A stretch of 64,000 nt of DNA from Haloprofundus salilacus (lineage in GTDB: Archaea > Halobacteriota > Halobacteria > Halobacteriales > Haloferacaceae): assembly GCF_020150815.1 (NCBI RefSeq), contig NZ_CP083723.1:62001-126000 (forward strand), given 5' to 3'. Below, piece after piece: positions 1-64,000 of this stretch. Under the pieces are notes generated by a model. It ran no database searches, was not told the origin of the DNA, and saw only the letters and a list, made by a program, of their open reading frames with translations. Both the position numbers and the translations under genes were made by a program. The stretch's first letter is position 1. Every line of letters begins with the position of its first letter.

Positions 1-309
1 GATACCACGAGAGTCAGCCTTAGACAGGTTTCGAACGCCACCGCACTCGAACTGGTGTCAACCCCCTTCAGGAACTCCCCAAGAGGTGTCCGCCGAGTTG
101 TCGAAAAGGGAACCGTCCGCACAAACCGCCCACTGACCGGCTTTGCCTACTGGGACGAAACTAAGGCGATTATCGCTCACGACGGTGCATACTACCGACA
201 GGGGGGCGTCAAATACCGAGGCACGCAGAAGGGCGTTGCCGAGTTCTTCCGACTTGTTGCTCTTGTTGTTGGAGCAGTCCTTTGCTTTCACACTGGCCGC
301 ATGGAGTGA
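1..309 (+). CDS. C-terminal part of a hypothetical membrane-anchored protein
   Basis: The frame is open from the first base to a TGA at 307-309, so the gene starts outside the window. About 102 residues are visible. They include an aromatic stretch (FAYWDETKAIIAHDGAYYR) and one hydrophobic segment near the end (FFRLVALVVGAVLCF) that could be a single C-terminal membrane anchor. No family is recognised. The minus strand also has an open frame here, but the plus frame is longer and reaches the window edge. It lies left of the first repeat copy and may be the previous member of the cassette array. Confidence 0.4.
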   Translation, partial: DTTRVSLRQVSNATALELVSTPFRNSPRGVRRVVEKGTVRTNRPLTGFAYWDETKAIIAHDGAYYRQGGVKYRGTQKGVAEFFRLVALVVGAVLCFHTGRME

Positions 310-352
310 CGCAATAGTCTCTCAGAATCAGGAGAGCATCTCGTGCTGCATT

Positions 353-436
353 CGCGCTGTGTATTCAGCAGTCGATGAGCGAACTCCTCAACTTCTGTCA
401 ATAACGGAGTGCGAGATACAGAGCTTCTCTGCAGCA
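353..436 (+). repeat. Array repeat R1 (type A)
   Basis: Left arm GTGTATTCAGCAG at 360-372, right arm GCGAGATACAGAG at 411-423, and a degenerate third arm CTGCAGCA at the end. Bases 437-496 hold nothing recognised except a TATA-like TATAAAAC near 452. Confidence 0.85.
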
Positions 437-496
437 AGAAGCGTCACTAGGCTATAAAACCGAGAACATGAGTATTGTAATCTCGTCCCAGAACCG

Positions 497-1495
497 TTAG
501 TCCGAGACCAGCCTCGAACGGGTGATGTGGTGAAGTGTCTCCAGTCCGTCGTGAAACGCCATCCAGACTGCGACGGCGATGCCGAAGAGTAAAATCGAGT
601 CCTCCAGGGGTGCCAGTACCGGACCCGAGGTAGCCCAAAGGTCAATGGGGCGAAACGGCGGGATGAGCGCAGGCAGAAGTCTCACCGTCGACTGCACGCC
701 GAAGACGACGGCAATCGCTTTTAGGAAGTCTCGCAACCGGAGTCGGGGACCGGTGAGGAATATGACTCCCAGGAGGAACGAGGCCGTGAACAGCCATTCA
801 ACCGGGAGTTCTGTCAGCGGAACCCCGACTCTCAAACCTGAGCCCTGCAAGAACACTCTGGTAGAGGATCCGCCTGTCTCCGGGCGTGTGACTGATTGGA
901 GGAACGTCCCAACCCCGTGGACCAGCACCAATCCGCCTGCACCGACAATCGCGGCAAGTCCTGTCGCGATGAGCCCGCGCTGTAGCGAAAGGGTAGGCCC
1001 AATATCTTCATGGGCAACTATGGCGAAAAGCGGGTGCTGGTCCACGTTTCCGACAGCCGAGACCAGTCGTTCGTACCCACCGTGGTAGGCGAACCACACC
1101 GCCGTTGCGACCGCAAGAAATGTCAGAACCCGACCGAGTGGAACAGCGAATATAGTAAGTGGAAGCTCCCCCGGGAGGTCGGACAGCAACGTTCGGCCGA
1201 CGATGAACAGGAGGTCAACCACATATACGAGGACGGCACCGCCGACGACTGCACGCCGAGACGAGCCAGCGACGACCAGTAGGACAGCCAGCAGAAATGG
1301 TGCGTACGCCGCGGTCGCCAAGGACCATCCGGTCATTACGCCAAGGATGATTTTACCAGCTCCAGCGGTTGATCTGTCCAGCAGAAGCAGGCGACTCCAG
1401 CCGAACGTGACGACGAGGACGGCGATCAGTCCGCTCGCCAGAAGGGCGGCACCGAGTAGTCTCTGACTGTCAAGTTCGCATTCAGGGACTGACAT
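497..1495 (-). CDS. Hypothetical polytopic membrane protein
   Basis: The product has 332 residues with about eight hydrophobic stretches long enough to cross the membrane, spread over the whole length (from LLGAALLASGLIAVLVV near residue 14 to ILLFGIAVAVWMAF near 302). There is no signal peptide and no catalytic motif that I can name. The ATG at 1493-1495 is preceded on its strand by a TATA-like GTTTATC about 25 bases upstream, which fits a leaderless haloarchaeal transcript. It is the only gene between R1 and R2 and points against the repeat orientation. A transporter or integral membrane sensor are both possible; function unknown. Confidence 0.8.
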   Translation of the reverse strand: MSVPECELDSQRLLGAALLASGLIAVLVVTFGWSRLLLLDRSTAGAGKIILGVMTGWSLATAAYAPFLLAVLLVVAGSSRRAVVGGAVLVYVVDLLFIVGRTLLSDLPGELPLTIFAVPLGRVLTFLAVATAVWFAYHGGYERLVSAVGNVDQHPLFAIVAHEDIGPTLSLQRGLIATGLAAIVGAGGLVLVHGVGTFLQSVTRPETGGSSTRVFLQGSGLRVGVPLTELPVEWLFTASFLLGVIFLTGPRLRLRDFLKAIAVVFGVQSTVRLLPALIPPFRPIDLWATSGPVLAPLEDSILLFGIAVAVWMAFHDGLETLHHITRSRLVSD

Positions 1496-1575
1496 GCGAA
1501 TACAAATCTAACAGCACCCAGATAAACATTCTGCGGGCGCTTTCAGACAAAGCTGACGGATAGACGTGCTACATT

Positions 1576-1655
1576 CGCGCTGTGCATTCAGCATACCCGC
1601 AGAAACCTACTCAGCCCCTGTCAGAAGTTGCGTGCTGAATAGAGAGGGTGCATCT
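1576..1655 (+). repeat. Array repeat R2 (type B)
   Basis: Left arm GTGCATTCAGCA, right arm CGTGCTGAATAGAGAGGG. It is followed by a 60-70 bp trailer (CTCTCACGGAGACCTCGTT and a later AACTAACCG) that recurs after R19. Confidence 0.8.
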
Positions 1656-1723
1656 CTCACGGAGACCTCGTTTATTTCGGCCCACCAACGTTGAACTAAC
1701 CGCTCAGTAGGTGTGCTTATCTC

Positions 1724-1951
1724 TCAATTCTCCTCTCGTTGACGAGATATTCGTTGAAGAGCGTCAGCAATTCCTTCTACTGCTGCGACGAACCGCCATA
1801 AGAGAAAGAGTGACCCAAACAGGAGACCAATCCAGACTCCGAATAGAATTTGCTGTGCAATAACTACCGAGTATCCGAGTATGAGTACGTAAAGGAGACC
1901 AATTCCGACAATCCATGTACGAGGAATTGATGGCGGTGACCAACTTGACAT
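1724..1951 (-). CDS. Small two-helix membrane protein
   Basis: 75 residues, start ATG at 1949-1951. Two hydrophobic segments are clear (IVGIGLLYVLILGYSVVIA and ILFGVWIGLLFGSLFLLW), followed by a charged helix ending ISRQREEN. It is the sole gene between R2 and R3, on the minus strand. No family is recognised. The codon pattern and clean two-helix topology support a real gene rather than a chance frame. Confidence 0.65.
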   Translation of the reverse strand: MSSWSPPSIPRTWIVGIGLLYVLILGYSVVIAQQILFGVWIGLLFGSLFLLWRFVAAVEGIADALQRISRQREEN

Positions 1952-2091
1952 AGTCCATGTTTAAAGCAATTGGTTAAAAACATGTCTACTCTGCTGGGTT
2001 CTCTACCTTCTCTGTACTGAACGGTAGGTTGGTCATCTGTACTGAACGATTCAGTTCGGTCACTTTTCGAGCGCGGAACCGCTGACCGACT

Positions 2092-2175
2092 CGCGCACTG
2101 TATTCAGCAGGCGGTGAGCGAACTCCTCAACCTCTGTCAATAACGGGGTGCAAGATACAGAGGGCGTATGCAGCA
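2092..2175 (+). repeat. Array repeat R3 (type A)
   Basis: Left arm CTGTATTCAGCAG, right arm GTGCAAGATACAGAGGG, third arm TATGCAGCA. The 450 bases between the flanking genes hold this copy and the inverted-repeat structure at 2228-2325. Confidence 0.85.
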
Positions 2176-2201
2176 CGCGATTGCTGTTTGTTTAATTTTG
2201 A

Positions 2202-2208
2202 CTATAAA
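2202..2208 (+). promoter_or_regulatory. TATA box for the putative RNA at 2228-2325
   Basis: TATAAAA in the context GACTATAAAACC. Its centre is about 24-26 bases before 2228-2230, the usual distance to a haloarchaeal transcription start, so a transcript would begin at the left arm of the inverted repeat. Confidence 0.45.
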
Positions 2209-2227
2209 ACCACATTTCCGTGGCGAT

Positions 2228-2325
2228 CATCCGTTCTAGTTTAGTGGCGGTTTGAGACGACTTCGGTCTCAACGATATCTAATCAGGTGACAGCGCGGGT
2301 CCAGATCGTTAAACTAGAACGGATG
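2228..2325 (+). ncRNA. Candidate structured RNA closed by a 16-bp inverted repeat
   Basis: The sequence CATCCGTTCTAGTTTA at 2228-2243 is the exact reverse complement of TAAACTAGAACGGATG at 2310-2325. Between them, TGAGAC and GTCTCA form a second hairpin around GACTTCG. A TATA box at 2202-2208 is correctly spaced to start a transcript at the first arm. No open reading frame covers the element. An RNA closed by a long terminal helix is therefore plausible. A small DNA transposon relic (MITE) or a regulatory palindrome would show the same inverted repeat. Confidence 0.4.
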
Positions 2326-2404
2326 GTGACGAGGGGAGGAAGCAGCGTGGCATGGTGCGTGTTCACATCCCAATAATTATTTGACGCCCAACTGTAAGGT
2401 GAAT

Positions 2405-2557
2405 ATGGGACTGTCAATAGGGCCTATCGTCATGCTCGTACTCGTCGGCATCATAATGCTGCTGCTGCTATTGCTCGTTGCCAAAGGTGAAGTTGAAAGA
2501 GACCCAGAAATGCAAGCCGATGACTACAATTATAGCGACGGGGACCACCGCTATTAG
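2405..2557 (+). CDS. Small single-span membrane protein (50 aa)
   Basis: ATG at 2405, TAG at 2555. The first 26 residues are a strong hydrophobic helix (IGPIVMLVLVGIIMLLLLLL). The tail is acidic and tyrosine-containing and ends GDHRY, likely cytoplasmic. It is the only coding candidate between R3 and R4. The upstream bases AATAATTATTTGACG may include the promoter. No known family is recognised. Confidence 0.6.
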   Translation: MGLSIGPIVMLVLVGIIMLLLLLLVAKGEVERDPEMQADDYNYSDGDHRY

Positions 2558-2780
2558 AACACCCTCACAAACTCATCCCCGCCCTGTCGGTAGCCACTAG
2601 GTTACTGACAGGCTGTCAGTAGCGCCACGTCGCCAGCAGGGACGCAATCCCTACGAGGAGCTCAAACGAGTTGTCCGCAACAACGGGATGGTCGCACGAG
2701 CTCAGGCTGCGCCGGTTGCTGAGTCTTCGGGGTAATCACGTACGTTTCTTTTATACTGGATGCTCTATCAACGACCGACT

Positions 2781-2866
2781 TGCGCCGTGTATTCAGCAGA
2801 CTCACTACGAATTACCAGAGGTCGGTCAGAAACACCGTGCGAGATACAGAGGATGCATCTATCACT
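2781..2866 (+). repeat. Array repeat R4 (type C)
   Basis: Left arm GTGTATTCAGCAG, middle with GTCAGAAACACCGTGC, right arm GAGATACAGAGGATG. The 220 bases before it (2558-2780) hold no gene that I can support. Confidence 0.8.
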
Positions 2867-3015
2867 CCCTCATAGGGTCGGCCACTCAGTTTGCGTGAAT
2901 ACTCATTGAGGGCGTCAGGGAGAGTGCTGTGTTTGTAGTCTACCCACTCAGAAAACGGCGTGTGGAGCCTAATTTCTCTCCACTTGTCATCTGTTTCTAC
3001 ACTCACCCGCATCAC
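2812..3015 (-). CDS. Hypothetical small protein with a repeat-encoded tail
   Basis: Starts are possible at 3015 or 3012. Residues 1-48 (MRVSVETDDKWREIRLH and onward) read like an ordinary soluble protein. The last 18 or so residues (ending SRTVFLTDLW) are translated from array repeat R4, which also supplies the stop. This suggests that the original 3' end was replaced when the repeat became its neighbour, or that the repeat routinely terminates minus-strand cassettes. Function unknown. Confidence 0.4.
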   Translation of the reverse strand: MMRVSVETDDKWREIRLHTPFSEWVDYKHSTLPDALNEYSRKLSGRPYEGVIDASSVSRTVFLTDLW

Positions 3016-3051
3016 CCGTTTAATGAATTCTCAAAGCGACTGGTCAGCTAT

Positions 3052-3465
3052 TTATTCACTCTGACGGTGACGTTGTTGGACGTCAATTCGACCGTCGCTT
3101 TCGTAGATTACAATGAGCGGTTCGTCTGGCGATTCAAGACTGAAAAATGTGCTCGCCTTAGTTCCGGTGCCACCTATGGTGAGATTGAGCTTAGAGACTG
3201 ACTCTCTCTCGTTGAACGAGAGTGCTTCGTCGAACACATGGGAACTCTCCGACTTCAAAGTCGTCTCTCCAGTGAAATCACGTCCCCCTTGGCTAACATC
3301 GACACGGAAGGAGTGTTTCACCAAATCGTTGTTTACCACCACCAAATCGACCTTTTGATTGCCATGGTCATTCCCAGCTGAAAGCCACCAGCTTAGGCCA
3401 AGTAGTGACGCAATCCCCCCTCCGGATAAACCGAGGAGCGTTCGCCGACTAAAGCGGGGACTCAT
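3052..3465 (-). CDS. Tat-exported hypothetical protein
   Basis: 137 residues. The N-terminus carries a twin-arginine signal (SRRTLLGLSGGG) followed by a hydrophobic stretch (IASLLGLSWWLSAG), so export through the Tat pathway is likely. No lipobox cysteine is visible. The mature part is predicted to be beta-rich and ends in a charged tail (RIDVQQRHRQSE). It lies just upstream of, and in the same direction as, the small gene at 2812-3015. No named family is recognised. Confidence 0.7.
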   Translation of the reverse strand: MSPRFSRRTLLGLSGGGIASLLGLSWWLSAGNDHGNQKVDLVVVNNDLVKHSFRVDVSQGGRDFTGETTLKSESSHVFDEALSFNERESVSKLNLTIGGTGTKASTFFSLESPDEPLIVIYESDGRIDVQQRHRQSE

Positions 3466-3596
3466 GATTCAGAATTGTAAGTGTTGGAATAAATCAGTGT
3501 CGGTAGGGCGGGTTTTCTCAAGAGTATCAGAGATGTAGTGGTATGTAGAAATCCAAACGCGCGAAGTCTGGTCGTTCTTTGCAGCCAGAAACGCTG

Positions 3597-3612
3597 TTGT
3601 GCTGAATACATC
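3597..3612 (+). repeat. Isolated right-arm fragment of the array repeat
   Basis: GTGCTGAATACATCC matches the right arm of type B copies, without a left arm nearby. It lies 45 bases before R5 and is probably a decayed copy. Bases 3466-3655 otherwise hold nothing recognised. Confidence 0.45.
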
Positions 3613-3655
3613 CTCATTACGTAGCACCGAGATTGGGAACGTCGCATGACCGACT

Positions 3656-3740
3656 CGCGACGTGTATTCAGCAGTCGTTGAGCGAACTACTCAGTTGCTG
3701 TCAGTAATGGATTGCAAGATACAGAGGATGTGTACAGCAG
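3656..3740 (+). repeat. Array repeat R5 (type A)
   Basis: Left arm GTGTATTCAGCAG, right arm TTGCAAGATACAGAGGATG, third arm GTGTACAGCAG. The open frame of the following methyltransferase extends back into this copy. Confidence 0.85.
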
Positions 3741-3774
3741 ATTCATGATAGGTGACTGGATAGAGTGGAAGGCC

Positions 3775-4383
3775 ATGGGCGATCGGTCCGAAACAGAAGA
3801 CCAAGCGGATTGGTGGAATGAGATGTATGGAAGTGAGACAGTTCCACCGTGGGACATCGGTCACCCCCAACCAGCACTCGTGGATGCCATCGAAAGCTAT
3901 GAGTTGTCCGGCCCAATCCTCGACGTTGGATGTGGCACCGGGATACACGCACTCTGGGCTACAGAACGAGGATACACAGCTCTCGGCATCGATTTCTCCG
4001 AGGTAGGTATTGAAGTGGCACAAAAGAGAGCCAGAGAGCGAGGTCTGGACGCCGACTTTCGAGTTGCGGATGCGCTGAATCTCCCAAGCAATCTCGGACC
4101 GTTCAAGACGGTGTTGGATAGTGGGCTCTTCCACGCCTTCGAGACAGACGAACGGGAAACCTACGCTCGTGAACTCGCCGCAGTCGTCTCGTCGGGTGGA
4201 CACCTCTTTCTCGTCGGCTTCGCCGAAGGCGCTACCGAGAACGCAGGGCCGAATCCACTCACTCCAGAAGATATTCACTCTGCGTTTGGAAACCAGTGGA
4301 CGGTCCACGAGACTCAGGAGAGTGTGTTTGAAACACGAGTACGTTCCGAGCAGGGGCTCCTCGCCGTCGTCGAACGGGTTTGA
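3775..4383 (+). CDS. Class I SAM-dependent methyltransferase
   Basis: Residues 1-202 from the ATG at 3775. Upstream in-frame codons from 3712 are read from repeat R5 and are unlikely to be part of the gene. The SAM-binding motif I is ILDVGCGTG, followed by an acidic motif II (LGIDFSEVGI) and a motif near FRVADALNLP. The N-terminal ADWWNEMYGSETVPPWDIG resembles the start of thiopurine methyltransferase/TehB-like small-molecule methyltransferases, so a soluble enzyme acting on a small electrophile or thiol is a reasonable guess. It is the only gene between R5 and R6. The substrate cannot be told. Confidence 0.85.
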   Translation: MGDRSETEDQADWWNEMYGSETVPPWDIGHPQPALVDAIESYELSGPILDVGCGTGIHALWATERGYTALGIDFSEVGIEVAQKRARERGLDADFRVADALNLPSNLGPFKTVLDSGLFHAFETDERETYARELAAVVSSGGHLFLVGFAEGATENAGPNPLTPEDIHSAFGNQWTVHETQESVFETRVRSEQGLLAVVERV

Positions 4384-4440
4384 GTATCGCATCAGTGTCA
4401 AGTAATTTGAACATCACTATCTCATCAGTCGTGACCGACT

Positions 4441-4524
4441 CGCGCCCTGTATTTAGCAGTCAGTGAGCGAGCTCCTCGACAGCTGTCAGTAACGAAGTGC
4501 AAGAGACAGAGGATGTATTCAGCA
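4441..4524 (+). repeat. Array repeat R6 (type A)
   Basis: Left arm CTGTATTTAGCAG (one change), right arm GTGCAAGAGACAGAGG, third arm GTATTCAGCA. Preceded by the extended left motif GTGACCGACTCGCGCC. Confidence 0.85.
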
Positions 4525-4665
4525 ACTTACGCCCAAAAGCATGCCAAATGTCGAACTGCTCGGGTTTCCCGCGGATGTCCTGGACGTAAACCGTTGAAAG
4601 CCGGTCATCAACAATCCTCTGGAGCCAATCGTTGAGAGATTCCTCAGTCCAGTAGGTTTTGATAG
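4480..4665 (-). pseudogene. C-terminal gene remnant fused to repeat R6
   Basis: On the minus strand the frame SIKTYWTEESLNDWLQRI, continuing DDRLSTVYVQDIRGKPEQFD and then WHAFGRKLL, reads like authentic protein. It has an in-frame TAG immediately upstream and no start codon. Its 3' end runs into R6 and stops there. It is therefore the tail of a gene cut off by the neighbouring PQQ-protein gene. Family unknown. Confidence 0.45.
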
Positions 4666-4684
4666 ACTCCTAAGAAGTCGTCGT

Positions 4685-5043
4685 ATGCCCGACTCGCCCT
4701 CCATTTCTCGACGTCAGGCGCTCACGGCCGTCGGCGTAACCGCGACTGGAATCAGTGGCTACGTCGCGGGTGTCCGCTCAGCCGATAGCATGCCCGACTG
4801 GCTCGCTGGCCGCGACTGTACCCCGTCCTCGCTCGCCACAAGCCCGACGGACTGGTCGTTTCCCCGGTACAATCGAGCGAACACAGGTCACGCTCCTGTA
4901 CGCGCTGGCCCGGACTGGCCAGTAGACCGGACGTGGGAGCGGGAGTGGCCGGTCGGTGACGTTTACGATCTGAGTCCACTCATCGTCGCTGACGGCGTCG
5001 TAGTCGTCCTCATGGAAGCCGCTCCACAAAGCGTCCTACCGGA
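4685..5043 (+). pseudogene. Truncated Tat-exported PQQ-like beta-propeller protein
   Basis: The N-terminus has a Tat signal (SRRQALTAVGVTATGISGY) and then a tryptophan-containing segment (WSFPRYNRANTGHAP) typical of the first blade of haloarchaeal PQQ-binding-like repeat proteins. Members of that family are several hundred residues long. Here the similarity ends near residue 115, where the left end of the TnpB element begins, and an artificial tail follows to a stop at 5080. No 3' remainder was recognised after the element. The gene is broken and probably non-functional. Confidence 0.65.
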
Positions 5044-5057
5044 ATCAAGGAGAGAGT

Positions 5058-5075
5058 CCCGCCCTTTAGGGCGGG
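5058..5075 (+). repeat. Left-end hairpin of the TnpB element
   Basis: Seven-base stem CCCGCCC/GGGCGGG with a TTTA loop. Subterminal hairpins of this kind are recognised by TnpA in IS200/IS605 elements. Confidence 0.6.
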
Positions 5076-5115
5076 CGTGAATCCGACACTACATTTCACA
5101 AACCACGTTCGACGC

Positions 5116-5253
5116 TTATTCCGGGGCATCCTCCCTGACTTTCTTCTCGCCTTCGAGGAGCAAACCCTTCCACGTTAATCCACGGTGTTTCTTCAACGCT
5201 TTCAACCGCTCATACTGTTCCTCGTCATCGAACTCGATTCGGACTTCTACCAT
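5116..5253 (-). CDS. Small TnpB-associated protein (45 aa)
   Basis: ATG at 5251-5253, product MVEVRIEFDDEEQYERLK and onward. The pattern is a short beta strand followed by a helix and a second helix (TWKGLLLEGEKKVRED), like a ribbon-helix-helix DNA-binding protein. It lies inside the IS element, divergent from tnpB with about 50 bases between them. Short ORFs like this commonly accompany haloarchaeal tnpB genes. A role as repressor of tnpB is a guess. Confidence 0.6.
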   Translation of the reverse strand: MVEVRIEFDDEEQYERLKALKKHRGLTWKGLLLEGEKKVREDAPE

Positions 5254-5305
5254 ACAATAACACACAAACCCCACGCTTATGTGTGTTCGGATACACCAAT
5301 AGTTG

Positions 5306-6637
5306 ATGAAGCGAGCCAACACGTTTGAGGTGGTTCCCCAGTCCGACGAGGACGAGGAGTTGCTTCGACGCCTGTTGGACGCTTCTGCCGCTCTCTGGAA
5401 CGAAATCAACTACGAGCGCCGCGAAAACTACGCCGACCCAGACGGAGATGTATGGGCCATTAGCGAGTATCGCGGTCGCTACGGCGGTGTTCTCGGTGCG
5501 TCTACGGTTCAGCAAATCGAACGCAAGAACCGCGAAGCGTGGCGGTCGTTCTTCAGCCTCAAGAAGAAGGGCGAAGCCTACGGCAAACCCGGGTACTGGG
5601 GCAACGCCGAGGACGGCCGAGAACTCCGCACGTACATCCGCAATACGTCGTACTCCGTCGAGTGGGGCGAATACTCTCGTCTTGAAATCCTCGTCGGCAA
5701 TGACCTCAAAGACGAGTACGGTCTTGGATACCGCGAACGTCTCCGGGTCGAAGTCCGGGGCGACCCCAACTGGGACGAGTACGACAAGCAGGGCCGGTTA
5801 GAGTTGTTCTTGGACGAGCAAGCACAATCGTTCAGGGCCTTTCAGCCAGTTACTATCGACGATTCTCGGCTGGCATCACCACTGGCTTCGGAAGAAGCCG
5901 CTCTGGATATTGGTGCTAACAACCTCGTCGCCTGTACGACCACGACCGGCACGCAACTGCTGTACGAAGGGCGCGACCTGTTCGAGCGATTCCGCGAGTC
6001 GACGCGGGAAATCGCCCGCCTCCAATCTCTGTTGGAGGACGGTCGATACAGTAGCCACCGTATCCGACGCCTGTACGACCGACGTACCAAGCGCCGTGAC
6101 CACGCTCAAGACGCACTCGCCCGCGACCTTATCAAACGTCTATACGACGAAGGCGTTTCGACAGTGTATGTCGGGGCGTTGACGGACGTACTCTCAACGC
6201 ACTGGTCGGTGGAGGCGAACGCGAAGACGCACAATTTCTGGGCGTTCCGAGCGTTCGTGAATCGACTGGCGTGTACCGCCGAAGAATACGGTATGTCGGT
6301 CGAGGTTCGGTCGGAGGCATGGACGAGTCAGGAGTGTCCCAACTGTGGTTCGACGGAGGATACGACGCGCCACAGAGACACGCTGACGTGTCCGTGTGGA
6401 TTCGAGGGGCATGCAGACCTCACAGCGTCAGAGACGTTCTTGAGACGTCATCAGAACTCTTCGAGTTCTGATTGGCGAACGAGACACGGAGTATCTCGTC
6501 AACGGCAGACGACGGTAACACGGTCGATGGCACGGCCTGTATGCCTCAAGTGGGACGACCATGATTGGTCAGAGTCATCACGCTCAGTTCCCAACGAGGA
6601 GCATACGAACCCGCAAGTTGCCTCCGTGGGTCGGTAA
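5306..6637 (+). CDS. tnpB: TnpB, RNA-guided nuclease of an IS1341-type element
   Basis: 443 residues from the ATG at 5306. The C-terminal half shows the split RuvC fold: first aspartate in AALDIGANN (about residue 201), a zinc ribbon CPNC and CPC (about 344-364), and the last aspartate in GHADLTAS (about 371). The middle catalytic segment reads [10 protein letters not shown]. Canonical TnpB has an acidic residue (Glu) here, and haloarchaeal copies as I recall them have VYVGDLT, so the alanine suggests reduced or lost cleavage. The last 60 residues are low-complexity and overlap the omega RNA region. TnpB uses an RNA made from the right end to cut matching DNA and retain the element. Confidence 0.85.
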
Positions 6638-6654
6638 GCGATACCCCCAGCGCG

Positions 6655-6692
6655 AGGAAACCTCGCCGTTTACGGCGAGGAGGATGTCATGC
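6655..6692 (+). ncRNA. 3' end of the TnpB omega RNA / right-end hairpin
   Basis: An eight-base stem CCTCGCCG/CGGCGAGG with a TTTA loop ends in AGGATGTCA. By analogy with other IS1341-type elements, this is the scaffold end of the omega RNA that overlaps the tnpB 3' region. The bases after about 6692 (flanking DNA) would serve as guide. Confidence 0.5.
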
Positions 6693-6795
6693 GTGACCCT
6701 GACGATTGATTACAGGTCGTTCGCGTTAAGTGACTTGGCGGGGCCTTTGCATTTGTAGTTACAGCACAGCCATTTTCGACTGGCTGTACAAGATA

Positions 6796-6834
6796 TGCGC
6801 GATCTATTCAGCATGGTTGCTAAAACCCACTCAG
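6796..6834 (+). repeat. Left half of a type B array repeat (R7-left)
   Basis: TGCGCGATCTATTCAGCA followed by a type B middle (GTTGCTAAAACCCACTCAG) that matches R9 closely and then stops. The matching right half is at 10583-10616, on the far side of the kinase/regulator genes. Confidence 0.7.
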
Positions 6835-6852
6835 ACGAACAGTTCATCGAAT

Positions 6853-6864
6853 CCATATAAATGG
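6853..6864 (+). promoter_or_regulatory. TATA box upstream of the PAS kinase gene
   Basis: CCATATAAATGG is the best archaeal TATA match in the gap before the kinase gene. It lies about 80 bases from the chosen ATG, so the transcript would have a leader. Confidence 0.35.
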
Positions 6865-6939
6865 CGCTTTATTGACGAGAAGTGTAGAACCGCACAGTGT
6901 ACGTTGAACTTATCAGACCCGGAGTCCACTCGCATTCGT

Positions 6940-9900
6940 ATGAGCGATCAGACGGGGACAGATAAGGGGGGCTTCTGGGGGGGCGATGGCGGTGGGCAGG
7001 CGCTCCAACGGTGTCAGAACCTCGTTAAAACGGTCAGCGACGGCATCTATCAGCTCAATGCCGACGGTCGATTCGTTGCTGTCGACGATGGTGTCATCGG
7101 GATGACGGGGTACACACGCGACTTTCTTCTCGGTGAACACGTCTCGGTCTTGTTGGATAAATCGGACGTCGCCCGCATCCAAGACGTGATTTGCGACCGT
7201 CTTGAGACCGATGCCGGCGACACCCCCTACGAGATCGTTATCGAAACAGCCGACGGAGCTCGGATTCCGTGCGAACTACATATCAACCGTCTCGTCGATG
7301 GAGACGAGTTCGAGGGTACCGTTGGCGTCGTCCGGGACATCACCGAGCACAAGGAATCTCAGCGGAAACTCAAAGAGTCTGAGCGACGCTACCGGACACT
7401 AGTGGAGAATTTTCCAAACGGCGCTGTCACACTCGTCGACGAGGACCTCCAGTACCGGACCGTCGGCGGCAGCCCCCTCGACGTGGCGGGCCTTACGGTC
7501 GAGGAGGTGGAAGGGCAGTCGGTGAGCGAGATCCTGCCGCCGGAGTTGGCCGACGAACTCGTCCCGTGTTACGAAGCCGCGTTCGAGGGGGACTCCAGCA
7601 CGTTCCAAGCTGAATCCAACGACCGAGTCTACCAGTTCCAGGTCGTGCCAGTCTACGATGACGACGGCGATGTCTTCGCGGCGCTCGGGATGTCCCAAGA
7701 CAGAACCGAACGCGAGGAGGCCCAGCGCAGACTTGCGGAGAGCGAGCAGCGGTACCGGACGCTCATCGAAAACTTCCCGAACGGCGCGGTGGGGCTGTTC
7801 AACGAAGATTTGGAGTACACTGCCGTCGGCGGGCGGCTTCTGGATACGCTCGGCATGGAGCCCGAAGACCGCATCGGCCACCGGATCCAGGAACTCCATC
7901 CGGAGGGCTTTCTCGACCAGATCGAACCGCACTTCCGGACTGCACTCGAGGGCGAGTCGAGCGCCTTCATGGTCGAGTACCGCGATCAGTATTTATCAGC
8001 CTATACCCTCCCGGTGAGGAACACCAATGGCGACATCTATGCGGGTATGGTCGTCGTGCAGGATATCACCGACCGTAAGGAAATGGAGCAGGACCTCCAG
8101 AGAAGTGAGGCCCGGTTTCGTATGATCACGGAGAATCTCGACGAAATCGTCTGGATGGCCACCCCGGACGCCCAAGAGTTCATCTACCTGAACCCCGCCT
8201 TCGAGAAGGTATGGGGGCTGGATCGCAAGCAACTTTACGACGAGCCGCTGTCGTTTCTCGACGCAATCCACGAGGCAGATCGCGAGCACATTCGAAAGCA
8301 GTTCACCGCGCTGTCTGAAACGGACTTCGATGAGCAGTTCCGCATCGTCCGCCCCAACGGCGAGATTCGATGGGTGCATGCCCGGGGAACCAGAGTGACG
8401 GATGGCGGGATTACCCGCATCGTCGGTACCGGCCAAGACGTCACCGAGCGCAAGGAGCAAGAGCGTGCTCTCGAACGAGCGCTGGACCTGCTTGAGCGGA
8501 CCGAGCGGGTCGCGGACGTCGGTGGCTGGGAAATCAACACGAAGTCGATGGACGTGTTCTGGACCGATCACACGTTCGACCTGCTGGAGGTGACCGCCGA
8601 CGAGGAACCTCCGTTGGAGGAGGCCCTTGACATGTATCACGACGAGGACCAACCAAACGTCGAGGCTGCCGTAGAGACCGCGCTGGACTCGGGCGAACCC
8701 TTCGACGTGGAGGTCCGGATCCGGACGGGCAGCGACGACGTACGGTGGCTCAGGCTTCAGGGGGTCCCCGAAACCGACGATGGCGACGTCGTGTCGCTCC
8801 GAGGAGCTGCCCAGGATATCACCAAGCGTAAACAGCGTGAGCAGCAACTCGAAGAAAGCGAGACACGGTTCCGGATGCTCGCGGAGAACCTCAAGGAAAT
8901 GGTCTGGATCTCCGATCCCGAGACCCGGGATATCCTCTATATCAACCCCGCCTACGAAGAGATCTGGGCGCGTGACCGGGAGTCGCTGTACGACGATCCC
9001 ACCACGTTCCTTGAGACAGTTCACTCGGACGACCGCGAGCGTGTAGAGCAGTCGTACGCTGCCGTGCCGGACGAACGATTCGACGAGGAATACCGCATCG
9101 TTCAACCCGACGGTGCGGTTCGGTGGCTCTCTGTTCGGGCTGACCCAGTCCGAAGTGAGGGGAGAGAGCGGGTCATTGGCATCGCCGAGGACGTGACCGA
9201 GCGCAAGGAACGCGAACGAGCACTTGAGGAGTCTGAACGGCGCTACCGGACGCTCGTTGAGAACTTCCCCAACGGTGCGGTCGGTCTCTACAACCAGAAC
9301 CTGAAGTACACTGCTGTCGGTGGCCAGCTTCTGGACACGACCGGTGTCAAACCAGAGGACCGCATCGGTAGCACCGTCTACGATTTATATCCCGACGAAC
9401 TCGTCGAGGAGATCGAACCCTATTTCCACGCCGCGCTCGACGGTGAGACCAATTCCTTCGAGACCGAGTTCTACGACAGGCATCTCTACGCCCACACACT
9501 CCCAGTAAGGAACGCCGACGACGAGGTGTTCGCAGGGATGCTCGTCGTCCAGGATGTCACCGAGCGCCGAGAGTACCAGCGGCAACTCGAAGCGTCGAAC
9601 GAGCGCTTAGAGCAGTTCGCGTACGCAGCGTCTCATGACCTGCAAGAACCGCTGCGGATGGTCTCGAGCTACATCCAGCTCATCGACCAGCGGTACGGCG
9701 ACGCCTTCGACGAAGACGGCCGGGAGTTCATCGAATTCGCCGTCGACGGGGCCGACAGAATGCGCGAGATGATCGAGGCGCTGTTACAGTACTCGCGGGT
9801 CGATACCCGGGGAGACCCCTTCGAGCCGGTCGACCTTGAGGAGGTGTTCGCGGACGTCAGCCACGACTTGCAGGTGAAAATCCAAGAGACTGACGCCGAT

Positions 9901-10278
9901 ATCACAGCCGAGGACCTCCCCCAAGTCTACGGCGATGCCAGCCAGCTCAATCAAGTCTTCCAGAATCTGCTGGACAACTCGATCGAGTACAGTGGCGACG
10001 AACCACCGCGAGTGCACATCTCTGCCGAGCGGGATGGCAACCAGTGGATTATTTCGGTCAGCGACGAGGGAATCGGAATCGACCCTGTCGACGCCGATAA
10101 GGTGTTCGAGGTGTTCCAGAGCCTCCACGGCCACGAAGATTCCGGAACCGGGATCGGGTTGGCGTTAGTCGAGCGCATCGTCGAGCGCCACGACGGAGAT
10201 ATCTGGGTGGACTCTACGCTCGGCGAAGGCGCCACCTTCTCGTTTACCTTGCCAGCAGTGAGTAAAACCGATGAGTGA
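6940..10278 (+). CDS. Multi-PAS sensor histidine kinase
   Basis: 1112 residues from the ATG at 6940. The frame runs back to 6730 but that part is non-protein-like and crosses the half repeat. Seven PAS domains follow one another, beginning near residues 28, 150, 271, 392, 509, 643 and 768. Three of them carry nearly the same RYRTLxENFPNGAV start, which points to internal duplication. A HisKA domain has the phospho-acceptor His899 (AASHDLQEPLR), and a HATPase domain (about 1001-1106) has N-box NLLDNSIEYS and G-boxes DEGIGID and GTGIGLAL. No membrane segment is seen, so it is a cytoplasmic sensor, probably of redox or small ligands. A broken response regulator overlaps its 3' end. Confidence 0.9.
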   Translation: MSDQTGTDKGGFWGGDGGGQALQRCQNLVKTVSDGIYQLNADGRFVAVDDGVIGMTGYTRDFLLGEHVSVLLDKSDVARIQDVICDRLETDAGDTPYEIVIETADGARIPCELHINRLVDGDEFEGTVGVVRDITEHKESQRKLKESERRYRTLVENFPNGAVTLVDEDLQYRTVGGSPLDVAGLTVEEVEGQSVSEILPPELADELVPCYEAAFEGDSSTFQAESNDRVYQFQVVPVYDDDGDVFAALGMSQDRTEREEAQRRLAESEQRYRTLIENFPNGAVGLFNEDLEYTAVGGRLLDTLGMEPEDRIGHRIQELHPEGFLDQIEPHFRTALEGESSAFMVEYRDQYLSAYTLPVRNTNGDIYAGMVVVQDITDRKEMEQDLQRSEARFRMITENLDEIVWMATPDAQEFIYLNPAFEKVWGLDRKQLYDEPLSFLDAIHEADREHIRKQFTALSETDFDEQFRIVRPNGEIRWVHARGTRVTDGGITRIVGTGQDVTERKEQERALERALDLLERTERVADVGGWEINTKSMDVFWTDHTFDLLEVTADEEPPLEEALDMYHDEDQPNVEAAVETALDSGEPFDVEVRIRTGSDDVRWLRLQGVPETDDGDVVSLRGAAQDITKRKQREQQLEESETRFRMLAENLKEMVWISDPETRDILYINPAYEEIWARDRESLYDDPTTFLETVHSDDRERVEQSYAAVPDERFDEEYRIVQPDGAVRWLSVRADPVRSEGRERVIGIAEDVTERKERERALEESERRYRTLVENFPNGAVGLYNQNLKYTAVGGQLLDTTGVKPEDRIGSTVYDLYPDELVEEIEPYFHAALDGETNSFETEFYDRHLYAHTLPVRNADDEVFAGMLVVQDVTERREYQRQLEASNERLEQFAYAASHDLQEPLRMVSSYIQLIDQRYGDAFDEDGREFIEFAVDGADRMREMIEALLQYSRVDTRGDPFEPVDLEEVFADVSHDLQVKIQETDADITAEDLPQVYGDASQLNQVFQNLLDNSIEYSGDEPPRVHISAERDGNQWIISVSDEGIGIDPVDADKVFEVFQSLHGHEDSGTGIGLALVERIVERHDGDIWVDSTLGEGATFSFTLPAVSKTDE

Positions 10279-10580
10279 CCGCGAGGACGCCCGGCGGATG
10301 TCCTGTTGGTAGCGGACACCCCCGGCGAAATCCGCCTCACTGAGGAGGCATTCAAAGAGGGCAATATCGCCAACTCCCTCCACGTGGTGACCGACGGTGC
10401 CGAGGCGCTCGAATTCATCTACGAGCGCGGCGACAACACAGACACACCGCGCCCTGACATCATCCTGCTGGATTTGACCCTCTCGCGAAAGAACGGCAAC
10501 GAGGTGCTCACGGAGAGACGAGATGACGATGATCCCCCGACCATTCCGGGCATCATCTTGACGAGTTCGGAGGCAGTCAG
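10271..10580 (+). pseudogene. Frameshifted and truncated response regulator receiver
   Basis: The ATG at 10271 overlaps the kinase stop (ATGAGTGA), as in a coupled operon. The frame MSDREDAR shifts after about eight codons and meets a TAG. From about 10300 another frame reads LVADTPGEIRLTEEAF and onward, including IILLDLTL with the phospho-acceptor aspartate and GIILTSSEA. It is then cut by the right half of an array repeat, losing the conserved C-terminal lysine and helix 5. The canonical start DVLLVEDNPGD is also altered. The kinase therefore lacks an intact adjacent partner. Confidence 0.75.
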
Positions 10581-10582
10581 CG

Positions 10583-10616
10583 GTTGTCTGCTGAATAGAG
10601 AGGGTGTATTCATCAG
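10583..10616 (+). repeat. Right half of a type B array repeat (R7-right)
   Basis: GTTGTCTGCTGAATAGAGAG followed by GGTGTATTCATCA: the right arm and third arm without a left arm. Joined to the left half at 6796-6834 it rebuilds one ordinary type B copy. Confidence 0.7.
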
Positions 10617-10649
10617 AACCGGTTTATAGAACTCTATTGAATAATGCGT

Positions 10650-10826
10650 ATGGTGTCAAGTTTTCCTCAAGGAGCAAGGGAGCTTGTCCTGACGCTCAGG
10701 TGGTGGATTTTGGCAACTCTCCTTCTCGCTTTCTCAGCCCTTTTTCTTCCACTTTCAGAATCTCCGTTTTTCTTCGGAGCCTCTCTCGCCCTTCTCTTGT
10801 GGCTACTTGGAAAATATCTCTCTTAG
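10650..10826 (+). CDS. Small two-helix membrane protein (58 aa)
   Basis: Two hydrophobic segments (WWILATLLLAFSALFLPL and FFFGASLALLLWLLGKYLS) make up most of the product. A TATA-like GGTTTATAGA at 10621-10630 lies about 25 bases before the ATG at 10650, which I prefer over the in-frame ATG at 10644. It is the only gene between R7-right and R8. No family is recognised. Confidence 0.55.
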   Translation: MVSSFPQGARELVLTLRWWILATLLLAFSALFLPLSESPFFFGASLALLLWLLGKYLS

Positions 10827-10883
10827 AGGTCTGTACTGGGTGATTTGAGTCGTTCGTACCGAACGCGGAGTTCGTAACTCGAT

Positions 10884-10971
10884 GCGCGCCCTCTGTTCAG
10901 CAGTCGGTGAGCGAACTCCTCAACCAATGTCAGTAACGGAGTGCAAGATACAGAGGGTGAATTTATCAGCA
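10884..10971 (+). repeat. Array repeat R8 (type A)
   Basis: Left arm CTCTGTTCAGCAG, right arm GTGCAAGATACAGAGGG, third arm TTTATCAGCAG. Confidence 0.85.
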
Positions 10972-10993
10972 GCACAGGTTAACCAGATGACCA

Positions 10994-11335
10994 ATGACTG
11001 ATTGGGAACAGGTTGTTGAGGAACTTCAGGAGGCGGGTTATTCGGGGTTTGAGTTTGAGAGTGGTGAAACAGCAGTGCCGGGGTTATCTGGAGAATGGAT
11101 CGCTGGAGATATCGTACGTGAAGGCGGACTACGTCGTGAGAATCAATCCCTCTGGATACGAATTTGGGATTCACTTCCGGGCAGCGGGGGTGCCGTCTCT
11201 ACTAACCCAGAGGCTGCACCTGAAAGTATCCGCAACATCGCAAAAAGGCATGAATTAGAAATTGTAACAATCAGTGTCAAAAAGGGTAGCGTCCGTATCG
11301 CACTTTGCGACTCTTCAGCGAAGCCGTCTGCGTAG
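10994..11335 (+). CDS. Hypothetical protein (113 aa)
   Basis: ATG at 10994. The start MTDWEQVVEELQEAGYSGFE and the end SIRNIAKRHELEIVTISVKK read like a small alpha/beta protein. The central part (residues 30-70) is glycine- and arginine-rich and less convincing. An overlapping +1 frame from 11085 to 11190 reads LEISYVKADYVVRINPSGYE, which also looks natural, so a pair of compensating frameshifts cannot be excluded. Sole gene between R8 and R9. Function unknown. Confidence 0.5.
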   Translation: MTDWEQVVEELQEAGYSGFEFESGETAVPGLSGEWIAGDIVREGGLRRENQSLWIRIWDSLPGSGGAVSTNPEAAPESIRNIAKRHELEIVTISVKKGSVRIALCDSSAKPSA

Positions 11336-11347
11336 AGCTGGCCGATT

Positions 11348-11428
11348 CGCGCGCTCTATTCAGCACGACCGCTAAAACCTCCCCAGCTGTTGTCAAAATT
11401 CGCGTGCTGAATACAGAGGGTATATCAA
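11348..11428 (+). repeat. Array repeat R9 (type B)
   Basis: CTCTATTCAGCAC and GTGCTGAATACAGAG form a near-perfect 13-base inverted pair around a 37-base middle. Confidence 0.85.
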
Positions 11429-11476
11429 TCATTCTCTGGAAGGCACACTTTTGCTCTGTTGAGTTGAGAAACACAC

Positions 11477-11917
11477 ATGATGACCCTCCCCGCGAAGCCC
11501 ATCTCCTCCCCGAAATGGGGTCGTTCAGTCGGGCTGGCTGTAAGTGCGAGTGCGGTATATACGATGGTAGTATACGGTTATTTGGCACACCCCTCGTCAC
11601 AGTACTCTGTTCCTGAACCACTCTGGTTGCGCTTCGGTTGGGACGTGTTCCTCGCCTGTGGGACGATCGGGGTTCCCATCGTACTCTGGATTCACTACGG
11701 GCGCAAGACCCCTTTCGTCATCATGTGTTGTATACTGATGTTCTGGCACATCGGCCTTCCCGTTCTCACATCCCTCTCTGGAAAAGCACTGGATATTGGT
11801 GGGTTCTCATTTGTGTTCATGCTCGCCCCACTCCACGTTATTCTCTATCTTCTCGCCGCACAGCTTGAGCGCGATTTCAGAAACTCGCTTTTTCGTATCC
11901 TCGACGAATCGCTCTGA
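11477..11917 (+). CDS. Hypothetical four-helix membrane protein
   Basis: 146 residues with four hydrophobic segments (SVGLAVSASAVYTMVVYGYL, WDVFLACGTIGVPIVLWIHY, FVIMCCILMFWHIGLPVLTS, FVFMLAPLHVILYLLAAQL) and a short cytoplasmic tail (RILDESL). ATG at 11477 or 11480. No catalytic or transport signature is seen. Only gene between R9 and R10. Confidence 0.65.
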   Translation: MMTLPAKPISSPKWGRSVGLAVSASAVYTMVVYGYLAHPSSQYSVPEPLWLRFGWDVFLACGTIGVPIVLWIHYGRKTPFVIMCCILMFWHIGLPVLTSLSGKALDIGGFSFVFMLAPLHVILYLLAAQLERDFRNSLFRILDESL

Positions 11918-11946
11918 GCGAACACAGAACCGATGTTGAAAGAGAT

Positions 11947-12030
11947 GCGCGTTGTATTCAGCAGCCGGTGAGCGAACTCCTCAATCGCTGTCAGTAACGG
12001 AGTGCAAGATACAGAGGGTGTATCCAGCAC
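11947..12030 (+). repeat. Array repeat R10 (type A)
   Basis: Left arm TTGTATTCAGCAG, right arm GTGCAAGATACAGAGGG, third arm GTATCCAGCA. The next 200 bases hold no feature that I can support. Confidence 0.85.
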
Positions 12031-12231
12031 CCTGGTCATGTTCATTTCAGGCCTAATAACTGAACCAGCCGTTTGCTGATTCTACGTATTCATCATCGAA
12101 ACCCTTCCCCTGAGAGACACCATGAAGTGATAGCAGGGCTCATCAGATCGTGAGTTGTTTCATCGGCCTGCAGAGCAAGGAGCCCATCAGTCGATGGTTG
12201 ATATTCCACTCAAGCTGACACCCGACCCGGC

Positions 12232-12681
12232 TCACCAGGGTTTTGCAATCATCACGTACACGATGGCAGCGAACACCATACCAGCAGCAGCGCCGAGGAC
12301 GATGCCCGCGAGCGCCAGGCGACGGTAGCCACCGTCCTCGGCGTCTCCGTCCTCGAGCATCCGGAGCTGGCGGGTCACGACCCACGCGTACGCGAGCATC
12401 GCCACGAACACGACTGTCCAGAGCACGGCGGCGACCACGATCCACCCCAATGTCAGCGGCAGCCCCCCGACCCAAGCGGTGGCCACGCCCGTTATCGGGA
12501 TGAGCACCAGGCCCGGGAGCACGAACCGGAGGTGGAACTGGCGCACCTGGCGCAGCACGAAGCCTTCGTGCTCATCCCGAGCTGCGAACTCGATCCAGAA
12601 CCCCGAGCCGGCACTCATGCCGCCGACGAGCAAGACCAACATGACGTGTACGAACTTCGTCGTCGTGTACCAATCGACCAT
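12232..12681 (-). CDS. DUF2269-like integral membrane protein
   Basis: 149 residues from the ATG at 12679-12681 (MVDWYTTTKFVHVMLVLLVG). Four membrane segments are visible, with a histidine in the first (FVHVMLVLL) and a basic cytoplasmic turn (RQVRQFHLRF), the layout of DUF2269 proteins, which are thought to be small membrane redox or assembly factors. The start codon overlaps the stop of the upstream 43-residue gene by one base (TGATG), suggesting translational coupling. The longer frame upstream to 12717 is not needed. Confidence 0.75.
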   Translation of the reverse strand: MVDWYTTTKFVHVMLVLLVGGMSAGSGFWIEFAARDEHEGFVLRQVRQFHLRFVLPGLVLIPITGVATAWVGGLPLTLGWIVVAAVLWTVVFVAMLAYAWVVTRQLRMLEDGDAEDGGYRRLALAGIVLGAAAGMVFAAIVYVMIAKPW

Positions 12682-12812
12682 CAGTGCCTGCCTCGTAGCG
12701 TAATGTGGAGCGTGCACGTGTCAGCGTGGCCAACATCCAGAGAGTGAGGCACGGTTTTAACGCCAATATCGATGTCGAATCTCCCGCTCTCGGATTCACT
12801 GACCTTGATCAT
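12681..12812 (-). CDS. Small hypothetical protein coupled to the DUF2269-like gene (43 aa)
   Basis: ATG at 12810-12812, stop TGA at 12681-12683 sharing one base with the next ATG. The sequence MIKVSESESGRFDIDIGVKT continues as a soluble, beta-prone protein ending THITLRGRH-like. The stop/start overlap and acidic composition argue that it is translated. No family recognised. Confidence 0.45.
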   Translation of the reverse strand: MIKVSESESGRFDIDIGVKTVPHSLDVGHADTCTLHITLRGRH

Positions 12813-12853
12813 GGTGCTTCCTAGATTGTCTCCGCGTTTGTAAGTGACCAACA

Positions 12854-12938
12854 CGCGCCCTGTATTCAGCACATCTACAGAAGTCTACTTACTCTGTGTC
12901 AGAAACACTGTGCGAGATACAGAGGGTATTTTCAGCAG
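12854..12938 (+). repeat. Array repeat R11 (type C)
   Basis: Left arm CTGTATTCAGCAC, middle GTCAGAAACACTGTGC, right arm GAGATACAGAGGG, third arm TTTTCAGCAG. Followed by the trailer with GCCGTTAGGTAGGCGTGCG at about 12979-12997. Confidence 0.85.
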
Positions 12939-13045
12939 ATGGTCATCGTTCGTTTCAACCCGTAAGCGCCGAAACAGCCGTTAGGTAGGCGTGCGAATCT
13001 ACTAAGGTGAGAAAATATTTATCAAACGTACTATGATTTTTGCAC

Positions 13046-13432
13046 ATGAAACGGCGAGCCCTCCTCTCCACCGCTCTTGGGTGCAGTATCTCCATGTCTG
13101 GATGTCTCAGCGGCGTCGGGGGGCAAGGTGGAGAAGGTACGACCGTTGAAATCATCCCGAGTAACAGTACCAATCAACAAATTTCCCTCAATGTAGCCGT
13201 CTACGCGACCGATGGCTCTCTGTTACTTAACCACTCGTACACGTTGCCTCCAGGACATTCTGATGAATCACAGGGTGTCGAAGATCGCGTTGACTACCTT
13301 ACTGTTTCACTCAACAACGGGGAAGAAGTGAGACACGAGTACAACCCCGATATAGACATCTGTTCAATTGATGGAGAAGACGTTCAAATCGATATTGAAC
13401 CAGAAGGCATCACGTTCAGCTACTCGTGTTAA
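13046..13432 (+). CDS. Haloarchaeal lipoprotein, hypothetical
   Basis: 128 residues from the ATG at 13046. The signal peptide is short (KRRALLSTALGCSISMSGC), with twin arginines absent but a lipobox-like MSGC, so lipid anchoring at the Cys and display outside the membrane is expected. The mature part is beta-rich with an asparagine- and serine-rich start (PSNSTNQQISLNV), several N-x-S/T sequons and a C-terminal SYSC. Upstream, AAAATATTTATC about 25 bases before the ATG is a good TATA box. Only gene between R11 and R12. Role unknown. Confidence 0.75.
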   Translation: MKRRALLSTALGCSISMSGCLSGVGGQGGEGTTVEIIPSNSTNQQISLNVAVYATDGSLLLNHSYTLPPGHSDESQGVEDRVDYLTVSLNNGEEVRHEYNPDIDICSIDGEDVQIDIEPEGITFSYSC

Positions 13433-13475
13433 CTCCACACGCAACGCCGAATCCGAGCGAATTGAGTGACCGATA

Positions 13476-13559
13476 CGCGCTGTGTATTCAGCAGTCGATG
13501 AGCGAACTCCCCAACCGCTGTCAGTAACGGAGTGCAAGATACAGAGGGTGTATTCAGCG
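13476..13559 (+). repeat. Array repeat R12 (type A)
   Basis: Preceded by GTGACCGATACGCGC. Left arm GTGTATTCAGCAG, right arm GTGCAAGATACAGAGGG, third arm GTATTCAGCG. The third arm supplies the stop codon of the next minus-strand gene. Confidence 0.9.
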
Positions 13560-13760
13560 GATTCTGAGGATGACAGCGACCGCAACCAGAGTGGCGAAAG
13601 TCAATCCCGAGAGGGTCAAGATACCGAGTACACCACCGATTTCGAGGGCTACAACCGCACCTGCCATTGCCAACAGTCCAGCGACTAAGAGTGCAACCCG
13701 AAATCGGAGGTATCCTCCAATAATGCGGGTGTTCCAAAGGAAATGCAGAGGGCCACGCAT
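13554..13760 (-). CDS. Small two-helix membrane protein (68 aa)
   Basis: ATG at 13758-13760. Hydrophobic segments FRVALLVAGLLAMAGAVVAL and ILTLSGLTFATLVAVAVIL span the product. The last codons run into repeat R12 and the TGA comes from its third arm. The frame also continues upstream of this ATG through R13, but that part is repeat-derived. Only gene between R12 and R13. Confidence 0.5.
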   Translation of the reverse strand: MRGPLHFLWNTRIIGGYLRFRVALLVAGLLAMAGAVVALEIGGVLGILTLSGLTFATLVAVAVILRIR

Positions 13761-13803
13761 ATTTTGACTCCTCGTTCGACTCCCAAATAAACGTCGCAAG
13801 ATT

Positions 13804-13888
13804 CGCGCTGTGTATTCAGCAGTCGATGAGCGAACTTCCCAACCGCTGTCAGTAACGGAGTGCAAGAGACAGAGGGTGTATTGAGTAG
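13804..13888 (+). repeat. Array repeat R13 (type A)
   Basis: Nearly identical to R12 over the left arm and middle (GTCGATGAGCGAAC). Right arm GTGCAAGAGACAGAGGG, third arm degenerate GTATTGAGTAG. Confidence 0.85.
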
Positions 13889-14024
13889 AGTAATACATAC
13901 AAAAGAGACAGATTCTGATGGGTGGGTTCTGACCTACCCGAAGAGAACTTCCAATTTCGCAGATTTCCTCGTCTACTATAATAAGACGGCAATGTTTTCC
14001 GTCTTCTATGGCGTACACTGCCTG

Positions 14025-14504
14025 ATGGACGAAGAGCCCGAGCAGTCTGAGCAATCCGAGCAGTCCGAGAGCGGGCAGGCACAACAACGAGCCGTCGATA
14101 ACTACATCCAAACTGTCCAGCCGCCACCGGCGGACATTCTGGAGATGGATTTCGTCTTCGATGCGCTCGCACACCCACGGCGGCGCTACATCCTCTACTC
14201 GCTCCTCTCAAAGTCGCGCTGGTCGCTCACAGAGTTGGCGACGAAACTCGTCGCATGGGAGCACGGAATCCCCGAGGAGGATATTTCCAACTTCGACCGC
14301 AACGAGATGTACACTTCCCTCTATCATTCTCACATTCCGAAGCTGATGGAGTTGGACATCGTCGAGTTCAACGATGGTGAGGTCGAGGAGACAATCGTCG
14401 CAGACTTCAACGCCATACAGGTACTCTCGGTATTACAAGGAGCAGGGGCGAGCCTCGACAGCGCACAGGAAATCCACGCACGGCGGGACTATCATGGAGG
14501 GTAA
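14025..14504 (+). CDS. Winged-helix regulator, DUF7344-like
   Basis: 159 residues from the ATG at 14025. An acidic glutamine/serine-rich N-terminus (EPEQSEQSEQSES) precedes an ArsR-like winged helix: FVFDALAHPRRRYILYSLL, WSLTELATKLVAW and YHSHIPKLMELDIVEF are the typical helices of haloarchaeal DUF7344 proteins. An AT-rich promoter-like stretch (TCTACTATAATAAG) lies 50 bases upstream. The next gene begins 5 bases after its stop and encodes a HalOD1 protein, a common partnership, so the two probably form an operon acting in signal-dependent regulation. Confidence 0.75.
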   Translation: MDEEPEQSEQSEQSESGQAQQRAVDNYIQTVQPPPADILEMDFVFDALAHPRRRYILYSLLSKSRWSLTELATKLVAWEHGIPEEDISNFDRNEMYTSLYHSHIPKLMELDIVEFNDGEVEETIVADFNAIQVLSVLQGAGASLDSAQEIHARRDYHGG

Positions 14505-14509
14505 CTCCG

Positions 14510-14905
14510 ATGGACGATGATTCAGAGAAACCAATGTCAACAGAGAGTCCCAAGAAAAAACAGAGGAGAGTCAGCATGAATGGCGAAACGGCGGGCGAAG
14601 ACTGGACCTTTGAGACACAAGCCCACTACGACCCGGACGAGCAACGCGACCTGACCACTGTCATCATCGGTGCAATCGCGGAGGTCGAGGAGGTCAAGAT
14701 TGTGGATATCAAAGAGCCACCGCTCTACGAGGTGGTTGACACCGAAAGCGTCGAAGGTGCCCTGTTTGGCCGTCCTGAGGCTACCCGTAACGGTACTCAA
14801 TCAAAAACCGAGTTCCGCTACAGGAACCACAAGGTAAGCGTAGATGCTGATGGATGGATAACCGTCTTTAGTCCTGTCGAGAAGCCACTGCCAGACGAGG
14901 AGTAA
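14510..14905 (+). CDS. HalOD1 output-domain protein
   Basis: 131 residues. After a charged linker (residues 1-40) the HalOD1 pattern is clear: TTVIIGAIAEVEEVKIVDIK, EPPLYEVVDTESVEGAL, a gap, and FRYRNHKVSVDADGWITVF. HalOD1 is a small haloarchaeal domain usually attached to or near receiver, PAS or HTH proteins and thought to be a signalling output. ATG at 14510, five bases after the winged-helix gene, so co-transcribed. Last gene before R14. Confidence 0.8.
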   Translation: MDDDSEKPMSTESPKKKQRRVSMNGETAGEDWTFETQAHYDPDEQRDLTTVIIGAIAEVEEVKIVDIKEPPLYEVVDTESVEGALFGRPEATRNGTQSKTEFRYRNHKVSVDADGWITVFSPVEKPLPDEE

Positions 14906-14968
14906 TGATGGGAGTGAGGTAACTACGCAGGTGTGGTTCCCACCCAATTTCAATAGCTGTGTAGGATA

Positions 14969-15046
14969 CGCGCCCTGTATTCAGCACGACTGTAGATACC
15001 TCCTCATTCCCTGTCAGAAGTTGTGTGCTGAATACAGAGAGTGTAG
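14969..15046 (+). repeat. Array repeat R14 (type B)
   Basis: The clearest palindrome in the array: CTGTATTCAGCAC and GTGCTGAATACAGAG are fully complementary over 13 bases around a 37-base middle. Confidence 0.9.
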
Positions 15047-15125
15047 TCACTAATTCAGGCAGGCAATCTGTGCTCCCAGCGGTCGCAGGAACAGTATATG
15101 CCCACGAGAAACGTAGTCTATCGGC

Positions 15126-15878
15126 ATGGCTGAGCGAGTCCCGTTCGATACCTGGGCACGATTCTACGACACAACCCTGCCAGAAGATCGACCTGACCGA
15201 CCGTTCTTCCTGGAGTTCTGCCGCAATCACGAGGGACCGGTTCTCGAACTCGGGTGTGGGACGGGAGACATCTATCTCGACCTATTGGCCGAGAACATCG
15301 ATGCGTACGGGATTGACATCTCGACTGAGATGCTGGATACTCTGCGCCGGAACGCGTCAGAGCGGGGGTTGGAAGCGAAGGTAACACAGGCCGACATCAC
15401 TGACTTCTCATTCGACGTCACGTTTGGGACAATTATTGGTCCACTGAATATCGTTCGTCATGTCACGTCTCTCGCCGACCAACGTGCGGTATTCCGAAAC
15501 GTGTCTGACGCACTGGGCGTTGGTGGGCAGTTCGTCTTCTGGATCAATCTCCCCGATTTCGATGAACTATGCGATCAGCGAGACGGGTCGCAGACGACCC
15601 AGCAGTTCGACCACGACAGCCGAAAGTACGAACTGGGGATTCGAATCGAACTGACTGATACCATAGACCAGACGGTTACCTACGAGTTCGAATACACGGA
15701 CATCGAAATCGGCGAACATGTAGCGTCGATGGAGTTCGAGATGGCACTCATCCCGAAACAACAGTTCGACCTACTACTCGAGGATACAGGTTTCTCGGAG
15801 TGGACCTACTACAATGGACCAGAATTGAATCCACTGACATCGGTGCACGAACCGGTGATTTGTATTGCAAACTGGTGA
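15126..15878 (+). CDS. Class I SAM-dependent methyltransferase
   Basis: 250 residues. ATG at 15126. Motif I VLELGCGTGDIY, then AYGIDISTEMLDTLRRN (motif II) and TQADITDFSF (motif III). The N-terminus FDTWARFYDTTL is typical of the family that methylates small molecules or quinone-like intermediates. The C-terminal half is acidic and lacks known DNA- or RNA-binding motifs. It is not similar enough to the methyltransferase at 3775 to be a recent duplicate. Only gene between R14 and R15. Confidence 0.85.
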   Translation: MAERVPFDTWARFYDTTLPEDRPDRPFFLEFCRNHEGPVLELGCGTGDIYLDLLAENIDAYGIDISTEMLDTLRRNASERGLEAKVTQADITDFSFDVTFGTIIGPLNIVRHVTSLADQRAVFRNVSDALGVGGQFVFWINLPDFDELCDQRDGSQTTQQFDHDSRKYELGIRIELTDTIDQTVTYEFEYTDIEIGEHVASMEFEMALIPKQQFDLLLEDTGFSEWTYYNGPELNPLTSVHEPVICIANW

Positions 15879-15916
15879 CTCGTCTGTTCTTCGAGAGCGT
15901 TCAAAGGTGACCGATA

Positions 15917-16002
15917 CGCGCCTTCTATTCAGCAGCAACTGAACAACCTACTAGAGTTCTGTTTGGAAACCGTGTGCGAGATATAGAGGGTGTATGCAGC
16001 AG
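15917..16002 (+). repeat. Array repeat R15 (type C)
   Basis: Left arm TTCTATTCAGCAG, right arm GTGCGAGATATAGAGGG, third arm TATGCAGCAG. The extended left motif GTGACCGATACGCGCC is present. Confidence 0.85.
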
Positions 16003-16126
16003 TAGAACTATCTACTATACGGGGTGTTTTGGACAAAACGACAGTTAGACAGTTTGTGCGTAGCTATCAGTCGCCGATAAATGCTATTGAATACCTTGCG
16101 AGTGGATAACATACATGGTGTAAAAC

Positions 16127-16276
16127 ATGGGTGATAGAAATCATCTTCACGCCTGTCGGCACTGCGGGAACGTGATGGCTACTTCATCAAGCAAGGGGCC
16201 ACGAGAATGCTTCAATTGTGAGGGAAACGATTTCTCCCGTTACATGAGTATTCCCGAAGTACCTGCTGGAAGATAG
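16127..16276 (+). CDS. Small zinc-ribbon protein (49 aa)
   Basis: ATG at 16127, TAG at 16274. Two CxxC pairs, Cys10/Cys13 (CRHC) and Cys28/Cys31 (CFNC), are placed as in a single zinc ribbon, with a short C-terminal tail ending VPAGR. Small zinc proteins like this are frequent in haloarchaea and often bind nucleic acid or protein partners. Only gene between R15 and R16. Confidence 0.65.
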   Translation: MGDRNHLHACRHCGNVMATSSSKGPRECFNCEGNDFSRYMSIPEVPAGR

Positions 16277-16334
16277 CCGCTCTGTGTCACTCAGTTCGAG
16301 CCATTCCAAGATGACGACTGGTAAGTGACCGATT

Positions 16335-16420
16335 CGCGTCTTCTATTCAGCAGCATCTCTGTGAACTACCAAGGATGTGTTAGAAACATCGTGCAAGATA
16401 CAGAGGGTTGTATGCAGCAG
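16335..16420 (+). repeat. Array repeat R16 (type C)
   Basis: Left arm TTCTATTCAGCAG, right arm GTGCAAGATACAGAGGG, third arm TATGCAGCAG. The following 200 bases to 16618 hold no gene that I can support. Confidence 0.85.
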
Positions 16421-16618
16421 TGCAGTAATGTCTTGATTTGATGTATTATTCCCGTTCCCCAAATTCGTAGTGCAGATCCGCCAGCCGGGTAGAATTTGAA
16501 ACCCAAACTACGACTACGAGCTCCATAGCAACTAATCGATTTCACAAGAGAAGACTCCAGGAGATACGCATTGACATGATAGAGACGTTGGTGACCTGTG
16601 AGTCCCACCCTTTGACGG

Positions 16619-16948
16619 CTACTGGATTTGATTTCGGATTTTGACTGCGGCAACAGTCAAGACAGCCACCATGGTGACCAAGCCAGAAACCCCGATACCG
16701 TCGAACACGGCGATTGAAAACATAAGGCCGAGGACACCAGCAACAAAACTCTCTGTAGAGTCAATAACCGCCATGAATAAGACCAAAAGTAACACGAATG
16801 GGATCATTCGGAGAACCCACTTCGTCAGGAATGGCAAAGAGGCCGAGTTGTCGAAATTGAGGGATACGATGATAGGGAAGAGTGTATTTACTAGTGGAGA
16901 TGTAGCTAATCCAGAGAAGAAGGCAGCGACGACCTTCTCTCTATCCAT
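16619..16948 (-). CDS. Hypothetical membrane protein (109 aa)
   Basis: Start ATG at 16946-16948 (MDREKVVAAFFSGLATSP). Longer in-frame codons to 17005 are not protein-like. Four hydrophobic segments are visible, for example VLRMIPFVLLLVLFMAVI and VSGLVTMVAVLTVAAVKI. No family recognised. Only gene between R16 and R17, on the minus strand. Confidence 0.6.
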   Translation of the reverse strand: MDREKVVAAFFSGLATSPLVNTLFPIIVSLNFDNSASLPFLTKWVLRMIPFVLLLVLFMAVIDSTESFVAGVLGLMFSIAVFDGIGVSGLVTMVAVLTVAAVKIRNQIQ

Positions 16949-17038
16949 AGGCGTCCGTTTCCAGGTTCCCGTATAACACTGACTAAAATGGGACTGAATG
17001 AACACCGCCTCGACACAACGAGTTCAGTGTGACCAAGA

Positions 17039-17100
17039 TGCGCCCTCTATTCAGCACGGACCAATAAATTATCAGTAACTGAGGGTTTTCAACAGAGCCG
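17039..17100 (+). repeat. Array repeat R17 (type D)
   Basis: The left arm CTCTATTCAGCAC is intact, but the right half is replaced by CTGAGGGTTTTCAACAGAGCC. The same replacement occurs in R25. Both copies border a repeat-free multi-gene stretch. Confidence 0.7.
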
Positions 17101-17134
17101 TCTACACCACTTTCCGACCGACTATGACTCTGAA

Positions 17135-17464
17135 TCAAGACTCACTAACGAGATGGTCGTCTAAGTCGCGTGTCCAGTAGGTTGCTGGGCCGCCGGGACT
17201 ACCTCTCGCACACAGCTGAAGTGGGCCTTCCAAGTGGCCGAGTTCGACACGGAACCGTGTGAGGGCTGCAAGCGCATCGACGACGAGACCACAGCCATCG
17301 CAGGCGTGATGGTCACCGTCGTCGGGATCGGGATTCGACTGGATTGCGCAGTCGACGCAGATCGGGTGTGTGACTCGTTCGTCTTTTCCCCAGATGTGTG
17401 CTTCCCCCACGTCTGTACCGGGAACCGCATCGCAGAAGGCACAGCCAGCAAGTGTCTATTGCAT
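17135..17464 (-). pseudogene. Zinc-finger protein gene with a stop at codon 3
   Basis: The ATG at 17462-17464 overlaps the upstream gene's TGA by one base, the expected position for a coupled second gene. The third codon is TAG (17456-17458). Beyond it the frame continues for 106 codons of convincing protein with zinc-type cysteines CAFC, CVDC and CDGC and the end ATYWTRDLDDHLVSES. The next usable start, a GTG near 17410, would drop the CAFC pair. A nonsense mutation (for example CAG to TAG) is the simplest reading. Confidence 0.55.
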
Positions 17465-17754
17465 CACTCTCCTCCCTCGTCGGTGTCGCGAGCGGCGGTC
17501 CAGCCTCGATGGAAGACCGCAAGTTGGAGAATCGAGTCGAATGCCTCGTCGCTTGGCTCGTGGACGAGGACCCGTTCGTCGGGGATGGGAGTGACGACGT
17601 CGTCGTCGACGAGGTCATTGACGAGAGAATTGGCCCTCCCCTCGTCAATATCCGCTACCACGACGCGGGAGGCATCTTGATCCTGTGCGACGAGTTCCGC
17701 TTCAAACCGTTCGTGGTCGGCTGATGCATCGTCGAGTGCGTCTGTACCGCGCAT
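17464..17754 (-). CDS. Hypothetical acidic protein (96 aa)
   Basis: ATG at 17752-17754, product MRGTDALDDASADHERFEAE and onward, strongly acidic. It is predicted as alternating helices and strands (VVVADIDEGRANSLVNDLVD, DDDVVTPIPDERVLVHE). The downstream zinc-finger pseudogene starts on its stop codon. No family name is certain. The pair resembles small accessory genes common on haloarchaeal plasmids. Confidence 0.65.
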   Translation of the reverse strand: MRGTDALDDASADHERFEAELVAQDQDASRVVVADIDEGRANSLVNDLVDDDVVTPIPDERVLVHEPSDEAFDSILQLAVFHRGWTAARDTDEGGE

Positions 17755-17928
17755 GGAAATCACGTTGACGCGTATTGACGCGCCTCGGCCTTTCAGGCGC
17801 GTACAAACCGCTCGCTGCCACGTCGTTAACCAACACTTCGAAGGACTGCGGTTCCTGCGTTGGTTAAAGAAACTCAAATAGATGTTCTCCACCCCAAAGA
17901 GCCAAGACTGGCCTCACCTGACGTGGAG

Positions 17929-18144
17929 ATGATGCGGAACCCCGAAACTCCACTCACGAACATCGAACAGGAGGCCTACACTCGCATCCAGCAACTCGCC
18001 GACTATACTGATGGGGACCTTTCACCCACCGATGCGCTTGCTGCCATTTGTGCAGCCGGCAATACACACCCAGATGAAATCCTTGAGCGACTCATCCTCA
18101 AAGGCTATCTCTACAGCGTCAACAACACAATTCGTCTGACTTGA
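17929..18144 (+). CDS. Small hypothetical protein, possibly HTH-like (71 aa)
   Basis: ATG at 17929 or 17932. The body is helical: TNIEQEAYTRIQQLADYT, SPTDALAAICAAG, PDEILERLILKGYLYSV. The last two helices look like a recognition helix and a wing leading to NNTIRLT, so a minimal winged helix is possible. It is divergent from the acidic gene at 17754 across a 175-base gap that contains no other gene. Confidence 0.55.
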   Translation: MMRNPETPLTNIEQEAYTRIQQLADYTDGDLSPTDALAAICAAGNTHPDEILERLILKGYLYSVNNTIRLT

Positions 18145-18222
18145 CGACTCTGCTAGTGTGAATTTCGACGGCCACGTTTGACACAACTCCAACACGGTAA
18201 TTCAGCATCCGAAGAAGGGTAT

Positions 18223-18915
18223 TCACATACCAAGATGGTCTGCAATCTTCGAACGACTTCCTTGCCACTCCTTAGACGGTCTCACTGGGCTGTCTTCGGC
18301 AATGAGTACAATTGTACCGGTATCTAACTCGTCGACCCGCCACGCAGGAGCAGAAAGAATTCGATCACGACCAAATTTCTCTACTAGAGGTTCAGAGAAT
18401 ATGTTCAGCCAAAATATCTCGTTGACCACGTGATTTGTGAGGCCCTCTTCGTCTGGAACAGTATCGGGGTCTACTGTTTCCATCCGCTTTCCGTAAGCGT
18501 ACACCGGATCTAAGATAGTGGAGAGGAGTGTAATAGCACTCACGTATCGTTCGACGTTCTTAGTAGCGAAAGGCCGCCCTGGTTCGTTAACTCCGTAATC
18601 GAACTCCCACGACCACGACCACACCTCAATGTTCGAGACATCTTCGAATGGGTACCCTTGGGCGTCTGTCATTAGCCCGATTTCAAAATCATCCTTTTCG
18701 ACAGTAATTCCCGCAGAATGTGCTTGATGGAGGTGAGTGAACAACTCGTCTAACGACTGTGTTTTCAATCTTCTCTCGTCGACGAAGTATTCGTACGACC
18801 CTTCGCTTTCGGGAATGTTCCAGTGACTTTGGAGCAGGCTTTTTATACCCTCTACGAACTTGTTTTCAGGCTGTTCAGCGAACAGCAGATATGAAGATAT
18901 GGTATCGTCGGTCAT
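18223..18915 (-). CDS. Hypothetical protein, possibly an immunity-type protein
   Basis: 230 residues with no signal peptide or membrane segment. It is aromatic-rich in the middle (VWSWSWEFDYG) and contains AITLLSTILDPVYAYG and NEIFWLNIFSEPLVEKFGR. Mixed alpha/beta proteins of this size with a DPxYAYG-like stretch occur among polymorphic-toxin immunity proteins. I infer this mainly from its neighbours, two paralogous immunity-like genes in the same orientation. No toxin remnant was found directly upstream. Confidence 0.5.
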   Translation of the reverse strand: MTDDTISSYLLFAEQPENKFVEGIKSLLQSHWNIPESEGSYEYFVDERRLKTQSLDELFTHLHQAHSAGITVEKDDFEIGLMTDAQGYPFEDVSNIEVWSWSWEFDYGVNEPGRPFATKNVERYVSAITLLSTILDPVYAYGKRMETVDPDTVPDEEGLTNHVVNEIFWLNIFSEPLVEKFGRDRILSAPAWRVDELDTGTIVLIAEDSPVRPSKEWQGSRSKIADHLGM

Positions 18916-19079
18916 TTATTCCTTTGCTACTCACGAGCCATCATCAAGTCGTTGAGTCGCTACCAAAGTGGGTTTCCGATGAAATTCAGTGGGTGCAGAA
19001 TGCGTGGGACGATAGACCGCCGATTTGTCCTCCGGGTGTTGAACCAGAGTGTTTTCCGCCAGGATTCGACGGAGAATGA
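18891..19079 (+). CDS. Uncertain small ORF or gene fragment
   Basis: The plus frame contains HHQVVESLPKWVSDEIQWVQ and then a proline/cysteine-rich end (PPICPPGVEPECFPPGFDGE). This looks natural, but its only ATG (18891) overlaps the start of the divergent gene by 25 bases. It may be the 3' end of a displaced gene. Low confidence. Confidence 0.25.
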   Translation: MKIWYRRSFIPLLLTSHHQVVESLPKWVSDEIQWVQNAWDDRPPICPPGVEPECFPPGFDGE

Positions 19080-19114
19080 GAGAAGAAGGTCAGATAGGGG
19101 AGTATTATGCGCAA

Positions 19115-19879
19115 TCACGTTGATTCTCCCAGGAGCCACACAATGTAGTTCTTTGGAATAAAATCACTGTCAACGTCGAATTCAAAGCCTTGCTGACGTA
19201 CCAACACGAGAAACGCTGTTGCTGTAAACGCAAACAGATCCGATGAGTTAGTAGAGGCTGGATCAGCACGTTCCTCAAACTGTGTAATCAGTTGCTGGAT
19301 CCCAGGTTGAAGAGTAGAATCGTTGGAGTTCACAAGTCCACGATAGATCATAGCCACAGCGGCTGTGTGAGGCGTCTCTTCGTTTGCAAGCGCAGCATCC
19401 AGTCTCTGCAGATCATCACTTGCATCATTCCCACGCAGAATGTTTGCTAACGCTTGTGCTCGATAGTATTTGGTTGAATTGTTAGGGAACTTCTCTAAAT
19501 AAGATTGTTCAAGTAATTTCGCTTGCTCAGCGATTTTTGCAGGGAGATTTGGATCGCCAGACCACAGAGCACAGTAACAGGCGTTTTGGAATACTTGCGG
19601 TTCTTCGTACCAGTATGACTCTACTATTTCGTCACGCCACTTTTCAACCTCAATCAAATGACTGATGAAATATCGTGATGCATCAGCAAACAGCAATTGA
19701 GCTGTTTCGAACTCACTGAGAGCTACCGCATAGATCCCTGCACTTCTTGCTTTCACCGCGATACTATGATACAGTGGTACGAGTTTCTTGTCAGGGACTT
19801 CGTCTATCCGTTCGACACTCCGAGGGAGTCGGCCCATTTTTTCCTCGTATCTGGTTCGAATTTCATGACCCATGTTCAT
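19115..19879 (-). CDS. Imm49-like immunity protein, copy A
   Basis: 254 residues, all-helical, soluble. It is a clear paralog of the gene at 20071-20829: both share DEVPxKKLVPLYxSI, FETAxxLFADA, WRDE, a GIQQL motif with FEER, and SSDLF/PSDLF near the C-terminus. Length, helical repeats and the tryptophan-containing WRDE region recall the Imm49 family of polymorphic-toxin immunity proteins. Its ATG lies three bases after the stop of a toxin-tail remnant, the expected toxin-then-immunity order. The matching toxin would be encoded elsewhere or lost. Confidence 0.6.
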   Translation of the reverse strand: MNMGHEIRTRYEEKMGRLPRSVERIDEVPDKKLVPLYHSIAVKARSAGIYAVALSEFETAQLLFADASRYFISHLIEVEKWRDEIVESYWYEEPQVFQNACYCALWSGDPNLPAKIAEQAKLLEQSYLEKFPNNSTKYYRAQALANILRGNDASDDLQRLDAALANEETPHTAAVAMIYRGLVNSNDSTLQPGIQQLITQFEERADPASTNSSDLFAFTATAFLVLVRQQGFEFDVDSDFIPKNYIVWLLGEST

Positions 19880-19882
19880 ATT

Positions 19883-20068
19883 TTAGAATTTGATTATGTC
19901 AACTTCGTCGAACCCGAAGAATCGGTCAAGACGTGGTGATCGCGACGAGATTGCTTTGCCGTTCTTACCCGGCTGGACTACTACAGCCTCCTTACGATGG
20001 CCTCGTCGGTTATCGGATTTCATTTGGTGATATTTGCTACAGATACTATGAGCCCCACAATTGCCAAA
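19883..20068 (-). pseudogene. Toxin C-terminal remnant A
   Basis: The minus frame ends at the TAA at 19883-19885 and reads SKYHQMKSDNRRGHRKEAVV, then a lysine/glycine segment, then FFGFDEVDIIKF. It aligns with remnant B (YKELRKAITLRNYRREAVVV and RFDEIDIIKT). There is no proper start codon, and the upstream end collides with the neighbouring immunity gene's 3' end. It therefore looks like the last 50-60 residues of a larger toxin that came along with its immunity gene. Confidence 0.55.
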
Positions 20069-20070
20069 GA

Positions 20071-20829
20071 TCACTCTAAAATCCACCAGACGTAGTCTTC
20101 TGGGAGAGAGTCGGTCTCAACGGTGACCTCGAAACCACGTTCATGTGCTAGTAAAAAAAATGCGGTTGCAGATTGTTCAAAGAGGTCCGATGGATTCGAT
20201 GATTTTGGGTTGACACGCTCCTCAAAGAGAGAGACGAGTTGCTGAATCCCATCTTGAATTTCACTTTCGTCTTCCTCTGAAAATCCTTGATAAAGTGAGG
20301 CTATGGCTTTAGAGCGCGAGTTGGTATCCTTCTCGGATTGGCGTGAAATCAGTTGCAAACTCACCTTCGATGTGTTCTCTGCGATGATTTCACCAACACT
20401 TTGGACGCGGTAGAACTGGGCTGTATTGTCGGGGAAGTCATCGACGTACGATTTATCCATTGATTGGGCTAAGTCCGAGGTCTCTGTGCAGATCTGCTTA
20501 TTTCCACTCAACACTGCACTGATTAGGGCACGGTGGATGGCTACTGGTTCGCTGCGCCAATCCTCCCCCTCAAGTTCATCTCGCCACTTTCGTCGTACGG
20601 TGATACTCTTTGAGGAGTACTCTGCCGCATCGGCAAATAGGGAGCGTGCAGTCTCGAACTCGTCGAAGAACACAGCGTAGGCAGCCGCACCCTGCGATTG
20701 GATCCCGATACTATTGTAGAGTGGTACGAGTTTCTTTTCGGGTACCTCATCTACGAAGCTCAGGCTCTGAGAGAGTTCTGACCGTTTCTCATCGTATCTC
20801 GATCGTAATTCGCAGATATCTCGTGTCAT
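20071..20829 (-). CDS. Imm49-like immunity protein, copy B
   Basis: 252 residues, paralogous over the full length to copy A but clearly diverged. Start ATG at 20827-20829, four bases after the stop of toxin remnant B. No membrane segment. The C-terminus (DSLPEDYVWWILE) matches copy A's (DFIPKNYIVWLLGEST). Two diverged immunity genes with homologous but non-identical toxin tails suggest protection against two variants of one toxin family. Imm49 assignment is from general resemblance only. Confidence 0.6.
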   Translation of the reverse strand: MTRDICELRSRYDEKRSELSQSLSFVDEVPEKKLVPLYNSIGIQSQGAAAYAVFFDEFETARSLFADAAEYSSKSITVRRKWRDELEGEDWRSEPVAIHRALISAVLSGNKQICTETSDLAQSMDKSYVDDFPDNTAQFYRVQSVGEIIAENTSKVSLQLISRQSEKDTNSRSKAIASLYQGFSEEDESEIQDGIQQLVSLFEERVNPKSSNPSDLFEQSATAFFLLAHERGFEVTVETDSLPEDYVWWILE

Positions 20830-20833
20830 GATG

Positions 20834-20990
20834 TTACGTTTTTATAATGTCGATTTCATCGAATCTAAGTTTGTCAATGAGGCCGGAGGATATTGTCTTG
20901 CCATTTTTTGTGGGCTTCACTACTACTGCTTCCCTTCGGTAGTTGCGGAGAGTTATAGCTTTTCTAAGTTCTTTATAACTACCACTATCA
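20834..20990 (-). pseudogene. Toxin C-terminal remnant B
   Basis: The frame ends at the TAA at 20834-20836 and reads SDLDSGSYKELRKAI, LRNYRREAVVVKPTKNGK and LRFDEIDIIKT. No start codon is present and the frame is closed by a TGA at about 21023 inside the padR gene's 3' end. It is homologous to remnant A. Confidence 0.55.
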
Positions 20991-21015
20991 AGGTCACTAC
21001 GCTGACCGCGCCCGA

Positions 21016-21297
21016 TTACGCCTCAATCGCCGTGTAGTGGTCTTCCCATCCTCGCCGCTCACGGAGTGCCTCTCGTCCCTTCTCTGTGATCGCATAGTAG
21101 TTGGTTCGACGGTCGATTGGTCCCTTCTCGACGTACGCTTTGTTGACGAGCGTGTCGAGGTTTGGGTAGAGCTGTCCATGGTTGATTTCGCCGTCGACGT
21201 ACTGTTCGAGTTCGTCTTTGACGTCTTGTCCTGACGGTTGGTCGAACCCCGCGATGACGTAGAGGAGGTCGCGTTGGAATCCACTCAAGTCGTTCAT
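21016..21297 (-). CDS. PadR-family transcriptional regulator
   Basis: 93 residues, ATG at 21295-21297. The PadR winged helix is complete: FQRDLLYVIAGFDQPSGQDV, LEQYVDGEINHGQLYPNLDT (recognition helix), LVNKAYVEKG and the wing IDRRTNYYAITEKGREAL. Single-domain PadR proteins of this size bind DNA as dimers and usually repress nearby genes. The stop codon lies just before the toxin remnant and immunity gene block in the same orientation. Whether it regulates them is unknown. Confidence 0.85.
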   Translation of the reverse strand: MNDLSGFQRDLLYVIAGFDQPSGQDVKDELEQYVDGEINHGQLYPNLDTLVNKAYVEKGPIDRRTNYYAITEKGREALRERRGWEDHYTAIEA

Positions 21298-21381
21298 ATG
21301 TCATAGCCAACGAATCTACATATAGAATTTCGCAGTGTCAAAAATGATGACAGGTTTATTTATTTTCAGAGTACATTCCGA

Positions 21382-21528
21382 ATGCTTCGCCTCCAGGATG
21401 GTACCAAAGAAGCACGAATCAGACTCAACGCACCTGACACAGGCAATTTCGTTGTTAGCGACAACCGGATTCTTTCGACGACGTGGGGTATCAAGCCAGG
21501 TTGTGAGGTTGACCGCTCGATGAGCTAA
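21382..21528 (+). CDS. Possible small protein (48 aa)
   Basis: ATG at 21382, TAA at 21526. Product MLRLQDGTKEARIRLNAPDT continues to IKPGCEVDRSMS. A TATA-like GGTTTATTTATTTT lies about 25 bases upstream, as for a leaderless transcript. The gap between padR and the TumE-like gene holds nothing else. No family recognised. Confidence 0.3.
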   Translation: MLRLQDGTKEARIRLNAPDTGNFVVSDNRILSTTWGIKPGCEVDRSMS

Positions 21529-21540
21529 TTTCTCGTAGGA

Positions 21541-21975
21541 TCAGGCCGTCCAGAACGATCGTTGTCGTTCCTCGATTTCGGAGAGAATCGCCGAGAGGAC
21601 ATCTCGCCAATCTCTCGGGTGTGAGGTATCTTCTCCGGGTGTCGGTGCGTTCGGTCCTGGATGGATATGGTCGCGCGCGTTGTGACTCGACGGATGGCGG
21701 TCCCAGCGATGATCGAACGTTTCGTCGTGGTGTGTCTCGTGATAGTGGATCGAGAAATCTCCATTCGAGAACCAAGTTATCTCGAGACGCGCGGTCTTGA
21801 CGCGGTTTGGATAGAAGCTTGAGTTGTATGTACAGACGAGTCGATCTGGGGCGAACTCTGGACGGAGAATGGTTTGAGTGAATCGACTGTCCGTTGCAAG
21901 TCGCTCGTCGATGGTTTCGAGTCGGTCAAAATCGACTGGCGCTCCGCTGTCATCCGGACTGCGTCCGCCTGTCAT
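21541..21975 (-). CDS. TumE-like putative toxin of a toxin-antitoxin pair
   Basis: 144 residues. After IDERLATDSRFTQTILRPEF and a strand-rich part (ARLEITWFSNGDFSIHYHE), the segment RWDRHPSSHNARDHIHPGPN and the final helix WRDVLSAILSEIEERQ follow the TumE pattern (a histidine-rich loop after RWDxxP). The ATG overlaps the stop of the HTH gene by four bases (ATGA). TumE-type proteins are usually paired with an HTH antitoxin. Here a DUF7342-like HTH plays that place. Confidence 0.6.
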   Translation of the reverse strand: MTGGRSPDDSGAPVDFDRLETIDERLATDSRFTQTILRPEFAPDRLVCTYNSSFYPNRVKTARLEITWFSNGDFSIHYHETHHDETFDHRWDRHPSSHNARDHIHPGPNAPTPGEDTSHPRDWRDVLSAILSEIEERQRSFWTA

Positions 21976-22556
21976 GCGGTGCTACGCTGATCGACTGAGC
22001 CGTCAGAACCAGACAACGCCTGTTCAAGAAGCGTGATACGACGCCGCGTCGTCTTCCACATCGAGAGGTCTTCCCAGACGTCCTCAAGTGAGCGATCGGT
22101 CTCAATCGCATACTGCGAAATAGAGACTCTTTCTGGAGACTCAATCTCGAATTCAGCTACGTACGATTGGTCACGCTCCGCCTCGTCTTCGAGAAGTCCG
22201 AGTAATTCGTCACTCGTGTATCGCTTGCGAAGTTTCTGGACACGTCGCCATCGGAGGTATTCGTCGTTGCGCTCGTACGTCGCTGGCGACTTCGTGACTC
22301 GTGTGACAATCCCCATTCGCTCAAACCACTTCAGGTATTCACGCGCGGCGTCTACTCCATGGCCAGCGAGGTCAGCAATTTCGTCGGCAGGCGTAGGACG
22401 ATCGAGTGCGAGGACTGCATCGAAGAAATCGTCGCGTGTGCGTTCGCCGCGGACAATATCCTCGGGTGGTGTTAAGGCATCGAAATCTGGTTTTTCACCA
22501 CGCTCGTTGGGGTTGGCCTTCAGTTCGTCGCGTGGCTCTTCCATAGAAGTGTACAC
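21972..22556 (-). CDS. DUF7342-like HTH protein, putative antitoxin/regulator
   Basis: 194 residues. The N-terminal half holds a winged-helix: DDFFDAVLALDRPTPADEIA, AREYLKWFERMGIVTRV and the wing SPATYERNDEYLRWR. It is followed by a helical C-terminal part (VQKLRKRYTSDELLGLLEDE). This matches the haloarchaeal DUF7342 family. The four-base overlap with the TumE-like gene and the shared strand with the zinc-finger gene upstream indicate one operon. ATG at 22556 (MYTSMEEP) or 22544. Confidence 0.7.
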   Translation of the reverse strand: MYTSMEEPRDELKANPNERGEKPDFDALTPPEDIVRGERTRDDFFDAVLALDRPTPADEIADLAGHGVDAAREYLKWFERMGIVTRVTKSPATYERNDEYLRWRRVQKLRKRYTSDELLGLLEDEAERDQSYVAEFEIESPERVSISQYAIETDRSLEDVWEDLSMWKTTRRRITLLEQALSGSDGSVDQRSTA

Positions 22557-22625
22557 GAGGAGAAACGGAATAAATCTTTTCGCTAGGTGGTTATTCCGTT
22601 CTGCCGGTGAGGCCGACCGGAAACT

Positions 22626-22826
22626 TCAGGATTGAGTCTTGCAGTCGTGCACCCTAATTCGCTCGGGCAACCCCACCTTCCGACAGACGGGGCACTCGAC
22701 TAGAGGAGTCGACGAGAGGTCCTCACACGACTCCAGTGCCGCATGCAGGTGTGCTTGGACGTCAGGGTTCTCTGTTCGCGACAATGCTTGTGAGAGATGC
22801 ATGCGGAGTTCTTCGCGTGCGCTCAC
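22626..22826 (-). CDS. Small zinc-finger protein (66 aa)
   Basis: GTG start at 22826, product MSAREELRMHLSQALSRTEN. A helical N-terminal half is followed by a C-terminal zinc site CPVC and HDC. It lies 69 bases upstream of the DUF7342-like gene on the same strand. Between them is a TATA-like stretch (AAAAGATTTATTCCG on the minus strand) that could start the toxin-antitoxin transcript. Function unknown. Confidence 0.6.
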   Translation of the reverse strand: MSAREELRMHLSQALSRTENPDVQAHLHAALESCEDLSSTPLVECPVCRKVGLPERIRVHDCKTQS

Positions 22827-22895
22827 GCCTGTGCCTCTTTCTGCTGTGCGTCGACTCTGAGTCCAACGTGTGCGAGTTGCCCCATCGAATCCCAG

Positions 22896-22965
22896 CCGCT
22901 ATTCAGCAAAGGGGTGTCATTCGTTTCACTCCCTTAGTGGTGGAACAACCGTTAGGTAGGTATGC
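22896..22965 (+). repeat. Remnant of the array repeat's right end with trailer
   Basis: GCTATTCAGCA matches the third arm. It is followed by GTCATTCGTTTCACTCCC and CCGTTAGGTAGGTATGCGG, a trailer shared with R11. The left and middle parts are missing. Confidence 0.5.
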
Positions 22966-23013
22966 GGACTTCATGACCACAAAGATTATTCTAAATGTCA
23001 CTTATCTCCAAGT

Positions 23014-23175
23014 ATGCCTACAACGGGGTTCCTTCTCTTCTGGGTGCCAATTGCGTTCGTATTCATCGTCGTTGCTTCGTTCACGGGCACTATACTTGCT
23101 CTCCAAGTCTACTATGACAACAGAACTCTGTCTCTCTCAGAGTTTACGAAGCGATTCAACAACGACAGGAGATAA
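23014..23175 (+). CDS. Small single-span membrane protein (53 aa)
   Basis: ATG at 23014, TAA at 23173. One long hydrophobic helix (FLLFWVPIAFVFIVVASFTG) is followed by a hydrophilic tail (DNRTLSLSEFTKRFNNDRR). It begins about 50 bases after the repeat trailer, the same arrangement as the lipoprotein gene after R11. No family recognised. Confidence 0.6.
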   Translation: MPTTGFLLFWVPIAFVFIVVASFTGTILALQVYYDNRTLSLSEFTKRFNNDRR

Positions 23176-23237
23176 TTACATCTCCCACACAGTGCGATTC
23201 AAGTAGCACGCATCAAGCGCCGAGCCAGTGACCGAGA

Positions 23238-23321
23238 CGCGCACTGTATTCAGCAGGCGATGAACGAACTTCTGGACAGTTGTCAGTAAGGGAGTGCAAG
23301 ATACAGAGGGTATTTTCAGCA
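23238..23321 (+). repeat. Array repeat R18 (type A)
   Basis: Left arm CTGTATTCAGCAG, middle GCGATGAACGAACTTCTGG, right arm GTGCAAGATACAGAGGG, third arm TTTTCAGCA. The middle is the same sub-variant as R22 and R24. Confidence 0.9.
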
Positions 23322-23440
23322 AACAGGTCGCCTTTTATCCTATACTTTTAGCTCGAAACAACGAGAAGAAATTGTGACTGTGCAACAGTGACAGCTCGGT
23401 TCGACAGAAGATACTTGCTTGCTAGAAGATATTTGCCATT

Positions 23441-23968
23441 ATGAAACGCCGTGCCCTCCTCACTCTCTCGGGGACCGTACTCACCGGTCTCGCAGGCTGT
23501 TCCGAGACGCTCTCCTTCGATTCGAGCAGATCGGCGGAGGCAGTCACCGTCAAGCAACCCGGTTGCTCGCCGTATGAGGCAGACCGGATTGTGACACCTT
23601 CCGAGGAAACGCTGGTAGTCCATTATGATGTCTCGGGGTCGCTTTCTGGTGACTTCGACCAGTGGGAGGAGACGATTACGCTCCAGAATACTGGAGACTT
23701 ACCGATCGAATTGACGGACTACACAATACAGTTTGAAACCGGCCAGGATTTCACGTTCGATGGCTTGACGCTCATCCCGAGCGCAAGTGTCATATTGGTC
23801 ACCTTCGGGAATCCCGGGATACCGACAACGACCACTTGTCCAAAGTACGACTACGTACGGCAGGTTGGCCTCGTCGAACCGCTCTTACAGGACCGAACAA
23901 CGCGCGTATCCGTCCTTGCTCCAGACGGTGATCATCTCTTCAGAAAACAAATTGAGTTAGAGGGATAG
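23441..23968 (+). CDS. Haloarchaeal lipoprotein with lamin-tail-like domain
   Basis: 175 residues. The signal (KRRALLTLSGTVLTGLAGC) ends in a lipobox LAGC. The mature domain contains WEETITLQNTGDLPIELTDY and FDGLTLIPSASVILVTFGN, the pattern of the lamin-tail/LTD beta-sandwich found on exported haloarchaeal proteins. It is probably anchored outside the membrane. Only gene between R18 and R19. Confidence 0.75.
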   Translation: MKRRALLTLSGTVLTGLAGCSETLSFDSSRSAEAVTVKQPGCSPYEADRIVTPSEETLVVHYDVSGSLSGDFDQWEETITLQNTGDLPIELTDYTIQFETGQDFTFDGLTLIPSASVILVTFGNPGIPTTTTCPKYDYVRQVGLVEPLLQDRTTRVSVLAPDGDHLFRKQIELEG

Positions 23969-24041
23969 TCGGCTACGATTGCATCTGTCGCTGCAATAAA
24001 CCCGTGCTCTGAACGTAACACCGAGGAAGTCGTGCTGCATA

Positions 24042-24120
24042 TGCGCCCTGTATTCAGCACGACTGTAGACATCCCCCCATTCTCTGTCAGAAGACGCGTG
24101 CTTAATGTAGAGGATGCATC
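24042..24120 (+). repeat. Array repeat R19 (type B)
   Basis: Left arm CTGTATTCAGCAC, right arm GTGCTTAATGTAGAGG. Followed to about 24190 by the R2-like trailer (CTCTCACGGAGGCCTCGTT, then AACTAACCACGAAGTAG). Confidence 0.8.
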
Positions 24121-24301
24121 TCTCACGGAGGCCTCGTTAATTCCGTCTCATCGGCGCTGAACTAACCACGAAGTAGCGCATGCGAATTGACTACGTTGGT
24201 CGTCTTTTCCTTTTGCTCCAGAACCATGACATACTCAACATTAACCATTTCTTGATATTATCAATAGAAAGTTACATATTGGATAGTTACTACTTTTCCA
24301 T

Positions 24302-24514
24302 ATGGTAGATGTCATGAGGAGCGTCAGATTGGTGTTGGCTGGATTCACCATACTGTGGGGGCTGCTTATCTGGATAAATTTCTGGCCTTACCTGTCCAAT
24401 CCAGACATTTGGCGCGGAGGGCTCGATGTCTTGTATAGTTTGACTTTGGGCGTTGGCTTATTGTTGATACTAATTGGTGTCAGTAGTATTAGGGGCGAAA
24501 CTACTCAGGAGTAG
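24302..24514 (+). CDS. Small two-helix membrane protein (70 aa)
   Basis: Hydrophobic segments VLAGFTILWGLLIWINFW and LTLGVGLLLILIGVSSI with a short charged tail RGETTQE. The upstream sequence is very AT-rich (CATATTGGATAGTTACTAC), likely the promoter. Only gene between R19 and R20. No family recognised. Confidence 0.6.
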   Translation: MVDVMRSVRLVLAGFTILWGLLIWINFWPYLSNPDIWRGGLDVLYSLTLGVGLLLILIGVSSIRGETTQE

Positions 24515-24621
24515 TCAGCACTCCTTTCGAGTGTCATCTGTCGATAACTGACTACTCAATACAAACCGCTGTAGCGAGCGATTCGATTAGCTCACAGTGA
24601 GTGCCGAATTGGTGACCGATA

Positions 24622-24705
24622 CGCGCCTTGTATTCAGCACAGTCGGTGAAGCCCACCTAGGTGTTGTCAGATGGTGTGTGCTGAATAGAGAGGGTGTAGT
24701 CAGCA
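24622..24705 (+). repeat. Array repeat R20 (type B)
   Basis: Left arm TTGTATTCAGCAC, right arm GTGTGCTGAATAGAGAGGG, third arm GTAGTCAGCA. The extended left motif GTGACCGATACGCGCC is present. Confidence 0.85.
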
Positions 24706-24784
24706 AACCAAAATCTACTGGGGAGATAAATTTCGGTTCGTGGCAGAAAGGTTCAATTCTCGTCGCGTCCTCTCTATAGAAGTT

Positions 24785-25165
24785 ATGGAACGATACGTCG
24801 ATGGATTCGTCATCCCAATCTCGAACGATAATCTCGATGCGTATCGCGATATGGCTAGTGAGGCCGGAAAGCTCTGGATCGAACACGGCGCTCTCGAGTA
24901 TTTTGAGGGGATCGGAGACGATATGGAGCCCGACATGGGCGACATGCCGATGGTGACCTTCCCAGAGCTCGCCGAAACCGGAGACGACGAAACGGTCGTG
25001 TTCTCATTTATTGTGTTCGAGTCGCGCGAACACCGCGACGAGGTGAACGCGAAGGTGATGGAAGATCCCGCGATGGACACGGAAAATTACGATGAGGAGA
25101 TGCCCTTCGACCCGGAACGCATGGCGTATGGCGGCTTCCGCTCCATCGTCAGTTACGAGGACTGA
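24785..25165 (+). CDS. DUF1428 family protein
   Basis: 126 residues from the ATG at 24785; earlier in-frame codons are unlikely. The family pattern is clear: YVDGFVIPISNDNLDAYRDM, ALEYFEGIGDD, VVFSFIVFESREHRDEVNAK, DPAMDTENYDEEMPFDPERM and MAYGGFRSIV. DUF1428 proteins (E. coli YbaA type) have a ferredoxin-like dimeric alpha/beta-barrel fold. Their biological role is not settled. Only gene between R20 and R21. Confidence 0.9.
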   Translation: MERYVDGFVIPISNDNLDAYRDMASEAGKLWIEHGALEYFEGIGDDMEPDMGDMPMVTFPELAETGDDETVVFSFIVFESREHRDEVNAKVMEDPAMDTENYDEEMPFDPERMAYGGFRSIVSYED

Positions 25166-25267
25166 TTACAGATATCAGTAGAGGGAGTCGGTCGGACCAG
25201 GCCTTGATACGCAATTCGATTCAGAAGCGGCTCACCGAGTACTCGAAACTGGTGTCTTTGCGAAATT

Positions 25268-25352
25268 GGCGCTCTGTATTCAGCAGTCGGTGAACGAACT
25301 CCTCAATCGCTGTCAGTAACGGAGTGCAAGATACAGAGAGTCTCTTCAGCAG
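25268..25352 (+). repeat. Array repeat R21 (type A)
   Basis: Left arm CTGTATTCAGCAG, right arm GTGCAAGATACAGAGAG, third arm CTCTTCAGCAG. Apart from this copy the 400 bases before the CNNM gene hold no feature that I can support. Confidence 0.85.
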
Positions 25353-25569
25353 GACCCGATGCTGATTTGCCTACTGAATGTCGAGGCCCCATGTTCGCAG
25401 GCAGTCGGCGGAATGAGGAGGAGAGTCTATGGCCTCTAATCCACAGGACTAGTTCACTATTGACAGTAGTCGTTCACCCGCGAATCCGTTAGATGGTTTT
25501 AGTCACTGGAACGAGATGCATAGCTATGGACACGCTCCAATCGAACGGCAATACTTTCCGGAGGCACCG

Positions 25570-26901
25570 ATGGTAAACGTCGCGCTTTCAGCGGCACAAA
25601 TCGTCTTAGCGCTGTTTCTCGTGGTGCTCAATGGCTTTTTTGTCGCTGCAGAGTTCGCCTTCGTTCGGATTCGGGGGACATCAGTTGACCAGCTCGTTGA
25701 GGAGAAGCGGCCCGGCTCGGGGACGCTCCAAGAAGTGATGACGAATCTCGACAACTACCTCGCCACAACGCAACTCGGTATCACCATCGCATCCCTCGGG
25801 TTGGGATGGGTCGGCGAACCCGCAGTGGCGGCGCTCATCGAACCCGTACTGGAATCGGTTCTCCCGGCGAATCTCATCCATCTCGTTGCGTTCGCAATCG
25901 GTTTTAGTATCATCACGTTTCTCCACGTCGTCTTCGGTGAGCTCGCGCCGAAGACGCTCGCAATCGCCAAGACCGAGCGGCTCTCGCTGTTCCTCGCCCC
26001 GCCGATGAAGCTCTTCTATTACATACTCTATCCGGGAATTGTGGTCTTCAACGGGGCAGCCAACGCGTTTACGCGGTCGCTCGGTGTGCCGCCCGCTTCC
26101 GAAACGGATGAAACACTCGGCGAGCGGGAGCTCCTTCGGGTACTAACGCAATCCGGCGAGGGAGGGAACATCGACGTGGCAGAAGTGACGATGATCGAGC
26201 GCGTCTTCGATCTTGACGACACCGTGGTGCGAGAGGTCATGGTCCCACGCCCGGACGTGGTGAGCGTTCCTGCAGATGTCACGCTATCCGAGCTTCATTC
26301 GATCGTCTTCGAGGCCGGTCACACGCGCTATCCGGTTCTTGATGCCAACGACGGCGATCAAGTGGTCGGATTCGTGGATGTCAAGGAAGTGCTGCGCGCA
26401 GAGGTGGACGATGGGGATGCCGAGATAGTCGGTGACATCGCCCGCGAGATTCTCATCGTCCCGGAGACAATGGCAATTAGCGATCTCCTGATACAGTTCA
26501 GAGAGGATCGCCAGCAGATGGCCGCAGTCATCGACGAGTGGGGAGCGTTCGAGGGGATTGCAACGGTTGAAGACATCGTTGAGGCCCTCGTCGGAGACCT
26601 TCGAGACGGATTTGATCTCGATGAGCGCGAACCCTCGATACGTCGGCGCGACGATGGGGGGTACGACATTGACGGAGGAGTCCACTTGTCGAACGTTAAC
26701 AATACTCTGGCTGGGGACTTCGAAAGCGAGGAGGTCGAAACGATCGGTGGACTGGTGCTCGGGCAACTCAACCGCGCGCCAGAACCTGGCGACCGCGTCG
26801 ATATCGACGGTCACGTCGTTGAGGTAACGAGCGTCGAGGGGACCCGAATTTCGACGGTATGGGTCCATGAAAAAGATCCCGATGATCCAGCGGTGGACTG
26901 A
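25570..26901 (+). CDS. CNNM/CorC-type membrane protein with CBS pair
   Basis: 443 residues from the ATG at 25570; an earlier ATG at 25516 adds 18 non-conserved residues. The N-terminal DUF21/CNNM membrane domain has a typical start (IVLALFLVVLNGFFVAAEFA) and THxxL-like LDNYLATTQLGITIASLGLGW. Two CBS domains follow (VMVPRPDVVSVPAD and FREDRQQMAAVIDEWGAFEG), then a CorC_HlyC domain (YDIDGGVHLSNVN). The family handles divalent cations, mostly Mg2+ export or sensing. It is the largest plain cassette between R21 and R22 and a housekeeping-like gene. Confidence 0.9.
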   Translation: MVNVALSAAQIVLALFLVVLNGFFVAAEFAFVRIRGTSVDQLVEEKRPGSGTLQEVMTNLDNYLATTQLGITIASLGLGWVGEPAVAALIEPVLESVLPANLIHLVAFAIGFSIITFLHVVFGELAPKTLAIAKTERLSLFLAPPMKLFYYILYPGIVVFNGAANAFTRSLGVPPASETDETLGERELLRVLTQSGEGGNIDVAEVTMIERVFDLDDTVVREVMVPRPDVVSVPADVTLSELHSIVFEAGHTRYPVLDANDGDQVVGFVDVKEVLRAEVDDGDAEIVGDIAREILIVPETMAISDLLIQFREDRQQMAAVIDEWGAFEGIATVEDIVEALVGDLRDGFDLDEREPSIRRRDDGGYDIDGGVHLSNVNNTLAGDFESEEVETIGGLVLGQLNRAPEPGDRVDIDGHVVEVTSVEGTRISTVWVHEKDPDDPAVD

Positions 26902-27079
26902 GTGGGAGTATGGCCTTGATCGTTTGGCCTGTTCGGCTTCTTGCCGTCATCTAGTGTGGCTCGTTCTCTACTGGCGTGATTGGTAGTCGTTCATCAATCG
27001 GCTCAACAAATGAGGCGTCTAGGATTCTAGCGGTGGAACCAGACCTGCGGTAGAATCAGATAGAAGGTACTGTAGGATA

Positions 27080-27165
27080 CGCGCGTTGTATTCAGCAGGC
27101 GGTGAACGAACTTCTGGACAGTTGTCAGTAAGGGAGTACAAGATACAGAGGATACGTCGGTCATT
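27080..27165 (+). repeat. Array repeat R22 (type A)
   Basis: Left arm TTGTATTCAGCAG, middle GCGGTGAACGAACTTCTGG, right arm GTACAAGATACAGAGGATAC, then GTCGGTC instead of a third arm. R24 has the same variant ending. Confidence 0.9.
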
Positions 27166-27374
27166 CCAGTGGATTAGGGACGACGAATCGTTTCGGGGCT
27201 ATATTTTCGATGTTAGAGGCTTCAATGGGGTTGGGGAATTTTCCAAAGGCATTCAACAGCGCCTGTGTCGATCTCCTCGCGGAGGACGGTATTGGAACTG
27301 TGGCGGGACGCGAGCAATCGACGCCCGTTCTGAGAGTGACTAACCTCAGTCCCTCACGAAGTGCCCACATCTAA
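27161..27374. pseudogene. Unassigned gene remnant
   Basis: Both strands have open frames. The plus frame from the ATG at 27210 reads MLEASMGLGNFPKAFNSACV and then DLLAEDGIGTVAGRE. The minus frame ends at repeat R22 and reads RSTQALLNAFGKFPNPIEAS and then ENIAPKRFVVPNPLE. I cannot decide which is the remnant; neither has a convincing complete gene. The stretch directly follows R22, so a gene end was probably replaced by the repeat. Confidence 0.3.
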
Positions 27375-27406
27375 CTACGTCTGAGGTTTGCGTTCTGCGT
27401 CGGATC

Positions 27407-28423
27407 TTAGCGTTGTGATTCGCGGAGGATCAGCGGCTCGATGGCAAGTGTCCGTTTCGCTATGGTGACGATGCGAAGGACGTATGAGACGAACAGCATG
27501 AATGGAACGAGCGTCACCGCAAACGCACCGCCCACAACGAGGATGATGTGATCGAGACCGAGTGTGCTTCCCGGGAACGTCCCCGCATCGACGATTCCGA
27601 CCATGATACCCGCAACGGCCAACGCCGGGACTGCAGCATAGAGAATCATCTGAGACAAGTCGATGAGTGCCCACTGGAAGTACAGCGTCTTGATGTGTTC
27701 GCGCGCCGGACCAAACAGAGACAGCGCTGTTTTGAGGTCATCAAGCAAGCCGTGTTCTTCCTCATTGAGGCTCTCTTCGTATTCGTTCGCGAGACGTTCA
27801 ACTTGGAAGATTTTCCAGCTATAATTGAAATTTAGTGCAGCGAATAACACATTGAACGAGCCGAACTGCGCATCCTCAAGTTGGTCACGTACCGTGTCAG
27901 CGTTCCCAGTGACGCTTTCAGCAAATTCATCGACCTCTTCTCGGAGATTCTCGTTATTATTCTTGTCAATCGACTCTCGAAGAGCCGTAGTTCGTTGTGC
28001 CGTGATTCCGATGATCTGCCGGAGGAATTCGGATGGATCGGCAGGACTCGGAGATCCGATTAATTCTTCAGTATAATCCCGGAAATCCATCGAACTGGAC
28101 ATACGCTCGCGTTGATCGCCGAGTGGGCCGTTCTCTTGGGAGAGGACGAGCTGACCGATCGTGACGACGAGTGTCGTCCCAGTCACGATGACCGTGATCA
28201 TCGTCGAGAACATCGTGTCGATCATGTCGCCGGACTCGATTTGCCGTGAAAACGGTGGATCGAGGACAGCGACGGCGATGACGAATGCGACGAACACGGC
28301 ACTGGTCAGGACGCTGGAGACGAGAAGGCGGTTCGCGCGCAGCAGCAACCAAACTTTAATCCGACTCTCGCCCGAGCGCTCACGCATCGTGTTGGCCGTA
28401 CTGATGTCGGTCTCGTCAGTCAT
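27407..28423 (-). CDS. Conserved haloarchaeal membrane protein
   Basis: 338 residues. Two membrane helices come early (LLVSSVLTSAVFVAFVIAVA and MFSTMITVIVTGTTLVVTIG). A long soluble helical domain occupies about residues 100-245. Two more helices lie near the end (MILYAAVPALAVAGIMVGIV and IILVVGGAFAVTLVPFMLFV). The pattern LVLSQENGPLGDQRERM after the second helix is characteristic of a haloarchaeal family without assigned function. Its ATG overlaps the stop of the DUF4177 gene by four bases, so they form an operon. Confidence 0.75.
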   Translation of the reverse strand: MTDETDISTANTMRERSGESRIKVWLLLRANRLLVSSVLTSAVFVAFVIAVAVLDPPFSRQIESGDMIDTMFSTMITVIVTGTTLVVTIGQLVLSQENGPLGDQRERMSSSMDFRDYTEELIGSPSPADPSEFLRQIIGITAQRTTALRESIDKNNNENLREEVDEFAESVTGNADTVRDQLEDAQFGSFNVLFAALNFNYSWKIFQVERLANEYEESLNEEEHGLLDDLKTALSLFGPAREHIKTLYFQWALIDLSQMILYAAVPALAVAGIMVGIVDAGTFPGSTLGLDHIILVVGGAFAVTLVPFMLFVSYVLRIVTIAKRTLAIEPLILRESQR

Positions 28424-28626
28424 ACTGGCTCATCCGATTGGGTAGGTCGCTTGAAAACGAGGTACTTGGTGCCGCCTCCTTCGTAGTCGATCGTCTCCAC
28501 AAACTCCCAGCCCTCTGCACCGAGTTGATTCAACTCTGCTTTCGGATCCTCTGCTTCTTTTTGGGTCTCATCGCGCGGTGGGCGAAGCGTCTCGTACTCC
28601 CAGCGGGTCACTTTTGATTCGGACAT
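28420..28626 (-). CDS. DUF4177 protein, copy 1 (68 aa)
   Basis: ATG at 28624-28626. The family pattern is visible: KVTRWEYETLRPP, LNQLGAEGWEFVETI and TKYLVFKRP. The stop overlaps the membrane-protein start by four bases (ATGA). DUF4177 proteins are small alpha/beta proteins of unknown function. A second, diverged copy is at 29237-29449. Confidence 0.75.
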   Translation of the reverse strand: MSESKVTRWEYETLRPPRDETQKEAEDPKAELNQLGAEGWEFVETIDYEGGGTKYLVFKRPTQSDEPV

Positions 28627-28799
28627 CACTACTAGTAGATACTGCAGCCCCCTATACCCGCTCCACCACCGAGATGGAGGGAACATTCCTGATACGGAAT
28701 ATGGTCTGCTTGGACGCCCAGCAGTACAACGCGCAAGCACTCGGACATCGAAGCGGACAATGGATGGCGAGCACTCCCTCACGCCGTCGGGCCGTTGCG

Positions 28800-29016
28800 A
28801 CGATAGTCTTGGATTCGATACGAAGCAGTCCCGCTCGGCAAACTCATCGGTACTTTCGCGCTCGTCAGTCTCGTCCTGTTCACTCTCGTATTCTTGCTCA
28901 GTGCTTAGGATCCAGCTACGATTCTGGCAGTGGTTGAGCAATTTATCCTCGCCGTCGGTGCGGGGATCGTACTTATGTATGTCATCGCTCGTAGGAAGCA
29001 CCTGTCCGGCGACTGA
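28800..29016 (+). pseudogene. Broken two-helix membrane protein
   Basis: One plus frame reads YEAVPLGKLIGTFALVSLVL, FTLVFLLSA, then TAG, then in the same frame DPATILAVVEQFILAVGAGI, VLMYVIARRKHLSGD and TGA. Both halves are typical membrane helices, so a single in-frame stop has interrupted an older gene of about 70 residues. No start is preserved upstream. The bases 28640-28800 hold no other supported feature. Confidence 0.45.
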
Positions 29017-29086
29017 ATCGCATCGTGTCCACCCACCGTTTGGAGCATTCCTGCAAGAGGAAATCACGAAAACTTGGTGACCGATA

Positions 29087-29163
29087 CGCGCCTTGTATTC
29101 AGCAGTCGGTGAGCGAGCTCCTCGACAGCTGTCAGTAACGGAGTGTAAGATACAAAGGGGTGA
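29087..29163 (+). repeat. Array repeat R23 (type A)
   Basis: Left arm TTGTATTCAGCAG, right arm GTGTAAGATACAAAGGGG. The third arm is not recognisable. The middle (GAGCGAGCTCCTCGACAGC) is shared with R6. Confidence 0.8.
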
Positions 29164-29236
29164 GTCGGGCACCGCGAACAGGCTGTCTGGGTAGTGGTCC
29201 CGGAGGTTCTCTTCGGCAGGTTCGGAAGGTCGTCAC

Positions 29237-29422
29237 TCAGCGGGAACGTCGGAGGAACAGTTCGGCACCGCCCCACCAGTTGACGACGACCTCGTCAAGT
29301 TCCCATCCGTCCGCCGCGAGGTCGTTCAACAATCGCTCGGTCGCATCGCGCTTGATTCGGAACCACAGAAGGCTGGTCGGAGCGTTGACGACCTTGTACT
29401 CGTAGTCAGCTTCGCCGCTCAT
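29237..29422 (-). CDS. DUF4177 protein, copy 2 (61 aa)
   Basis: Preferred ATG at 29420-29422 (MSGEADYEYKVVNAPT); a longer start at 29449 is possible. The motif LLNDLAADGWELDEVVVNWW corresponds to the LxxLGAEGWE motif of copy 1. Only gene between R23 and R24, minus strand. Two DUF4177 genes within 1 kb suggest duplication of a cassette or independent capture. Confidence 0.65.
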   Translation of the reverse strand: MSGEADYEYKVVNAPTSLLWFRIKRDATERLLNDLAADGWELDEVVVNWWGGAELFLRRSR

Positions 29423-29598
29423 AAGCCGTTCACTCGTCATTGTGTTCACGATAATCTAAAAGTCGCGCAACGAAAACCGTTCCGTTCATCTCGAAGCGCG
29501 GCAACGTCAATTTTACTGACTTTCAAAGTGCTGAGCAACGATAGACGACGAGTCAGCCGGGTGTCATGAAATGAAGCAGCGAGACTGAGTAGCCGATA

Positions 29599-29681
29599 CG
29601 CGCACTGTATTCAGCAGGCGGTGAACGAACTTTTGGACAGTTGTCAGTAAGGGAGTACAAGATACAGAGGATACGTCGGTC
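29599..29681 (+). repeat. Array repeat R24 (type A)
   Basis: Nearly identical to R22 over the whole copy, including GTACAAGATACAGAGGATAC and the GTCGGTC ending. Confidence 0.9.
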
Positions 29682-29744
29682 GTATACGGACCTCGTTTGG
29701 GAAATTGTTCGCTGGACCCCGAAGGAGAAGACGAGGGACTCTCG

Positions 29745-30146
29745 TCACGGTTCTTCGTCAATAGGAACTTCTACCTCCAGTTCTACTAGGGGTGTTTCGC
29801 TCGCGAGGCTCTCGACACCGATGGCGGTGTGGCAGGGAAAAGGCTCGGTCGAAAAAACCTCTCGATACACTGACTGAAACGCCTCGTAGTGGTCCCTAAT
29901 ATCGACGATATAGCTCGTGATTTTGACAATGTCCTCGAGTTCCCTGTCCACACTTTGAAGAATCGTCTCGACGTTCTCGAATGCCTGCCGAGTCTGTGAC
30001 TCGACATCGTTGCCGACGTAGTTCCCGTCTTCGTCCGTCCCGACCTGTCCCGATATGTAGAACGCCCCGTCGGCGACGATTGCAGGGCTGAAGTGATGCG
30101 GCGTTGTGTCGGCTAGGTTTTTTGGCTCGATAACTCTCCGTGCCAT
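29745..30146 (-). CDS. RidA (YjgF/YER057c/UK114) family protein
   Basis: 133 residues from the ATG at 30144-30146 (MARRVIEPKN); MAMARR from 30152 is possible. The fold signature is complete: FSPAIVADGAFYISGQVGTD, QTRQAFENVETILQS, DIVKITSYIVDIRDHYEAFQ and LVELEVEVPID. RidA enzymes hydrolyse reactive enamines/imines through a conserved Arg in the PxR segment. Here that segment reads FPCHTAIGVESLA, with His where Arg is expected, so it may belong to a non-deaminase subfamily. Only gene between R24 and R25. Confidence 0.85.
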   Translation of the reverse strand: MARRVIEPKNLADTTPHHFSPAIVADGAFYISGQVGTDEDGNYVGNDVESQTRQAFENVETILQSVDRELEDIVKITSYIVDIRDHYEAFQSVYREVFSTEPFPCHTAIGVESLASETPLVELEVEVPIDEEP

Positions 30147-30278
30147 AGCCATGTCATCTTCGATGGTCTGAATAAAAATTCGGTTGGTAGAGAGAAATAC
30201 TGATTCTTCCCAGAGGTTCGATATCGACGTCCTTCGACGACAGAACTGAACGGTCGAACAGCAGACACCGTGACCGAT

Positions 30279-30342
30279 ATGCGCCCTGTATTCAGCACGG
30301 TTCCTAAAACCTATTACCGCCTGAGGGTTTCAACAGAGCCTA
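30279..30342 (+). repeat. Array repeat R25 (type D), last copy
   Basis: Left arm CTGTATTCAGCAC, then TTCCTAAAACC and CTGAGGGTTTCAACAGAGCC as in R17. It marks the border between the array and the conjugation-type element. Confidence 0.75.
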
Positions 30343-30362
30343 TCGACTCTACGTGTCGCTCG

Positions 30363-30384
30363 ACCTCCGCCGCAAGACGGAGGT
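30363..30384. terminator. Hairpin between the array and the VirD4-like gene
   Basis: ACCTCCG and CGGAGGT pair perfectly over seven bases around CCGCAAGA. It lies 30 bases beyond the stop of the VirD4-like gene, followed on that strand by a modest T-run region, so it may end its transcript. Confidence 0.3.
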
Positions 30385-30415
30385 ATGCGCTCGAATCTTT
30401 ATTACAACCCAGCCT

Positions 30416-33400
30416 TCACTTGTTCACACGTGATTGGTCGCGTAACCACTCAACCGGATACATCGCCGTCAACCCGGGTGTGTCGATGCGGAACTGCTGT
30501 GGTGGTGTTGTTTTCGCATAAGTTTTCTCGACGCGTGGGTCGCCCTCAAGCGGGTCGTTGAGCGCTTGCAGTACGGCGTGGCCTGCAGACTGGGTCATGA
30601 CGACCCAGATTGCGTCGTCGACATTGCAGTCGGCGATTTTGTCGAAGTCCTCGGGGGCGGCTCGGCGATTATCGTGATTCACTCGCTCGGCTTCGACGGC
30701 AACGACGATGGTGCCATCAGCATCGAGCCCTGCGATGTCGAGGCGACGGCGGTCATCGATATCGTAGTACGGAACCACTTCGACGACCGACGACTCCGGG
30801 TTTTCGAGGTACGCTTCGATGAGGTGCTGTCGGGCCACCTCGATGGCGCGGACGTGCTGGCTCGACTCTTCGAGATCGCCTGTGCTGTGACCGTAGTCGA
30901 CGCCTTGGCGGTAGCTCTCACCGATTTCGTTTCGACCAGCAGGCGTAACCGAATAGAGCCGATGTGGGTGGTCGGTATCGTGTCGGAGCAGTCCGTCCTC
31001 GATGAGGCTCTCGACAGCTTCTGACTCAATTGCAACGTATTCCTGTAAGCGGAGCATCGAATCATGGAGCAGGTCGTATTCGAGTGGGTCGTATCGCAGT
31101 TGCTGGGCATTGTACACGGCCTGGAGGAACAGCAACTGTGTATCCGTGCACGCCGAGACGGCTCGCTCTTCTGGAGTGAGCTTGAGGTTTACCTCGCAGA
31201 TCGGCACGTCATCGCGGTCGATGTCCTGTAGTGACGAGCAGCAGGCGATTGCACGCTGCATTCCCTCGGTGGTCGGGTCGTAGCGATTGTGACATTCCGT
31301 ACAGCGAAGCGCATGAATGGATGGGCTGTAGCGAACCGTCGGCGGCATCCGGTTCGTGTATGGAAGCGCAGAGTCGACTCGTTGCTGTGGGAGTGGTGAC
31401 TCATCGCCGTCTGTGTCTGTCTCTGTGTCAGCCGACGTCTCCGCATCGCCTTCGTCGGGTGTGACCGTATTCGGGAGAGTGAGCGTCAGCCCTGAGTGGT
31501 GCATCGTTCGCTCACGGACGGTCATCATCACGTCCTCGAACGCCTGCAGTTCTGTGTCAGTGAACGGGTCGTCGCCTGCAGGGTCGCCAGGTGGCGGAGC
31601 GGCTGACCTGACGAGAAACGGACGGGGCTCAGGGTCGTCGAAGCCAGCAGGGAGGCTGACGAGCCATTGTCCGCGACGAAGGGCACGCAATCGATTTCCG
31701 ACGGCCTGTGCATCCATGTCGTCGGTAGCGAGCCGTTCGGCAAGGCGGCGATCGACAGGGACGTTACCCGTGATGAACGTGGAGATGTTGTTGAGCACTT
31801 CGTCGTAGACATCGTCGCCATAGGCGCGCAGTTGGGCGGGAAACTGCATCGAAAGCGTCACTGAGCAGTCGAAGCTGCGTGATTGGGCGAGTAACTGTTT
31901 GAAGAGGTCGGAGACGGCGATGCTCGCGGCCTCTTCGATATAGAGGTTGACGAGCGGCTGTTTGGAGTTCTTACTGCGTTTCGAGCGCCGACGCAGTGCC
32001 GTCCAGAGATTCGAGAGGATGACGAGTGTGAGGACGCGCTGGGCCTCACTGCGGAGGTCACCCGTATCGAAGATGATGACCACGTGTTCGTTCAAATAGT
32101 GGGCGAGGTCGAACGCGGGAGTGTCTGGGTCGTCTGTTGCGACGTGATTGAAGATACGGGCGAGACGTTGATCGAGCGGGATTTTCTCGATTCGATTCGC
32201 GACACCCTGCATGATTTCGTCGAACGACCGAGGGCGATTGGCGACAACGCCTGCGAGCATGCGTTCGAGGTCTCCGTCGGAGACCGCAGGAGCAGCCTGG
32301 CGTTCGTGCATCTGTCGGACTGCAGTGTGGAGGTCGCGGTGTGAGAAGGCGTCACACCCACTGACGGGGTCGAACATCGCCTTCGTGAGATACCGGATGA
32401 TATCCGGGGAGCGAACGGCTTGCTCGAAGCGGTCTTTGCCCATGATTTGAGAGAGAATTTCGATGTAATGGTCGACCGTATCCTCGACAGCGGTGGTTCG
32501 AGGAACACCTGCTTCGAGTTCATCGCGGATATCGAAAAACGAGAACGCAGGGAGGACGTCCGCACAGTCAAAGTAGTGGACGTTCTCGAGCGTGCCGTAG
32601 GTCGCATAGTGCGCTTGGAGGTAATCGATGGTCATGCCGTCGCCTTTCGGGTCGATGAGGATGTCTGCGCCCGCAGTGGCGGCGTGATTGTGCAAGAGTG
32701 CGTTGATGGTGCTCGTGGATTTGCCCGCACCCGTCCTGCCGAACCAGCCGACGTGTAGTGGCTGCAGACTCGGTGGAAGCACGAGCGACTCGGTGGCTGG
32801 GGTGCCGTCTTGGGTGAGCGGATTCCCGAGGAGCATTCCTGGGCCACGGTAGTGAGCGAGGAGGTCGGTTGGTGGTCGTGCGAGTGCAGTGCGTTCTCTG
32901 GGAGTTGGCGCGAGTGCACGGACGCCTGCTGCGGTGAGCGCAGTGCCACTGACGGCGAAGAAGTTCGGAAGTTCGCTTGCGTCGGCGACGATACCCTGAC
33001 TGCGTGGTGTGCGCCACGGTAACCGATTCGTGAACGCTGTGTATGTCGGTGGGTGAAACGTCCGCTCACACATCTCCGAGAGGACGTTTCTCGCGGTCTG
33101 CCCGCTCAACACCCGTCCTGTGAGTTCATACGATGTCCGACTGACGGCCGCAAACACCGAGGCGAGTTCGTGGGCTGTCGCTGTGACGTTGCTATTGCTG
33201 CTGTCGTCGCGTGCAATAACGGCGATGCGGGCGTTCACGTCGAACGACCGGTGTGTTTCGCGGACCGCGAGTTCGTCGAGTCTGGTTTCGTCACTCTGTG
33301 GAATCGGGAGGTCGTCGGGTGCGCCGAACACGGCAGTCGACAGTTTGCCACCGAGTGTGTCCTGATACGTCTCGAGCGCTTTCCGCCGGACGTCGGCTGC

Positions 33401-34012
33401 AGCCGTCCAATCGGGTTTCGGGCGGAGCAGTGTCTGATAGATGATTGGGCAGTCACTCGCTGCCATCGTCTCGATGATGGCTGCAAGCGGGATTCGCGTA
33501 TGCGTCTGGCTGTGGTTGCTGTCGCTGGTTTCGAACTCGCTGAAGGGCGTCAGTCGTGTTTGCCAGTCTTTGGGCCGTTCGACGCAAGCCTCGTACTCGA
33601 CAGCAGCGATGCAATCGGAATCATCGGCTGACTCATCCGCTGAGTCTGAGCCAGACCAGCGTGCTTTGAATTCATCGGCGGTTCGGGTCGTCCGTGTGAG
33701 TTCGTATGAATCGGGGAACAGCCCTCTGAGGACGCGTTCGAGTGCGTCGGTCGCTTCGGGATCGTCGACGCCGAACAGATACGTGAGAGTCGTCTCACCG
33801 TTTCCGTCGGAGATGAGCAAACACTCGATAGTTGGTGATGAAGGGCGATTGAAGAGCCTGAACCCTGCCGGATTGCTCTTTTGTGGTAGTTGGTGGAGAC
33901 GGCGCACGTGTGTCGCAACGGTCTCTGTGTTCAGCGATTCGTCTGCTGGCCGAACGCGAATATAGGTTCGTGCCTGCTCGAGCGGTACTGGAAGGTCGGT
34001 GTCATCAGCCAT
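30416..34012 (-). CDS. VirD4/TraG-like ATPase with C-terminal winged-helix and nuclease-like domains
   Basis: 1198 residues, twice the usual size of a coupling protein. Residues about 1-410 form an N-terminal region with no recognised fold. The ATPase core follows: Walker A GRTGAGKST near 426 (HVGWFGRTGAGKSTSTINAL), ILIDPKGDGM, Walker B LYIEEAAS near 690 and sensor-like QFPAQLRAYGDD. Near residue 904 is a cysteine cluster (CTECHNRYD, CC, C). Next come a winged-helix (YDLLHDSMLRLQEYVAIESE, VTPAGRNEI) and, around 1075-1160, a PD-(D/E)xK-like pattern (RRLDIAGLDADGTIVVAVEAE). No membrane helix is evident. Likely role: feeding DNA into a conjugation channel, or an HerA-type DNA-processing function. 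Confidence 0.8.
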   Translation of the reverse strand: MADDTDLPVPLEQARTYIRVRPADESLNTETVATHVRRLHQLPQKSNPAGFRLFNRPSSPTIECLLISDGNGETTLTYLFGVDDPEATDALERVLRGLFPDSYELTRTTRTADEFKARWSGSDSADESADDSDCIAAVEYEACVERPKDWQTRLTPFSEFETSDSNHSQTHTRIPLAAIIETMAASDCPIIYQTLLRPKPDWTAAADVRRKALETYQDTLGGKLSTAVFGAPDDLPIPQSDETRLDELAVRETHRSFDVNARIAVIARDDSSNSNVTATAHELASVFAAVSRTSYELTGRVLSGQTARNVLSEMCERTFHPPTYTAFTNRLPWRTPRSQGIVADASELPNFFAVSGTALTAAGVRALAPTPRERTALARPPTDLLAHYRGPGMLLGNPLTQDGTPATESLVLPPSLQPLHVGWFGRTGAGKSTSTINALLHNHAATAGADILIDPKGDGMTIDYLQAHYATYGTLENVHYFDCADVLPAFSFFDIRDELEAGVPRTTAVEDTVDHYIEILSQIMGKDRFEQAVRSPDIIRYLTKAMFDPVSGCDAFSHRDLHTAVRQMHERQAAPAVSDGDLERMLAGVVANRPRSFDEIMQGVANRIEKIPLDQRLARIFNHVATDDPDTPAFDLAHYLNEHVVIIFDTGDLRSEAQRVLTLVILSNLWTALRRRSKRSKNSKQPLVNLYIEEAASIAVSDLFKQLLAQSRSFDCSVTLSMQFPAQLRAYGDDVYDEVLNNISTFITGNVPVDRRLAERLATDDMDAQAVGNRLRALRRGQWLVSLPAGFDDPEPRPFLVRSAAPPPGDPAGDDPFTDTELQAFEDVMMTVRERTMHHSGLTLTLPNTVTPDEGDAETSADTETDTDGDESPLPQQRVDSALPYTNRMPPTVRYSPSIHALRCTECHNRYDPTTEGMQRAIACCSSLQDIDRDDVPICEVNLKLTPEERAVSACTDTQLLFLQAVYNAQQLRYDPLEYDLLHDSMLRLQEYVAIESEAVESLIEDGLLRHDTDHPHRLYSVTPAGRNEIGESYRQGVDYGHSTGDLEESSQHVRAIEVARQHLIEAYLENPESSVVEVVPYYDIDDRRRLDIAGLDADGTIVVAVEAERVNHDNRRAAPEDFDKIADCNVDDAIWVVMTQSAGHAVLQALNDPLEGDPRVEKTYAKTTPPQQFRIDTPGLTAMYPVEWLRDQSRVNK

Positions 34013-34177
34013 CTAGTGGCCTCGGCTTCTTCAGATTCTATTGAATACGCATGGGGCGCGATAGTGTGGTTACGTCTGCAACAGAGTGTGAATTCAAGAG
34101 ACGAACGGCAGACGGCTGAGGAGTTCAATACGATTCGAGGTAGCACTCCTACTCTCAAGCAACGAGATGCAGATACT

Positions 34178-34493
34178 GAGAGAGTTCATTTCGTGTGCTT
34201 TCTCGGAAATGATGGAGTCGGGGTTGGGCTGCTGAGAGCACACGAAATGTACAGTTCGCTAATTTACTCTCTGTCTCTTAGGCTTGTGGTCGATCCGAGT
34301 GTGGATGCAGACCTGCGAGAGTTCATTTCGTGTGCTTTTCGCGCTACTGTATGTTGATTCTGGGACGATTTGTGAGCACACGAAACGTAGTACTCGTAAC
34401 TGATGCTACACCCCCTGTTTGAGACAAAATTGAGAAATACGGGATCCAAAAATGCCTCCGGTACGAGGCAAGAGACAGTACGTTTCGTGTGCT
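34178..34493. other. Iteron cluster, candidate replication origin
   Basis: Five copies of RTTTCGTGTGCT alternate in orientation: 34188-34199 (+), 34237-34248 (-), 34325-34336 (+), 34375-34386 (-) and 34482-34493 (+). Two plus copies sit in an identical 22-base repeat starting GAGAGTTCATTTCG (34180 and 34317). The cluster abuts the 3' end of the Orc1/Cdc6 gene, and no gene occupies 34013-34497. Alternating origin-recognition boxes beside an orc gene are typical of haloarchaeal replicon origins, although here they lie downstream of the gene. Confidence 0.6.
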
Positions 34494-34497
34494 TTCG

Positions 34498-35421
34498 CTA
34501 CGTTTGGGTTTCTTGTTCTATCTTCTCACGTGTTTCAAGTACGAGGTCTGCGTCGAGATCTAACTCGTATTCATAGTATTGGCCACCACTCAGACCCTTG
34601 TTTCGCTCATAACGTTTGGTGAACCCCAGCATATGGAGATCAGAAAGATTGTCTTGAACACTTTTTAGCGTCGTAAGTGCGTCTACGCCCCACGAGGCAG
34701 CAACCGTTTCGTAGTGTGACTGGATGGTCTTCGAACGGACTCGTTTGTTGCCCTGTTTGTCAAGGCGCGCAATTGTCTCTAAAATCAGTTGCGTGTGTTC
34801 TGTCTGGTCACGTATCCGGTTGCTCAGTCGACCACGTTGGACGAGCTCTCGGGCTTCCTCAATGTGTTTGTCCGTTACGCATAGCTCTCCGTTTTTTTCG
34901 GCAACCTCAGAGCCCACTCGGAGGAGATCAATTGCTTGGCGTGCGTTCCCCATGTCCTGAGCTGCAATTGCAGCTGTCATCGTAATTGCCGACATATCGT
35001 ACCCACCATCGATGAACGCGCGTTCAGCACGATCGAGAAGAATCGTTTTGAGTTCGTGTGCATCGTACGGCGAGAACGAGATCTCGGTTTCCATCAGCGT
35101 GTCTTTGACTTTTAGAGAGAGACCCGACCTGAACGTGTAGTTGTTGCTAATTCCAATGATGCCGATACGCGCATCTGTGACGTGCCCATTCGATCGGGCT
35201 CGTGGCAGTTCGTACAGAAGCGTATTCGCATCTGTGAGGTGATCAATCTCGTCGAAGACGAACAGATGCGTGCCACCTATCCGGTCCAATTGACTATAGA
35301 GTTCTTCGAACGCATCGCCTGTCCCCAACCCTCGTTTTGGGAACTCGCTTGCATCTACTGGGAGAAGACCATTTACCAGGCGTCGAACAGCCATGAATAG
35401 CGTCTTTCCGTTGCAGTTCAC
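34498..35421 (-). pseudogene. Orc1/Cdc6 initiator lacking its Walker A region
   Basis: 307 residues are visible. Walker B is FVFDEID, sensor 1 GIIGISNN, sensor 2 GNARQAIDLLR, and a winged-helix domain follows (LILETIARLDKQGNKRVRSK, LSDLHMLGFTKR). Full-length haloarchaeal Orc1/Cdc6 is about 400 residues and has a GxxGxGKT loop roughly 30 residues before the VNCNG segment. Here the frame opens at VNCNGKT, preceded by a TAG about nine codons upstream. The ATP-binding end is missing, so it is either a relic or an unusual DNA-binding fragment. It may still bind the adjacent iterons. Confidence 0.7.
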
Positions 35422-35437
35422 CTCGTGGACGTGAAGC

Positions 35438-35557
35438 TCATCTGTCTAACGTTTCGCCCCAGTCTTCTGCGCTCTCCGAAGCCTCGTGGCAGGCGGCAGC
35501 CAGCTCATCTTCATCAGGTCGGGTTCTCTCGGACCACTTTGTCTCGAGGCAAGTCAT
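35438..35557 (-). CDS. Small acidic protein coupled to the lipoprotein gene (39 aa)
   Basis: ATG at 35555-35557 overlaps the upstream lipoprotein stop by four bases (ATGA). Product MTCLETKWSERTRPDEDELA, ending GETLDR, is acidic and helical. It lies where the missing 5' end of the Orc1/Cdc6 gene would be expected, in another frame, so it marks the junction that removed it. The overlap supports translation; function unknown. Confidence 0.4.
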   Translation of the reverse strand: MTCLETKWSERTRPDEDELAAACHEASESAEDWGETLDR

Positions 35558-36522
35558 GAAATCCGCTCTAGTGTAAATTCGAGGTCAAACGAGAGTTCTG
35601 AACTTGGCGCACCGCCACCCAGACTGTAACTCACTGTCTTTGCTACCTGGTATGTGCCTGCACTCTGTGGCACGGTTTCGTCAGGGTAGGTATCGGTCGT
35701 ACTCGGGAGGATTTCGTATACTTTCGAGAGCTGCTCGCACGATTCAAGTTTGGAGATAATCCCGATATCGCACCGCGCCCATCCACCATTCCACCGGCTG
35801 AAGCATCCTTCTTTTTCGTAGTCGCGCCACATAAGGAACGACTCACCATCTCCAATCGCTTCTGCGTGCAGCATCCCGAACGGCGGTACCGTCCCCGAGA
35901 ACAGTTCTTGGGTCTGGGCACTTCGATTCCGGAGACTGAATTCGATTGCGCCGGGGCTGTCTGGAGCCACGTATCGGTCGGTGATTTCGGCTGTGAACTC
36001 GATGGCTGGTGGCGCATCCGGGTCGAGGTGATGCAGCGTCAATCCAATGTGTGTATACGTGTCGTCTTTCGAGACGCCGGTGAAGAAATCGACACGCTCG
36101 ATTGTTTCAGGCAAGTCTTCTGGGGCTCTGTTCGATTTCCATTCTCCCTCTAAAATCGCGGTTTCGATAGCCGCCTTCGATTCTGGATTTTCGACATCTG
36201 TGATATCGACGACGACTTGCTCTTCGCCGGTTCGTGACTCTTCGCGTTCGACCGCATCTTCGGAGTAGAACGCCGATGGTTCGAGAATATAGTGATGAGT
36301 AGGGCGGTCTGTGCTTGTCGATACCTGAAGGTCAGTCAGTTCGTACTCAGCATTCTGTGGTCTTTCTTGAGAACTGGGTTCAGTCTCGGGCGAGGACTCA
36401 CAACTCGGTCTTGGTGTCTCGGTTTCTGTTGTCGATGGTGCGGTTTGATCGCTCGCTGTGGGTGCAGCGACACAACCTGCGGTGAGAAGTCCAACGTTGC
36501 TGAGGAGGGCACGACGACGCAT
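35554..36522 (-). CDS. Haloarchaeal lipoprotein, hypothetical (322 aa)
   Basis: Start MRRRALLSNVGLLTAGC at 36522; the earlier ATG at 36543 adds seven residues before the signal. The lipobox is LTAGC. A threonine/proline/glutamate-rich linker (residues about 20-55) leads to two beta-rich domains of unknown type, with AIEFTAEITDRYVAPDSPGA and FSLRNRSAQT in the second. Four cysteines in the last third could form disulfides outside the cell. It is likely a cell-surface part of the element. Confidence 0.75.
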   Translation of the reverse strand: MRRRALLSNVGLLTAGCVAAPTASDQTAPSTTETETPRPSCESSPETEPSSQERPQNAEYELTDLQVSTSTDRPTHHYILEPSAFYSEDAVEREESRTGEEQVVVDITDVENPESKAAIETAILEGEWKSNRAPEDLPETIERVDFFTGVSKDDTYTHIGLTLHHLDPDAPPAIEFTAEITDRYVAPDSPGAIEFSLRNRSAQTQELFSGTVPPFGMLHAEAIGDGESFLMWRDYEKEGCFSRWNGGWARCDIGIISKLESCEQLSKVYEILPSTTDTYPDETVPQSAGTYQVAKTVSYSLGGGAPSSELSFDLEFTLERIS

Positions 36523-36662
36523 ATGTCCCGATTTCAGCATCACGTATGAATACTTTCTGTTAAAATTTCGATATAGATGTCATAGTAGACGAGACTCGGC
36601 ACGCCCCGTTCGCTCGCCCAGGTACGTAGAAACGCTAAGCTCCTCGCCCCCCTACATCACAT

Positions 36663-37475
36663 ATGACTGCGGGAATCAATAACATCCAGTTCCTGGCCAT
36701 GTCGGCCCACCGCGTTGGTGTCCTCGAGACGCTGGGGGACGGACCAACAGACCGTCGAGAGCTGTGTGAGGCCACCGGCGCCTCCTCGCCGACCGTCGGA
36801 CGGGTGCTCGCCGACTTCGAAGAGCGTAGGTGGCTCGTCAGAGACGGCACCGCGTACGAGTTGACCCCTCTCGGCGAGTACGTCGCCGACCGGTTCCTTG
36901 CTCTCCGGGACGCGATGGAGGTCGAGGAGAAGCTTCGCGATGTCTGGCAGTGGTTGCCGGTCGAGATGCCTGGGTTCTCCGTCGACCTCTTTGCCGACGC
37001 GGTGGTCTCCTACCCCGGGCCAGGTTACCCTTACGAGCCCGTCGAGCGTCTCAGCCAGCTCATCGCGTCGACCTCGTCGTTGCGCGGGTTCGACAACATC
37101 GTCTACAAGTCAAGCAACCTCGAGACAGCCTGCGGCGCAGTCCTTGAGGGAATGACGTTCGAATACGTGTTCACGCCCGAGGCCCTGAAGGGGATGTTCG
37201 CCTGGAACCCGGAACAGATCATGGAGGTCACCGCCTGCGAGAACGCGACCGTCCTCGTCCACGATCACCTCCCCGACGGCGACCGCTGCGGCCTCGGCGT
37301 CGTGGACGACCGGGCCGGCATCTGCTGCCATGACGCCGAGACTGGGGCGCTCGTGGCAGTCATCGACACGGACGCCCCGGAGGCCCGAGACTGGGCCATC
37401 TCGGTCTTCGAGCAGGTTCGCGCGGAGGCGACCCCGGTAGACCCCACCGCCTTCGAGTCCCGCGTGTCGTCGTAA
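36663..37475 (+). CDS. HTH regulator with FilR1-type domain
   Basis: 270 residues, ATG at 36663. The N-terminal winged helix (residues about 10-75) reads HRVGVLETLGDGPTDRRELC, SSPTVGRVLADFEERRWLV and the wing YELTPLGEYVADRF. The C-terminal part (about 150-255) has the FilR1-like pattern FEYVFTPEALKGM, ACENATVLVHDHLP and GICCHDAETGALVAVIDTDA, thought to bind a small ligand. It is co-directional with the flavin enzyme 160 bases downstream and could regulate it. Confidence 0.8.
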   Translation: MTAGINNIQFLAMSAHRVGVLETLGDGPTDRRELCEATGASSPTVGRVLADFEERRWLVRDGTAYELTPLGEYVADRFLALRDAMEVEEKLRDVWQWLPVEMPGFSVDLFADAVVSYPGPGYPYEPVERLSQLIASTSSLRGFDNIVYKSSNLETACGAVLEGMTFEYVFTPEALKGMFAWNPEQIMEVTACENATVLVHDHLPDGDRCGLGVVDDRAGICCHDAETGALVAVIDTDAPEARDWAISVFEQVRAEATPVDPTAFESRVSS

Positions 37476-37634
37476 CGCCACTGGCGACGACCGTCGCCAT
37501 CCGACTGGCAACCCGGTCAGCCGAGAGTCTCTAATGTAGCAGATACCCGGCCTATCTAAGATTTCAGGACGTGAAATCCTGCACGCGGCATCATCACTTC
37601 CCTCCGGCGCGTACGCTTACCAAGGAACAAAAAC

Positions 37635-38813
37635 ATGATCGAACAACGCGATACCGTCATTATCGGTGGCGGCCAGGCCGGACTGGCGACCGGGTACTAC
37701 CTGCAGCAGCACGACCAGGACTTCGTCATCCTCGACGCGAGCGACCGCGTCGGCGACGCATGGCGGGCCCGCTGGGACTCCCTCCGGGTGTTCACGCCCG
37801 CCCGTTACTCAAGCCTACCGGGGATGGACTTTCCGGGCTCACCGTACGCCTTTCCCACGAAGAACGAAGTGGCCGACTATCTGGAGTCCTACGCCCAGCG
37901 GTTCGACCTGCCCGTCGAACTCGGCGTCCGTGTGGACGGGCTGAAACGGAGCGGCGATGGCTTCCTCGTCACCGCGGGCGACCGGCGGATAGAGGCGGAC
38001 AACGTCGTGGTGGCAATGGCGAGCTTCCAAGTCCCAAAGATCCCGAATTTCGCGGCGGAGCTCTCCGACGACGTCGTCCAGCTGCACACGAGCGAATACC
38101 GCAACCCCGAACAACTCCAGGACGGGGACGTACTCGTCGTCGGGGCGGGCAACTCCGGTGCCGAGATCGCCCTCGACGTCGCCTACGAGCACGAAACATG
38201 GCTGTCGGGCCGGGACGTCGGCCACGTGCCGTTCCACATCGACTCGTGGGTCGGCCGTCACCTCGGGGCCCCGTTCGTGATGCGCGTGCTCTTTCACCGG
38301 ATCTTCACGACGGGGACGCCGGTCGGGCGCCGTATCCGCCCGAAGGTGCTCTCACAGGGCGGCCCGCTGGTGCGCACGAAGCCAAGTGACTTGACCGCCG
38401 CCGGCGTCAAGCGGGTGCCTCGTACGACCGGTGTCCGCGACGGTCGCCCCGTCGTCGGGGACGACGACGTTCTCGACGTCGAGAACGTCATCTGGTGCAC
38501 TGGCTTCCGTCCTGACTTTTCGTGGATAGACCTCCCAATCTTCGACGGGAAGGAACAGCCCAAGGAACCCGTCCACGTGCGCGGCGTCGTCCCGGACGAG
38601 CCAGGATTGTACTTCGTGGGCCTATTCTTCCTGTACGCGATGACGTCGGGGCTGTTCACCGGCGTCGGCAGGGATGCAGAGTACGTCATTGACCACCTGA
38701 CGTCGACAACGCGACAGCAGGAGCCTCGTCCGAGCCATACCGGATCGAATGGACGGACTCCTACAGCGGTCGTCGGTGAATTCGGTGTCACCCCCGAGTC
38801 TGAGAACGGCTAG
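37635..38813 (+). CDS. Flavin-dependent oxidoreductase (monooxygenase-like)
   Basis: 392 residues, ATG at 37635. FAD-binding dinucleotide motif VIIGGGQAGLATGYYL at the N-terminus, an NAD(P)H-binding motif VVGAGNSGAEIALDV near 170, and the family signature VIWCTGFRPDF near 290. The partial motif FSLPGM-like RYSSLPGMDFPG follows the FAD site. This is the layout of small YUCCA/FMO-like NAD(P)/FAD oxidoreductases that oxygenate or reduce small substrates, soluble in the cytoplasm. A candidate TATA (CCTATCTAAG) lies about 80 bases upstream. Substrate unknown. Confidence 0.85.
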   Translation: MIEQRDTVIIGGGQAGLATGYYLQQHDQDFVILDASDRVGDAWRARWDSLRVFTPARYSSLPGMDFPGSPYAFPTKNEVADYLESYAQRFDLPVELGVRVDGLKRSGDGFLVTAGDRRIEADNVVVAMASFQVPKIPNFAAELSDDVVQLHTSEYRNPEQLQDGDVLVVGAGNSGAEIALDVAYEHETWLSGRDVGHVPFHIDSWVGRHLGAPFVMRVLFHRIFTTGTPVGRRIRPKVLSQGGPLVRTKPSDLTAAGVKRVPRTTGVRDGRPVVGDDDVLDVENVIWCTGFRPDFSWIDLPIFDGKEQPKEPVHVRGVVPDEPGLYFVGLFFLYAMTSGLFTGVGRDAEYVIDHLTSTTRQQEPRPSHTGSNGRTPTAVVGEFGVTPESENG

Positions 38814-39054
38814 TCTCGCGAACGTCGCCATCCCCCATGGTCTAACTCATCCTAACTTGGAACCAAATCACCCGCGGTGACCAATCCAACCTCTCTATAC
38901 AGCACACACCGTCTATCAGCGACCACAGTTCGAGCAACGGGAAGCGATGCTACGACACCGATTCATATCTGTCTCTGAGTAGTGCCTATAGCAAAGACCG
39001 TCTTATTGCCTGCAAAAGCATTTAACGGCTCTACTTGCCCTTCGATTATTGGTT

Positions 39055-40218
39055 ATGGCTGTGTCCGACCACGACGTGCTGGCTCATCTTGCTGGGGTAC
39101 AATCGATAGGGGACGTCACGCCCTATGCGGTTCTCACCCGGCTCAGCGAGGAACCAGCGAGTTTCGACACACTCGCAGATGAGTTCGATGTCGACCGGAC
39201 CACGATTTACCGATTACTCAACCCAATCCGTGAGTGGCATTTTATCTCGAACGAAGGTGTTGACCACGACGGATACGAGGTAACGGGACTCGGAGCGGTT
39301 GTGCTTCACCACATCGACGTAACGACTACCGCCGACGAATTTGGAGATCCTGATTCGAGTCTCTCATATCTGCTTGGTGCAACGTCGAGACCGACAATAC
39401 TCAAACGTCTTAGAGAGGCCCCGTCACGGAAGGCCGACCTCTCTCGTGGTCCTAATGCACCATCCCGTTCGACAGTCCATCGAGCTATCAATGGCTTCAC
39501 TGACCACGAGTTAGTCGAACGAGATTACTCAGCTGGCCACTACAAACTTACAGACTCTGGGCAGGAAGTAATCGCTACGTATGAATCACTGATCAACGGT
39601 GTCCATATCGCCCGACGACATACGATATTTTTCTGCTGCTGTGATGAGCGAATAGCCGACATTCCAGTCACATCGCTTGCGACGGTTGAGCGAACCATCG
39701 ACGAGGCGATCTCTCCAGAGCGGACTATTCTTGCGCTCAGAGAGCTGGTAGAGAACGGAATTACAGAAGTCCGTGGACTCCGTTCGCATGTTTCAGCTCA
39801 ACTTGCGGATATTTTCTATCCGGTTATCAAATCTGGTGTGCCGTACGAATCAATAATCACCGAGCCAGTACTCTATAACCTTCCGAGAACTGGTCGATAT
39901 CGAGACATTGTAAGTACTGCACTTCGTGCTACCAATGTTCGGATACTCGTTGTTCCTGGGATTGAAGAATTCCCCTTTGGGTTGGGAATCCTCAACGGAG
40001 ATACTGTTGTGTTAGCTCCAGCTAGCCCTGGTCATGCCGTGAATTTCGGAAGTGGTCTTCAATCAGAGACTCTCATCGGTCACGACCCAGAGCTGATTGC
40101 TTGGGCCGAGAAACGGTACGCGGAGTACCAACAAGTTGCACGATCACCTCTAAGGTATGTAATCGCCGACTTGTTCAACCGGGCTGTCCCAATCGATACA
40201 GAGCATAAATCAGAATAA
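39055..40218 (+). CDS. Double winged-helix FilR1-like regulator
   Basis: 387 residues from ATG 39055. Two winged helices are visible: residues about 18-85 (YAVLTRLSEEPASFDTLADE, RTTIYRLLNPIREW) and about 110-180 (PTILKRLREAPSRKADLSRG, RSTVHRAINGFTDHELVERD, YKLTDSGQEV). The remainder (about 200-370) is FilR1-like (VRGLRSHVSAQLADIFYPVI, ILNGDTVVLAPASPGHAVNF). The promoter CATTTAACGG sits about 27 bases upstream. It directly precedes the VirB-like operon and is a good candidate for its regulator. Confidence 0.75.
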   Translation: MAVSDHDVLAHLAGVQSIGDVTPYAVLTRLSEEPASFDTLADEFDVDRTTIYRLLNPIREWHFISNEGVDHDGYEVTGLGAVVLHHIDVTTTADEFGDPDSSLSYLLGATSRPTILKRLREAPSRKADLSRGPNAPSRSTVHRAINGFTDHELVERDYSAGHYKLTDSGQEVIATYESLINGVHIARRHTIFFCCCDERIADIPVTSLATVERTIDEAISPERTILALRELVENGITEVRGLRSHVSAQLADIFYPVIKSGVPYESIITEPVLYNLPRTGRYRDIVSTALRATNVRILVVPGIEEFPFGLGILNGDTVVLAPASPGHAVNFGSGLQSETLIGHDPELIAWAEKRYAEYQQVARSPLRYVIADLFNRAVPIDTEHKSE

Positions 40219-40274
40219 TAGTCAAAATATTGTTAGGAATTTAGGCTATCTTTTCCACGGGTCGCAATCGTGTT

Positions 40275-40805
40275 GTGACGGATGACTACATCGACCTACC
40301 TGATTCAGAAGTAGTCGTAATGTCTGATATGAATTGCTCTGACTCCGCCAACGTTGGCGAGAGTAGTTTGTCGACAACCGAACAGTATGGATGTACATTT
40401 CCATCGCTCCCCGGCTTCCGATGTCAATACGACTCTGTTCTCCAAGGGTCCGTGCTTGTCTCGTTACTCCGAATAATAAGCACGCTCGCAGTTGTCGCCC
40501 TATTCGCGTCACAACCCGTCCTCGCGCAGACAACTGGGACTGCCTTCTGTGATACGGACATGGCACAAACGATCAAGAATCTCTTCACCCTCATCCAGTT
40601 CGGTGGTCCACTCGTCGGTGGAGTAATCGCACTCGGCACGACGGTTGCGCTCCCGACAGTGCGGCGCGCTGATTTGAAACAAGAACTCAAAGAAGCTCGT
40701 AACCAAGCCGTCGTATGGGGTGTCATCGTCGCCCCGCTCGGAACGGCGATCATTGGCTTCCTTCTCACCGAAGTCGTCTCTGGAGGCGTAAGTTGCGGGT
40801 TCTAA
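40275..40805 (+). CDS. Small double-TM protein of the VirB-like operon
   Basis: 176 residues if the GTG at 40275 is used; an ATG at 40320 is an alternative and the conserved part may start later. A signal-like helix (IISTLAVVALFASQPVLAQ) is followed by a mature part with two helices (LIQFGGPLVGGVIALGTTVA and AVVWGVIVAPLGTAIIGFLL) separated by a basic loop. Signal plus two short helices is the layout of VirB2/TrbC-type pilins. It overlaps or nearly abuts the following gene, consistent with an operon. Confidence 0.6.
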   Translation: MTDDYIDLPDSEVVVMSDMNCSDSANVGESSLSTTEQYGCTFPSLPGFRCQYDSVLQGSVLVSLLRIISTLAVVALFASQPVLAQTTGTAFCDTDMAQTIKNLFTLIQFGGPLVGGVIALGTTVALPTVRRADLKQELKEARNQAVVWGVIVAPLGTAIIGFLLTEVVSGGVSCGF

Positions 40806-42508
40806 GCCCCAGACTGTCTGGAGGCGTTCTCGTCTTCGCACTGGCGGTGCTTGCACTCACCCTGACTGTGACTCCGTCAGCTGCGCACCCATCTAACAAA
40901 TCCGACCACGGGCTGAACGAGACGACCTACTGCACGCTGTGGGCAGGTGATGAGGATGTCTCGAACGTCAGTGCACTCGAAAGCCGTCCGAACGAGTCGT
41001 CAGCAGAACTGTGTACGATTGCTGCGGGAACGGATATCCCACTTGACACACCACCCAAAGCGGTCGAGCAGTGGAACCGTGGCGACCTACAGGAGTTCCC
41101 AACTACGGATGCAACTCAGTCGGTTCATCCACTGAACGCAACGCTCAGCGATGGGCGGTTCATCAAAGATGCCTACACCGAGATTTTTGCAGTTCAGCCC
41201 TCGACGCGCGCAAGACTGTCCCCGACTGACCAACCGCTGTACGTCGCCTCGAATGGAACGCTTCTTGGAACTGTCGACTATCGCGTGGCTGTTCCAACAG
41301 CGGAGACAACTGATAATCGCCGGACGAACTGGGAGGTAGTTGACCACGAAATCGTCGGGACACGGCTGCTCGTTGATGGTGACGTAGAATCAACGGCATC
41401 CGGGACTCACACGCCTGAACTACCCTACTCACTGGATAGCCAGACAGACGAACCACACTCACTCACGCTCGTCGCAGAAATCGCAGTCACAGTAGAAAGA
41501 CGCGTTTCTGTCTGTACTGCTCGCGACGCACGAGGTACCTGTCTCGAATGGAATACCCAGCGTGAACGCCGGACGGAGACACATATCGTCCGCGATAGCA
41601 CCGATGTGGTCGCATACGACCTCACCATCTCGGGCTATCACGCGGTGTATCCCAACGGCGATCTCGGTCTCGTCGTCTACAAGAATCAGCCGTGGCTTGG
41701 CTACTCTCTGCCAAATGGTGACGTCCGTGGTGTATGGCGCTTTTACTCTGCACGAGACCCAGAGTGGGATACACTCGTTACGAGCACGGATGAGGGTCAG
41801 ACAGTCGACCACTCTTCGCTGCATCCGCTACAAGTGCATGCCTATCCAATCGAGACCGGTCCAACACCATCTCCACGTCGGACAGTGACGATTCTGGAGA
41901 CCTACGGTGTGGAGACACAGCCACCGACACTGCCCGAGACTGTCCTGTTGGGCGCTACTGACGAACCGTATACTGCAAGCTACGGAATTGCGACTCGAAC
42001 CAAGTCGACCGAGAACGACCTCACAGCAGTGACGGCGTACGGCCTCGTTCGTGGTGTCGAAGCCGATGCAAGTGAATCGTCCTTTGTCACAGTCCCGCTC
42101 AACGAGAGCGAACTCACGCTTGACGTCCTGAACACGACTGAAGACTCGGTCACGGTTCGCGTGAGCCTTCGAGATACGCAGACGGGCGAACCAATCAACA
42201 CCCACGGCCGAGAGGAATACGTCGTTCTCCAGGGCCAGCGTATGAATACCAGTGACAATGGAACGCTGACGACGACGCTCTCACAATCGACAGGCAGCGT
42301 TTCTGCACGGTACGAGCCTGGTCGTTGGTGGCGGTCAGTTCCCGGCTATGTAGGTGATTCGGACGTGGTGTACGTACGGGGGCCGATACAGTCGACGCTC
42401 TCTGTTCTCTACGAGGTCGCCGTTCCCGTGTCGCTCTTCTTGCTGAGCGTGTTCTTCATCGACCGAATCACTGGGTGGCGTGTGTGGCCTCCGTGGAGGC
42501 GGTTGTAA
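40793..42508 (+). CDS. Exported surface protein of the conjugation-like operon
   Basis: The most likely start is the TTG at 40793, preceded by GGAGGCG, overlapping the previous gene by 13 bases. The product has about 571 residues: a signal peptide (GVLVFALAVLALTLTVTPSA), a large extracellular region with many N-x-S/T sequons and paired cysteines (VSVCTARDARGTCLEW), and one C-terminal membrane anchor (VPVSLFLLSVFFIDRITGW). No enzymatic motif. The stop overlaps the next ATG by one base (TAATG). Perhaps a contact or channel component facing outward. Confidence 0.7.
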   Translation: MRVLSPRLSGGVLVFALAVLALTLTVTPSAAHPSNKSDHGLNETTYCTLWAGDEDVSNVSALESRPNESSAELCTIAAGTDIPLDTPPKAVEQWNRGDLQEFPTTDATQSVHPLNATLSDGRFIKDAYTEIFAVQPSTRARLSPTDQPLYVASNGTLLGTVDYRVAVPTAETTDNRRTNWEVVDHEIVGTRLLVDGDVESTASGTHTPELPYSLDSQTDEPHSLTLVAEIAVTVERRVSVCTARDARGTCLEWNTQRERRTETHIVRDSTDVVAYDLTISGYHAVYPNGDLGLVVYKNQPWLGYSLPNGDVRGVWRFYSARDPEWDTLVTSTDEGQTVDHSSLHPLQVHAYPIETGPTPSPRRTVTILETYGVETQPPTLPETVLLGATDEPYTASYGIATRTKSTENDLTAVTAYGLVRGVEADASESSFVTVPLNESELTLDVLNTTEDSVTVRVSLRDTQTGEPINTHGREEYVVLQGQRMNTSDNGTLTTTLSQSTGSVSARYEPGRWWRSVPGYVGDSDVVYVRGPIQSTLSVLYEVAVPVSLFLLSVFFIDRITGWRVWPPWRRL

Positions 42509-43362
42509 TGGCGCGAACAAACGGCGTCTCTCGTCGAACACTGCTCAAAGCAGGCGTTCTCGGTAGCGTCACCGCCCTTGCTGGGTGTACCCAAGATGAC
42601 GATGCAGCAGACGCAACAACATCCACGAGCGCCTCTGAGAATTTGGTCTTTCGTGATGTCTCGTTCGATGGTCCGTATCTAATCGTACGGTTACGAGAGG
42701 ACCATGCAGTCACGAAACTCAATCTCATTGCACCAGATGGCAGTTTGTTTACACGGACGGGTGTTCCAGAGGGTGTGACAAGAGCGAGTCTTCAATTGTT
42801 GGATGTGGGCGCTGGAAAGCACTACATTCCAGGACAGCACAGATTAACTGCGGTTACTCCTGGACAAGATTCGGCTTCAACATCTGTTGATCTCGTACCA
42901 GAACTCAAAATTGTCAATGTGAGGCAGTACTCGTCAGGCCGATCAACACCGGGAAATCGGGGTAATGTGGTTGTGAGAGTCGAAAACAGGGGAACTGGTC
43001 CAACCTGGATATACAACATTGCTTATGAGAACGCACTGTATGACGCAGCGAATAGTCTCGATGTTTCACCGAATCTTCCAACCGCTAATCTTGCTCTCCC
43101 GAAGACTGCAGCTGAGACAGTTCTGCATCCGAATGAATCTCAGGAGTTTATGGGATCTATTCCCCCATTTCTTATTACAAATTCAGAGGCCTGTGATGGC
43201 CGGTCATCGAAGACCGTCGTTATCGCACAAGCGGCAGGGAACAGTACTACACGAAGACTAGTTCGGGCGTCGTATTCGGGGGAACTCCTAAGCGCAAATT
43301 TCCAAGCGAGCTGTAGCGAGGTTTCAATCGAGATGCTTCGAAGAGAGGCCGAGAATGCGTAA
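42508..43362 (+). CDS. Tat lipoprotein of the conjugation-like operon
   Basis: 284 residues from ATG 42508. Twin-arginine signal SRRTLLKAGVLGSVTALAGC with lipobox LAGC, an acidic serine/threonine linker and a beta-sandwich-like body. A C-terminal part contains VVVRVENRGTGPTWIYNIAY. The stop lies inside the next gene, which starts at 43355, giving an eight-base overlap. GC content and codon choice drop in this gene relative to its neighbours, suggesting a separate origin. Confidence 0.75.
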   Translation: MARTNGVSRRTLLKAGVLGSVTALAGCTQDDDAADATTSTSASENLVFRDVSFDGPYLIVRLREDHAVTKLNLIAPDGSLFTRTGVPEGVTRASLQLLDVGAGKHYIPGQHRLTAVTPGQDSASTSVDLVPELKIVNVRQYSSGRSTPGNRGNVVVRVENRGTGPTWIYNIAYENALYDAANSLDVSPNLPTANLALPKTAAETVLHPNESQEFMGSIPPFLITNSEACDGRSSKTVVIAQAAGNSTTRRLVRASYSGELLSANFQASCSEVSIEMLRREAENA

Positions 43363-44707
43363 GTGGACAAAATGTGCTCTCCTTATCGGGCTACTCATCT
43401 TGATTGCTAATCCTGTTGCGGCGCAGTCTGGGGATAGCAGTGGCGGCGCACTCGGTGATGTAATTGTAGCTGCACTCCAAGAGGCACTTAAAGCCCTGTT
43501 CGCACCTATCGAGGGCATTATTGAAGAATACGCAGGCGATCTTGTGGAGACAGTTGTTGAAACGCCTGCACCCGATTCGGTCTTCGATGAGCCCGGTAAT
43601 GGTGCCTGGCCAGGTATCTATGATTACTACTGGAATGCGATTATCCCTCTCTCATTATTCCTCTGGGGACTCTCTATAGGGGTAATCATATTCTTTGAGG
43701 CGACGAGTAATCTGTTCAGCGGCTACCACCGCTCGAAGCTCAAGAAGCGGGCATTTACTGGGCTCTTAGGAATTCTCTCGTGGTGGTGGATTGACGCGAT
43801 TTCGCGACAACTGATTCAAGAGCTATCGGTCTACCTTATCCCCGACCTCTCACAAATTTCGCTCTTTCAGACGTTGTCGTTTAGTGCAATGGGAGTTCTT
43901 GGAATAGTTGTCACTTTGGCAACTGATTTTGTCCTATTCGCACTTGTCGCAATGATTTACTTTGTCAGACATATTGTCCTCTATCTTTTCACCCTGTTCA
44001 TGCCGATACTCATCGCATTCTGGATACCGGGCGTCGGCCCGTTTTCGCTCGTCTCTGGGTTCATGAAGCGACTGGCAGGATTCTACGTGCCGTTTCTCTT
44101 CATGACCGTTCCTGTCGCACTGTTGTTCCGAGTCGGTGAGATCATGGGTTCGAGCTTCGAGCTCTCGATGGGCGGTCTCGGTGCGTGGCTCACCGCGCTC
44201 ATCATTCCTATCGTTGCGGTCGTCTCGCCGTTCGTGCTCTTCTGGCAGGCCGGTGCGCTGTTCTTCATGACCGACCGGATGGCACAACGTGTCTCGACGC
44301 AGCGTGCTCGAACGCGTGTCAATCAAACCATTCAGACAGGACGAGGCGGCGCACAAGGCGGACAGAACTTCATGCGCGGTGTACGCGGCCAACCTGCGAT
44401 ACGAGCCGACGGTCAAACGGTTCTCAATTCAGGTAACTCACGCGCCCACGCAACCGGATCTCGGCTCAGCGCATCAGGGTCGCAACTTCGACAACGATTC
44501 AGCAGAGACGCCGACACAGTTCCAGCATTACCCTCTGGGTCGAACACAACCCGATCTCGGCCAGAGTTCTCGGTTACAGACAGCCGCAGTCAGCGCTTCG
44601 AGAACCTTCGAAATCCGGAGACTTGGACATCTTCTCGCTGGGCAGACTCGCGCGAGCGTGAGCACCGTGAGCCGACGAATACCGATGACCGACCAGACAA
44701 CGAGTAA
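43355..44707 (+). CDS. VirB6/TrbL-like polytopic membrane protein
   Basis: 450 residues. A signal (CALLIGLLILIANPVAAQS) is followed by about six helices, among them IIPLSLFLWGLSIGVIIFF, LFALVAMIYFVRHIVLYLF and LGAWLTALIIPIVAVVSPFV. A long hydrophilic C-terminal tail (residues about 310-450) is rich in Arg, Ser and Thr. VirB6 proteins share this helix arrangement and large soluble tail. They form the inner-membrane channel. The next gene starts three bases after its stop. Confidence 0.7.
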   Translation: MRKWTKCALLIGLLILIANPVAAQSGDSSGGALGDVIVAALQEALKALFAPIEGIIEEYAGDLVETVVETPAPDSVFDEPGNGAWPGIYDYYWNAIIPLSLFLWGLSIGVIIFFEATSNLFSGYHRSKLKKRAFTGLLGILSWWWIDAISRQLIQELSVYLIPDLSQISLFQTLSFSAMGVLGIVVTLATDFVLFALVAMIYFVRHIVLYLFTLFMPILIAFWIPGVGPFSLVSGFMKRLAGFYVPFLFMTVPVALLFRVGEIMGSSFELSMGGLGAWLTALIIPIVAVVSPFVLFWQAGALFFMTDRMAQRVSTQRARTRVNQTIQTGRGGAQGGQNFMRGVRGQPAIRADGQTVLNSGNSRAHATGSRLSASGSQLRQRFSRDADTVPALPSGSNTTRSRPEFSVTDSRSQRFENLRNPETWTSSRWADSREREHREPTNTDDRPDNE

Positions 44708-44709
44708 CC

Positions 44710-45723
44710 ATGCAACACACTGATCCAACCAAACGCATTCCAAAATCGCTCGGTACCGACCCAAAACTATTCGGCACGTACACACTGACGGACCTCGCAG
44801 TCGCGTTGTTCCCGGGCGTGCTCGTCATCTTGTTCACGCAGGTCGTGCTCTCTCCGTCGACGGCGATTGCTGGCTACCGATTACAGACATTCACCCTCCC
44901 CGTTGCAGGAGGCGCGATCGCCATCGGGGCGTTGTTCGTCTATCTCACGCCAACGTACACGACAAGTCTCGATTGGTTCGCGACGTTCATTGGATTCCAT
45001 CGACGCGCGAAAGAGCTCACTCACGAAGACGCCAAACAGTACACACAAATCGAACGTGTCCATACTGAACGAGGCGCCATCGAGCGAACTGATGGCGCTC
45101 TGCTTGGGCTTGTCCACGTCACGCCACCGACGATGGCGCTCGCAACTGATGCGGAATGGGCAACGAAAGCGACGGCGTTCGAAGACTTCTGCAACACTGT
45201 CGTCGAATTCCCAATTCAAATCTATTCGACGACGCAGCCGTTTCCCGCAGACGAGTATCTCGCCCAGTACGAATCTAGACTCACCGATTCGGATGTGAAG
45301 GAGAACCCGAGACTTGCCGCACTCATCGAACACTACATCTCGTGGTACGCAGCAGACCTCGACGAGCGGCGGATGACGATTCGCGACCACTACGTCGTCG
45401 TCTCGGTAACACCCGCTGAGGTTCGCTTCGAGCGTGAGAGTCTCACCGAGAAACTCGCAGCCGTGCCTCTTCTCGGATTATTCGTCCAGGCACGATTCGC
45501 ACCCCGCATCGAAGAGCAACGTGAGGCGATGTTCGATGCATTAGACGAACGACTGCGGCGAATCGAAGGCGGACTCCGTGGGATAGAAGGCTGTAATGCA
45601 CACCGTGTCGACACTGGAGATGCGACGCAACTCATCTGTGAGTTCTGGGCAGGCGAAGAACGCGACTATCAGGATATCACTCGCGTGTTGCGGACGCGGC
45701 CACTCGTCGGAGGCCGCGAATGA
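44710..45723 (+). CDS. PrgI/VirB3-like membrane protein
   Basis: 337 residues. The N-terminal region has the PrgI/VirB3 signature: a short cytoplasmic PTKRIPKSLGTDPKLFGTYT, then two helices (LAVALFPGVLVILFTQVVL and PVAGGAIAIGALFVYLTPTY). The soluble remainder resembles the N-terminal portion of VirB4/TraC proteins (ALLGLVHVTPPTMALATD), as if VirB4 were split over two genes. Its stop overlaps the VirB4-like ATG by four bases (ATGA), indicating coupling and probable complex formation. Confidence 0.7.
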   Translation: MQHTDPTKRIPKSLGTDPKLFGTYTLTDLAVALFPGVLVILFTQVVLSPSTAIAGYRLQTFTLPVAGGAIAIGALFVYLTPTYTTSLDWFATFIGFHRRAKELTHEDAKQYTQIERVHTERGAIERTDGALLGLVHVTPPTMALATDAEWATKATAFEDFCNTVVEFPIQIYSTTQPFPADEYLAQYESRLTDSDVKENPRLAALIEHYISWYAADLDERRMTIRDHYVVVSVTPAEVRFERESLTEKLAAVPLLGLFVQARFAPRIEEQREAMFDALDERLRRIEGGLRGIEGCNAHRVDTGDATQLICEFWAGEERDYQDITRVLRTRPLVGGRE

Positions 45724-47786
45724 ACTGGAAGCGACTCCGATTTTGGCGTCGTGCTGAAGGTGAAAGCCGTGAGGGGAGTGGCGAGTCTGAGGCAGTCTCT
45801 GTCGACTACGAGACAGAACACGGTCGTCTCACGACCGCTTCGGACATCCATCAGACGATCATCGCGCCATCCGATATCGAGCGGACACCGAACGCGGTTC
45901 GAACGGGCGAACAGTGGGCGCGGACGCTCTGGATTGGCGAGTATCCTGATGCACCAGCTGATGGGTTGTTTGAGACGCTGTATTCGAGTTCAGAGACCCG
46001 AACGACGGATATCTCGCTTCATCTCACGCCACGGGATACACACCGGACACTCGACTCGCTTGAGAATCGTATCGAAGACCTCGAAGCCGACTACGAGTAT
46101 CTCGAAGAAAAGCGACGGGCGGGCGCTCGCGGTATTCAAAAAGATCTCGAAGACTACCGCCAAATGTACGATGTTCTCCGGAATACGTCGATGAAGGCGT
46201 TCGACACGTCGATGTATCTCTCGGTTCGTGGACCCACTCCTAAAGAGATTCATTCAGACGCAGTCGCGAACACGGCACGACGTTCGCCTGCGAATCTCAC
46301 GCCGATTACACCGCGATGGGCACAACTGGACTCGCTCGTCTCTGCGAGTCCAGTTGGCGTTGACCGACTCAACGACTCGATGCAGACTCGAACCCCGATG
46401 TTGGGAGGGGCGGTCGGTGCGATGTTTCCCTTCGTTGCAGGCGCGTTTGCCGAACCAGGAATTGAGTACGGAACGTACGCACTCAACGAGAGTCCACTCA
46501 TCTTGGACCGATTCAACCGTGAGACGGGCTACTGTACGATGGTCATCGGTAAACTCGGCGCAGGGAAATCGTTCTCGACGAAACTCCAGCTCGTTCGCCG
46601 AGCGATGTACGACCCCGAAACGGTCATCATCATGCTCGATCCACTGCAGGGCTTTGCAGGTGTGAACGCCGCACTCGGTGGCGAGCGTGTGACAGTCGGG
46701 GGGACGCGTGGATTCAACCCACTCGAACTCAAGCCAACACCTGGAGACGTTCTCGCGGACGTCCCCGACCTCGATCCGTGGTCAGAGCAAATCTCGTGGG
46801 TGCTGACGTTCTTCGAGACGTTCTTCACCCACGTCGCGACCCATCCGCTCGGTGACCGAAAGCAGACACTTCGACGGGCGATTCAAGACGCCTACGAACG
46901 CAACGGTATCACCCGCGACCCAGCAACGCACAGCTGTGAGTCACCCACCGTACGAGACGTCATTACCGTCCTTGAGGACCTGCTTGATGACCCGACTACG
47001 TTTGGCTACGCAACCGCGGGCGAACAGCGAAGCGTTGCTGACGATGCTCAGTCTCTATTGAAGGACCTTCGACCGTCGTTTCACGAGGGCGGTGACCTCG
47101 CCAATCTCGCGAAACCAACGGAGTTCGACCTCGATTCGAGTGTCGTCTACCTCGACCTCCACCAAGAGGAGGGAACGCGCGGGCGGACAGAGACCAGTCT
47201 GATGATGCAGGTGTTGTTCAACGCCGTCTACGAGCGTGCGAAAGGCACTGAGAAACGCGTTGTGTTTGCGATTGACGAAGCCCACTATCTGATGAACGAT
47301 ACGACCTCGCTTGAGTTCTTAGAGACAGCAGTTAGACACAGTCGACACTACGACCTCTCGTTGCAGTTCATCACACAGACGGGCGGGGAGTTCGCTCTTA
47401 CACCGGAGGCGCGGACGATTGCGAATCTCTGTTCGATGACGCTCATCCATCGCGTTCAAGAAGAAGCCGAGACGCTTGCTGACTGGTTCGGATTGAGTGA
47501 GCGCGAAGTAAACTGGGTACAGACGGCAAAGGCCGGTAACGACGAGGACGGCTATTCAGAAGCACTTCTCAATATCGACGAGGAGGGCTGGTTCCCGCTT
47601 CGGGTTCGTGCGAGCCCGTTCGAGGCAGACGTTATCGCGAATGGATTCTCGCAGAGGGATTTACCGGATTCATCGGTGGCTACGAAGCATGACATCCAGA
47701 CGGTGACTCAGAGGAATGGCCAAACACTCTCAGTTTCTCAGTGTGACGGCGGCGAGGAGAACTCCACCGACCAGGAGATGCGGTGA
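45720..47786 (+). CDS. VirB4/TraC-like conjugation ATPase
   Basis: 688 residues. Walker A GKLGAGKS near residue 278, Walker B VVFAIDEAHYLM near 514, and an arginine-rich motif RHSRHYDLSLQFITQTGGEF after it. A coiled-coil (LENRIEDLEADYEYLEEKRR) precedes the ATPase domain at about 115-150. VirB4 proteins power pilus assembly and substrate transfer from the inner face of the membrane. Short N-terminal length fits with the missing part being carried by the previous gene. Confidence 0.85.
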   Translation: MNWKRLRFWRRAEGESREGSGESEAVSVDYETEHGRLTTASDIHQTIIAPSDIERTPNAVRTGEQWARTLWIGEYPDAPADGLFETLYSSSETRTTDISLHLTPRDTHRTLDSLENRIEDLEADYEYLEEKRRAGARGIQKDLEDYRQMYDVLRNTSMKAFDTSMYLSVRGPTPKEIHSDAVANTARRSPANLTPITPRWAQLDSLVSASPVGVDRLNDSMQTRTPMLGGAVGAMFPFVAGAFAEPGIEYGTYALNESPLILDRFNRETGYCTMVIGKLGAGKSFSTKLQLVRRAMYDPETVIIMLDPLQGFAGVNAALGGERVTVGGTRGFNPLELKPTPGDVLADVPDLDPWSEQISWVLTFFETFFTHVATHPLGDRKQTLRRAIQDAYERNGITRDPATHSCESPTVRDVITVLEDLLDDPTTFGYATAGEQRSVADDAQSLLKDLRPSFHEGGDLANLAKPTEFDLDSSVVYLDLHQEEGTRGRTETSLMMQVLFNAVYERAKGTEKRVVFAIDEAHYLMNDTTSLEFLETAVRHSRHYDLSLQFITQTGGEFALTPEARTIANLCSMTLIHRVQEEAETLADWFGLSEREVNWVQTAKAGNDEDGYSEALLNIDEEGWFPLRVRASPFEADVIANGFSQRDLPDSSVATKHDIQTVTQRNGQTLSVSQCDGGEENSTDQEMR

Positions 47787-47793
47787 GGTATCG

Positions 47794-48681
47794 ATGAATC
47801 CGAACGCGCTCCCGATCGAACTTCGTCATCGCCCGCAGTGGGTCTGCTGGGCCTCTCGAAAGCGAGACGGCAAGCAAACGAAGGTTCCACTAAATCCTGC
47901 GAGTGGTACGTTCGCCTCGACTGCCGATGCAGCTACGTGGGGGACCTTCGACGAGGCGTTGGCTCGTGCTACTCAGAATGGTATCTCGGGAATTGGTTTC
48001 GTCTTCACCAGTGACGATCCGTATGTCGGTATCGACCTCGATGACTGTCGTGACCCCGATGCGGTGACGCTAAATGAAGACGCCATCGAGATTGTCAGGC
48101 ATCTCCGGTCATATACTGAAGTCTCGCCATCAGGAACGGGAGTACATATTATCGCTCGGGGGACCCTCCCCAGTGGCCCACGTCGACGCGGGATGGTTGA
48201 GATGTACGACGAAGGCAGATTTTTCACGATGACTGGCAATCATTTGCTAACGACGCCCGAACAGATCTGTGAGCGTTCGCGCGTGATTCGAAGCGTCCAC
48301 GCTACCTTCGTTTCCACCTCTGGATCAACTAATTCAGCGAGACTATCTACCAAGCAAACCCGTGAGCTAACGTTCACCCCGCAATTGGATGATGAAGAAA
48401 TAATCCAACGAGCGCAGTCAGCAGCGAACGGTGAGAAATTCTCGGCGCTTTGGAACGGCGATATCAGTGGATACGACAGCCATTCGGAGGCTGATATGGC
48501 ACTGTGTTGTTTGCTTGCGTTTTGGGCGAATCGTGACGCGTCTCGCGTCGATCGACTCTTTCGGCAGTCCGGGCTGGTTCGACCGAAGTGGGACGAGGTC
48601 CACTACGCTGATGGGGCTACCTATGGGGAACGGACGGTTGAGCGTGCCTGTGTCCATGTGAGCGAGCAATATTCCGAGTAA
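47794..48681 (+). CDS. Plasmid/phage-type primase-like protein (NrS-1 polymerase-like)
   Basis: 295 residues from ATG 47794; in-frame codons back to 47716 overlap the VirB4 gene and are not used. The primase-type core includes RPQWVCWASRKRDGKQTKVP, IGFVFTSDDPYVGIDLDDC, SYTEVSPSGTGVHIIARG and FFTMTGNHL. The C-terminal helical domain contains SEADMALCCLLAFWANRD and ERACVHVSEQYSE. This combination is found in bifunctional primase or helix-bundle proteins of mobile elements. It starts seven bases after the VirB4 stop, so it belongs to the operon. Confidence 0.75.
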   Translation: MNPNALPIELRHRPQWVCWASRKRDGKQTKVPLNPASGTFASTADAATWGTFDEALARATQNGISGIGFVFTSDDPYVGIDLDDCRDPDAVTLNEDAIEIVRHLRSYTEVSPSGTGVHIIARGTLPSGPRRRGMVEMYDEGRFFTMTGNHLLTTPEQICERSRVIRSVHATFVSTSGSTNSARLSTKQTRELTFTPQLDDEEIIQRAQSAANGEKFSALWNGDISGYDSHSEADMALCCLLAFWANRDASRVDRLFRQSGLVRPKWDEVHYADGATYGERTVERACVHVSEQYSE

Positions 48682-48845
48682 GGAGACAACCGACTGGTAA
48701 CAGTCTGCCTGGTGGATTCGACACTCCTCTCGTCTCTGTCTTTCAGCTTCTGTTGCATCGTTGTGTCCTAAACCACACACGAATCGTGATGATTTCTAGA
48801 GGTTCTTCGCAGTGTTTATTATGTATCAATTTCACCGCCTTAACG

Positions 48846-50270
48846 ATGTTATCCGGATGGCGGTACCGCGTCGTTAGCGTCGTCGGCGCCGCCAGCCTCA
48901 CGGCCCTCGCGGTCTACTTTGCCAACCACGGCCTCGTACAGTGGCTGTTCACGACGTACGTTCCGCTGTTCAATCGCCTCGACGCGCACGTACTCGAAGG
49001 CGTCTCGCTCGATCGCGCCGTCTGGACGGCGGTTCTCGCGGTGCTCGTGAGTCTGGTACCGCTGTACAAACCGCGTCCGCGACGGATTCTGGATGTCGTT
49101 TCTCTGACACAAAAACACGTCCTCATCGCGGGACTCGCGCTCGCGACGTTTGGCTATTTCGAGTGGTCGCACAGACTCCCGCGGGCGACGCTCGTGATGG
49201 TCGTCGCAGTGCTTTTGATCGCAATGCCAACGTGGTTCGTCTGGATTCGGCGTCAACCCCCCGCAGAGTCCGGGCGGACAATCATCGTCGGCGACGACCC
49301 CACGCTCATCGACCGCATCGCACAGGAGGTGTCGCTACCGGTGCTCGGCTACGTCTGTCCGACGAGCGCACTGCCGCGCACCCGACAGCAGACGGTCGTC
49401 GACGGGGATACGGGGACCGCTGACGCGAGGGCTGACGGCGGCGACATGCTCCCGGAGCTCTCCCACCTCGGCGGGTTCTCGCGGTTGGACGACGTGCTCA
49501 TCGAACAGCACGTCGACACGGTGGTGCTGGCGTTCATGCGCCCCGACCGCGCAGAATTCTTCGGCGCGATCGACGCCTGTCACGAACACGGTGTCGAGGT
49601 GAAAGTCCACCGCGACTACTCGGACTCGGTGTTGACCGCCGAATCGAGCGTGGGGACGGTGGTAGACGTCGACATCGAGCCGTGGGACGTACAGGATTAC
49701 ATGCTGAAGCGCGCGTTCGACGTGGTGTTTGCTGCAGTGGGGATTCTCGTATTCGCACCGCTGATGCTCTTCATAGCAGTGGCGATTAAGTTAGATAGCT
49801 CTGGCCCCGTATTGTATAGTCAAGAGCGCACAGCGGGGTTAGGGGAGACGTTCAAGGTGTATAAGTTCCGATCGATGATTCCTGAGGGTGAGTCGGCGAC
49901 GCCAGTTGAGGACAACGAGAACGACCGAATTACGCGTATAGGTCATGTACTACGGCGGACACATCTAGATGAATTGCCGCAATTGTGGTCAATCTTGAAT
50001 GGAAAGATGAGCACCGTAGGTCCGCGAGCCGTGTGGACCAACGAAGAAGCGCTTCTGGAGCGTGAAATCCACATGTGGCGCAAACGGTGGTTCGTGAAGC
50101 CTGGACTGACGGGGTTGGCGCAAATTAATAACGCAAAGAGCACAGATCCGGACGCAAAACTGCGGTACGATCTAGATTACATCCGGCGGCAGTCATTTTG
50201 GTTTGATCTGAAGATAGTAGTGCGACAGGTATGGAAGGTGTGTGAAGACGTGTCTGAGCATTTCAGATGA
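48846..50270 (+). CDS. Priming sugar-phosphate transferase (bacterial sugar transferase family)
   Basis: 474 residues from ATG 48846. Four N-terminal membrane helices are followed by a soluble CoA-binding-like part (TIIVGDDPTLIDRIAQEV) and a last helix before the catalytic domain (RAFDVVFAAVGILVFAPLML). The conserved catalytic motifs are KFRSM, RTHLDELPQLW, KMSTVGPRA and KPGLTGLAQI. It transfers a sugar-1-phosphate to a polyprenyl phosphate to start a surface glycan. Base composition drops sharply near 49700-49800, within the gene, so the catalytic half appears to have been exchanged. A TATA-like TGTTTATTATG lies about 25 bases upstream. Confidence 0.9.
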   Translation: MLSGWRYRVVSVVGAASLTALAVYFANHGLVQWLFTTYVPLFNRLDAHVLEGVSLDRAVWTAVLAVLVSLVPLYKPRPRRILDVVSLTQKHVLIAGLALATFGYFEWSHRLPRATLVMVVAVLLIAMPTWFVWIRRQPPAESGRTIIVGDDPTLIDRIAQEVSLPVLGYVCPTSALPRTRQQTVVDGDTGTADARADGGDMLPELSHLGGFSRLDDVLIEQHVDTVVLAFMRPDRAEFFGAIDACHEHGVEVKVHRDYSDSVLTAESSVGTVVDVDIEPWDVQDYMLKRAFDVVFAAVGILVFAPLMLFIAVAIKLDSSGPVLYSQERTAGLGETFKVYKFRSMIPEGESATPVEDNENDRITRIGHVLRRTHLDELPQLWSILNGKMSTVGPRAVWTNEEALLEREIHMWRKRWFVKPGLTGLAQINNAKSTDPDAKLRYDLDYIRRQSFWFDLKIVVRQVWKVCEDVSEHFR

Positions 50271-50319
50271 CGGTATCGTTCAATCGGTGCTGTCTTAGCT
50301 CATAATTAGGAAATAATCA

Positions 50320-50640
50320 ATGCGAATCATTCGAGTCGCGCAGTAAGTCGATCTTGATGTGAGAGGTGGCGGTCCGTACTCCGTCCACACGATAAGTCGT
50401 TAATCAGCTATGGGGCACGATATGATTTTTTAACGGTCAGAGATGGCGTGAATCGCCCCGCATAGAGAAGAATGTGACGGATACACTGCTGTTACCCGTC
50501 ACGGCGTCGCTCTTCGGTAATGACATCTCGCGGGCGTCGCGTTGTCTTTCTGTGACGCTTATCCTACGACGTGATTCATACGCATTCATACCTATACTCA
50601 CTCGCCTTGCATACTTACAGAAGTATACGGTCGAGCGCCG
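50320..50640 (+). pseudogene. Decayed GT4 glycosyltransferase gene start
   Basis: ATG at 50320 reads MRIIRVAQ then TAA. The same gene continues as VDLDVRGGGPYSVHTISR, stop, SAMGHDMI, then FLTVRDGVNRPA in another frame, and further on YDVIHTHSYLYSLALHTY. These are the N-terminal motifs of GT4 enzymes (RVAQ, GGGPYxVH, DVIHxHSYLY). Several stops and frameshifts break the frame, and the C-terminal domain is absent. It explains the otherwise empty 400 bases between two active glycan genes. Confidence 0.7.
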
Positions 50641-50679
50641 AACGTAACAGAGTACGGAACGACAACCGGGCTTGCGTGA

Positions 50680-51879
50680 TCACTCGCGGGAGAGTTCGAG
50701 GATTTCCCTCACGGCCTCACGGAGACGTTTCCCGACACGTTCCCATGTGTAATGGGACCTGACGATATCGCGTGCCGCATAACCAATCCGTCGGCGACGT
50801 TCGACATCCGATAGTAGGCCAGTAGTTTCTGCGGCGAATGATTGCGGATTGTCAGCGACAACAAGGTGTCGTCCGTTGTCCGCCTTGATTCCTTCCCTAG
50901 CGAGGGAAGTGACCACAATGGGGCGGCTGAGTGCCATCGCTTCAAGGACCTTGTTCTGTAATCCTGCACCGTGGCGCATTGGCGCAACGACTACGTCTGC
51001 CAGATTAAGATACTCTCGAGGATTTTCAACGAATCCTGTGACGGTGACGCCGGGAATGTCATCAAGAACGGTCACTTTGTCACTCGGGCTAGAACCAACT
51101 ACGAGGAACTCGGCAGCCGGATACGTCTCGCGGACCAGCGGAAAAACCTCGCTGGCGAAGTATATGGCCGCATCCTCGTTTGGGAAGTAATCCATCTTTC
51201 CGAGGAAGACGAGCGTTGGCCCCGACTCCACTGCGCGGAGGGCGGTGGGTTTGCGTTCGAGAAGTTCGGGTTTTACGCCGTTCGGGAGTACGGAGAGCGA
51301 CGGGTACGACGCGCCCTCGGCGATGAACGAGCGGTCGGCATTCGTAATGATGAACGAGCGGTCGAACGTTTCCACAACCCGACGTTCGTACCGCCGTAGT
51401 CGCCGCCACTCCAACGGATAGATGAACCGCCAGAGCCCGGTCGAGTCTTGGCTCGCCTCCCGGTAGTTTCGAGAGATGGCATCCACAAGATCGACCACCT
51501 TCGGCGTCGAACGGTCCTGGACGTATTCCGTGGTGCGGACGTGGTTGCAGTACAACAGGTCGAACCGGTGTTCGTGCTCGTCCAGCCACGCGTCCACCGC
51601 TCCGAAGTGGAAGTAGTGCGCCTGGAGTGGATGCCGCGAAAACAGACCGGGAATCGTGTTTAGGTAAAACCGGTACGACGGGTAGGAGAACACGTGGACG
51701 TCCGCAAACACCGATTCGAGTTTAGCGACCGCCGTGTCGTCGACCGGGGCTTCGTCGACGACCAGCAGTTCGACGTCGTGCTCCCGCGCAAGTTCGCAGG
51801 CAGTGTAGAACATCCGGAGTTTCGCCCCACCGGTCAGCGGGTATGGGAGACGAGAACAGAGAACGAGTATGCGGGCCAT
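50680..51879 (-). CDS. GT4-family glycosyltransferase
   Basis: 399 residues. N-terminal start ILVLCSRLPYPLTGGAKLR, then DLVDAISRNYREAS in the linker. The nucleotide-sugar domain shows FLGKMDYFPNEDAAIYFA, VTGFVENPREYL and the donor-binding segment MRHGAGLQNKVLEAMALSRP. This is a retaining GT-B enzyme, probably membrane-associated on the cytoplasmic side, adding a sugar to the lipid-linked glycan. Its ATG overlaps the stop of the upstream GT gene by one base, so the two are co-transcribed. Confidence 0.85.
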   Translation of the reverse strand: MARILVLCSRLPYPLTGGAKLRMFYTACELAREHDVELLVVDEAPVDDTAVAKLESVFADVHVFSYPSYRFYLNTIPGLFSRHPLQAHYFHFGAVDAWLDEHEHRFDLLYCNHVRTTEYVQDRSTPKVVDLVDAISRNYREASQDSTGLWRFIYPLEWRRLRRYERRVVETFDRSFIITNADRSFIAEGASYPSLSVLPNGVKPELLERKPTALRAVESGPTLVFLGKMDYFPNEDAAIYFASEVFPLVRETYPAAEFLVVGSSPSDKVTVLDDIPGVTVTGFVENPREYLNLADVVVAPMRHGAGLQNKVLEAMALSRPIVVTSLAREGIKADNGRHLVVADNPQSFAAETTGLLSDVERRRRIGYAARDIVRSHYTWERVGKRLREAVREILELSRE

Positions 51880-53006
51880 CAGTCGCGTCGAACCTTGTTG
51901 AGCGCGTCACTGATGGTGAGCGCCGTACTTTTCCATGAGAACTGTTCTGCTCGCGCAAGTCCGCGTTCCCGGTACGTCTGCGCGAGGTCCGAATCCGTCA
52001 GCAGTCGTGTGATGGCGTCGGCGAGCGCGTCGGGGTCGGTGGGGTCGACCGTGACGCCGGCGTCACCGACGACGTCAGGTAGCGAGGAGCGGTCGGACGT
52101 GACGACGGGCGTACCCGATTGCATCGCCTCCAGTGGCGGAATTCCGAACCCCTCGTATAGGGAAGGGTAGACGAAAACAGACGCGAGGTTGTACAGTAGC
52201 GGGAGGTCGTCGTCGGGGACGTATCCAGGGCGATAGACAAGTCCCTCCGACCACGCGGCGTTAAGGACATCCTTGAACTCTGGGTCCGGGACATGGTCCT
52301 GGCCGACGACGACTACGGGGAGCCGGTCGGACTCAGGAAGCCGTGCAAGTGCACGGACCAGCGTCGAGACATTCTTCCGGGGCTCGACGTTCCCGACGAA
52401 CAATACGAACTCGTTGGGGAGGTTGTACTCCTCACGTAGCCTGTAGCGTTCGTCGTCGGAGAGGGTGCGCGGGTGGAAACGGTCGTCTGCAGCGGGCGGC
52501 GCGACAGATACCCTCGAGTTGGGGACATCGTAGAACCGCTGGAGGTCGCGTCTCGTGCTCTCGGAAACGGTGACGATGTGGTCGGCGGTGCGGATCGAAA
52601 GCGGGAGGAACGTTCGGAGGTACGCGCGGTACGCAGCGGTGTGAACCGCGGGGTGGACGCGGTGAACGAGATCATGGACGACGATGACGCTCGGCACGGG
52701 GCAGTAGATAGGTTTGAGGAAGTTTGGGCCGAGGAAACAGTCGATGTCGTCTACGCGGAGGACTCGTGGGAGGGTCACGTTCACCCACCACGCCGGCGCG
52801 GCGGGACCAAGGGCGCGGGAGATCACTTCGGAAGGAGGAATCGAAAAAGGTCGAATAGCGTCATTGACAAGCGGGAGTTCATCGATGGATGTACAGTAAC
52901 CTGTAGTTTCTAAGTCAAAGGAATCTGATGAAAGAACCCCCTGGAGGTAATTACCAACACCTGAGATATTGCCAGCGAGCGATCGGGCGTCGATACCGAC
53001 AGTCAC
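51879..53006 (-). CDS. GT4-family glycosyltransferase (mannosyltransferase-like)
   Basis: 375 residues. MTVGIDARSLAGNISGVGNY at the start, VIVVHDLVHRVHP and HIVTVSESTRRDLQRFY in the acceptor domain, and in the donor domain FVLFVGNVEPRKNVSTLVRA and YEGFGIPPLEAMQSGTPVV (EGFGIPPLE is the EX7E motif). The closest general type is MtfB-like mannosyltransferases. It is first in a two-gene operon with the following GT. The divergent polymerase-like gene starts 95 bases upstream, leaving a shared promoter region. Confidence 0.85.
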   Translation of the reverse strand: MTVGIDARSLAGNISGVGNYLQGVLSSDSFDLETTGYCTSIDELPLVNDAIRPFSIPPSEVISRALGPAAPAWWVNVTLPRVLRVDDIDCFLGPNFLKPIYCPVPSVIVVHDLVHRVHPAVHTAAYRAYLRTFLPLSIRTADHIVTVSESTRRDLQRFYDVPNSRVSVAPPAADDRFHPRTLSDDERYRLREEYNLPNEFVLFVGNVEPRKNVSTLVRALARLPESDRLPVVVVGQDHVPDPEFKDVLNAAWSEGLVYRPGYVPDDDLPLLYNLASVFVYPSLYEGFGIPPLEAMQSGTPVVTSDRSSLPDVVGDAGVTVDPTDPDALADAITRLLTDSDLAQTYRERGLARAEQFSWKSTALTISDALNKVRRD

Positions 53007-53101
53007 TGTGAGGCTCTATATCCTGTCTCACTCATAGTCACTTCGACTTTCCCAAGCGTGAATCAAACGACTTTTGCAGAGGAAGTTTCACACAGACACT
53101 A

Positions 53102-54661
53102 ATGCGACCGGCCTACCGGCATGGGATTGTCTCTTCTACCTTGCTTCTCCCAGTAACACTTTTTCTCGGAATTATTCTCCAAGAGATACTAGTTCCACTG
53201 CCAGGACTGATAAGTCTCGCGCTGACGTTAGTTACGTACGGAGGATATATCGTATATACAGAGGAGTATCGAATTGGGTTTCTTGCTGCCTTCGCTACAG
53301 CAGCAACGATCTCCGCAGATATCCCAGTTCTGGAAGAAACTGCAGCATTTGCTGGACCGTCTGTCGGGTCAATCTTCCTCATCGAAATCATTGCGATACC
53401 GGGTATAGCGTACTTGCTCTATGATTGGCGGGAGTGGGACCACGTTGAACTCCTCCTTACAGCGTATTCAGTTTGGGCTGCGATTTCTGTCGTCTTCGGT
53501 ATCGGCCCCGCAAAGGCGGCAGGGTTCTGGTTCGCTGCGTACTCATTCTTGGGAGTTATCTCGTATGCCATTTTCCGACGTGCGATTCAGCGTCGAATCG
53601 TCTCGTGCACCGAGGCTGTCTCGTTGTTCCTCTTCGCCGGCGCCGGCCAAGGACTCATTGCAGCTCTCCAATTGATTCACACGGCAAATTTTGGTTTAAC
53701 TACGCTCGGAGAAGGAGCAAATTCAAGCGGAGTATATATATCATTATTCCTTTACAAAGTCCCGATTGGAACGTATATCAGCGGGTTCATGTCAATGTCA
53801 TTTGAACTTGCGAATTATCTGGTCCTTCTCTTACCGGTGATAATAGCCTTCGCGATTTTGAAGCGGCAACAGAGATGGTCTAGTATCGCCTTGGGCAGTG
53901 CAGCGGTCATCGCAGCAGTGGGAGTCAGAGTGACAATGTCGGACGCTGCACGGGGAGGGCTGATTATAGCGCTCGGAGTGTTTATCGTAGCTCTTCTCGC
54001 AATGAGAGTAGATAATCGAATAGTCGTAGCGGCGGTAATACCGATATTGCCTGCGTTCATTCGGTCAACCACTTCCGGACAAGGGGTACTCGTCAATCAA
54101 GAAACGTCAAACCCGTCAACGGGCCCTACAGCCCCGGAGAATCCAACAACTACGCCGACATCCCCGACGGGAAACCCCGATCCGGTGAACATCAGTATTC
54201 CGTTCTTCGACCTCTCAAATCTCGGCGTTCGTCTCCAGCAGTATATCATTGGAATTCAAATGTTCATCAATCACCCGCTGTTCGGTGTCGGAGCGGCCAA
54301 CTATCAGTTGGTAGCGATGGGTTACGACGCTCCCTATCCCCCGGGTGGGGAGTTCCCCTACTCAATACACAGCATCTACATTACCCTCCTCGCCGAGACC
54401 GGGCTTCCGGGATTCTTCCTGTATACTTTGGCAGGAGCATCGGTGGTTCTCGGGGGCCTATACTACGGAGTCAGGGAACAGAACGTTCTTCTAAGCGGGC
54501 TTGCATGTGGTTTACTCGGAACTTTCGCGTTCGGATCGCTGGATATTCTCCAGTTGTACTATCCTACAGCATTCGTCCCGATCTGGGCCGTAGCTGGAAT
54601 TGCTGGCGCAATCTGTGGGGGAATACATCTACCTACACCAAGAGGCATATTCTCAAGATAA
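53102..54661 (+). CDS. O-antigen ligase/polymerase-like membrane protein
   Basis: 519 residues with about twelve hydrophobic segments. A large extracellular loop (residues about 330-400) is rich in Pro, Thr and Asn and contains N-x-S/T sequons. The family motifs VTMSDAARGGLIIALGVFI (with the conserved Arg) and NHPLFGVGAANYQLVA are those of Wzy/WaaL-type enzymes. In archaea these may join or polymerise lipid-linked oligosaccharides on the outer face. The GC content is lower than in the flanking GT genes. Confidence 0.75.
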   Translation: MRPAYRHGIVSSTLLLPVTLFLGIILQEILVPLPGLISLALTLVTYGGYIVYTEEYRIGFLAAFATAATISADIPVLEETAAFAGPSVGSIFLIEIIAIPGIAYLLYDWREWDHVELLLTAYSVWAAISVVFGIGPAKAAGFWFAAYSFLGVISYAIFRRAIQRRIVSCTEAVSLFLFAGAGQGLIAALQLIHTANFGLTTLGEGANSSGVYISLFLYKVPIGTYISGFMSMSFELANYLVLLLPVIIAFAILKRQQRWSSIALGSAAVIAAVGVRVTMSDAARGGLIIALGVFIVALLAMRVDNRIVVAAVIPILPAFIRSTTSGQGVLVNQETSNPSTGPTAPENPTTTPTSPTGNPDPVNISIPFFDLSNLGVRLQQYIIGIQMFINHPLFGVGAANYQLVAMGYDAPYPPGGEFPYSIHSIYITLLAETGLPGFFLYTLAGASVVLGGLYYGVREQNVLLSGLACGLLGTFAFGSLDILQLYYPTAFVPIWAVAGIAGAICGGIHLPTPRGIFSR

Positions 54662-54662
54662 T

Positions 54663-55805
54663 TTAGTCGGTAGACTCAAGTAGTCGGTGAACTTCAGCAG
54701 AAATTCTCTTTTGGAACCGGTCTACGGAGAAGTTAGAGACCGGATTTAGGAATGACTCGCGGAGCGCCTTGGGGTCTTGGTTGCCTGACAGGACGCGTCC
54801 GATCTTCTCAGCAGCCTCGTGAGGAGTGGAGAAGGTGACGGCGTCCCGTCTGCCGACGATTTCGACCTGTCCGCCGGAGTCGGGGACGAAAGGGATCATA
54901 CCGGCAGTGACCATCTCGGCGACCGCCATCCCGAAGTGTTCGTAGCGGCGGCCGTGGAGACCGAACCGGTGGGTAGCGAGCAACTCCAGGAGTTGTTCGC
55001 GTTCTAGCGCACCCTCGTAGGAGACGTAGGGCCGTTCGTCAATCGCGCACGAGACACACCGCCAGTAGTCGTCGTCGCCGTGCCGGCCGACAACGTGCAT
55101 GTGGATGTCGAACCCACGGTCGCGTACGGCGTCAACGATACGAACGAGTTCGAGGACGTTCTTCCGTTGTTCGAGTCGGCCGACGGAGACGAACCCGTTC
55201 TCACGGTCCTCCCACGGAATCGGCGAGAACGCCTCGACGTCCACTGGCGGGTAGACCGTCCGTGGTCGAACTCCGTAGATATCGCGCGTCACGTCCGCAG
55301 TCCAGTCAGAGTTCGCGAGTAGCGTGCTGTCCGTGACCTCTCGTTCGTCCCACCCCGCGATAGCGCGGCAGACGCGGTTGTACGTGCGGTACGCGGGCGT
55401 ATTGACGTCGGTCTCGCCGGGGACACTCGCCCGGTCGAACTGTGGAACGTGTATGTACTGCACGGAGTCACCGGGGAGGGCTAGCTCGTTTATCGTGCTG
55501 ACGACCAGGTCGTAGTTGTCGCACAGCGGACGGATCGCACGGTTGAACACGGCAATCTCCGCGAGCGCGAAGCGATCACGGCGTAGTCGGTGGATGTGCG
55601 AGATGACTGAATTGACCGGCCTCACCGAGACGCGGGGTGGTTCAACACCCGCGAAAGCGGCGAGCGATGTGAGTTCGACATCGGGGGTGGCGGTGACGAG
55701 TTCCACGTCATGGTCCTCCTCAAGCGATTTGAGAACGTGCGTACAGACGACCTCGCCGCCGCCGAAGGTGGAAAGATCAGGGTGGAGAACACCGATCGAG
55801 GCCAT
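54663..55805 (-). CDS. GT4-family glycosyltransferase (ALG11-like)
   Basis: 380 residues from ATG 55803-55805; upstream codons to 55856 are in the divergent promoter. MASIGVLHPDLSTFGGGEVV, SVQYIHVPQFDRASVP and LLANSDWTADVTRDIYG in the acceptor part, VSVGRLEQRKNVLELVRIV and HFGMAVAEMVTAGMIPFVPD in the donor part. The GGGE start and HVP segment are typical of ALG11-like mannosyltransferases. Convergent with the polymerase-like gene (one base between stops) and divergent from the next GT. Confidence 0.85.
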   Translation of the reverse strand: MASIGVLHPDLSTFGGGEVVCTHVLKSLEEDHDVELVTATPDVELTSLAAFAGVEPPRVSVRPVNSVISHIHRLRRDRFALAEIAVFNRAIRPLCDNYDLVVSTINELALPGDSVQYIHVPQFDRASVPGETDVNTPAYRTYNRVCRAIAGWDEREVTDSTLLANSDWTADVTRDIYGVRPRTVYPPVDVEAFSPIPWEDRENGFVSVGRLEQRKNVLELVRIVDAVRDRGFDIHMHVVGRHGDDDYWRCVSCAIDERPYVSYEGALEREQLLELLATHRFGLHGRRYEHFGMAVAEMVTAGMIPFVPDSGGQVEIVGRRDAVTFSTPHEAAEKIGRVLSGNQDPKALRESFLNPVSNFSVDRFQKRISAEVHRLLESTD

Positions 55806-55891
55806 GGCCCGACTTCGTCTCGGGGTTAGTTTACTGTCACGGTGTGCACGAGACACCGGATTTATTCGAGTGGAGGGGTTTTCAGCACGGT

Positions 55892-56848
55892 ATGCCTACG
55901 GTGTTTACATATAACCAGCACCCCGCGTACCTCTACCTTCTCTCCCATGTCGACGCGGAATTTGTCGTCGTCGGGGAGTGGGGTGTGGACACGCGTTCCC
56001 ACCCGGACAACGTACGGTTTATAGACTCCTGTGAGGCAGACGAGTACGCCGGCTACGCGGACGTCTGGCTTTCGCACCTCATCACGCCAGACCTCGCCCG
56101 TTTCGCGCAGATGGGACGGCGAATCGGCTGGCCCGACAAGCTCGTACAAATCATGCACGGACGCTCAGACCGCGTCGGCCATCTCAGGTCCCCTCTCGCT
56201 AGAGCCGGGTATAGAGCCGCAAAGCAGGCGGTCATCCCGGTTCTCTGGGCGGTAGGTCGAACTCTGGACATCGAGTACGTTTACATTAGCGACTACGTCG
56301 CCGACTCTTGGCGAATAGGTGGGCACACGATATATCCAGCCGTGCTCCCTGAACTGTACGAAGGGGGACAGACAGATGGAGAGGACTACGCGCTCGTGGT
56401 CGGGAATGAACTCCACCGCGGGCACTTCGAGTTTGACATCCTCCAGCAGGTCATTGGGCGACGGGATGTCCGAGTCTGTGGCGCGAACCCGCAGCTGGTC
56501 ACGGAGCCTGGCCGGGTGTCGTGGGGGGAATTGAAACGGCAGTACCGGAACGCGAATTGTTACGTGAACCTCCTGCAGCCGCCGGAGAATTCGTTCAACT
56601 TGGCGACGTTAGAGGCTATCGGGAGCGGTACGCCGATAGTGACGCTCCAACACCCAGAGTCCGTATTCGAAAACGGGGTGACTGCACTGGTCTGCGAGAC
56701 TGCGGAGGAGGTAGTTGAGGCGATGGACCGACTCCGGGACGACGAGGCGCTCGCAAAGCGACTTAGAACCAACGCGCATCAGCTGGCCGCCGAGACGTTC
56801 GACATGGAGCGGTTTCAGCGGAGTTGGCGCGCCGTACTGTCCGCGTGA
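55892..56848 (+). CDS. Glycosyltransferase, GT-B type
   Basis: 318 residues from ATG 55892; TTTATTCGAG about 27 bases upstream is a fitting TATA box. The N-terminal domain is short and atypical (FTYNQHPAYLYLLSHVDAEF, DVWLSHLITPDLARFAQMG). The C-terminal domain has YALVVGNELHRGHFEFDILQ and ENSFNLATLEAIGSGTPIV, the donor-binding signature of GT4-like enzymes. It could act on the same lipid-linked glycan. No membrane helix is seen. Confidence 0.75.
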   Translation: MPTVFTYNQHPAYLYLLSHVDAEFVVVGEWGVDTRSHPDNVRFIDSCEADEYAGYADVWLSHLITPDLARFAQMGRRIGWPDKLVQIMHGRSDRVGHLRSPLARAGYRAAKQAVIPVLWAVGRTLDIEYVYISDYVADSWRIGGHTIYPAVLPELYEGGQTDGEDYALVVGNELHRGHFEFDILQQVIGRRDVRVCGANPQLVTEPGRVSWGELKRQYRNANCYVNLLQPPENSFNLATLEAIGSGTPIVTLQHPESVFENGVTALVCETAEEVVEAMDRLRDDEALAKRLRTNAHQLAAETFDMERFQRSWRAVLSA

Positions 56849-56903
56849 AATTGTCTGTGGATTAACGCGCCGAGGGGGTGGAGCTTGACAGGGTTCGGCC
56901 ATA

Positions 56904-58349
56904 TCATTCCAGCAGGGTTCGAGCATGAGCGAGTTCCGACTGAGAGACGACGCCGGTTGCGACGAGGAGCGCGGCGTAGATGGCCGTCGTCGGGAGGACG
57001 AGGAGTAGGTCCACGACTAGCCCACTGAATCCGAGGGAGTGCACGAGAGCGTAGACGGCGAGTATCACCAATGAACACATCACTGCCAACGCGCAGTGAC
57101 GCCATGGGAACCGCCACGCAACGAAACGCCGCGAGACGATATACACAAAGACGGGGTAGAGGGCGAACCCGACGAGCGACGCAAGGGCGGCACCGAGGTA
57201 GCCATAGAGTTGAATGAGCGGAAAGTTCAACACGATGTTCACGGCTAGGGCAAGACACACTCCTACGAGCATCGTCCGCGACCGCTCCCCGACTTCGAGT
57301 GGCTTGTGACCGACGTTCGCGAGGTTCCATAAGAAGAGACCGGCCGTAACCAGTGGGACAACGAGATACCCCGCGGCGTACTGCGAGTCGAGTATGAAAT
57401 CCGTGAGGGGGCGACTAAGGACCAGTGAGAATGCGACGATGGGAACACCGACGAGCGCGAGGTAGCGAGTGTAGCGAAAGACGTCCGCCGCGAGTTGCTC
57501 CTCAGTCCCGCCGTCCCACGCGTTCATGACGAGTGGGTGAATCGCTTGAATCATCGGGCCGAACGCGAGTCCGGCGGCTCTTGCGGCGAGCGTGTAGTTC
57601 GAGGAGTACACGCCGACCGACGCACTCCCCCGGAGGAGTTCGAGGATGAATCGGTCGGAGAAGTTGAGGAGGTTGTGCGCGAGTGCCCACCCAATGAGCG
57701 GGAACCCGAACACGGCCATTCGCCGAGCCAATGCCAGGTCGAACCGGCCGCGAAGTGTGGATAGAGCGTCGGCCTGCCACAGCAGGACTGTAGCGGCGAT
57801 TGCTGTGCCAAGCGCGGTTCCCCAGAGCCATCCGACGATGGAGTGCAGGAGCAGGAACGAGAGTGCGAGTGCTGCGACCGCGTTCACTATCGCGCGAGCA
57901 ACCCCTATGCGCAAAACGATTTTCGAATCGAGTTTCGACTGATGGACGGCACGGTAGACGTTGTAGAGACTTGTCGCCGCGAGCAGGGCGACGCCTGCGA
58001 AGTAGTAGTCGGCGTACGCTCCGAGCACGGGTTCGACGATTGGGTATGCGAGGGTGGTGAGCAAGACGACGGCCGCGCTGAGACCAATGACGACGACGGA
58101 GACGACACCAACCACCGAGCGGGACTGTTCGGGTTCAAACCGGAGGACGGATTGGTCGAGCCAGCCAGTCAGAACGGTACTGGCGATCGTGACTGCAGAC
58201 AGTGCCAGTGAGTACCGGCCGAACGCACTCGGGGTGAACGCCTGCGTAAAGAGCGAGAGGAGGACGAGAGCTAGGACAGCGGGGAGTGCGCTGGCTAGTC
58301 CGTATCGAAAGACGTGCGCTGAAAGACCCTCAGTCGACCGATTAGCCAT
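56904..58349 (-). CDS. Polysaccharide flippase (MOP/Wzx family)
   Basis: 481 residues with 12-14 predicted helices (from FRYGLASALPAVLALVLLSL to VVDLLLVLPTTAIYAALLVA). The start VFRYGLAS and the seventh-helix region NLLNFSDRFILELLRGSASV are characteristic of oligosaccharide flippases, in which a charged residue lies between helices. It would move lipid-linked glycans to the outside, like AglR. It lies between the GT genes and the STT3-like gene, convergent with the GT gene at 55892. Confidence 0.85.
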   Translation of the reverse strand: MANRSTEGLSAHVFRYGLASALPAVLALVLLSLFTQAFTPSAFGRYSLALSAVTIASTVLTGWLDQSVLRFEPEQSRSVVGVVSVVVIGLSAAVVLLTTLAYPIVEPVLGAYADYYFAGVALLAATSLYNVYRAVHQSKLDSKIVLRIGVARAIVNAVAALALSFLLLHSIVGWLWGTALGTAIAATVLLWQADALSTLRGRFDLALARRMAVFGFPLIGWALAHNLLNFSDRFILELLRGSASVGVYSSNYTLAARAAGLAFGPMIQAIHPLVMNAWDGGTEEQLAADVFRYTRYLALVGVPIVAFSLVLSRPLTDFILDSQYAAGYLVVPLVTAGLFLWNLANVGHKPLEVGERSRTMLVGVCLALAVNIVLNFPLIQLYGYLGAALASLVGFALYPVFVYIVSRRFVAWRFPWRHCALAVMCSLVILAVYALVHSLGFSGLVVDLLLVLPTTAIYAALLVATGVVSQSELAHARTLLE

Positions 58350-58493
58350 TATTTGCGGTCTGAATCCGTGTAGGCCTATACATTCTCATATGGGCTAGTC
58401 CGCCATGTCGGCTTTGACGATCCGGCGTTGCCGAGCTTGATGTTAGTATCCAGCTTAGACTACCCAGGATTAGAGCCGACGACGTTCGTCCGA

Positions 58494-61484
58494 TCATTGT
58501 GATGCTAACTGCTGGATGACTTGGGGAGAAAGCGCCCGGTTGAATATACGTACTTCATCGAGATATCCATCGAACCCTCGTTTGCTCTCCTCAGAAAACG
58601 GACTGCCGAACCGAAGCGGACTGCCGAACGCCACCGAGCCACCGCCAACACCGTCCTCTGCCTGCTGCGTTCCGTCAATGAAAATCCGCCTCGTCTGCCC
58701 GTCGTACGTTAGGGCTATGTGTGTCCATTTGTTAATCGGCACACTACCTGCTGGGAAGAATTCATCAGTCACGCCAGGAATACGAAAGGTGATTCGGCCG
58801 TTCTCTTCAAGTGCAATAGGAAGTCCATTCGGCGTTGTGAGAAGCTCTCGGTAATTATTTTCCTGGTTGATATCGAGTTCCGTCGGGTTGACCCAGAAGC
58901 TGAAGGTGAACTGCTGGGGAATGTCCATCTCCACCTCTACGTAGGAGGGCTTTGATGAGTCAAACCGCAACGCACCACCTTTCACGCCGTCGTCACTCCA
59001 CCGAGCACCGACGATGCGTCCCGTCGTCGTACTGACTCGGCTGTACGCAACGTTACCCTCGCCGAGGTCGAACGGAAAGTGGAGAATACCGTCTCTGTCG
59101 TGTCCCATGAGTTCAGCTCCATCTGTCACTGCGTTCGATGGGACTTCGACAGTCCCCTCCGGAAGGCGATACGTTCCTTCGTAGGGCACTGTCGCGCCAT
59201 ACACACCGTACGGGTTGGACTCAACCGTTTTTCGATATGTGAACTCAGTGCCATCGATACGAACGTCAGTCTCGACAGTCACTTTCTCTGTATTCCCTTG
59301 AACCCCGACGAGTGTTGCTCCGGGGACCAGTGTGAATACCCTGTGTCCGTCTCGAGCATAGACGGCTCTGTAATGGCTCAGGGCTTCAGTGGCGTCGGTC
59401 TCGCTTCCGAAGTGAGTATACAGTCGCGCCTGCAGTGATTTAGACGATGATTCCGTTTCGGTCAGGACGACGAAGCCTACTCTGTCACGTAGCTTTTCGT
59501 ACGACTCTACTGGTTTGCTTGAAAGTTGGAAATTTCGGTAGTTTCGCTGTGCAAATCCATACGACTCCGACTCCCCGTTCACCAGATAATTATAGGCCCG
59601 GTTCCAGCTCCACTCGCTAAACACGTAATTCTGGGGATACTCCCAACCCTGCTCCTCAGAGTACTCACGCATCCACATCGCCGTCTCATACACTCCATCA
59701 GGAACCAACAACTGTCCAGTCTTCACTGGAATTTGGACGAAACTGAAGCTCCCGGCGAACAGCCCCAGTCCCATCAGTGACATCGCCTCGCGCCGCTCCG
59801 GGCGCTCCAGCCCGATTGCCTCGTTCACTGGCTCACGAGCACGCCGCCCCGACTCCGACTCAGCGAACGGCTTCGGCATTCGAACCGCGTCGATCTTCGC
59901 CGCGAGGTGGACGAAGCCCAACCCCGCAAAAATCGCGACGAACACCGACAGCTCACCGGCGAATCGCAGTTGTATCAGCGACAGCGCCAGGAAGTACCAC
60001 GCGTATGTCGCCATCGCGAGCCACGCCGGTTCGTACTCCCGAGCCGCCCGCAGCACTGCCCACCCGGCGTATGGCAGTCCCAGGAGAACCAGAAGGCCGA
60101 ACGAAAGCAACGGGCCGACAAGCGACCCCTGGTCGGCGCTAACGAGCGACTGCGTCTCGACGATACCCTCCGTCTCGAGGAGGAACTGAATCCCGCTCTG
60201 GAGTTCGGTCCCCAACTGCGGGACGACGAACGGCAATACGCCGAAGACGACGACGCCCGCGACGACTTCGCCGCCCGCAAGCGCTCGAACCGACCACCCT
60301 TGCCGCGACGCCAACTCGGTGACGCCCACCACAGCCGCGGCGCCGACGAACAACCCGGCCGGAGCGAACGCTACCGTCGTTCCATGCCACCCGAGCGCGA
60401 AGTGCGCACCCGCGGTCAGCACAGCGGCGAGCGCAAGCCCGCCGACCACGCCGCCCAGTTCCTGAACCGGCGACCTCCCCACCCGAACGGCCGTGGTTGC
60501 CCAGCCGACAACGACGAGGCCCAGTGGGAGAATCAAAAGCGGTCCGGCCTCCCACGCGAGCGTCTGCCCGGCGACTGCGACGCCGAAGACCGCTGCCCAA
60601 AGTGCAGTGCCCGGGTCGAGACCGAAGCCATCTCTCGAATCACGTGCGCGACTCGTCCGTACGGCGAGCGACACCAGTGCCGCAGCGGTCAGTGCGAGCC
60701 AGAAGTAGTCGAAGGCGTGGTGGTCGGCGAACCCGAGACTCGTTCGGTAGGCGTGGACGGGGATCAGCGCCAGCGCCAGCACCGTTGCGAGTCCGACTCG
60801 CCTATCGTCGGTCAGCCGAAGGGTCGCCAGATACACCAGCGCGCCGGTCAGCACCGCAGCGACGACGGGGTAGAGCGCGAGGACGACGCCCGACGCGCCC
60901 GCGTCGCCGCCGAGTAGCTCCGTCCAGAACCACAACGTCACGACTAGGAGAGGTTCGCCTGCTGTAACGCGGTGCGGCAGCGACGCCAGCGCGCCGAAGT
61001 CGAAGGGGCCGCTCGTCTCCGCGGCCACCGTCTCGACGATGTACCGGTAGAAGTACGGGTCGTTTGCCGAGAGGACGATAGTGCCCTCGCGGAACACCGC
61101 CGAAATCGAGATGAGTCGGACGAGCGCGAGAAAGACGAGTGCCCCGACAAGTGCGAGCGCCGCGGTTCGATCGATATTCGGAGTCGATAGCGAAGGCATC
61201 GTCAGCGACGACGCTGTCCCTGATTCCGTTATCGACTCGGACGTTGTCGTCTCTTCGCCGTCGAGCGCCGCCCGCACCGCCGCGGGATCGCTGACGCGGT
61301 AACCCTCATTTTGCTTCTCGACGATATCCGCAGCCACGATCTCGCCGAACAGTCCCGAGTCGACGTCCACGTCGTCGAAGGTCCACGTGCCGTTCTCGTC
61401 GGCGGCGAGGATGGAGCGAAGCGCCGACTCGGCGTTTGGACGCTCCGCGAGGAGGGTGGCCGTTGCCTCGCGCGTCTCTGTCAT
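58494..61484 (-). CDS. STT3/AglB-like protein with C-terminal LamG domain
   Basis: 996 residues. Residues about 1-80 are an extra cytoplasmic domain (WTFDDVDVDSGLFGEIVAAD). About a dozen helices follow. The STT3 acidic motifs NDPYFYRYIVE and SLGFADHHAFDYFW are present. In the extracellular domain the place of WWDYG reads FSEWSWNRAYNY, so the sequon-binding motif is absent. The last 155 residues form a LamG/concanavalin-like domain (ALRFDSSKPSYVEVEMDIPQ, FSFWVNPTELD, WTHIALTYDGQTRRIFIDGT, FDGYLDEVRIFNRALSPQVI). Ordinary haloarchaeal AglB has neither extra domain. It may glycosylate a different acceptor, transfer to lipid or polysaccharide, or be non-catalytic. Confidence 0.8.
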   Translation of the reverse strand: MTETREATATLLAERPNAESALRSILAADENGTWTFDDVDVDSGLFGEIVAADIVEKQNEGYRVSDPAAVRAALDGEETTTSESITESGTASSLTMPSLSTPNIDRTAALALVGALVFLALVRLISISAVFREGTIVLSANDPYFYRYIVETVAAETSGPFDFGALASLPHRVTAGEPLLVVTLWFWTELLGGDAGASGVVLALYPVVAAVLTGALVYLATLRLTDDRRVGLATVLALALIPVHAYRTSLGFADHHAFDYFWLALTAAALVSLAVRTSRARDSRDGFGLDPGTALWAAVFGVAVAGQTLAWEAGPLLILPLGLVVVGWATTAVRVGRSPVQELGGVVGGLALAAVLTAGAHFALGWHGTTVAFAPAGLFVGAAAVVGVTELASRQGWSVRALAGGEVVAGVVVFGVLPFVVPQLGTELQSGIQFLLETEGIVETQSLVSADQGSLVGPLLSFGLLVLLGLPYAGWAVLRAAREYEPAWLAMATYAWYFLALSLIQLRFAGELSVFVAIFAGLGFVHLAAKIDAVRMPKPFAESESGRRAREPVNEAIGLERPERREAMSLMGLGLFAGSFSFVQIPVKTGQLLVPDGVYETAMWMREYSEEQGWEYPQNYVFSEWSWNRAYNYLVNGESESYGFAQRNYRNFQLSSKPVESYEKLRDRVGFVVLTETESSSKSLQARLYTHFGSETDATEALSHYRAVYARDGHRVFTLVPGATLVGVQGNTEKVTVETDVRIDGTEFTYRKTVESNPYGVYGATVPYEGTYRLPEGTVEVPSNAVTDGAELMGHDRDGILHFPFDLGEGNVAYSRVSTTTGRIVGARWSDDGVKGGALRFDSSKPSYVEVEMDIPQQFTFSFWVNPTELDINQENNYRELLTTPNGLPIALEENGRITFRIPGVTDEFFPAGSVPINKWTHIALTYDGQTRRIFIDGTQQAEDGVGGGSVAFGSPLRFGSPFSEESKRGFDGYLDEVRIFNRALSPQVIQQLASQ

Positions 61485-61548
61485 TGCTGGCTACACTGCG
61501 AAAGAAGGGTTAAAATCCTCCGAAGAGCGGCGAGTATCCATTTCCGAG

Positions 61549-62150
61549 CTACGCCATCTCGACGACTTCGTCCTGCAACCGGCGTTCGGCCTCGTCCCTA
61601 TCCTCGGGGTAACCGACGTCAATGCGCCAGCCGTCGAGGCGAATCGCGTCGATGGTGCGCCCGCTCTGTAGCAGGAGATTGATGGCGTCGGTTATCTCGT
61701 ACTCGCCGCGGTCCGACGGCTGGACGAGGTGGCACGCGTGGAAGATCGCCGGCGAGAACGTGTAGAAGCCGGTCATCACGAGATTCGTCGGCGGTTCGTC
61801 GGGCTTCTCGATGACCTCGATTATTTCGCTATACTTGTTCGTGTTACAGACGCCGTAGCGACCCGCCTCTTCCTCGGGTACCTCCTCAACCAGGAACGCG
61901 GCGTCGGCGCGCTCCTCGCGCTGTCGGCGGAGCACGTCGCTGAGATTCGCCTCGAAGACGTTGTCGCCGAGCATCAACACGAAATCGTCGTCGATGTACT
62001 CTTCTACGGTCAACAGCGCGTGCGCCAGCCCCTTCTGCTCGCGCTGGTGTGCGTAGTAATGGGGACGCCCTGCACCTCGTCGCCGTAGTAGCTCATGACC
62101 TTCTCCTTCTTGTAGCCGACCACGACAATTATCTCAACCGCGCAGAACTC
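61549..62150 (-). pseudogene. AglF-like glucose-1-phosphate nucleotidyltransferase, truncated and frameshifted
   Basis: From 62013 downward the frame LTVEEYIDDDFVLMLGDNVF continues through YGVCNTNKYSEIIEVIEKPD and WRIDVGYPEDRDEAERR to the stop at 61549. From about 62130 another frame reads EIIVVVGYKKEKVMSYYGDE. The two join if one base is restored near 62064 (ITxYAHQREQKGLAHAL would be rebuilt). The N-terminal 50-60 residues with the GxGTRLRP nucleotide-binding loop are missing. The intact enzyme would make a UDP- or dTDP-sugar for the glycan. This copy is dead. Confidence 0.75.
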
Positions 62151-62302
62151 CGGAGGCAGTTTAGATACCCCGTCTCCGTTCGGTGGTTGACTCACCACAA
62201 ACCGGTCCTCGAAAGTCAGGGTCACGCGTTATGCTCTGAGAATGCGTAATCTACTTGATTCGAACGCGGTACGCACGTACCACTCCCGAGTCGGTGGAAG
62301 CG

Positions 62303-62908
62303 ATGGTCACATACGAGACGGAAGAAGTCGGACAGTACGAGAAGACGACATCGATGGACGGTCGATTCTGGCAGCTCAGCGCGCTCGCTGCGATTCTCGG
62401 CGGAGTGCTCGTCGCGGGGGTCGGCCTCGCGCTGTTCACCGTGTTGAACGAGGCGGAGTTCGTCTACGCCGATCCACTCGGCGCTATCGGGTTCCTGCTG
62501 ATTATGGCCGGACTTCCGGCGTTCTACCTGCGCGAACGCGACTGGTTCGGGAGAGTTGCGCAACTGACCTTCGCGATGATCACGCTCGGAACCGTCGTGA
62601 CCGCGGTCGCGTTGCCGGTAGCCATCTACGGTCCAGGCATCGCCTTCCTCGGGTTTGTCTTGGGATTCTTCGTTACGGTCGTCGGCGCCTTCGGGTTCGG
62701 CGTCGCGAGGCTCCGTGCCGACGTCCAGCCGCGACTCGAAAGCTGGCTCTTCGTCGCCGCGTTGCCGGTCGGGCTCCCGCTCGCGTACGGCTTCACGACG
62801 TACGTGATGGGAGAGGGGGCCGACCCGTGGGCGGGACCGATGGTGTTCTTCGGACTCGCGTGGGTCGTCTTCGGCCAGCGACTGGAACGAACTCGCGGCG
62901 CTCGATGA
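62303..62908 (+). CDS. Hypothetical membrane protein (201 aa)
   Basis: ATG at 62303. Six hydrophobic segments (WQLSALAAILGGVLVAGVGL through AGPMVFFGLAWVVFGQRL), no catalytic motif. A charged N-terminus (TYETEEVGQYEKTTSMDG) precedes the first helix. Its last 30 bases overlap the remnant of a UDP-glucose dehydrogenase gene in another frame, so it may itself be a newcomer at this place. No family name is certain. Confidence 0.65.
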   Translation: MVTYETEEVGQYEKTTSMDGRFWQLSALAAILGGVLVAGVGLALFTVLNEAEFVYADPLGAIGFLLIMAGLPAFYLRERDWFGRVAQLTFAMITLGTVVTAVALPVAIYGPGIAFLGFVLGFFVTVVGAFGFGVARLRADVQPRLESWLFVAALPVGLPLAYGFTTYVMGEGADPWAGPMVFFGLAWVVFGQRLERTRGAR

Positions 62909-63002
62909 GGCATTCGACGCGATGCGCTCGCCGATCGTCGTCGACGGCCGCCGAATCATCACACGCCACGACGGCATCGACTACGAAGAGATGACGCGGT
63001 AA
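62880..63002 (+). pseudogene. C-terminal remnant of a UDP-glucose 6-dehydrogenase (AglM-like)
   Basis: The frame reads DWNELAALDEAFDAMRSPIV, VDGRRIITRHDGIDYEEMTR and TAA. The motif AMxxPxVVDGRR is the end of UDP-sugar dehydrogenases, which make glucuronic acid for haloarchaeal N-glycans. The remaining gene is missing and the fragment overlaps the membrane-protein gene. Like the aglF-like relic, it shows loss of nucleotide-sugar genes from this locus. Confidence 0.55.
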
Positions 63003-63171
63003 ACTCGATCCCCTGAACCCCTGTCAGAACCGCTGACGACGCCGACCGGCGTATGGTCGAATTCGGAGACGTACGTAATTCGTCTACCGCCGAATCATCG
63101 GTGACGAACGCTGTCCTTTCGAGACTCGCGGAATCACCGCTCCCAGTCGATCAAAGCAGTACCCAAACAGA

Positions 63172-63179
63172 TATTTATG
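63172..63179 (+). promoter_or_regulatory. TATA box of the zinc-module gene
   Basis: TATTTATG, centred about 27 bases before the ATG at 63203, as for a leaderless haloarchaeal transcript. Confidence 0.5.
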
Positions 63180-63202
63180 GTTGATTGAAAATTCAAACCA
63201 AC

Positions 63203-64000
63203 ATGGATATCGACGAACTGCTCGAAGGATACACCGGGCGGACGCGAGCGGAACTCACTGCCCACCTCGACCGGCCGGAGGATATGGTCAACCTGCTGGC
63301 GGACATGGAGGGCGACGCCCTCCCCGAGGACTTCTTTACCGAAGTGACGAACGTCCGCCTCCACTCGGACACGGTGCTGCTCTCGATGGTCGACCGCCGA
63401 CTGAAGCATCTCCAGTACTCCGAGGAGGTCGAACAGTCGGACGGGGCGTTCGTCCAGATGGAGTTCACCGAACGCCCGGACGGCCACCCTGGGACGTTCG
63501 AACATCGCGAGTTCAAAACGCCGACGGAACACTCCTTCGGCACCTGCACGGCCTGCGAGGGGTCGCCCGTCAGCGACTGTTCGAGCTGCGACGCGACGGG
63601 CGATTCGGAGTGCGAGCGATGCGACGATGGGGCGGTGCCCTGTGGTCCTTGCGAGGGGACAGGCACGCTCACATGTCCGGTTTGCAAGGGCGACGTGACC
63701 CTCGAATGTGAGACGTGCGATGGGGAGGGACATCTCTCTCGGTCCGTCCCCTGTTCGTCGTGTGACTCCTCTGGGTCGGTCACGAGCCGCGAAACCTGCA
63801 CGAACTGTCAAGGCAGTGGAAGTCTGACCGATGCCGACGGGGAGTCAGCTCGCTGTCCCAACTGCCGGGGCCGCAGCACCGTTTCGGTCACGCGGGCGTG
63901 CACCTCCTGCAACGGCGCCGGCCAGCAGACGATTCAGAGCGCGTGCCCTGACTGTTCGATGGGGCGCGTCGACTGCGAGAAGTGCGACGACGGCGAGGTT
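63203..64000 (+). CDS. Protein with many CxxC zinc modules (DnaJ-type), partial
   Basis: The gene runs past the window end; 266 codons are visible. Residues 1-110 form a helical and strand-containing N-terminal region (MDIDELLEGYTGRTRAELTA). From about 118 there are at least thirteen CxxC pairs, many in the CxxCxGxG spacing of DnaJ cysteine-rich domains (CGPCEGTGTL, CETCDGEGHL, CTNCQGSGSL, CTSCNGAGQQ). No J domain is present in the visible part, so it is not DnaJ itself. It may be a zinc-dependent chaperone-like or scaffold protein. Function unknown. Confidence 0.75.
   Translation, partial: MDIDELLEGYTGRTRAELTAHLDRPEDMVNLLADMEGDALPEDFFTEVTNVRLHSDTVLLSMVDRRLKHLQYSEEVEQSDGAFVQMEFTERPDGHPGTFEHREFKTPTEHSFGTCTACEGSPVSDCSSCDATGDSECERCDDGAVPCGPCEGTGTLTCPVCKGDVTLECETCDGEGHLSRSVPCSSCDSSGSVTSRETCTNCQGSGSLTDADGESARCPNCRGRSTVSVTRACTSCNGAGQQTIQSACPDCSMGRVDCEKCDDGEV

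Follow-up and report, generated by a model that had tools for sequence, protein, structure and literature searches.

The gene at positions 30416-34012 (minus strand) of a 64,000-nucleotide stretch of Haloprofundus salilacus DNA (the entire stretch analysed, hereafter called "the window") encodes a VirD4/TrwB-like coupling ATPase, whose C-terminal tail carries a winged helix and a predicted PD-(D/E)xK-like nuclease domain. This fusion of motor and tail is a family-wide architecture, and not a peculiarity of the host genome. The protein may act as a soluble coupling ATPase in the type IV secretion system (T4SS) of haloarchaea, with the DNA-processing enzyme built into the motor; this is our preferred interpretation, to which we give an even chance.

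How does conjugation start in archaea? The starting step is an open question, since the conjugative plasmids of archaea are reported to lack relaxases and none has been recognised on them (PMC9905601, PMC12857230). The fused nuclease-like domain, found in most of the sampled haloarchaeal genera, provides a concrete candidate with named residues that can be mutated, and the lineage of the window protein also offers a candidate target site, in the form of iterons.

The motor, its secretion genes and its relatives

A preliminary description had placed a VirD4-like ATPase at this locus, and the open reading frame proved to be real: it starts with ATG and encodes 1198 residues, to which the Pfam TrwB_AAD_bind model (cut-off, 20.5 bits) matches with a score of 24.8 bits. 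This match reveals a RecA-like motor with a TrwB-type nucleotide-binding domain. The TraG-D_C and DUF87 models match slightly under their Pfam cut-offs. The NCBIfam VirD4-like conjugation models likewise match below cut-off; among them, VirD4-like CD1115 gives E=7e-8, yet stays far under that model's own cut-off. FtsK_SpoIIIE is absent among the Pfam matches with E up to 1, and no Pfam relaxase family with a catalytic tyrosine matches the protein. Judged by these profiles, the ATPase is of the VirD4/TrwB type.

Residues 1-400 (32813-34012, minus strand) form an N-terminal region devoid of transmembrane segments, with a hydropathy maximum of 1.31 over 19 residues; no 19-residue stretch of the protein exceeds 1.6 on the Kyte-Doolittle scale. 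An N-terminal transmembrane domain is usual, though not universal, in coupling proteins. The motor domain (residues ~401-800; 31613-32812, minus strand) contains Walker A (425-433) and Walker B (644-649), separated by a helical insertion.

The T4SS cluster of the window spans positions 40275-48681, all on the plus strand, and includes VirB6, VirB4 and a primase. It starts with a small membrane protein conserved in the T4SS cluster (40275-40805), which is possibly VirB2/TrbC-like, as weakly indicated by a Pfam TrbC match at E=0.41 only. Two further cluster proteins follow, at 40715-42508, where the true start possibly lies further in, and at 42475-43362, a possible lipoprotein. The VirB6/TrbL-like membrane protein (43355-44707; Pfam TrbL_3 E=6.9e-20) precedes another membrane protein (44710-45723), which adjoins VirB4 and is VirB3/PrgI-like by position only. 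The VirB4 ATPase itself (45720-47786) matches the solved VirB4 structure 4ag5 with a phmmer E-value of 1.8e-15. Finally, the DNA primase of the NrS-1 type (47716-48681, with a likely start near 47794) matches Pfam NrS-1 HBD at E=1.5e-28 and the PHROG DNA primase at E=4e-94.

Relatives of the window protein were detected by tblastn on 145 plasmid records, those listed being haloarchaeal without exception, and by a scan with the alignment at 78 loci of the GTDB genome collection, all haloarchaeal as well. Neither tblastn against phages nor the alignment scan of viral contigs yielded a relative. The family is carried by 124 of 194 haloarchaeal genomes, representing 53 of 65 genera, and is present as a single copy in the host genome (3.73 Mb, two contigs; the window corresponds to C1:62001-126000). 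Its size, to which the preliminary description had drawn attention, is large in comparison with bacterial coupling proteins, but usual for the haloarchaeal family, whose members have ~1150-1500 residues.

The family divides into three subfamilies. The main form on plasmids, type A (~1210-1390 residues), lies inside a conserved cluster composed of membrane proteins, a VirB6/TrbL_3 protein, VirB4, the coupling ATPase gene, a PriS-type primase and a primase-associated protein, in which the coupling gene sits between VirB4 and the primase. Type B (~1380-1500 residues) shares the upstream genes of type A and differs in its tail; in most loci an NrS-1-type primase follows the gene. The window protein belongs to type C, which is marked by a cysteine cluster in the tail. 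The type C gene is separate from VirB4, usually at a distance of tens of kilobases or less (8-14 kb in loci L004, L018 and L029, for example), and an NrS-1-type primase is often nearby. The co-occurrence with a VirB4-like gene, proposed earlier as a check, was borne out: VirB4 is found in 24 of the 25 genomes with type C members, as well as in the window cluster.

The winged helix and the nuclease-like domain

The tail had been described as containing a cysteine cluster, a winged helix and a PD-(D/E)xK-like pattern, and all three hold up. The cluster CxxC-x16-CC-x13-C (residues 904-939; 31196-31303, minus strand), composed of C904, C907, C924, C925 and C939, is a probable zinc site. It is kept in all 32 tails of the window's subfamily, and is missing from the main plasmid-borne subfamily (L006-L008). 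Residues 946-1034 (30911-31177, minus strand) are predicted by AlphaFold to form a MarR-like winged helix, with VIA-align Z scores of up to 7.7 to MarR family structures, where values below 8 lie in a range that can reflect a common arrangement.

The nuclease-like domain is predicted for residues 1045-1196 (30425-30880, minus strand), including E1049, D1092, E1107, E1109 and K1125; the pattern DIAGLDADGTIVVAVEAE corresponds to residues 1092-1109. The tails of types A and C can be aligned over ~225 residues. D1092-x14-E1107-x-E1109 is invariant in 72 of 72 distinct tails, with a gap of 14 residues between the Asp and the Glu in every tail. G1045, D1046, H1053 and W1136 are also invariant in these tails, and E1049 (71/72), D1122 (71/72) and K1125 (70/72) are nearly so. 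The D-x14-ExE pattern arises by chance in 18% of shuffled tails, and its invariance with constant spacing in 72 distinct homologues makes it more than a chance occurrence.

The AlphaFold model of the tail, built on a 38-row alignment in which the other tails are 23-72% identical to that of the window protein (mean column identity, 43%), has a pLDDT of 84.2 and a pTM of 0.81. In this model, the winged helix is followed by an alpha-beta-beta-beta-alpha-beta domain, with D1092 on strand 2, E1107 and E1109 on strand 3, and K1125 in the next helix. The best structural matches of the nuclease-like domain are nearly all PD-(D/E)xK proteins, with modest VIA-align Z scores in the same below-8 range: EcoT38I (7.4), YaeQ (7.2), SPO1766 (7.1), VC1899 (7.0), R.BspD6I2 (6.8), PaqCI (6.7), Can2 (6.6) and the nickase N.BspD6I (6.6). 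Among them, EcoT38I, R.BspD6I2 and PaqCI are restriction enzymes; SPO1766 and some of the others are members of the superfamily. In a Foldseek search with the tail model, the best E-value was 3.6e-3 and the top matches were not nucleases. The Pfam, PHROGs and PDB profile searches gave no significant match of the tail to a nuclease family, and no Pfam nuclease model reached its cut-off.

Since each of the VIA-align scores is below 8 and none of the Foldseek matches is below 1e-3, no single structural match is decisive. The case for the nuclease fold is instead made by the origin of nearly all of the matches from one superfamily, together with the invariant acidic residues at its metal-site positions. 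The comparison of a predicted structure with nuclease folds, also proposed earlier, thus gave a tail with a plausible nuclease active site, and not a tail lacking one.

The third PD-(D/E)xK motif position is Glu in all 72 tails, in place of the canonical Lys, and K1125 lies in the following helix; the active site is therefore a variant one. Variants at this position are known in the superfamily, and D..E-x-E instead of D..E-x-K is the form of BamHI, an active restriction enzyme. The model and the conservation together support a PD-(D/E)xK fold with an intact-looking active site.

The type B tail also starts with a winged helix, which has Z scores of up to 9.6 to the Orc/Cdc6 and MarR winged helices, and PD-x14-E-x-E is present in all ten type B tails. 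The AlphaFold model of this tail (pLDDT 71) shows the helix-strand-strand-strand-helix order of elements expected for the fold, while the matches in the structural comparison are filled by the winged helix. The hhalign comparison of the two tail types gave an E-value of 0.07, which is not significant, though the motifs are in register, and the two are not demonstrably homologous. If the nuclease fold of type B is confirmed, then one motor would have been combined with two dissimilar tails of identical layout, which would argue that the nuclease is functionally required.

The relaxase search and known transfer systems

Neither PF03432 nor TrwC has a match in the host genome. A PF03432 relaxase is present in 13 of the 194 genomes (5 of the 124 family carriers and 8 of the 70 non-carriers), and the TrwC family in none of 60. 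A mutual exclusion of PF03432 and the coupling gene, hinted at by a set of 60 genomes in which neither of the two with the relaxase was a carrier, failed in the 194. For the Replication-relaxation family PF13814, another suspect, the 30 related genomes searched yielded a single match, which was below the cut-off, and the host yielded none. Rep-Arvir (DUF7845, PF25227), for which a role as a rolling-circle initiator was recently demonstrated (PMC13107129), occurs in 135 of the 194 haloarchaeal genomes. We rejected it as the missing relaxase: it is found in none of seven family-bearing plasmid records, and in the host it is represented solely by a broken fragment, on the contig without the window. 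No relaxase is annotated on the complete plasmid pHTS96.

No relaxase of the tested families (PF03432 and TrwC) accompanies the coupling family consistently, and an unrecognised relaxase may exist elsewhere. The preliminary description had suggested that the protein combines DNA transport with DNA processing where no relaxase is visible. The tested relaxases are indeed absent from the host and nearly all carriers, while processing during transfer is our proposal, discussed below. All 145 family-bearing plasmid records are typed as non-mobilizable, that is, without a recognised relaxase. Plasmids are given this label because typing tools look for relaxases, and if our proposal is true, these tools miss a large class of transferable elements.

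How does the window protein compare with known systems? It resembles the coupling proteins VirD4 and TrwB of R388 in its TrwB_AAD_bind motor and its VirB4 and VirB6 partners in a T4SS cluster. It differs from them in the absence of a transmembrane segment, the ~400-residue N-terminal region, the winged helix and nuclease-like tail, and the lack of a relaxase partner of the tested families. With the conjugative relaxases (the MOB families PF03432 and TrwC, and Rep_trans/NicK), it would share the job of providing a strand or an end for transfer. In contrast to them, it has no HUH or catalytic-tyrosine chemistry, and its PD-(D/E)xK-type hydrolytic site would be unable to link covalently to DNA. 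HerA-NurA similarly couples an archaeal ring ATPase to a nuclease, but NurA is a separate protein with an RNase H fold, whereas the nuclease-like domain of the window protein is fused and PD-(D/E)xK-like.

Streptomyces TraB has a C-terminal winged helix. It is also a DNA pump, which recognises repeated cis sites and needs no relaxase (PMC12857230). However, TraB is FtsK-like and works almost alone, while the motor of the window protein is VirD4-like, with a T4SS present and a nuclease domain fused. The conjugation systems of Thermococcus pT33-3 and Sulfolobus pNOB8 resemble that of the window, with proteins like VirB4 and VirD4 and without any known relaxase (PMC12857230), but they belong to different archaeal groups. 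In haloarchaea, the integrated elements bearing Fsx1 also carry VirB4 and TraG/TraD/VirD4 family genes; cell fusion-dependent transfer has been proposed for them, and the passages found in that source give no description of the tail (PMC9259645). Coupling proteins are already known, and their fusion to a nuclease-like domain across a family is possibly new. The open-access literature that we searched contained no earlier description of such a family-wide fusion or of its bearing on the missing archaeal relaxase, and one may exist elsewhere.

A proposed mechanism and its alternatives

From the architecture, its conservation, the predicted fold, the gene neighbourhood and the absence of the tested relaxases, we infer cleavage and transfer: the tail would process DNA while it is being transferred. 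A PD-(D/E)xK-type site hydrolyses DNA with no covalent intermediate. We propose the following steps. The ring of the coupling protein would dock onto the VirB4/VirB6 channel, and the winged helices would load it onto the element at a cis site, possibly at the iterons that precede its gene. One or both strands would next be cut hydrolytically by the nuclease domain, and the ATPase would pump the freed DNA out; if the substrate is single-stranded, the primase would rebuild the complementary strand. The coupling protein would thereby perform part of the relaxase job without a covalent tyrosine link. As there is no covalent intermediate, rejoining in the recipient would need a ligase or recombination.

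Which cis site could be used? Five identical copies of AGCACACGAAA, alternating in orientation, are contained in the intergenic region immediately upstream of the coupling gene, 34013-34497 (copies at 34176-34495; three on the minus strand, two on the plus). The extended iteron motif occurs nowhere else in the host genome, with one mismatch allowed. The close relative L093 has three related copies upstream of its coupling gene (9409-9567), with spacings of 59 and 99, as compared to 59 and 98 in the window, and another close relative, L091, has two related copies ~1.7 kb upstream. No iterons were found upstream of more distant family members. In the window, a shortened Cdc6 gene ends right beside the copies. 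They contain no G-string, the feature by which ORBs of haloarchaea are defined (PMC3528665), and in the two relatives with iteron copies the stretches adjoining the coupling gene gave no match to Cdc6. A replication origin is disfavoured by these two observations. The iterons could function as an operator, as a site for transfer or as an element for replication.

In its most specific form, the proposal describes a self-cutting coupling protein: the winged helix finds the transfer origin, the BamHI-like acidic site cuts there, and the DNA is pumped through the T4SS, for a relaxase-free start. We put this form forward tentatively. If it is true, the presence of two different nuclease tails on one motor would mean more than one origin or exchange of this solution.

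We regard it as rather unlikely that the ATPase serves transfer while the tail nuclease only trims, resects or terminates DNA, with initiation by an unrecognised relaxase or by replication intermediates. The layout of motor plus nuclease does resemble HerA-NurA and the large terminase subunit, and the adjoining primase would fit a coupling to replication. Moreover, the single strand that archaea transfer has been proposed to be a product of HerA-NurA (PMC9905601). However, the fused winged helix suggests site recognition rather than unspecific trimming, and we found no alternative initiator, either as Rep-Arvir in the seven plasmid records or in the annotation of pHTS96.

The tail might also be a catalytically dead PD-(D/E)xK domain, kept for DNA binding in an otherwise ordinary coupling ATPase with a recognition tail. 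Many PD-(D/E)xK domains are inactive, and the Glu at the third motif position would agree with such a loss. Nevertheless, the same Glu is known from the active BamHI, and the D, E and E are strictly retained, and K1125 nearly so, in tails that have diverged as widely as those in the modelling alignment. We consider a dead domain improbable.

A machine for DNA import, repair or defence (Ced-like or HerA-nuclease-like), instead of a mobile-element exporter, seems to us more improbable still. CedB-type ATPases import DNA in Sulfolobales (PMC9905601), and PADLOC gave a weak match of the window protein to the generic defence ATPase mad8 (37.5 bits). The mad8 model, however, matches VirB4 about equally (35.3 bits), and this match therefore reflects a generic ATPase signal. 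In addition, the genes are plasmid-borne with VirB4, VirB6 and a primase, and patchy in their distribution over the haloarchaeal genomes, which argues against such a role, as does the ArdC-like anti-restriction gene on pHTS96, a plasmid with the cluster. The ArdC-like gene fits single-stranded transfer, without proving it.

Finally, a chance resemblance of a tail unrelated to nucleases is conceivable from the frequency of the motif in shuffled tails, and is made highly improbable by its invariance over the 72 tails, the matching fold and the matching structural neighbours.

Iterons and DNA-binding protein genes near the coupling-protein gene

Between the coupling-protein gene and a Cdc6/Orc1-like ORF, the window contains iterons, five exact copies of AGCACACGAAA in alternating orientation (34176-34495). 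Two close relatives carry related iteron copies, which are also located upstream of the coupling-protein gene. The Cdc6/Orc1-like ORF (307 residues; window 34498-35421) is probably a truncated initiator. Its winged-helix and lid domains are present, and the N-terminal Walker A part is apparently missing.

About 20 window-type loci (L002:10046-10894 and about 19 further loci) encode an Ssb-like DNA-binding protein with an OB fold, at a distance of 1-10 kb on the upstream side of the coupling-protein gene. The window showed no homologue. In some Gram-positive elements, OB-fold proteins serve as relaxosome helpers (PMC12857230).

Variation within the coupling-protein family

Four haloarchaeal genomes (G008, G162, G192, and G219) encode family members of only about 800-890 residues. 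The match of these short members comprises the motor and the tail, while the N-terminal region lies outside it. The tail therefore appears more constant than the N-terminus.

In the sister subfamily, type B, two tails end in a Pox_D5-like domain (L079:12758-14377, E = 7e-7; L084:12710-14341, E = 4e-6), which is usually found in primase-helicases. An NrS-1-type primase gene follows the coupling-protein gene in L079 and in most other type B loci.

At four relatives' loci (L005, L030, L031, and L033), the coupling-protein gene is split into two ORFs and seems to be decaying. The chromosome with the broken copy L033 also carries the intact L017.

Other genes of the window

An STT3/AglB-like oligosaccharyl transferase ORF on the minus strand (58494-61484) bears a laminin-G-like domain at its C-terminus. 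The window also contains a TnpB/IS605 OrfB-like gene (5303-6637), whose product includes a Cas12f1-like TNB domain, and a gene for a histidine kinase of 1182 residues with about seven PAS domains (6730-10278).

Follow-up and report, generated by a model that had tools for sequence, protein, structure and literature searches.

The 64,000-nucleotide stretch analysed here (the window), which comes from a Haloprofundus-like archaeon, probably carries the haloarchaeal type IV secretion system (T4SS; mating-pair-formation) operon of a large element of plasmid origin that has integrated into the main, chromosome-like contig, a reading to which we give a probability of roughly 0.7. The most likely role of the operon is cell-to-cell transfer of this integrated element.

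Operon layout and gene content

Seven genes on the forward strand, B to H (40320-48681), overlap or nearly touch, as the first-pass annotation had described: overlaps of 13 nt (B/C), 1 nt (C/D), 8 nt (D/E) and 4 nt (F/G), and gaps of 2 nt (E/F) and 7 nt (G/H). The order B-C-D-E-F-G recurs on one strand across 80 named haloarchaeal loci, on plasmids as well as chromosomes, and the layout is therefore more than chance. Gene presence in these loci was 79 for B, 78 for E and 76 each for D, F and G; C is present in 80 of 80 because of how the search was designed. Together with agreeing VirB6 and VirB4 profiles, this recurrence in other haloarchaeal elements bears out the earlier description of a conjugation-type (type IV secretion) operon. 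None of the proteins A to H was assigned by profile search to type IV pilus or archaellum machinery, and an unrelated system of that type was rejected (no PilB/FlaI-kind ATPase or FlaJ-like Pfam match among these proteins). Pfam shows nothing VirB8-like or VirB1-like among the operon proteins. Genes C to H, and the coupling gene X described below, are under purifying selection (dN/dS of 0.13-0.19 against a same-genus relative by the Nei-Gojobori method; 0.42 for pilin gene B and 0.14 for regulator gene A).

Gene E (43355-44707, forward strand) encodes a TrbL/VirB6 channel protein with seven hydrophobic segments, and the match to Pfam TrbL_3 (6.9e-20; 71.7 bits vs a cut-off of 23) confirms the VirB6-like gene proposed earlier. 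Gene G (45720-47786, forward) encodes a VirB4 ATPase, which matches NCBIfam VirB4 model CD1110 (2.6e-41, below the model's cut-off) and the PDB VirB4 structure 4ag5 (1.8e-15). Gene F (44710-45723, forward) encodes a protein with two hydrophobic segments, followed at residues 128-237 by a putative VirB4 N-terminal domain that matches NCBIfam TrsD (6.1e-6, below cut-off). TrsD of Gram-positive plasmids shows remote homology with the N-terminal portion of VirB4, according to the available text of PMC12102498. As F matches TrsD, and F and G lie within one ORF in 13 of 59 thinned rows of relatives, the VirB4 split is supported; it is genuine but not unique, with a fused form in some haloarchaea and TrsD on Gram-positive plasmids. 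The first-pass annotation had the VirB4 N-terminal part fused to a VirB3/PrgI-like protein in a separate gene. The separate N-terminal part held, and the VirB3/PrgI-like nature of the two-helix N-terminus is tentative: PrgI was matched by 2/11 members of the F family (best 0.018) and DUF5592 by 3/11 (best 0.017), F of the window itself had no PrgI or VirB3 match in profile searches, and a PDB search with the F profile gave keratins only, with no VirB3 protein on top. F and G would jointly form a VirB3-VirB4 energy unit.

Gene B (40320-40805, forward; start codon uncertain) encodes a signal-peptide-like segment with a conserved A-Q, then two more hydrophobic segments, a topology compatible with the VirB2-like pilin suggested previously. 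Profile evidence for that suggestion was slight, with an unrelated family scoring comparably: among 19 family members TrbC was matched by 6 (best 0.022), T4SS_pilin by 2 (best 2e-4) and the unrelated SseC by 4 (best 0.0042), and a PDB search with the B profile ranked unrelated chains ahead of VirB2 (8cue, E 5.6). B may be a VirB2-like pilin. With conserved cysteines (Cys77 and Cys159) near both ends of the mature chain, it is also a candidate disulfide-closed pilin. B and E would together provide a membrane pore plus a pilus or stub.

The two exported proteins reported between the pilin-like and VirB6-like genes were upheld as conserved operon members. C (40793-42508, forward; TTG start) has an all-beta ectodomain and one C-terminal membrane helix. 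Its predicted model has a mean pLDDT of 74 (residues 1-93 below 50), and a fold search against the PDB returned generic Ig/macroglobulin-like domains only. The top rows align strings of domains at an rmsd near 27-30, and a single domain aligns with 4zjg over 71 residues (Z 9.0, rmsd 1.9). Dengue E, a class II fusogen, was given no weight as a relative of C (Foldseek probability 0.16-0.51, rmsd about 38-42). Fsx1 is absent among the fold matches listed, which proves nothing on relationship, and the C profile, run against PDB sequences, retrieved a single chance-level match (TdpA, 0.3). D (42508-43362, forward) is a Tat-type lipoprotein of two beta sandwiches (predicted model, mean pLDDT 86), and in 41 rows of relatives the RR is invariant and the lipobox Cys nearly so. 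The second domain of D aligns over 93 residues with 8fk7, a flagellar-like pilus subunit from archaea (Z 9.7, rmsd 2.5), a match that exceeds unrelated Ig-like rows by one Z and may serve as a lead. As surface proteins, C and D may hold or bridge mating cells across the S-layer.

The genes at either end of this block are less regular companions. Gene A (39055-40218, forward) matches Pfam FilR1_middle above cut-off (2.7e-13) and carries two HVO_A0261_N wHTH stretches, and its stop lies 101 nt from the B ATG. A FilR1-like regulator gene does stand before the operon, as first annotated. The idea that it is the operon's own is not supported: a homologue (E 1e-5 or better) is near the operon in just 3 of 120 loci, and A is adjacent to the operon rather than a regular member. 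Homologues were found in a same-genus locus (L033, 67%) and in L165 (258 aa, 1e-15, immediately upstream of the pilin); among the 80 named loci there is one (L143, opposite strand). H (47794-48681, forward) is an NrS-1-type primase-polymerase (PrimPol), with Pfam NrS-1 HBD above cut-off (1.3e-28) and PDB primase 7rr3 at 1e-43, and may synthesise the complementary strand. The primase-like gene named earlier is confirmed in its identity, and a primase is an occasional companion of the operon, present beside it in 9/59 loci.

The coupling protein and the relaxase question

The first-pass annotation missed a coupling gene, X, within the same window (30416-34012, reverse strand), which runs opposite to the operon and lies 5 kb upstream of regulator A and 6 kb from pilin gene B. 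X encodes a VirD4/HerA-like coupling ATPase of 1198 aa, matching Pfam TrwB_AAD_bind (1.2e-5; 24.8 bits vs a cut-off of 20.5, passed by the whole-protein score and by no single stretch) and, below cut-off, TraG-D_C (2e-4), DUF87 (1.3e-3) and NCBIfam VirD4-like CD1115 (6.9e-8). With no hydrophobic segment above threshold, X is apparently soluble. A coupling-protein homologue lies within the flank of 55/80 named loci, and in line after VirB4 on the same strand in 52/80. In L053, L059 and L066 a homologue stands upstream of the operon and is read in the other direction. X would feed element DNA into the channel.

A conjugative element in the strict sense combines VirB4, a coupling protein and a relaxase; the first two were found, and a relaxase of the three families searched (PF03432, PF08751 and PF13814) was not. 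The first-pass annotation had pointed to a relaxase outside the window as a check. The genome holds no match to PF03432 or PF08751, each positive in one control genome, or to PF13814, for which no control genome was positive either. In the available text of PMC9905601 no relaxase homologues are known in archaea, and how archaeal conjugative elements process DNA with no recognisable relaxase is described there and in the accessible part of PMC12857230 as an open question. The portion of PMC3158045 consulted sets archaea, which may use unknown relaxases, apart from relaxase-less proteobacterial T4SS.

The C-terminal domain of X (30500-30860, reverse strand) has a nuclease-like pattern (D1092, E1107, E1109, D1122 and K1125), which the motif and the order of elements judged by eye suggest to be of PD-(D/E)XK type. 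In the alignment of C-termini like that of X (type I), the D, E, E and D are present in 51/51 rows and the K in 50/51, with K spacing one shorter in 12/51 rows; a further 40 type I rows came from a profile search, and all were kept. In L048 and L158 the stretch from D to ExE is longer by about 30 residues. A second coupling-protein type (type II) has the same D, E-x-E and K residues, mostly at the same spacing, a conservation that is partly by construction since 34/36 type II rows were chosen by an expression already demanding most motif residues. A motif occurs in 59/75 coupling ORFs: an expression picks out 34 of type II and 22 of type I, and inspection by eye adds L140, L048 and L158. The remaining 16 comprise nine that are cut at a locus end or masked and seven with no motif. 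No nuclease family came up when the C-terminal profiles were searched against PDB and Pfam, and the best Pfam match of the type II C-terminus was B12-binding (3.7e-4). Profile-profile comparison of types I and II aligned the D/ExE/K positions at E 0.13, whereas larger sets gave E 0.49 and left these positions unaligned. A relaxase-free haloarchaeal conjugation, in which the PD-(D/E)XK-type nuclease of X would cut the element DNA at the channel and the pilin would be closed by an end-to-end disulfide, not by TrbC/TrhA peptide-bond cyclisation, is a tentative and rather doubtful model.

Distribution and alternative readings

The operon family is common in haloarchaea: VirB4 relatives occur in 54/99 related genomes, including the source genome, F relatives in 137 plasmid records, and homologous genes on Haloarcula marismortui pHMA155 and on Haladaptatus and Halorubrum trapanicum plasmids. 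MOB-suite called 137/137 of the plasmids with F relatives non-mobilizable, and haloarchaeal DNA exchange may therefore be under-counted. PrimPol or Orc1/Cdc6 genes neighbour the operon in some loci. In two same-genus relatives the coupling gene shares one contig with a gene resembling the sugar-transferase gene at 48753. One of the two (G004) has no VirB4 on that contig, its VirB4 matches lying solely on two other contigs, so the operon seems to be gained or lost within the genus. A Pfam scan of 40 window ORFs found no integrase, which, like the MOB-suite calls, the lack of VirB8-like, VirB1-like and (three families) relaxase matches, and the slight profile evidence for the pilin and VirB3, counts against the favoured reading. 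Two Imm49-like immunity-type proteins, both below the Pfam cut-off, are encoded at 19115-20829, and a broken VirB4 fragment is present on another contig (C2) of the genome.

The element could instead be a decaying conjugative remnant that has lost the ability to transfer, which we consider unlikely. The Orc1/Cdc6-like gene (34498-35421, reverse strand; Cdc6_lid 1.4e-18, Cdc6_C 1.5e-17) is truncated: its N-terminal Walker A part is missing, and the three upstream minus-strand frames, followed as far as position 36000, hold no Walker A either. This copy may therefore be unable to replicate by itself. Also consistent with decay are the distance and opposite strand of the coupling gene, the broken VirB4 fragment, and the lack of VirB4 on the coupling-gene contig of G004. 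Against decay, X and every ORF of the operon are full length, and the dN/dS values of C to H and X are low.

Domesticated DNA import of the Ced/Ted kind, in which VirB2-, VirB6- and VirB4-like parts take up neighbours' chromosomal DNA for repair, has the same minimal VirB2/VirB6/VirB4 set, and the available text of PMC9905601 describes Ced and Ted as domesticated T4SS derivatives and archaeal relaxase homologues as unknown. It is nevertheless improbable given the coupling gene that follows VirB4 in line at most named loci, the many operon copies on plasmids, and a score of 18.2 bits for G against the CedD model (cut-off 600), with CedB not listed for G. A protein-secreting or contact-dependent T4SS delivering effectors instead of DNA is very improbable: the lack of a match to the three relaxase families, surface proteins C and D, the immunity-type proteins and the argument that many relaxase-less proteobacterial T4SS export proteins (PMC3158045, accessible part, which treats archaea separately as possibly having relaxases of their own) are outweighed by the nuclease-like domain of the coupling protein, the frequent plasmid location, the PrimPol or Orc1/Cdc6 neighbours at some loci, and the absence of any toxin family in two of the Pfam scans of window proteins. 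We favour a T4SS that would export the DNA of a potentially mobile plasmid-derived element from cell to cell.

Comparison with known systems

The operon family provides an inventory of parts and, in a few named residues of X, a specific candidate for the missing DNA-cutting step, and some haloarchaea are culturable and genetically modifiable. A literature search of listings and excerpts, preprints and most subscription papers aside, found no account of this haloarchaeal operon that includes C and D, nor of a nuclease on its coupling protein. The best NCBIfam VirB4 models for G are presumably of Gram-positive and mycoplasma type, a likeness to MPF_FATA systems.

A close annotated parallel is Haloarcula marismortui pHMA133, which we take to be pNG500. 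There a pilin gene is followed by genes for a large protein, a smaller one, a VirB6-size protein, a 'conjugal transfer protein' and then a T4SS DNA-binding-domain protein. F matches the start of its conjugal transfer protein, and the remaining genes are equated through their position and size. Unlike in the window, VirB3/VirB4-N and VirB4 of pHMA133 apparently form one 1088-aa gene, and three small genes precede the coupling gene. pNG500 was the sole archaeal plasmid to be called conjugative in PMC3158045 (available text). In the pGO1 subclass of MPF_FATA, as far as the accessible text of PMC12102498 describes it, a TrsD-like VirB4 N-terminus is likewise separate from VirB4, whereas the window has putative PrgI-like and TrsD-like parts in a single protein, the Ig-like proteins C and D, no match to three relaxase families, and a larger, apparently soluble coupling protein. 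Ced and Ted resemble the operon in their minimal VirB2/VirB6/VirB4 machinery, of which the VirB2-like part is tentative here, and in having no relaxase (PMC9905601, in the part available; three families searched here), but the window family has a linked coupling protein, plasmid location and C and D, and the sequence match is sub-threshold. pR1SE-type plasmids carry a VirB4-like ORF25 (PMC10818511, accessible part), and by description (PMC9259645, accessible part) fusexin-carrying integrated haloarchaeal elements resemble the window in having VirB4 and TraG/TraD/VirD4 genes.

Composition and conservation of the operon

Genes B to H (40320-48681) lie on the + strand downstream of A (39055-40218, +), with joints of -13 to +7 nt, in keeping with the first-pass annotation, which had described seven overlapping or nearly touching genes, from a VirB2-like candidate to a primase-like gene, preceded by a FilR1-like regulator. 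All seven reading frames are open from end to end, and dN/dS values relative to a same-genus genome (G001) were 0.13-0.19 for C to H and the coupling-protein gene X, 0.14 for A and 0.42 for B, indicating that the genes are under selection. Profile searches identified G as a VirB4 ATPase (NCBIfam CD1110 family, 2.6e-41, below the model's cut-off; PDB VirB4 4ag5, 1.8e-15) and E, which has seven hydrophobic segments, as a TrbL/VirB6 protein (Pfam TrbL_3, 6.9e-20, over the cut-off). Together with the VirD4/HerA-like protein X, these matches bear out the proposed conjugation type: B to H is a conjugation-type type IV secretion system (T4SS) operon with haloarchaeal parts. The primase-like gene closing it, H, encodes an NrS-1-type primase-polymerase (PDB 7rr3, 1e-43), and the two proteins between the pilin-like and VirB6-like genes carry export features as claimed, C having a signal-like segment and one membrane helix at its C-terminus, and D combining a Tat motif with a lipobox cysteine. 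The VirB2-like candidate, B, is retained as a pilin by architecture, but profile support for it is weak, and SseC, an unrelated family, scores as high as pilin profiles.

When genome contigs were scanned with the C family, 152 relatives were confirmed, and the best 80 loci were retained. All 80 carry C (by design of the search), 79 carry B, 78 carry E, and D, F and G were each found in 76, with order and strand unchanged; the absences of B, E, F and G fall at contig ends, and D was undetected in four loci. In a set of 124 loci that includes the window and was mostly picked for VirB4 or C, the commonest families were G (118), E (112), C (108), F (99), B (93), D (93) and X (74), and 54 of 99 related genomes have a relative of VirB4. 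A and H are both accessory to the operon. H was present in 9 of the 59 loci having room for it. The description of A as the operon's own regulator is not supported: of 120 loci, three have an A-like gene (E 1e-5 or better) close to the operon, namely L033, L143 (opposite strand) and L165, where it immediately precedes the pilin gene.

A pilin cysteine eight residues past a conserved A-Q is present in 109/109 loci and a second, near the C-terminus, in 108/109 (one gap), with exactly two cysteines in the last 110 residues in 104/109. With two helices separated by a basic loop, the pilin is expected to expose both cysteines on the outside, and a disulfide linking the pilin's own ends, or neighbours in the filament, is a testable prediction. 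C is modelled as a chain of beta sandwiches with the membrane helix last (mean pLDDT 74; residues 1-93 are unreliable) and D as a pair of beta sandwiches (mean pLDDT 86), and both gave generic matches in the PDB; the modelled proteins look like surface stalks or adhesins, which is their putative role.

The split VirB4

F had been described as the VirB4 N-terminal part apparently fused to a VirB3/PrgI-like protein in a separate gene. It has two N-terminal hydrophobic segments, a weakly PrgI-like start and then a TrsD-like domain (6.1e-6), TrsD being presented in PMC12102498 as a remote homologue of the VirB4 N-terminus. The split stands, but the PrgI-like start is weak (PrgI match in 2/11 members, best 0.018; DUF5592 in 3/11, best 0.017), and a profile search with a distant F (L050) returned no match at 0.01. 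One ORF of 803 to 1217 aa carries both F and G domains in 14 of 117 rows (13/59 after thinning) and in none of the best 80 loci; the remaining rows have a VirB4 ORF without the F domain, F being mostly a separate ORF. The VirB4 tree requires seven changes between fused and split states, at least five on well-supported branches, a number made uncertain by several rows on long branches, and places the window's protein in a clade of 25 thinned rows, all split. The fused ORFs, the state changes and this clade show that the split is real, common to the window's clade and repeated elsewhere. The other contig of this genome holds part of a second VirB4 (G000:C2:200023-200382, L002), 38% identical to G over residues 522-642 and with one internal stop codon.

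Genomic surroundings

Before the window begins, the genes of contig C1 at 22-31.6 kb are collinear with those on the main contig of a same-genus relative (G004), and a variable region follows in both. The G004 region retains X (78.6% identity) together with a sugar-transferase gene resembling the one at 48753, VirB4 being absent from this contig; in G001, X, the operon and the sugar transferase all lie on one 1.13 Mb contig. In the window, polysaccharide/glycosylation genes follow the operon directly (48753-64000), the first being the sugar transferase, whose relatives are on the X-bearing contig in these two genomes. Genes for a PadR-type regulator, a 144-aa protein and a DUF7342 protein lie at 21016-22556, and in other haloarchaea their families also adjoin T4SS operons (families in 21, 16 and 20 of 124 loci), a recurrence which suggests that the element reaches upstream at least that far.

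Relatives of a DUF7558 protein and its neighbour (17135-17892; neighbour 17464-17892) occur near the operon on two haloarchaeal plasmids (L065, L067), and of the former on a third (L066). Two Imm49-like immunity-type proteins, both below the Pfam cut-off, lie close together at 19115-20829. On L065 (6971-8209), L067 (7809-9046) and relatives the T4SS operon is preceded by genes for exodeoxyribonuclease VII, which carry the annotation xseA and xseB in both plasmids; the xseA family is present in 36/124 loci and absent from the window.

Between 330 and 30300 there are 21 copies of one repeat family (about 85-110 nt), all in one orientation, roughly one between consecutive small ORFs. Its 38 genome matches fall mostly in three clusters (C1 56-92 kb and 767-781 kb, C2 115-129 kb). 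The ends are imperfect inverted repeats, and of three copies folded one was well beyond shuffles (z -3.3) and two were not; the family is reminiscent of a mobile repeat or of the attC sites in a cassette array.

The coupling protein and the class of the system

What gives the locus its interest is chiefly a nuclease-like coupling protein, along with the two-cysteine pilin and the conserved pair of exported proteins, the split VirB4 less so. X (30416-34012, -) encodes a VirD4/HerA-like ATPase by profile matches and looks soluble, as it has no hydrophobic segment above threshold. It adjoins an Orc1/Cdc6-like gene (34498-35421) lacking the Walker A part, with three copies of a 26-nt direct repeat between them (34176-34495). 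An X homologue follows VirB4 on the same strand in 52 of the best 80 loci. In G001, G084 (a related genome), a Haladaptatus plasmid and also three of the 80, it has the arrangement of the window, upstream of the operon and on the opposite strand.

The domain formed by X's last 170 residues has a profile match in 143 of 293 genomes of the order and, among the matches listed, lies in ORFs of 1146-1562 aa in 135 of 150, counted by domain match alone. Across 51 rows (40 picked by profile, none of these dropped), some pairs of which are as little as 22% identical, D1092, E1107, E1109 and D1122 are invariant and K1125 is present in 50. A second coupling-protein class (complete ORFs of 1318-1541 aa) has a different C-terminal end, with P-D, E-x-E and K in 36/36 rows; for 34 of these rows the selecting expression already demanded most motif residues but left spacing free. 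D, E, E and K of both classes coincide at one offset (window numbering), other offsets matching at most one polar residue, and among 22 thinned full-length coupling ORFs picked by profile coverage alone, the first motif was seen by eye in 10 and the second in 12. Coupling proteins of the second class (type II), e.g. L102:16868-21277, carry a Pox_D5-like domain at the extreme C-terminus, past the motif (L102, 4.3e-5, over cut-off; weaker in L044, L071 and L165).

Read by eye, the end of X runs helix, strand, strand with D, strand with ExE, helix with K, strand, the order that a PD-(D/E)XK fold would give. A larger profile-profile comparison left the two classes unaligned, and Pfam and PDB searches named no nuclease. 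We favour a nuclease reading of the C-terminal domain, at a probability of roughly 0.6; that it stands in for a relaxase is far less likely.

The search for a relaxase beyond the window, proposed earlier, covered three families across the whole genome and gave no match, one search's control giving none either. Since no relaxase was found, the operon is classed as a T4SS and not as a conjugative element in the strict sense. The negative search agrees with PMC9905601 and PMC12857230, which describe archaeal conjugative plasmids without recognisable relaxases. Numerous VirB4 proteins from archaea, frequently accompanied by coupling proteins, are reported in PMC3158045, which raises the idea of unknown relaxases. 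The operon is probably of the MPF_FATA kind, which published work assigns to archaea.
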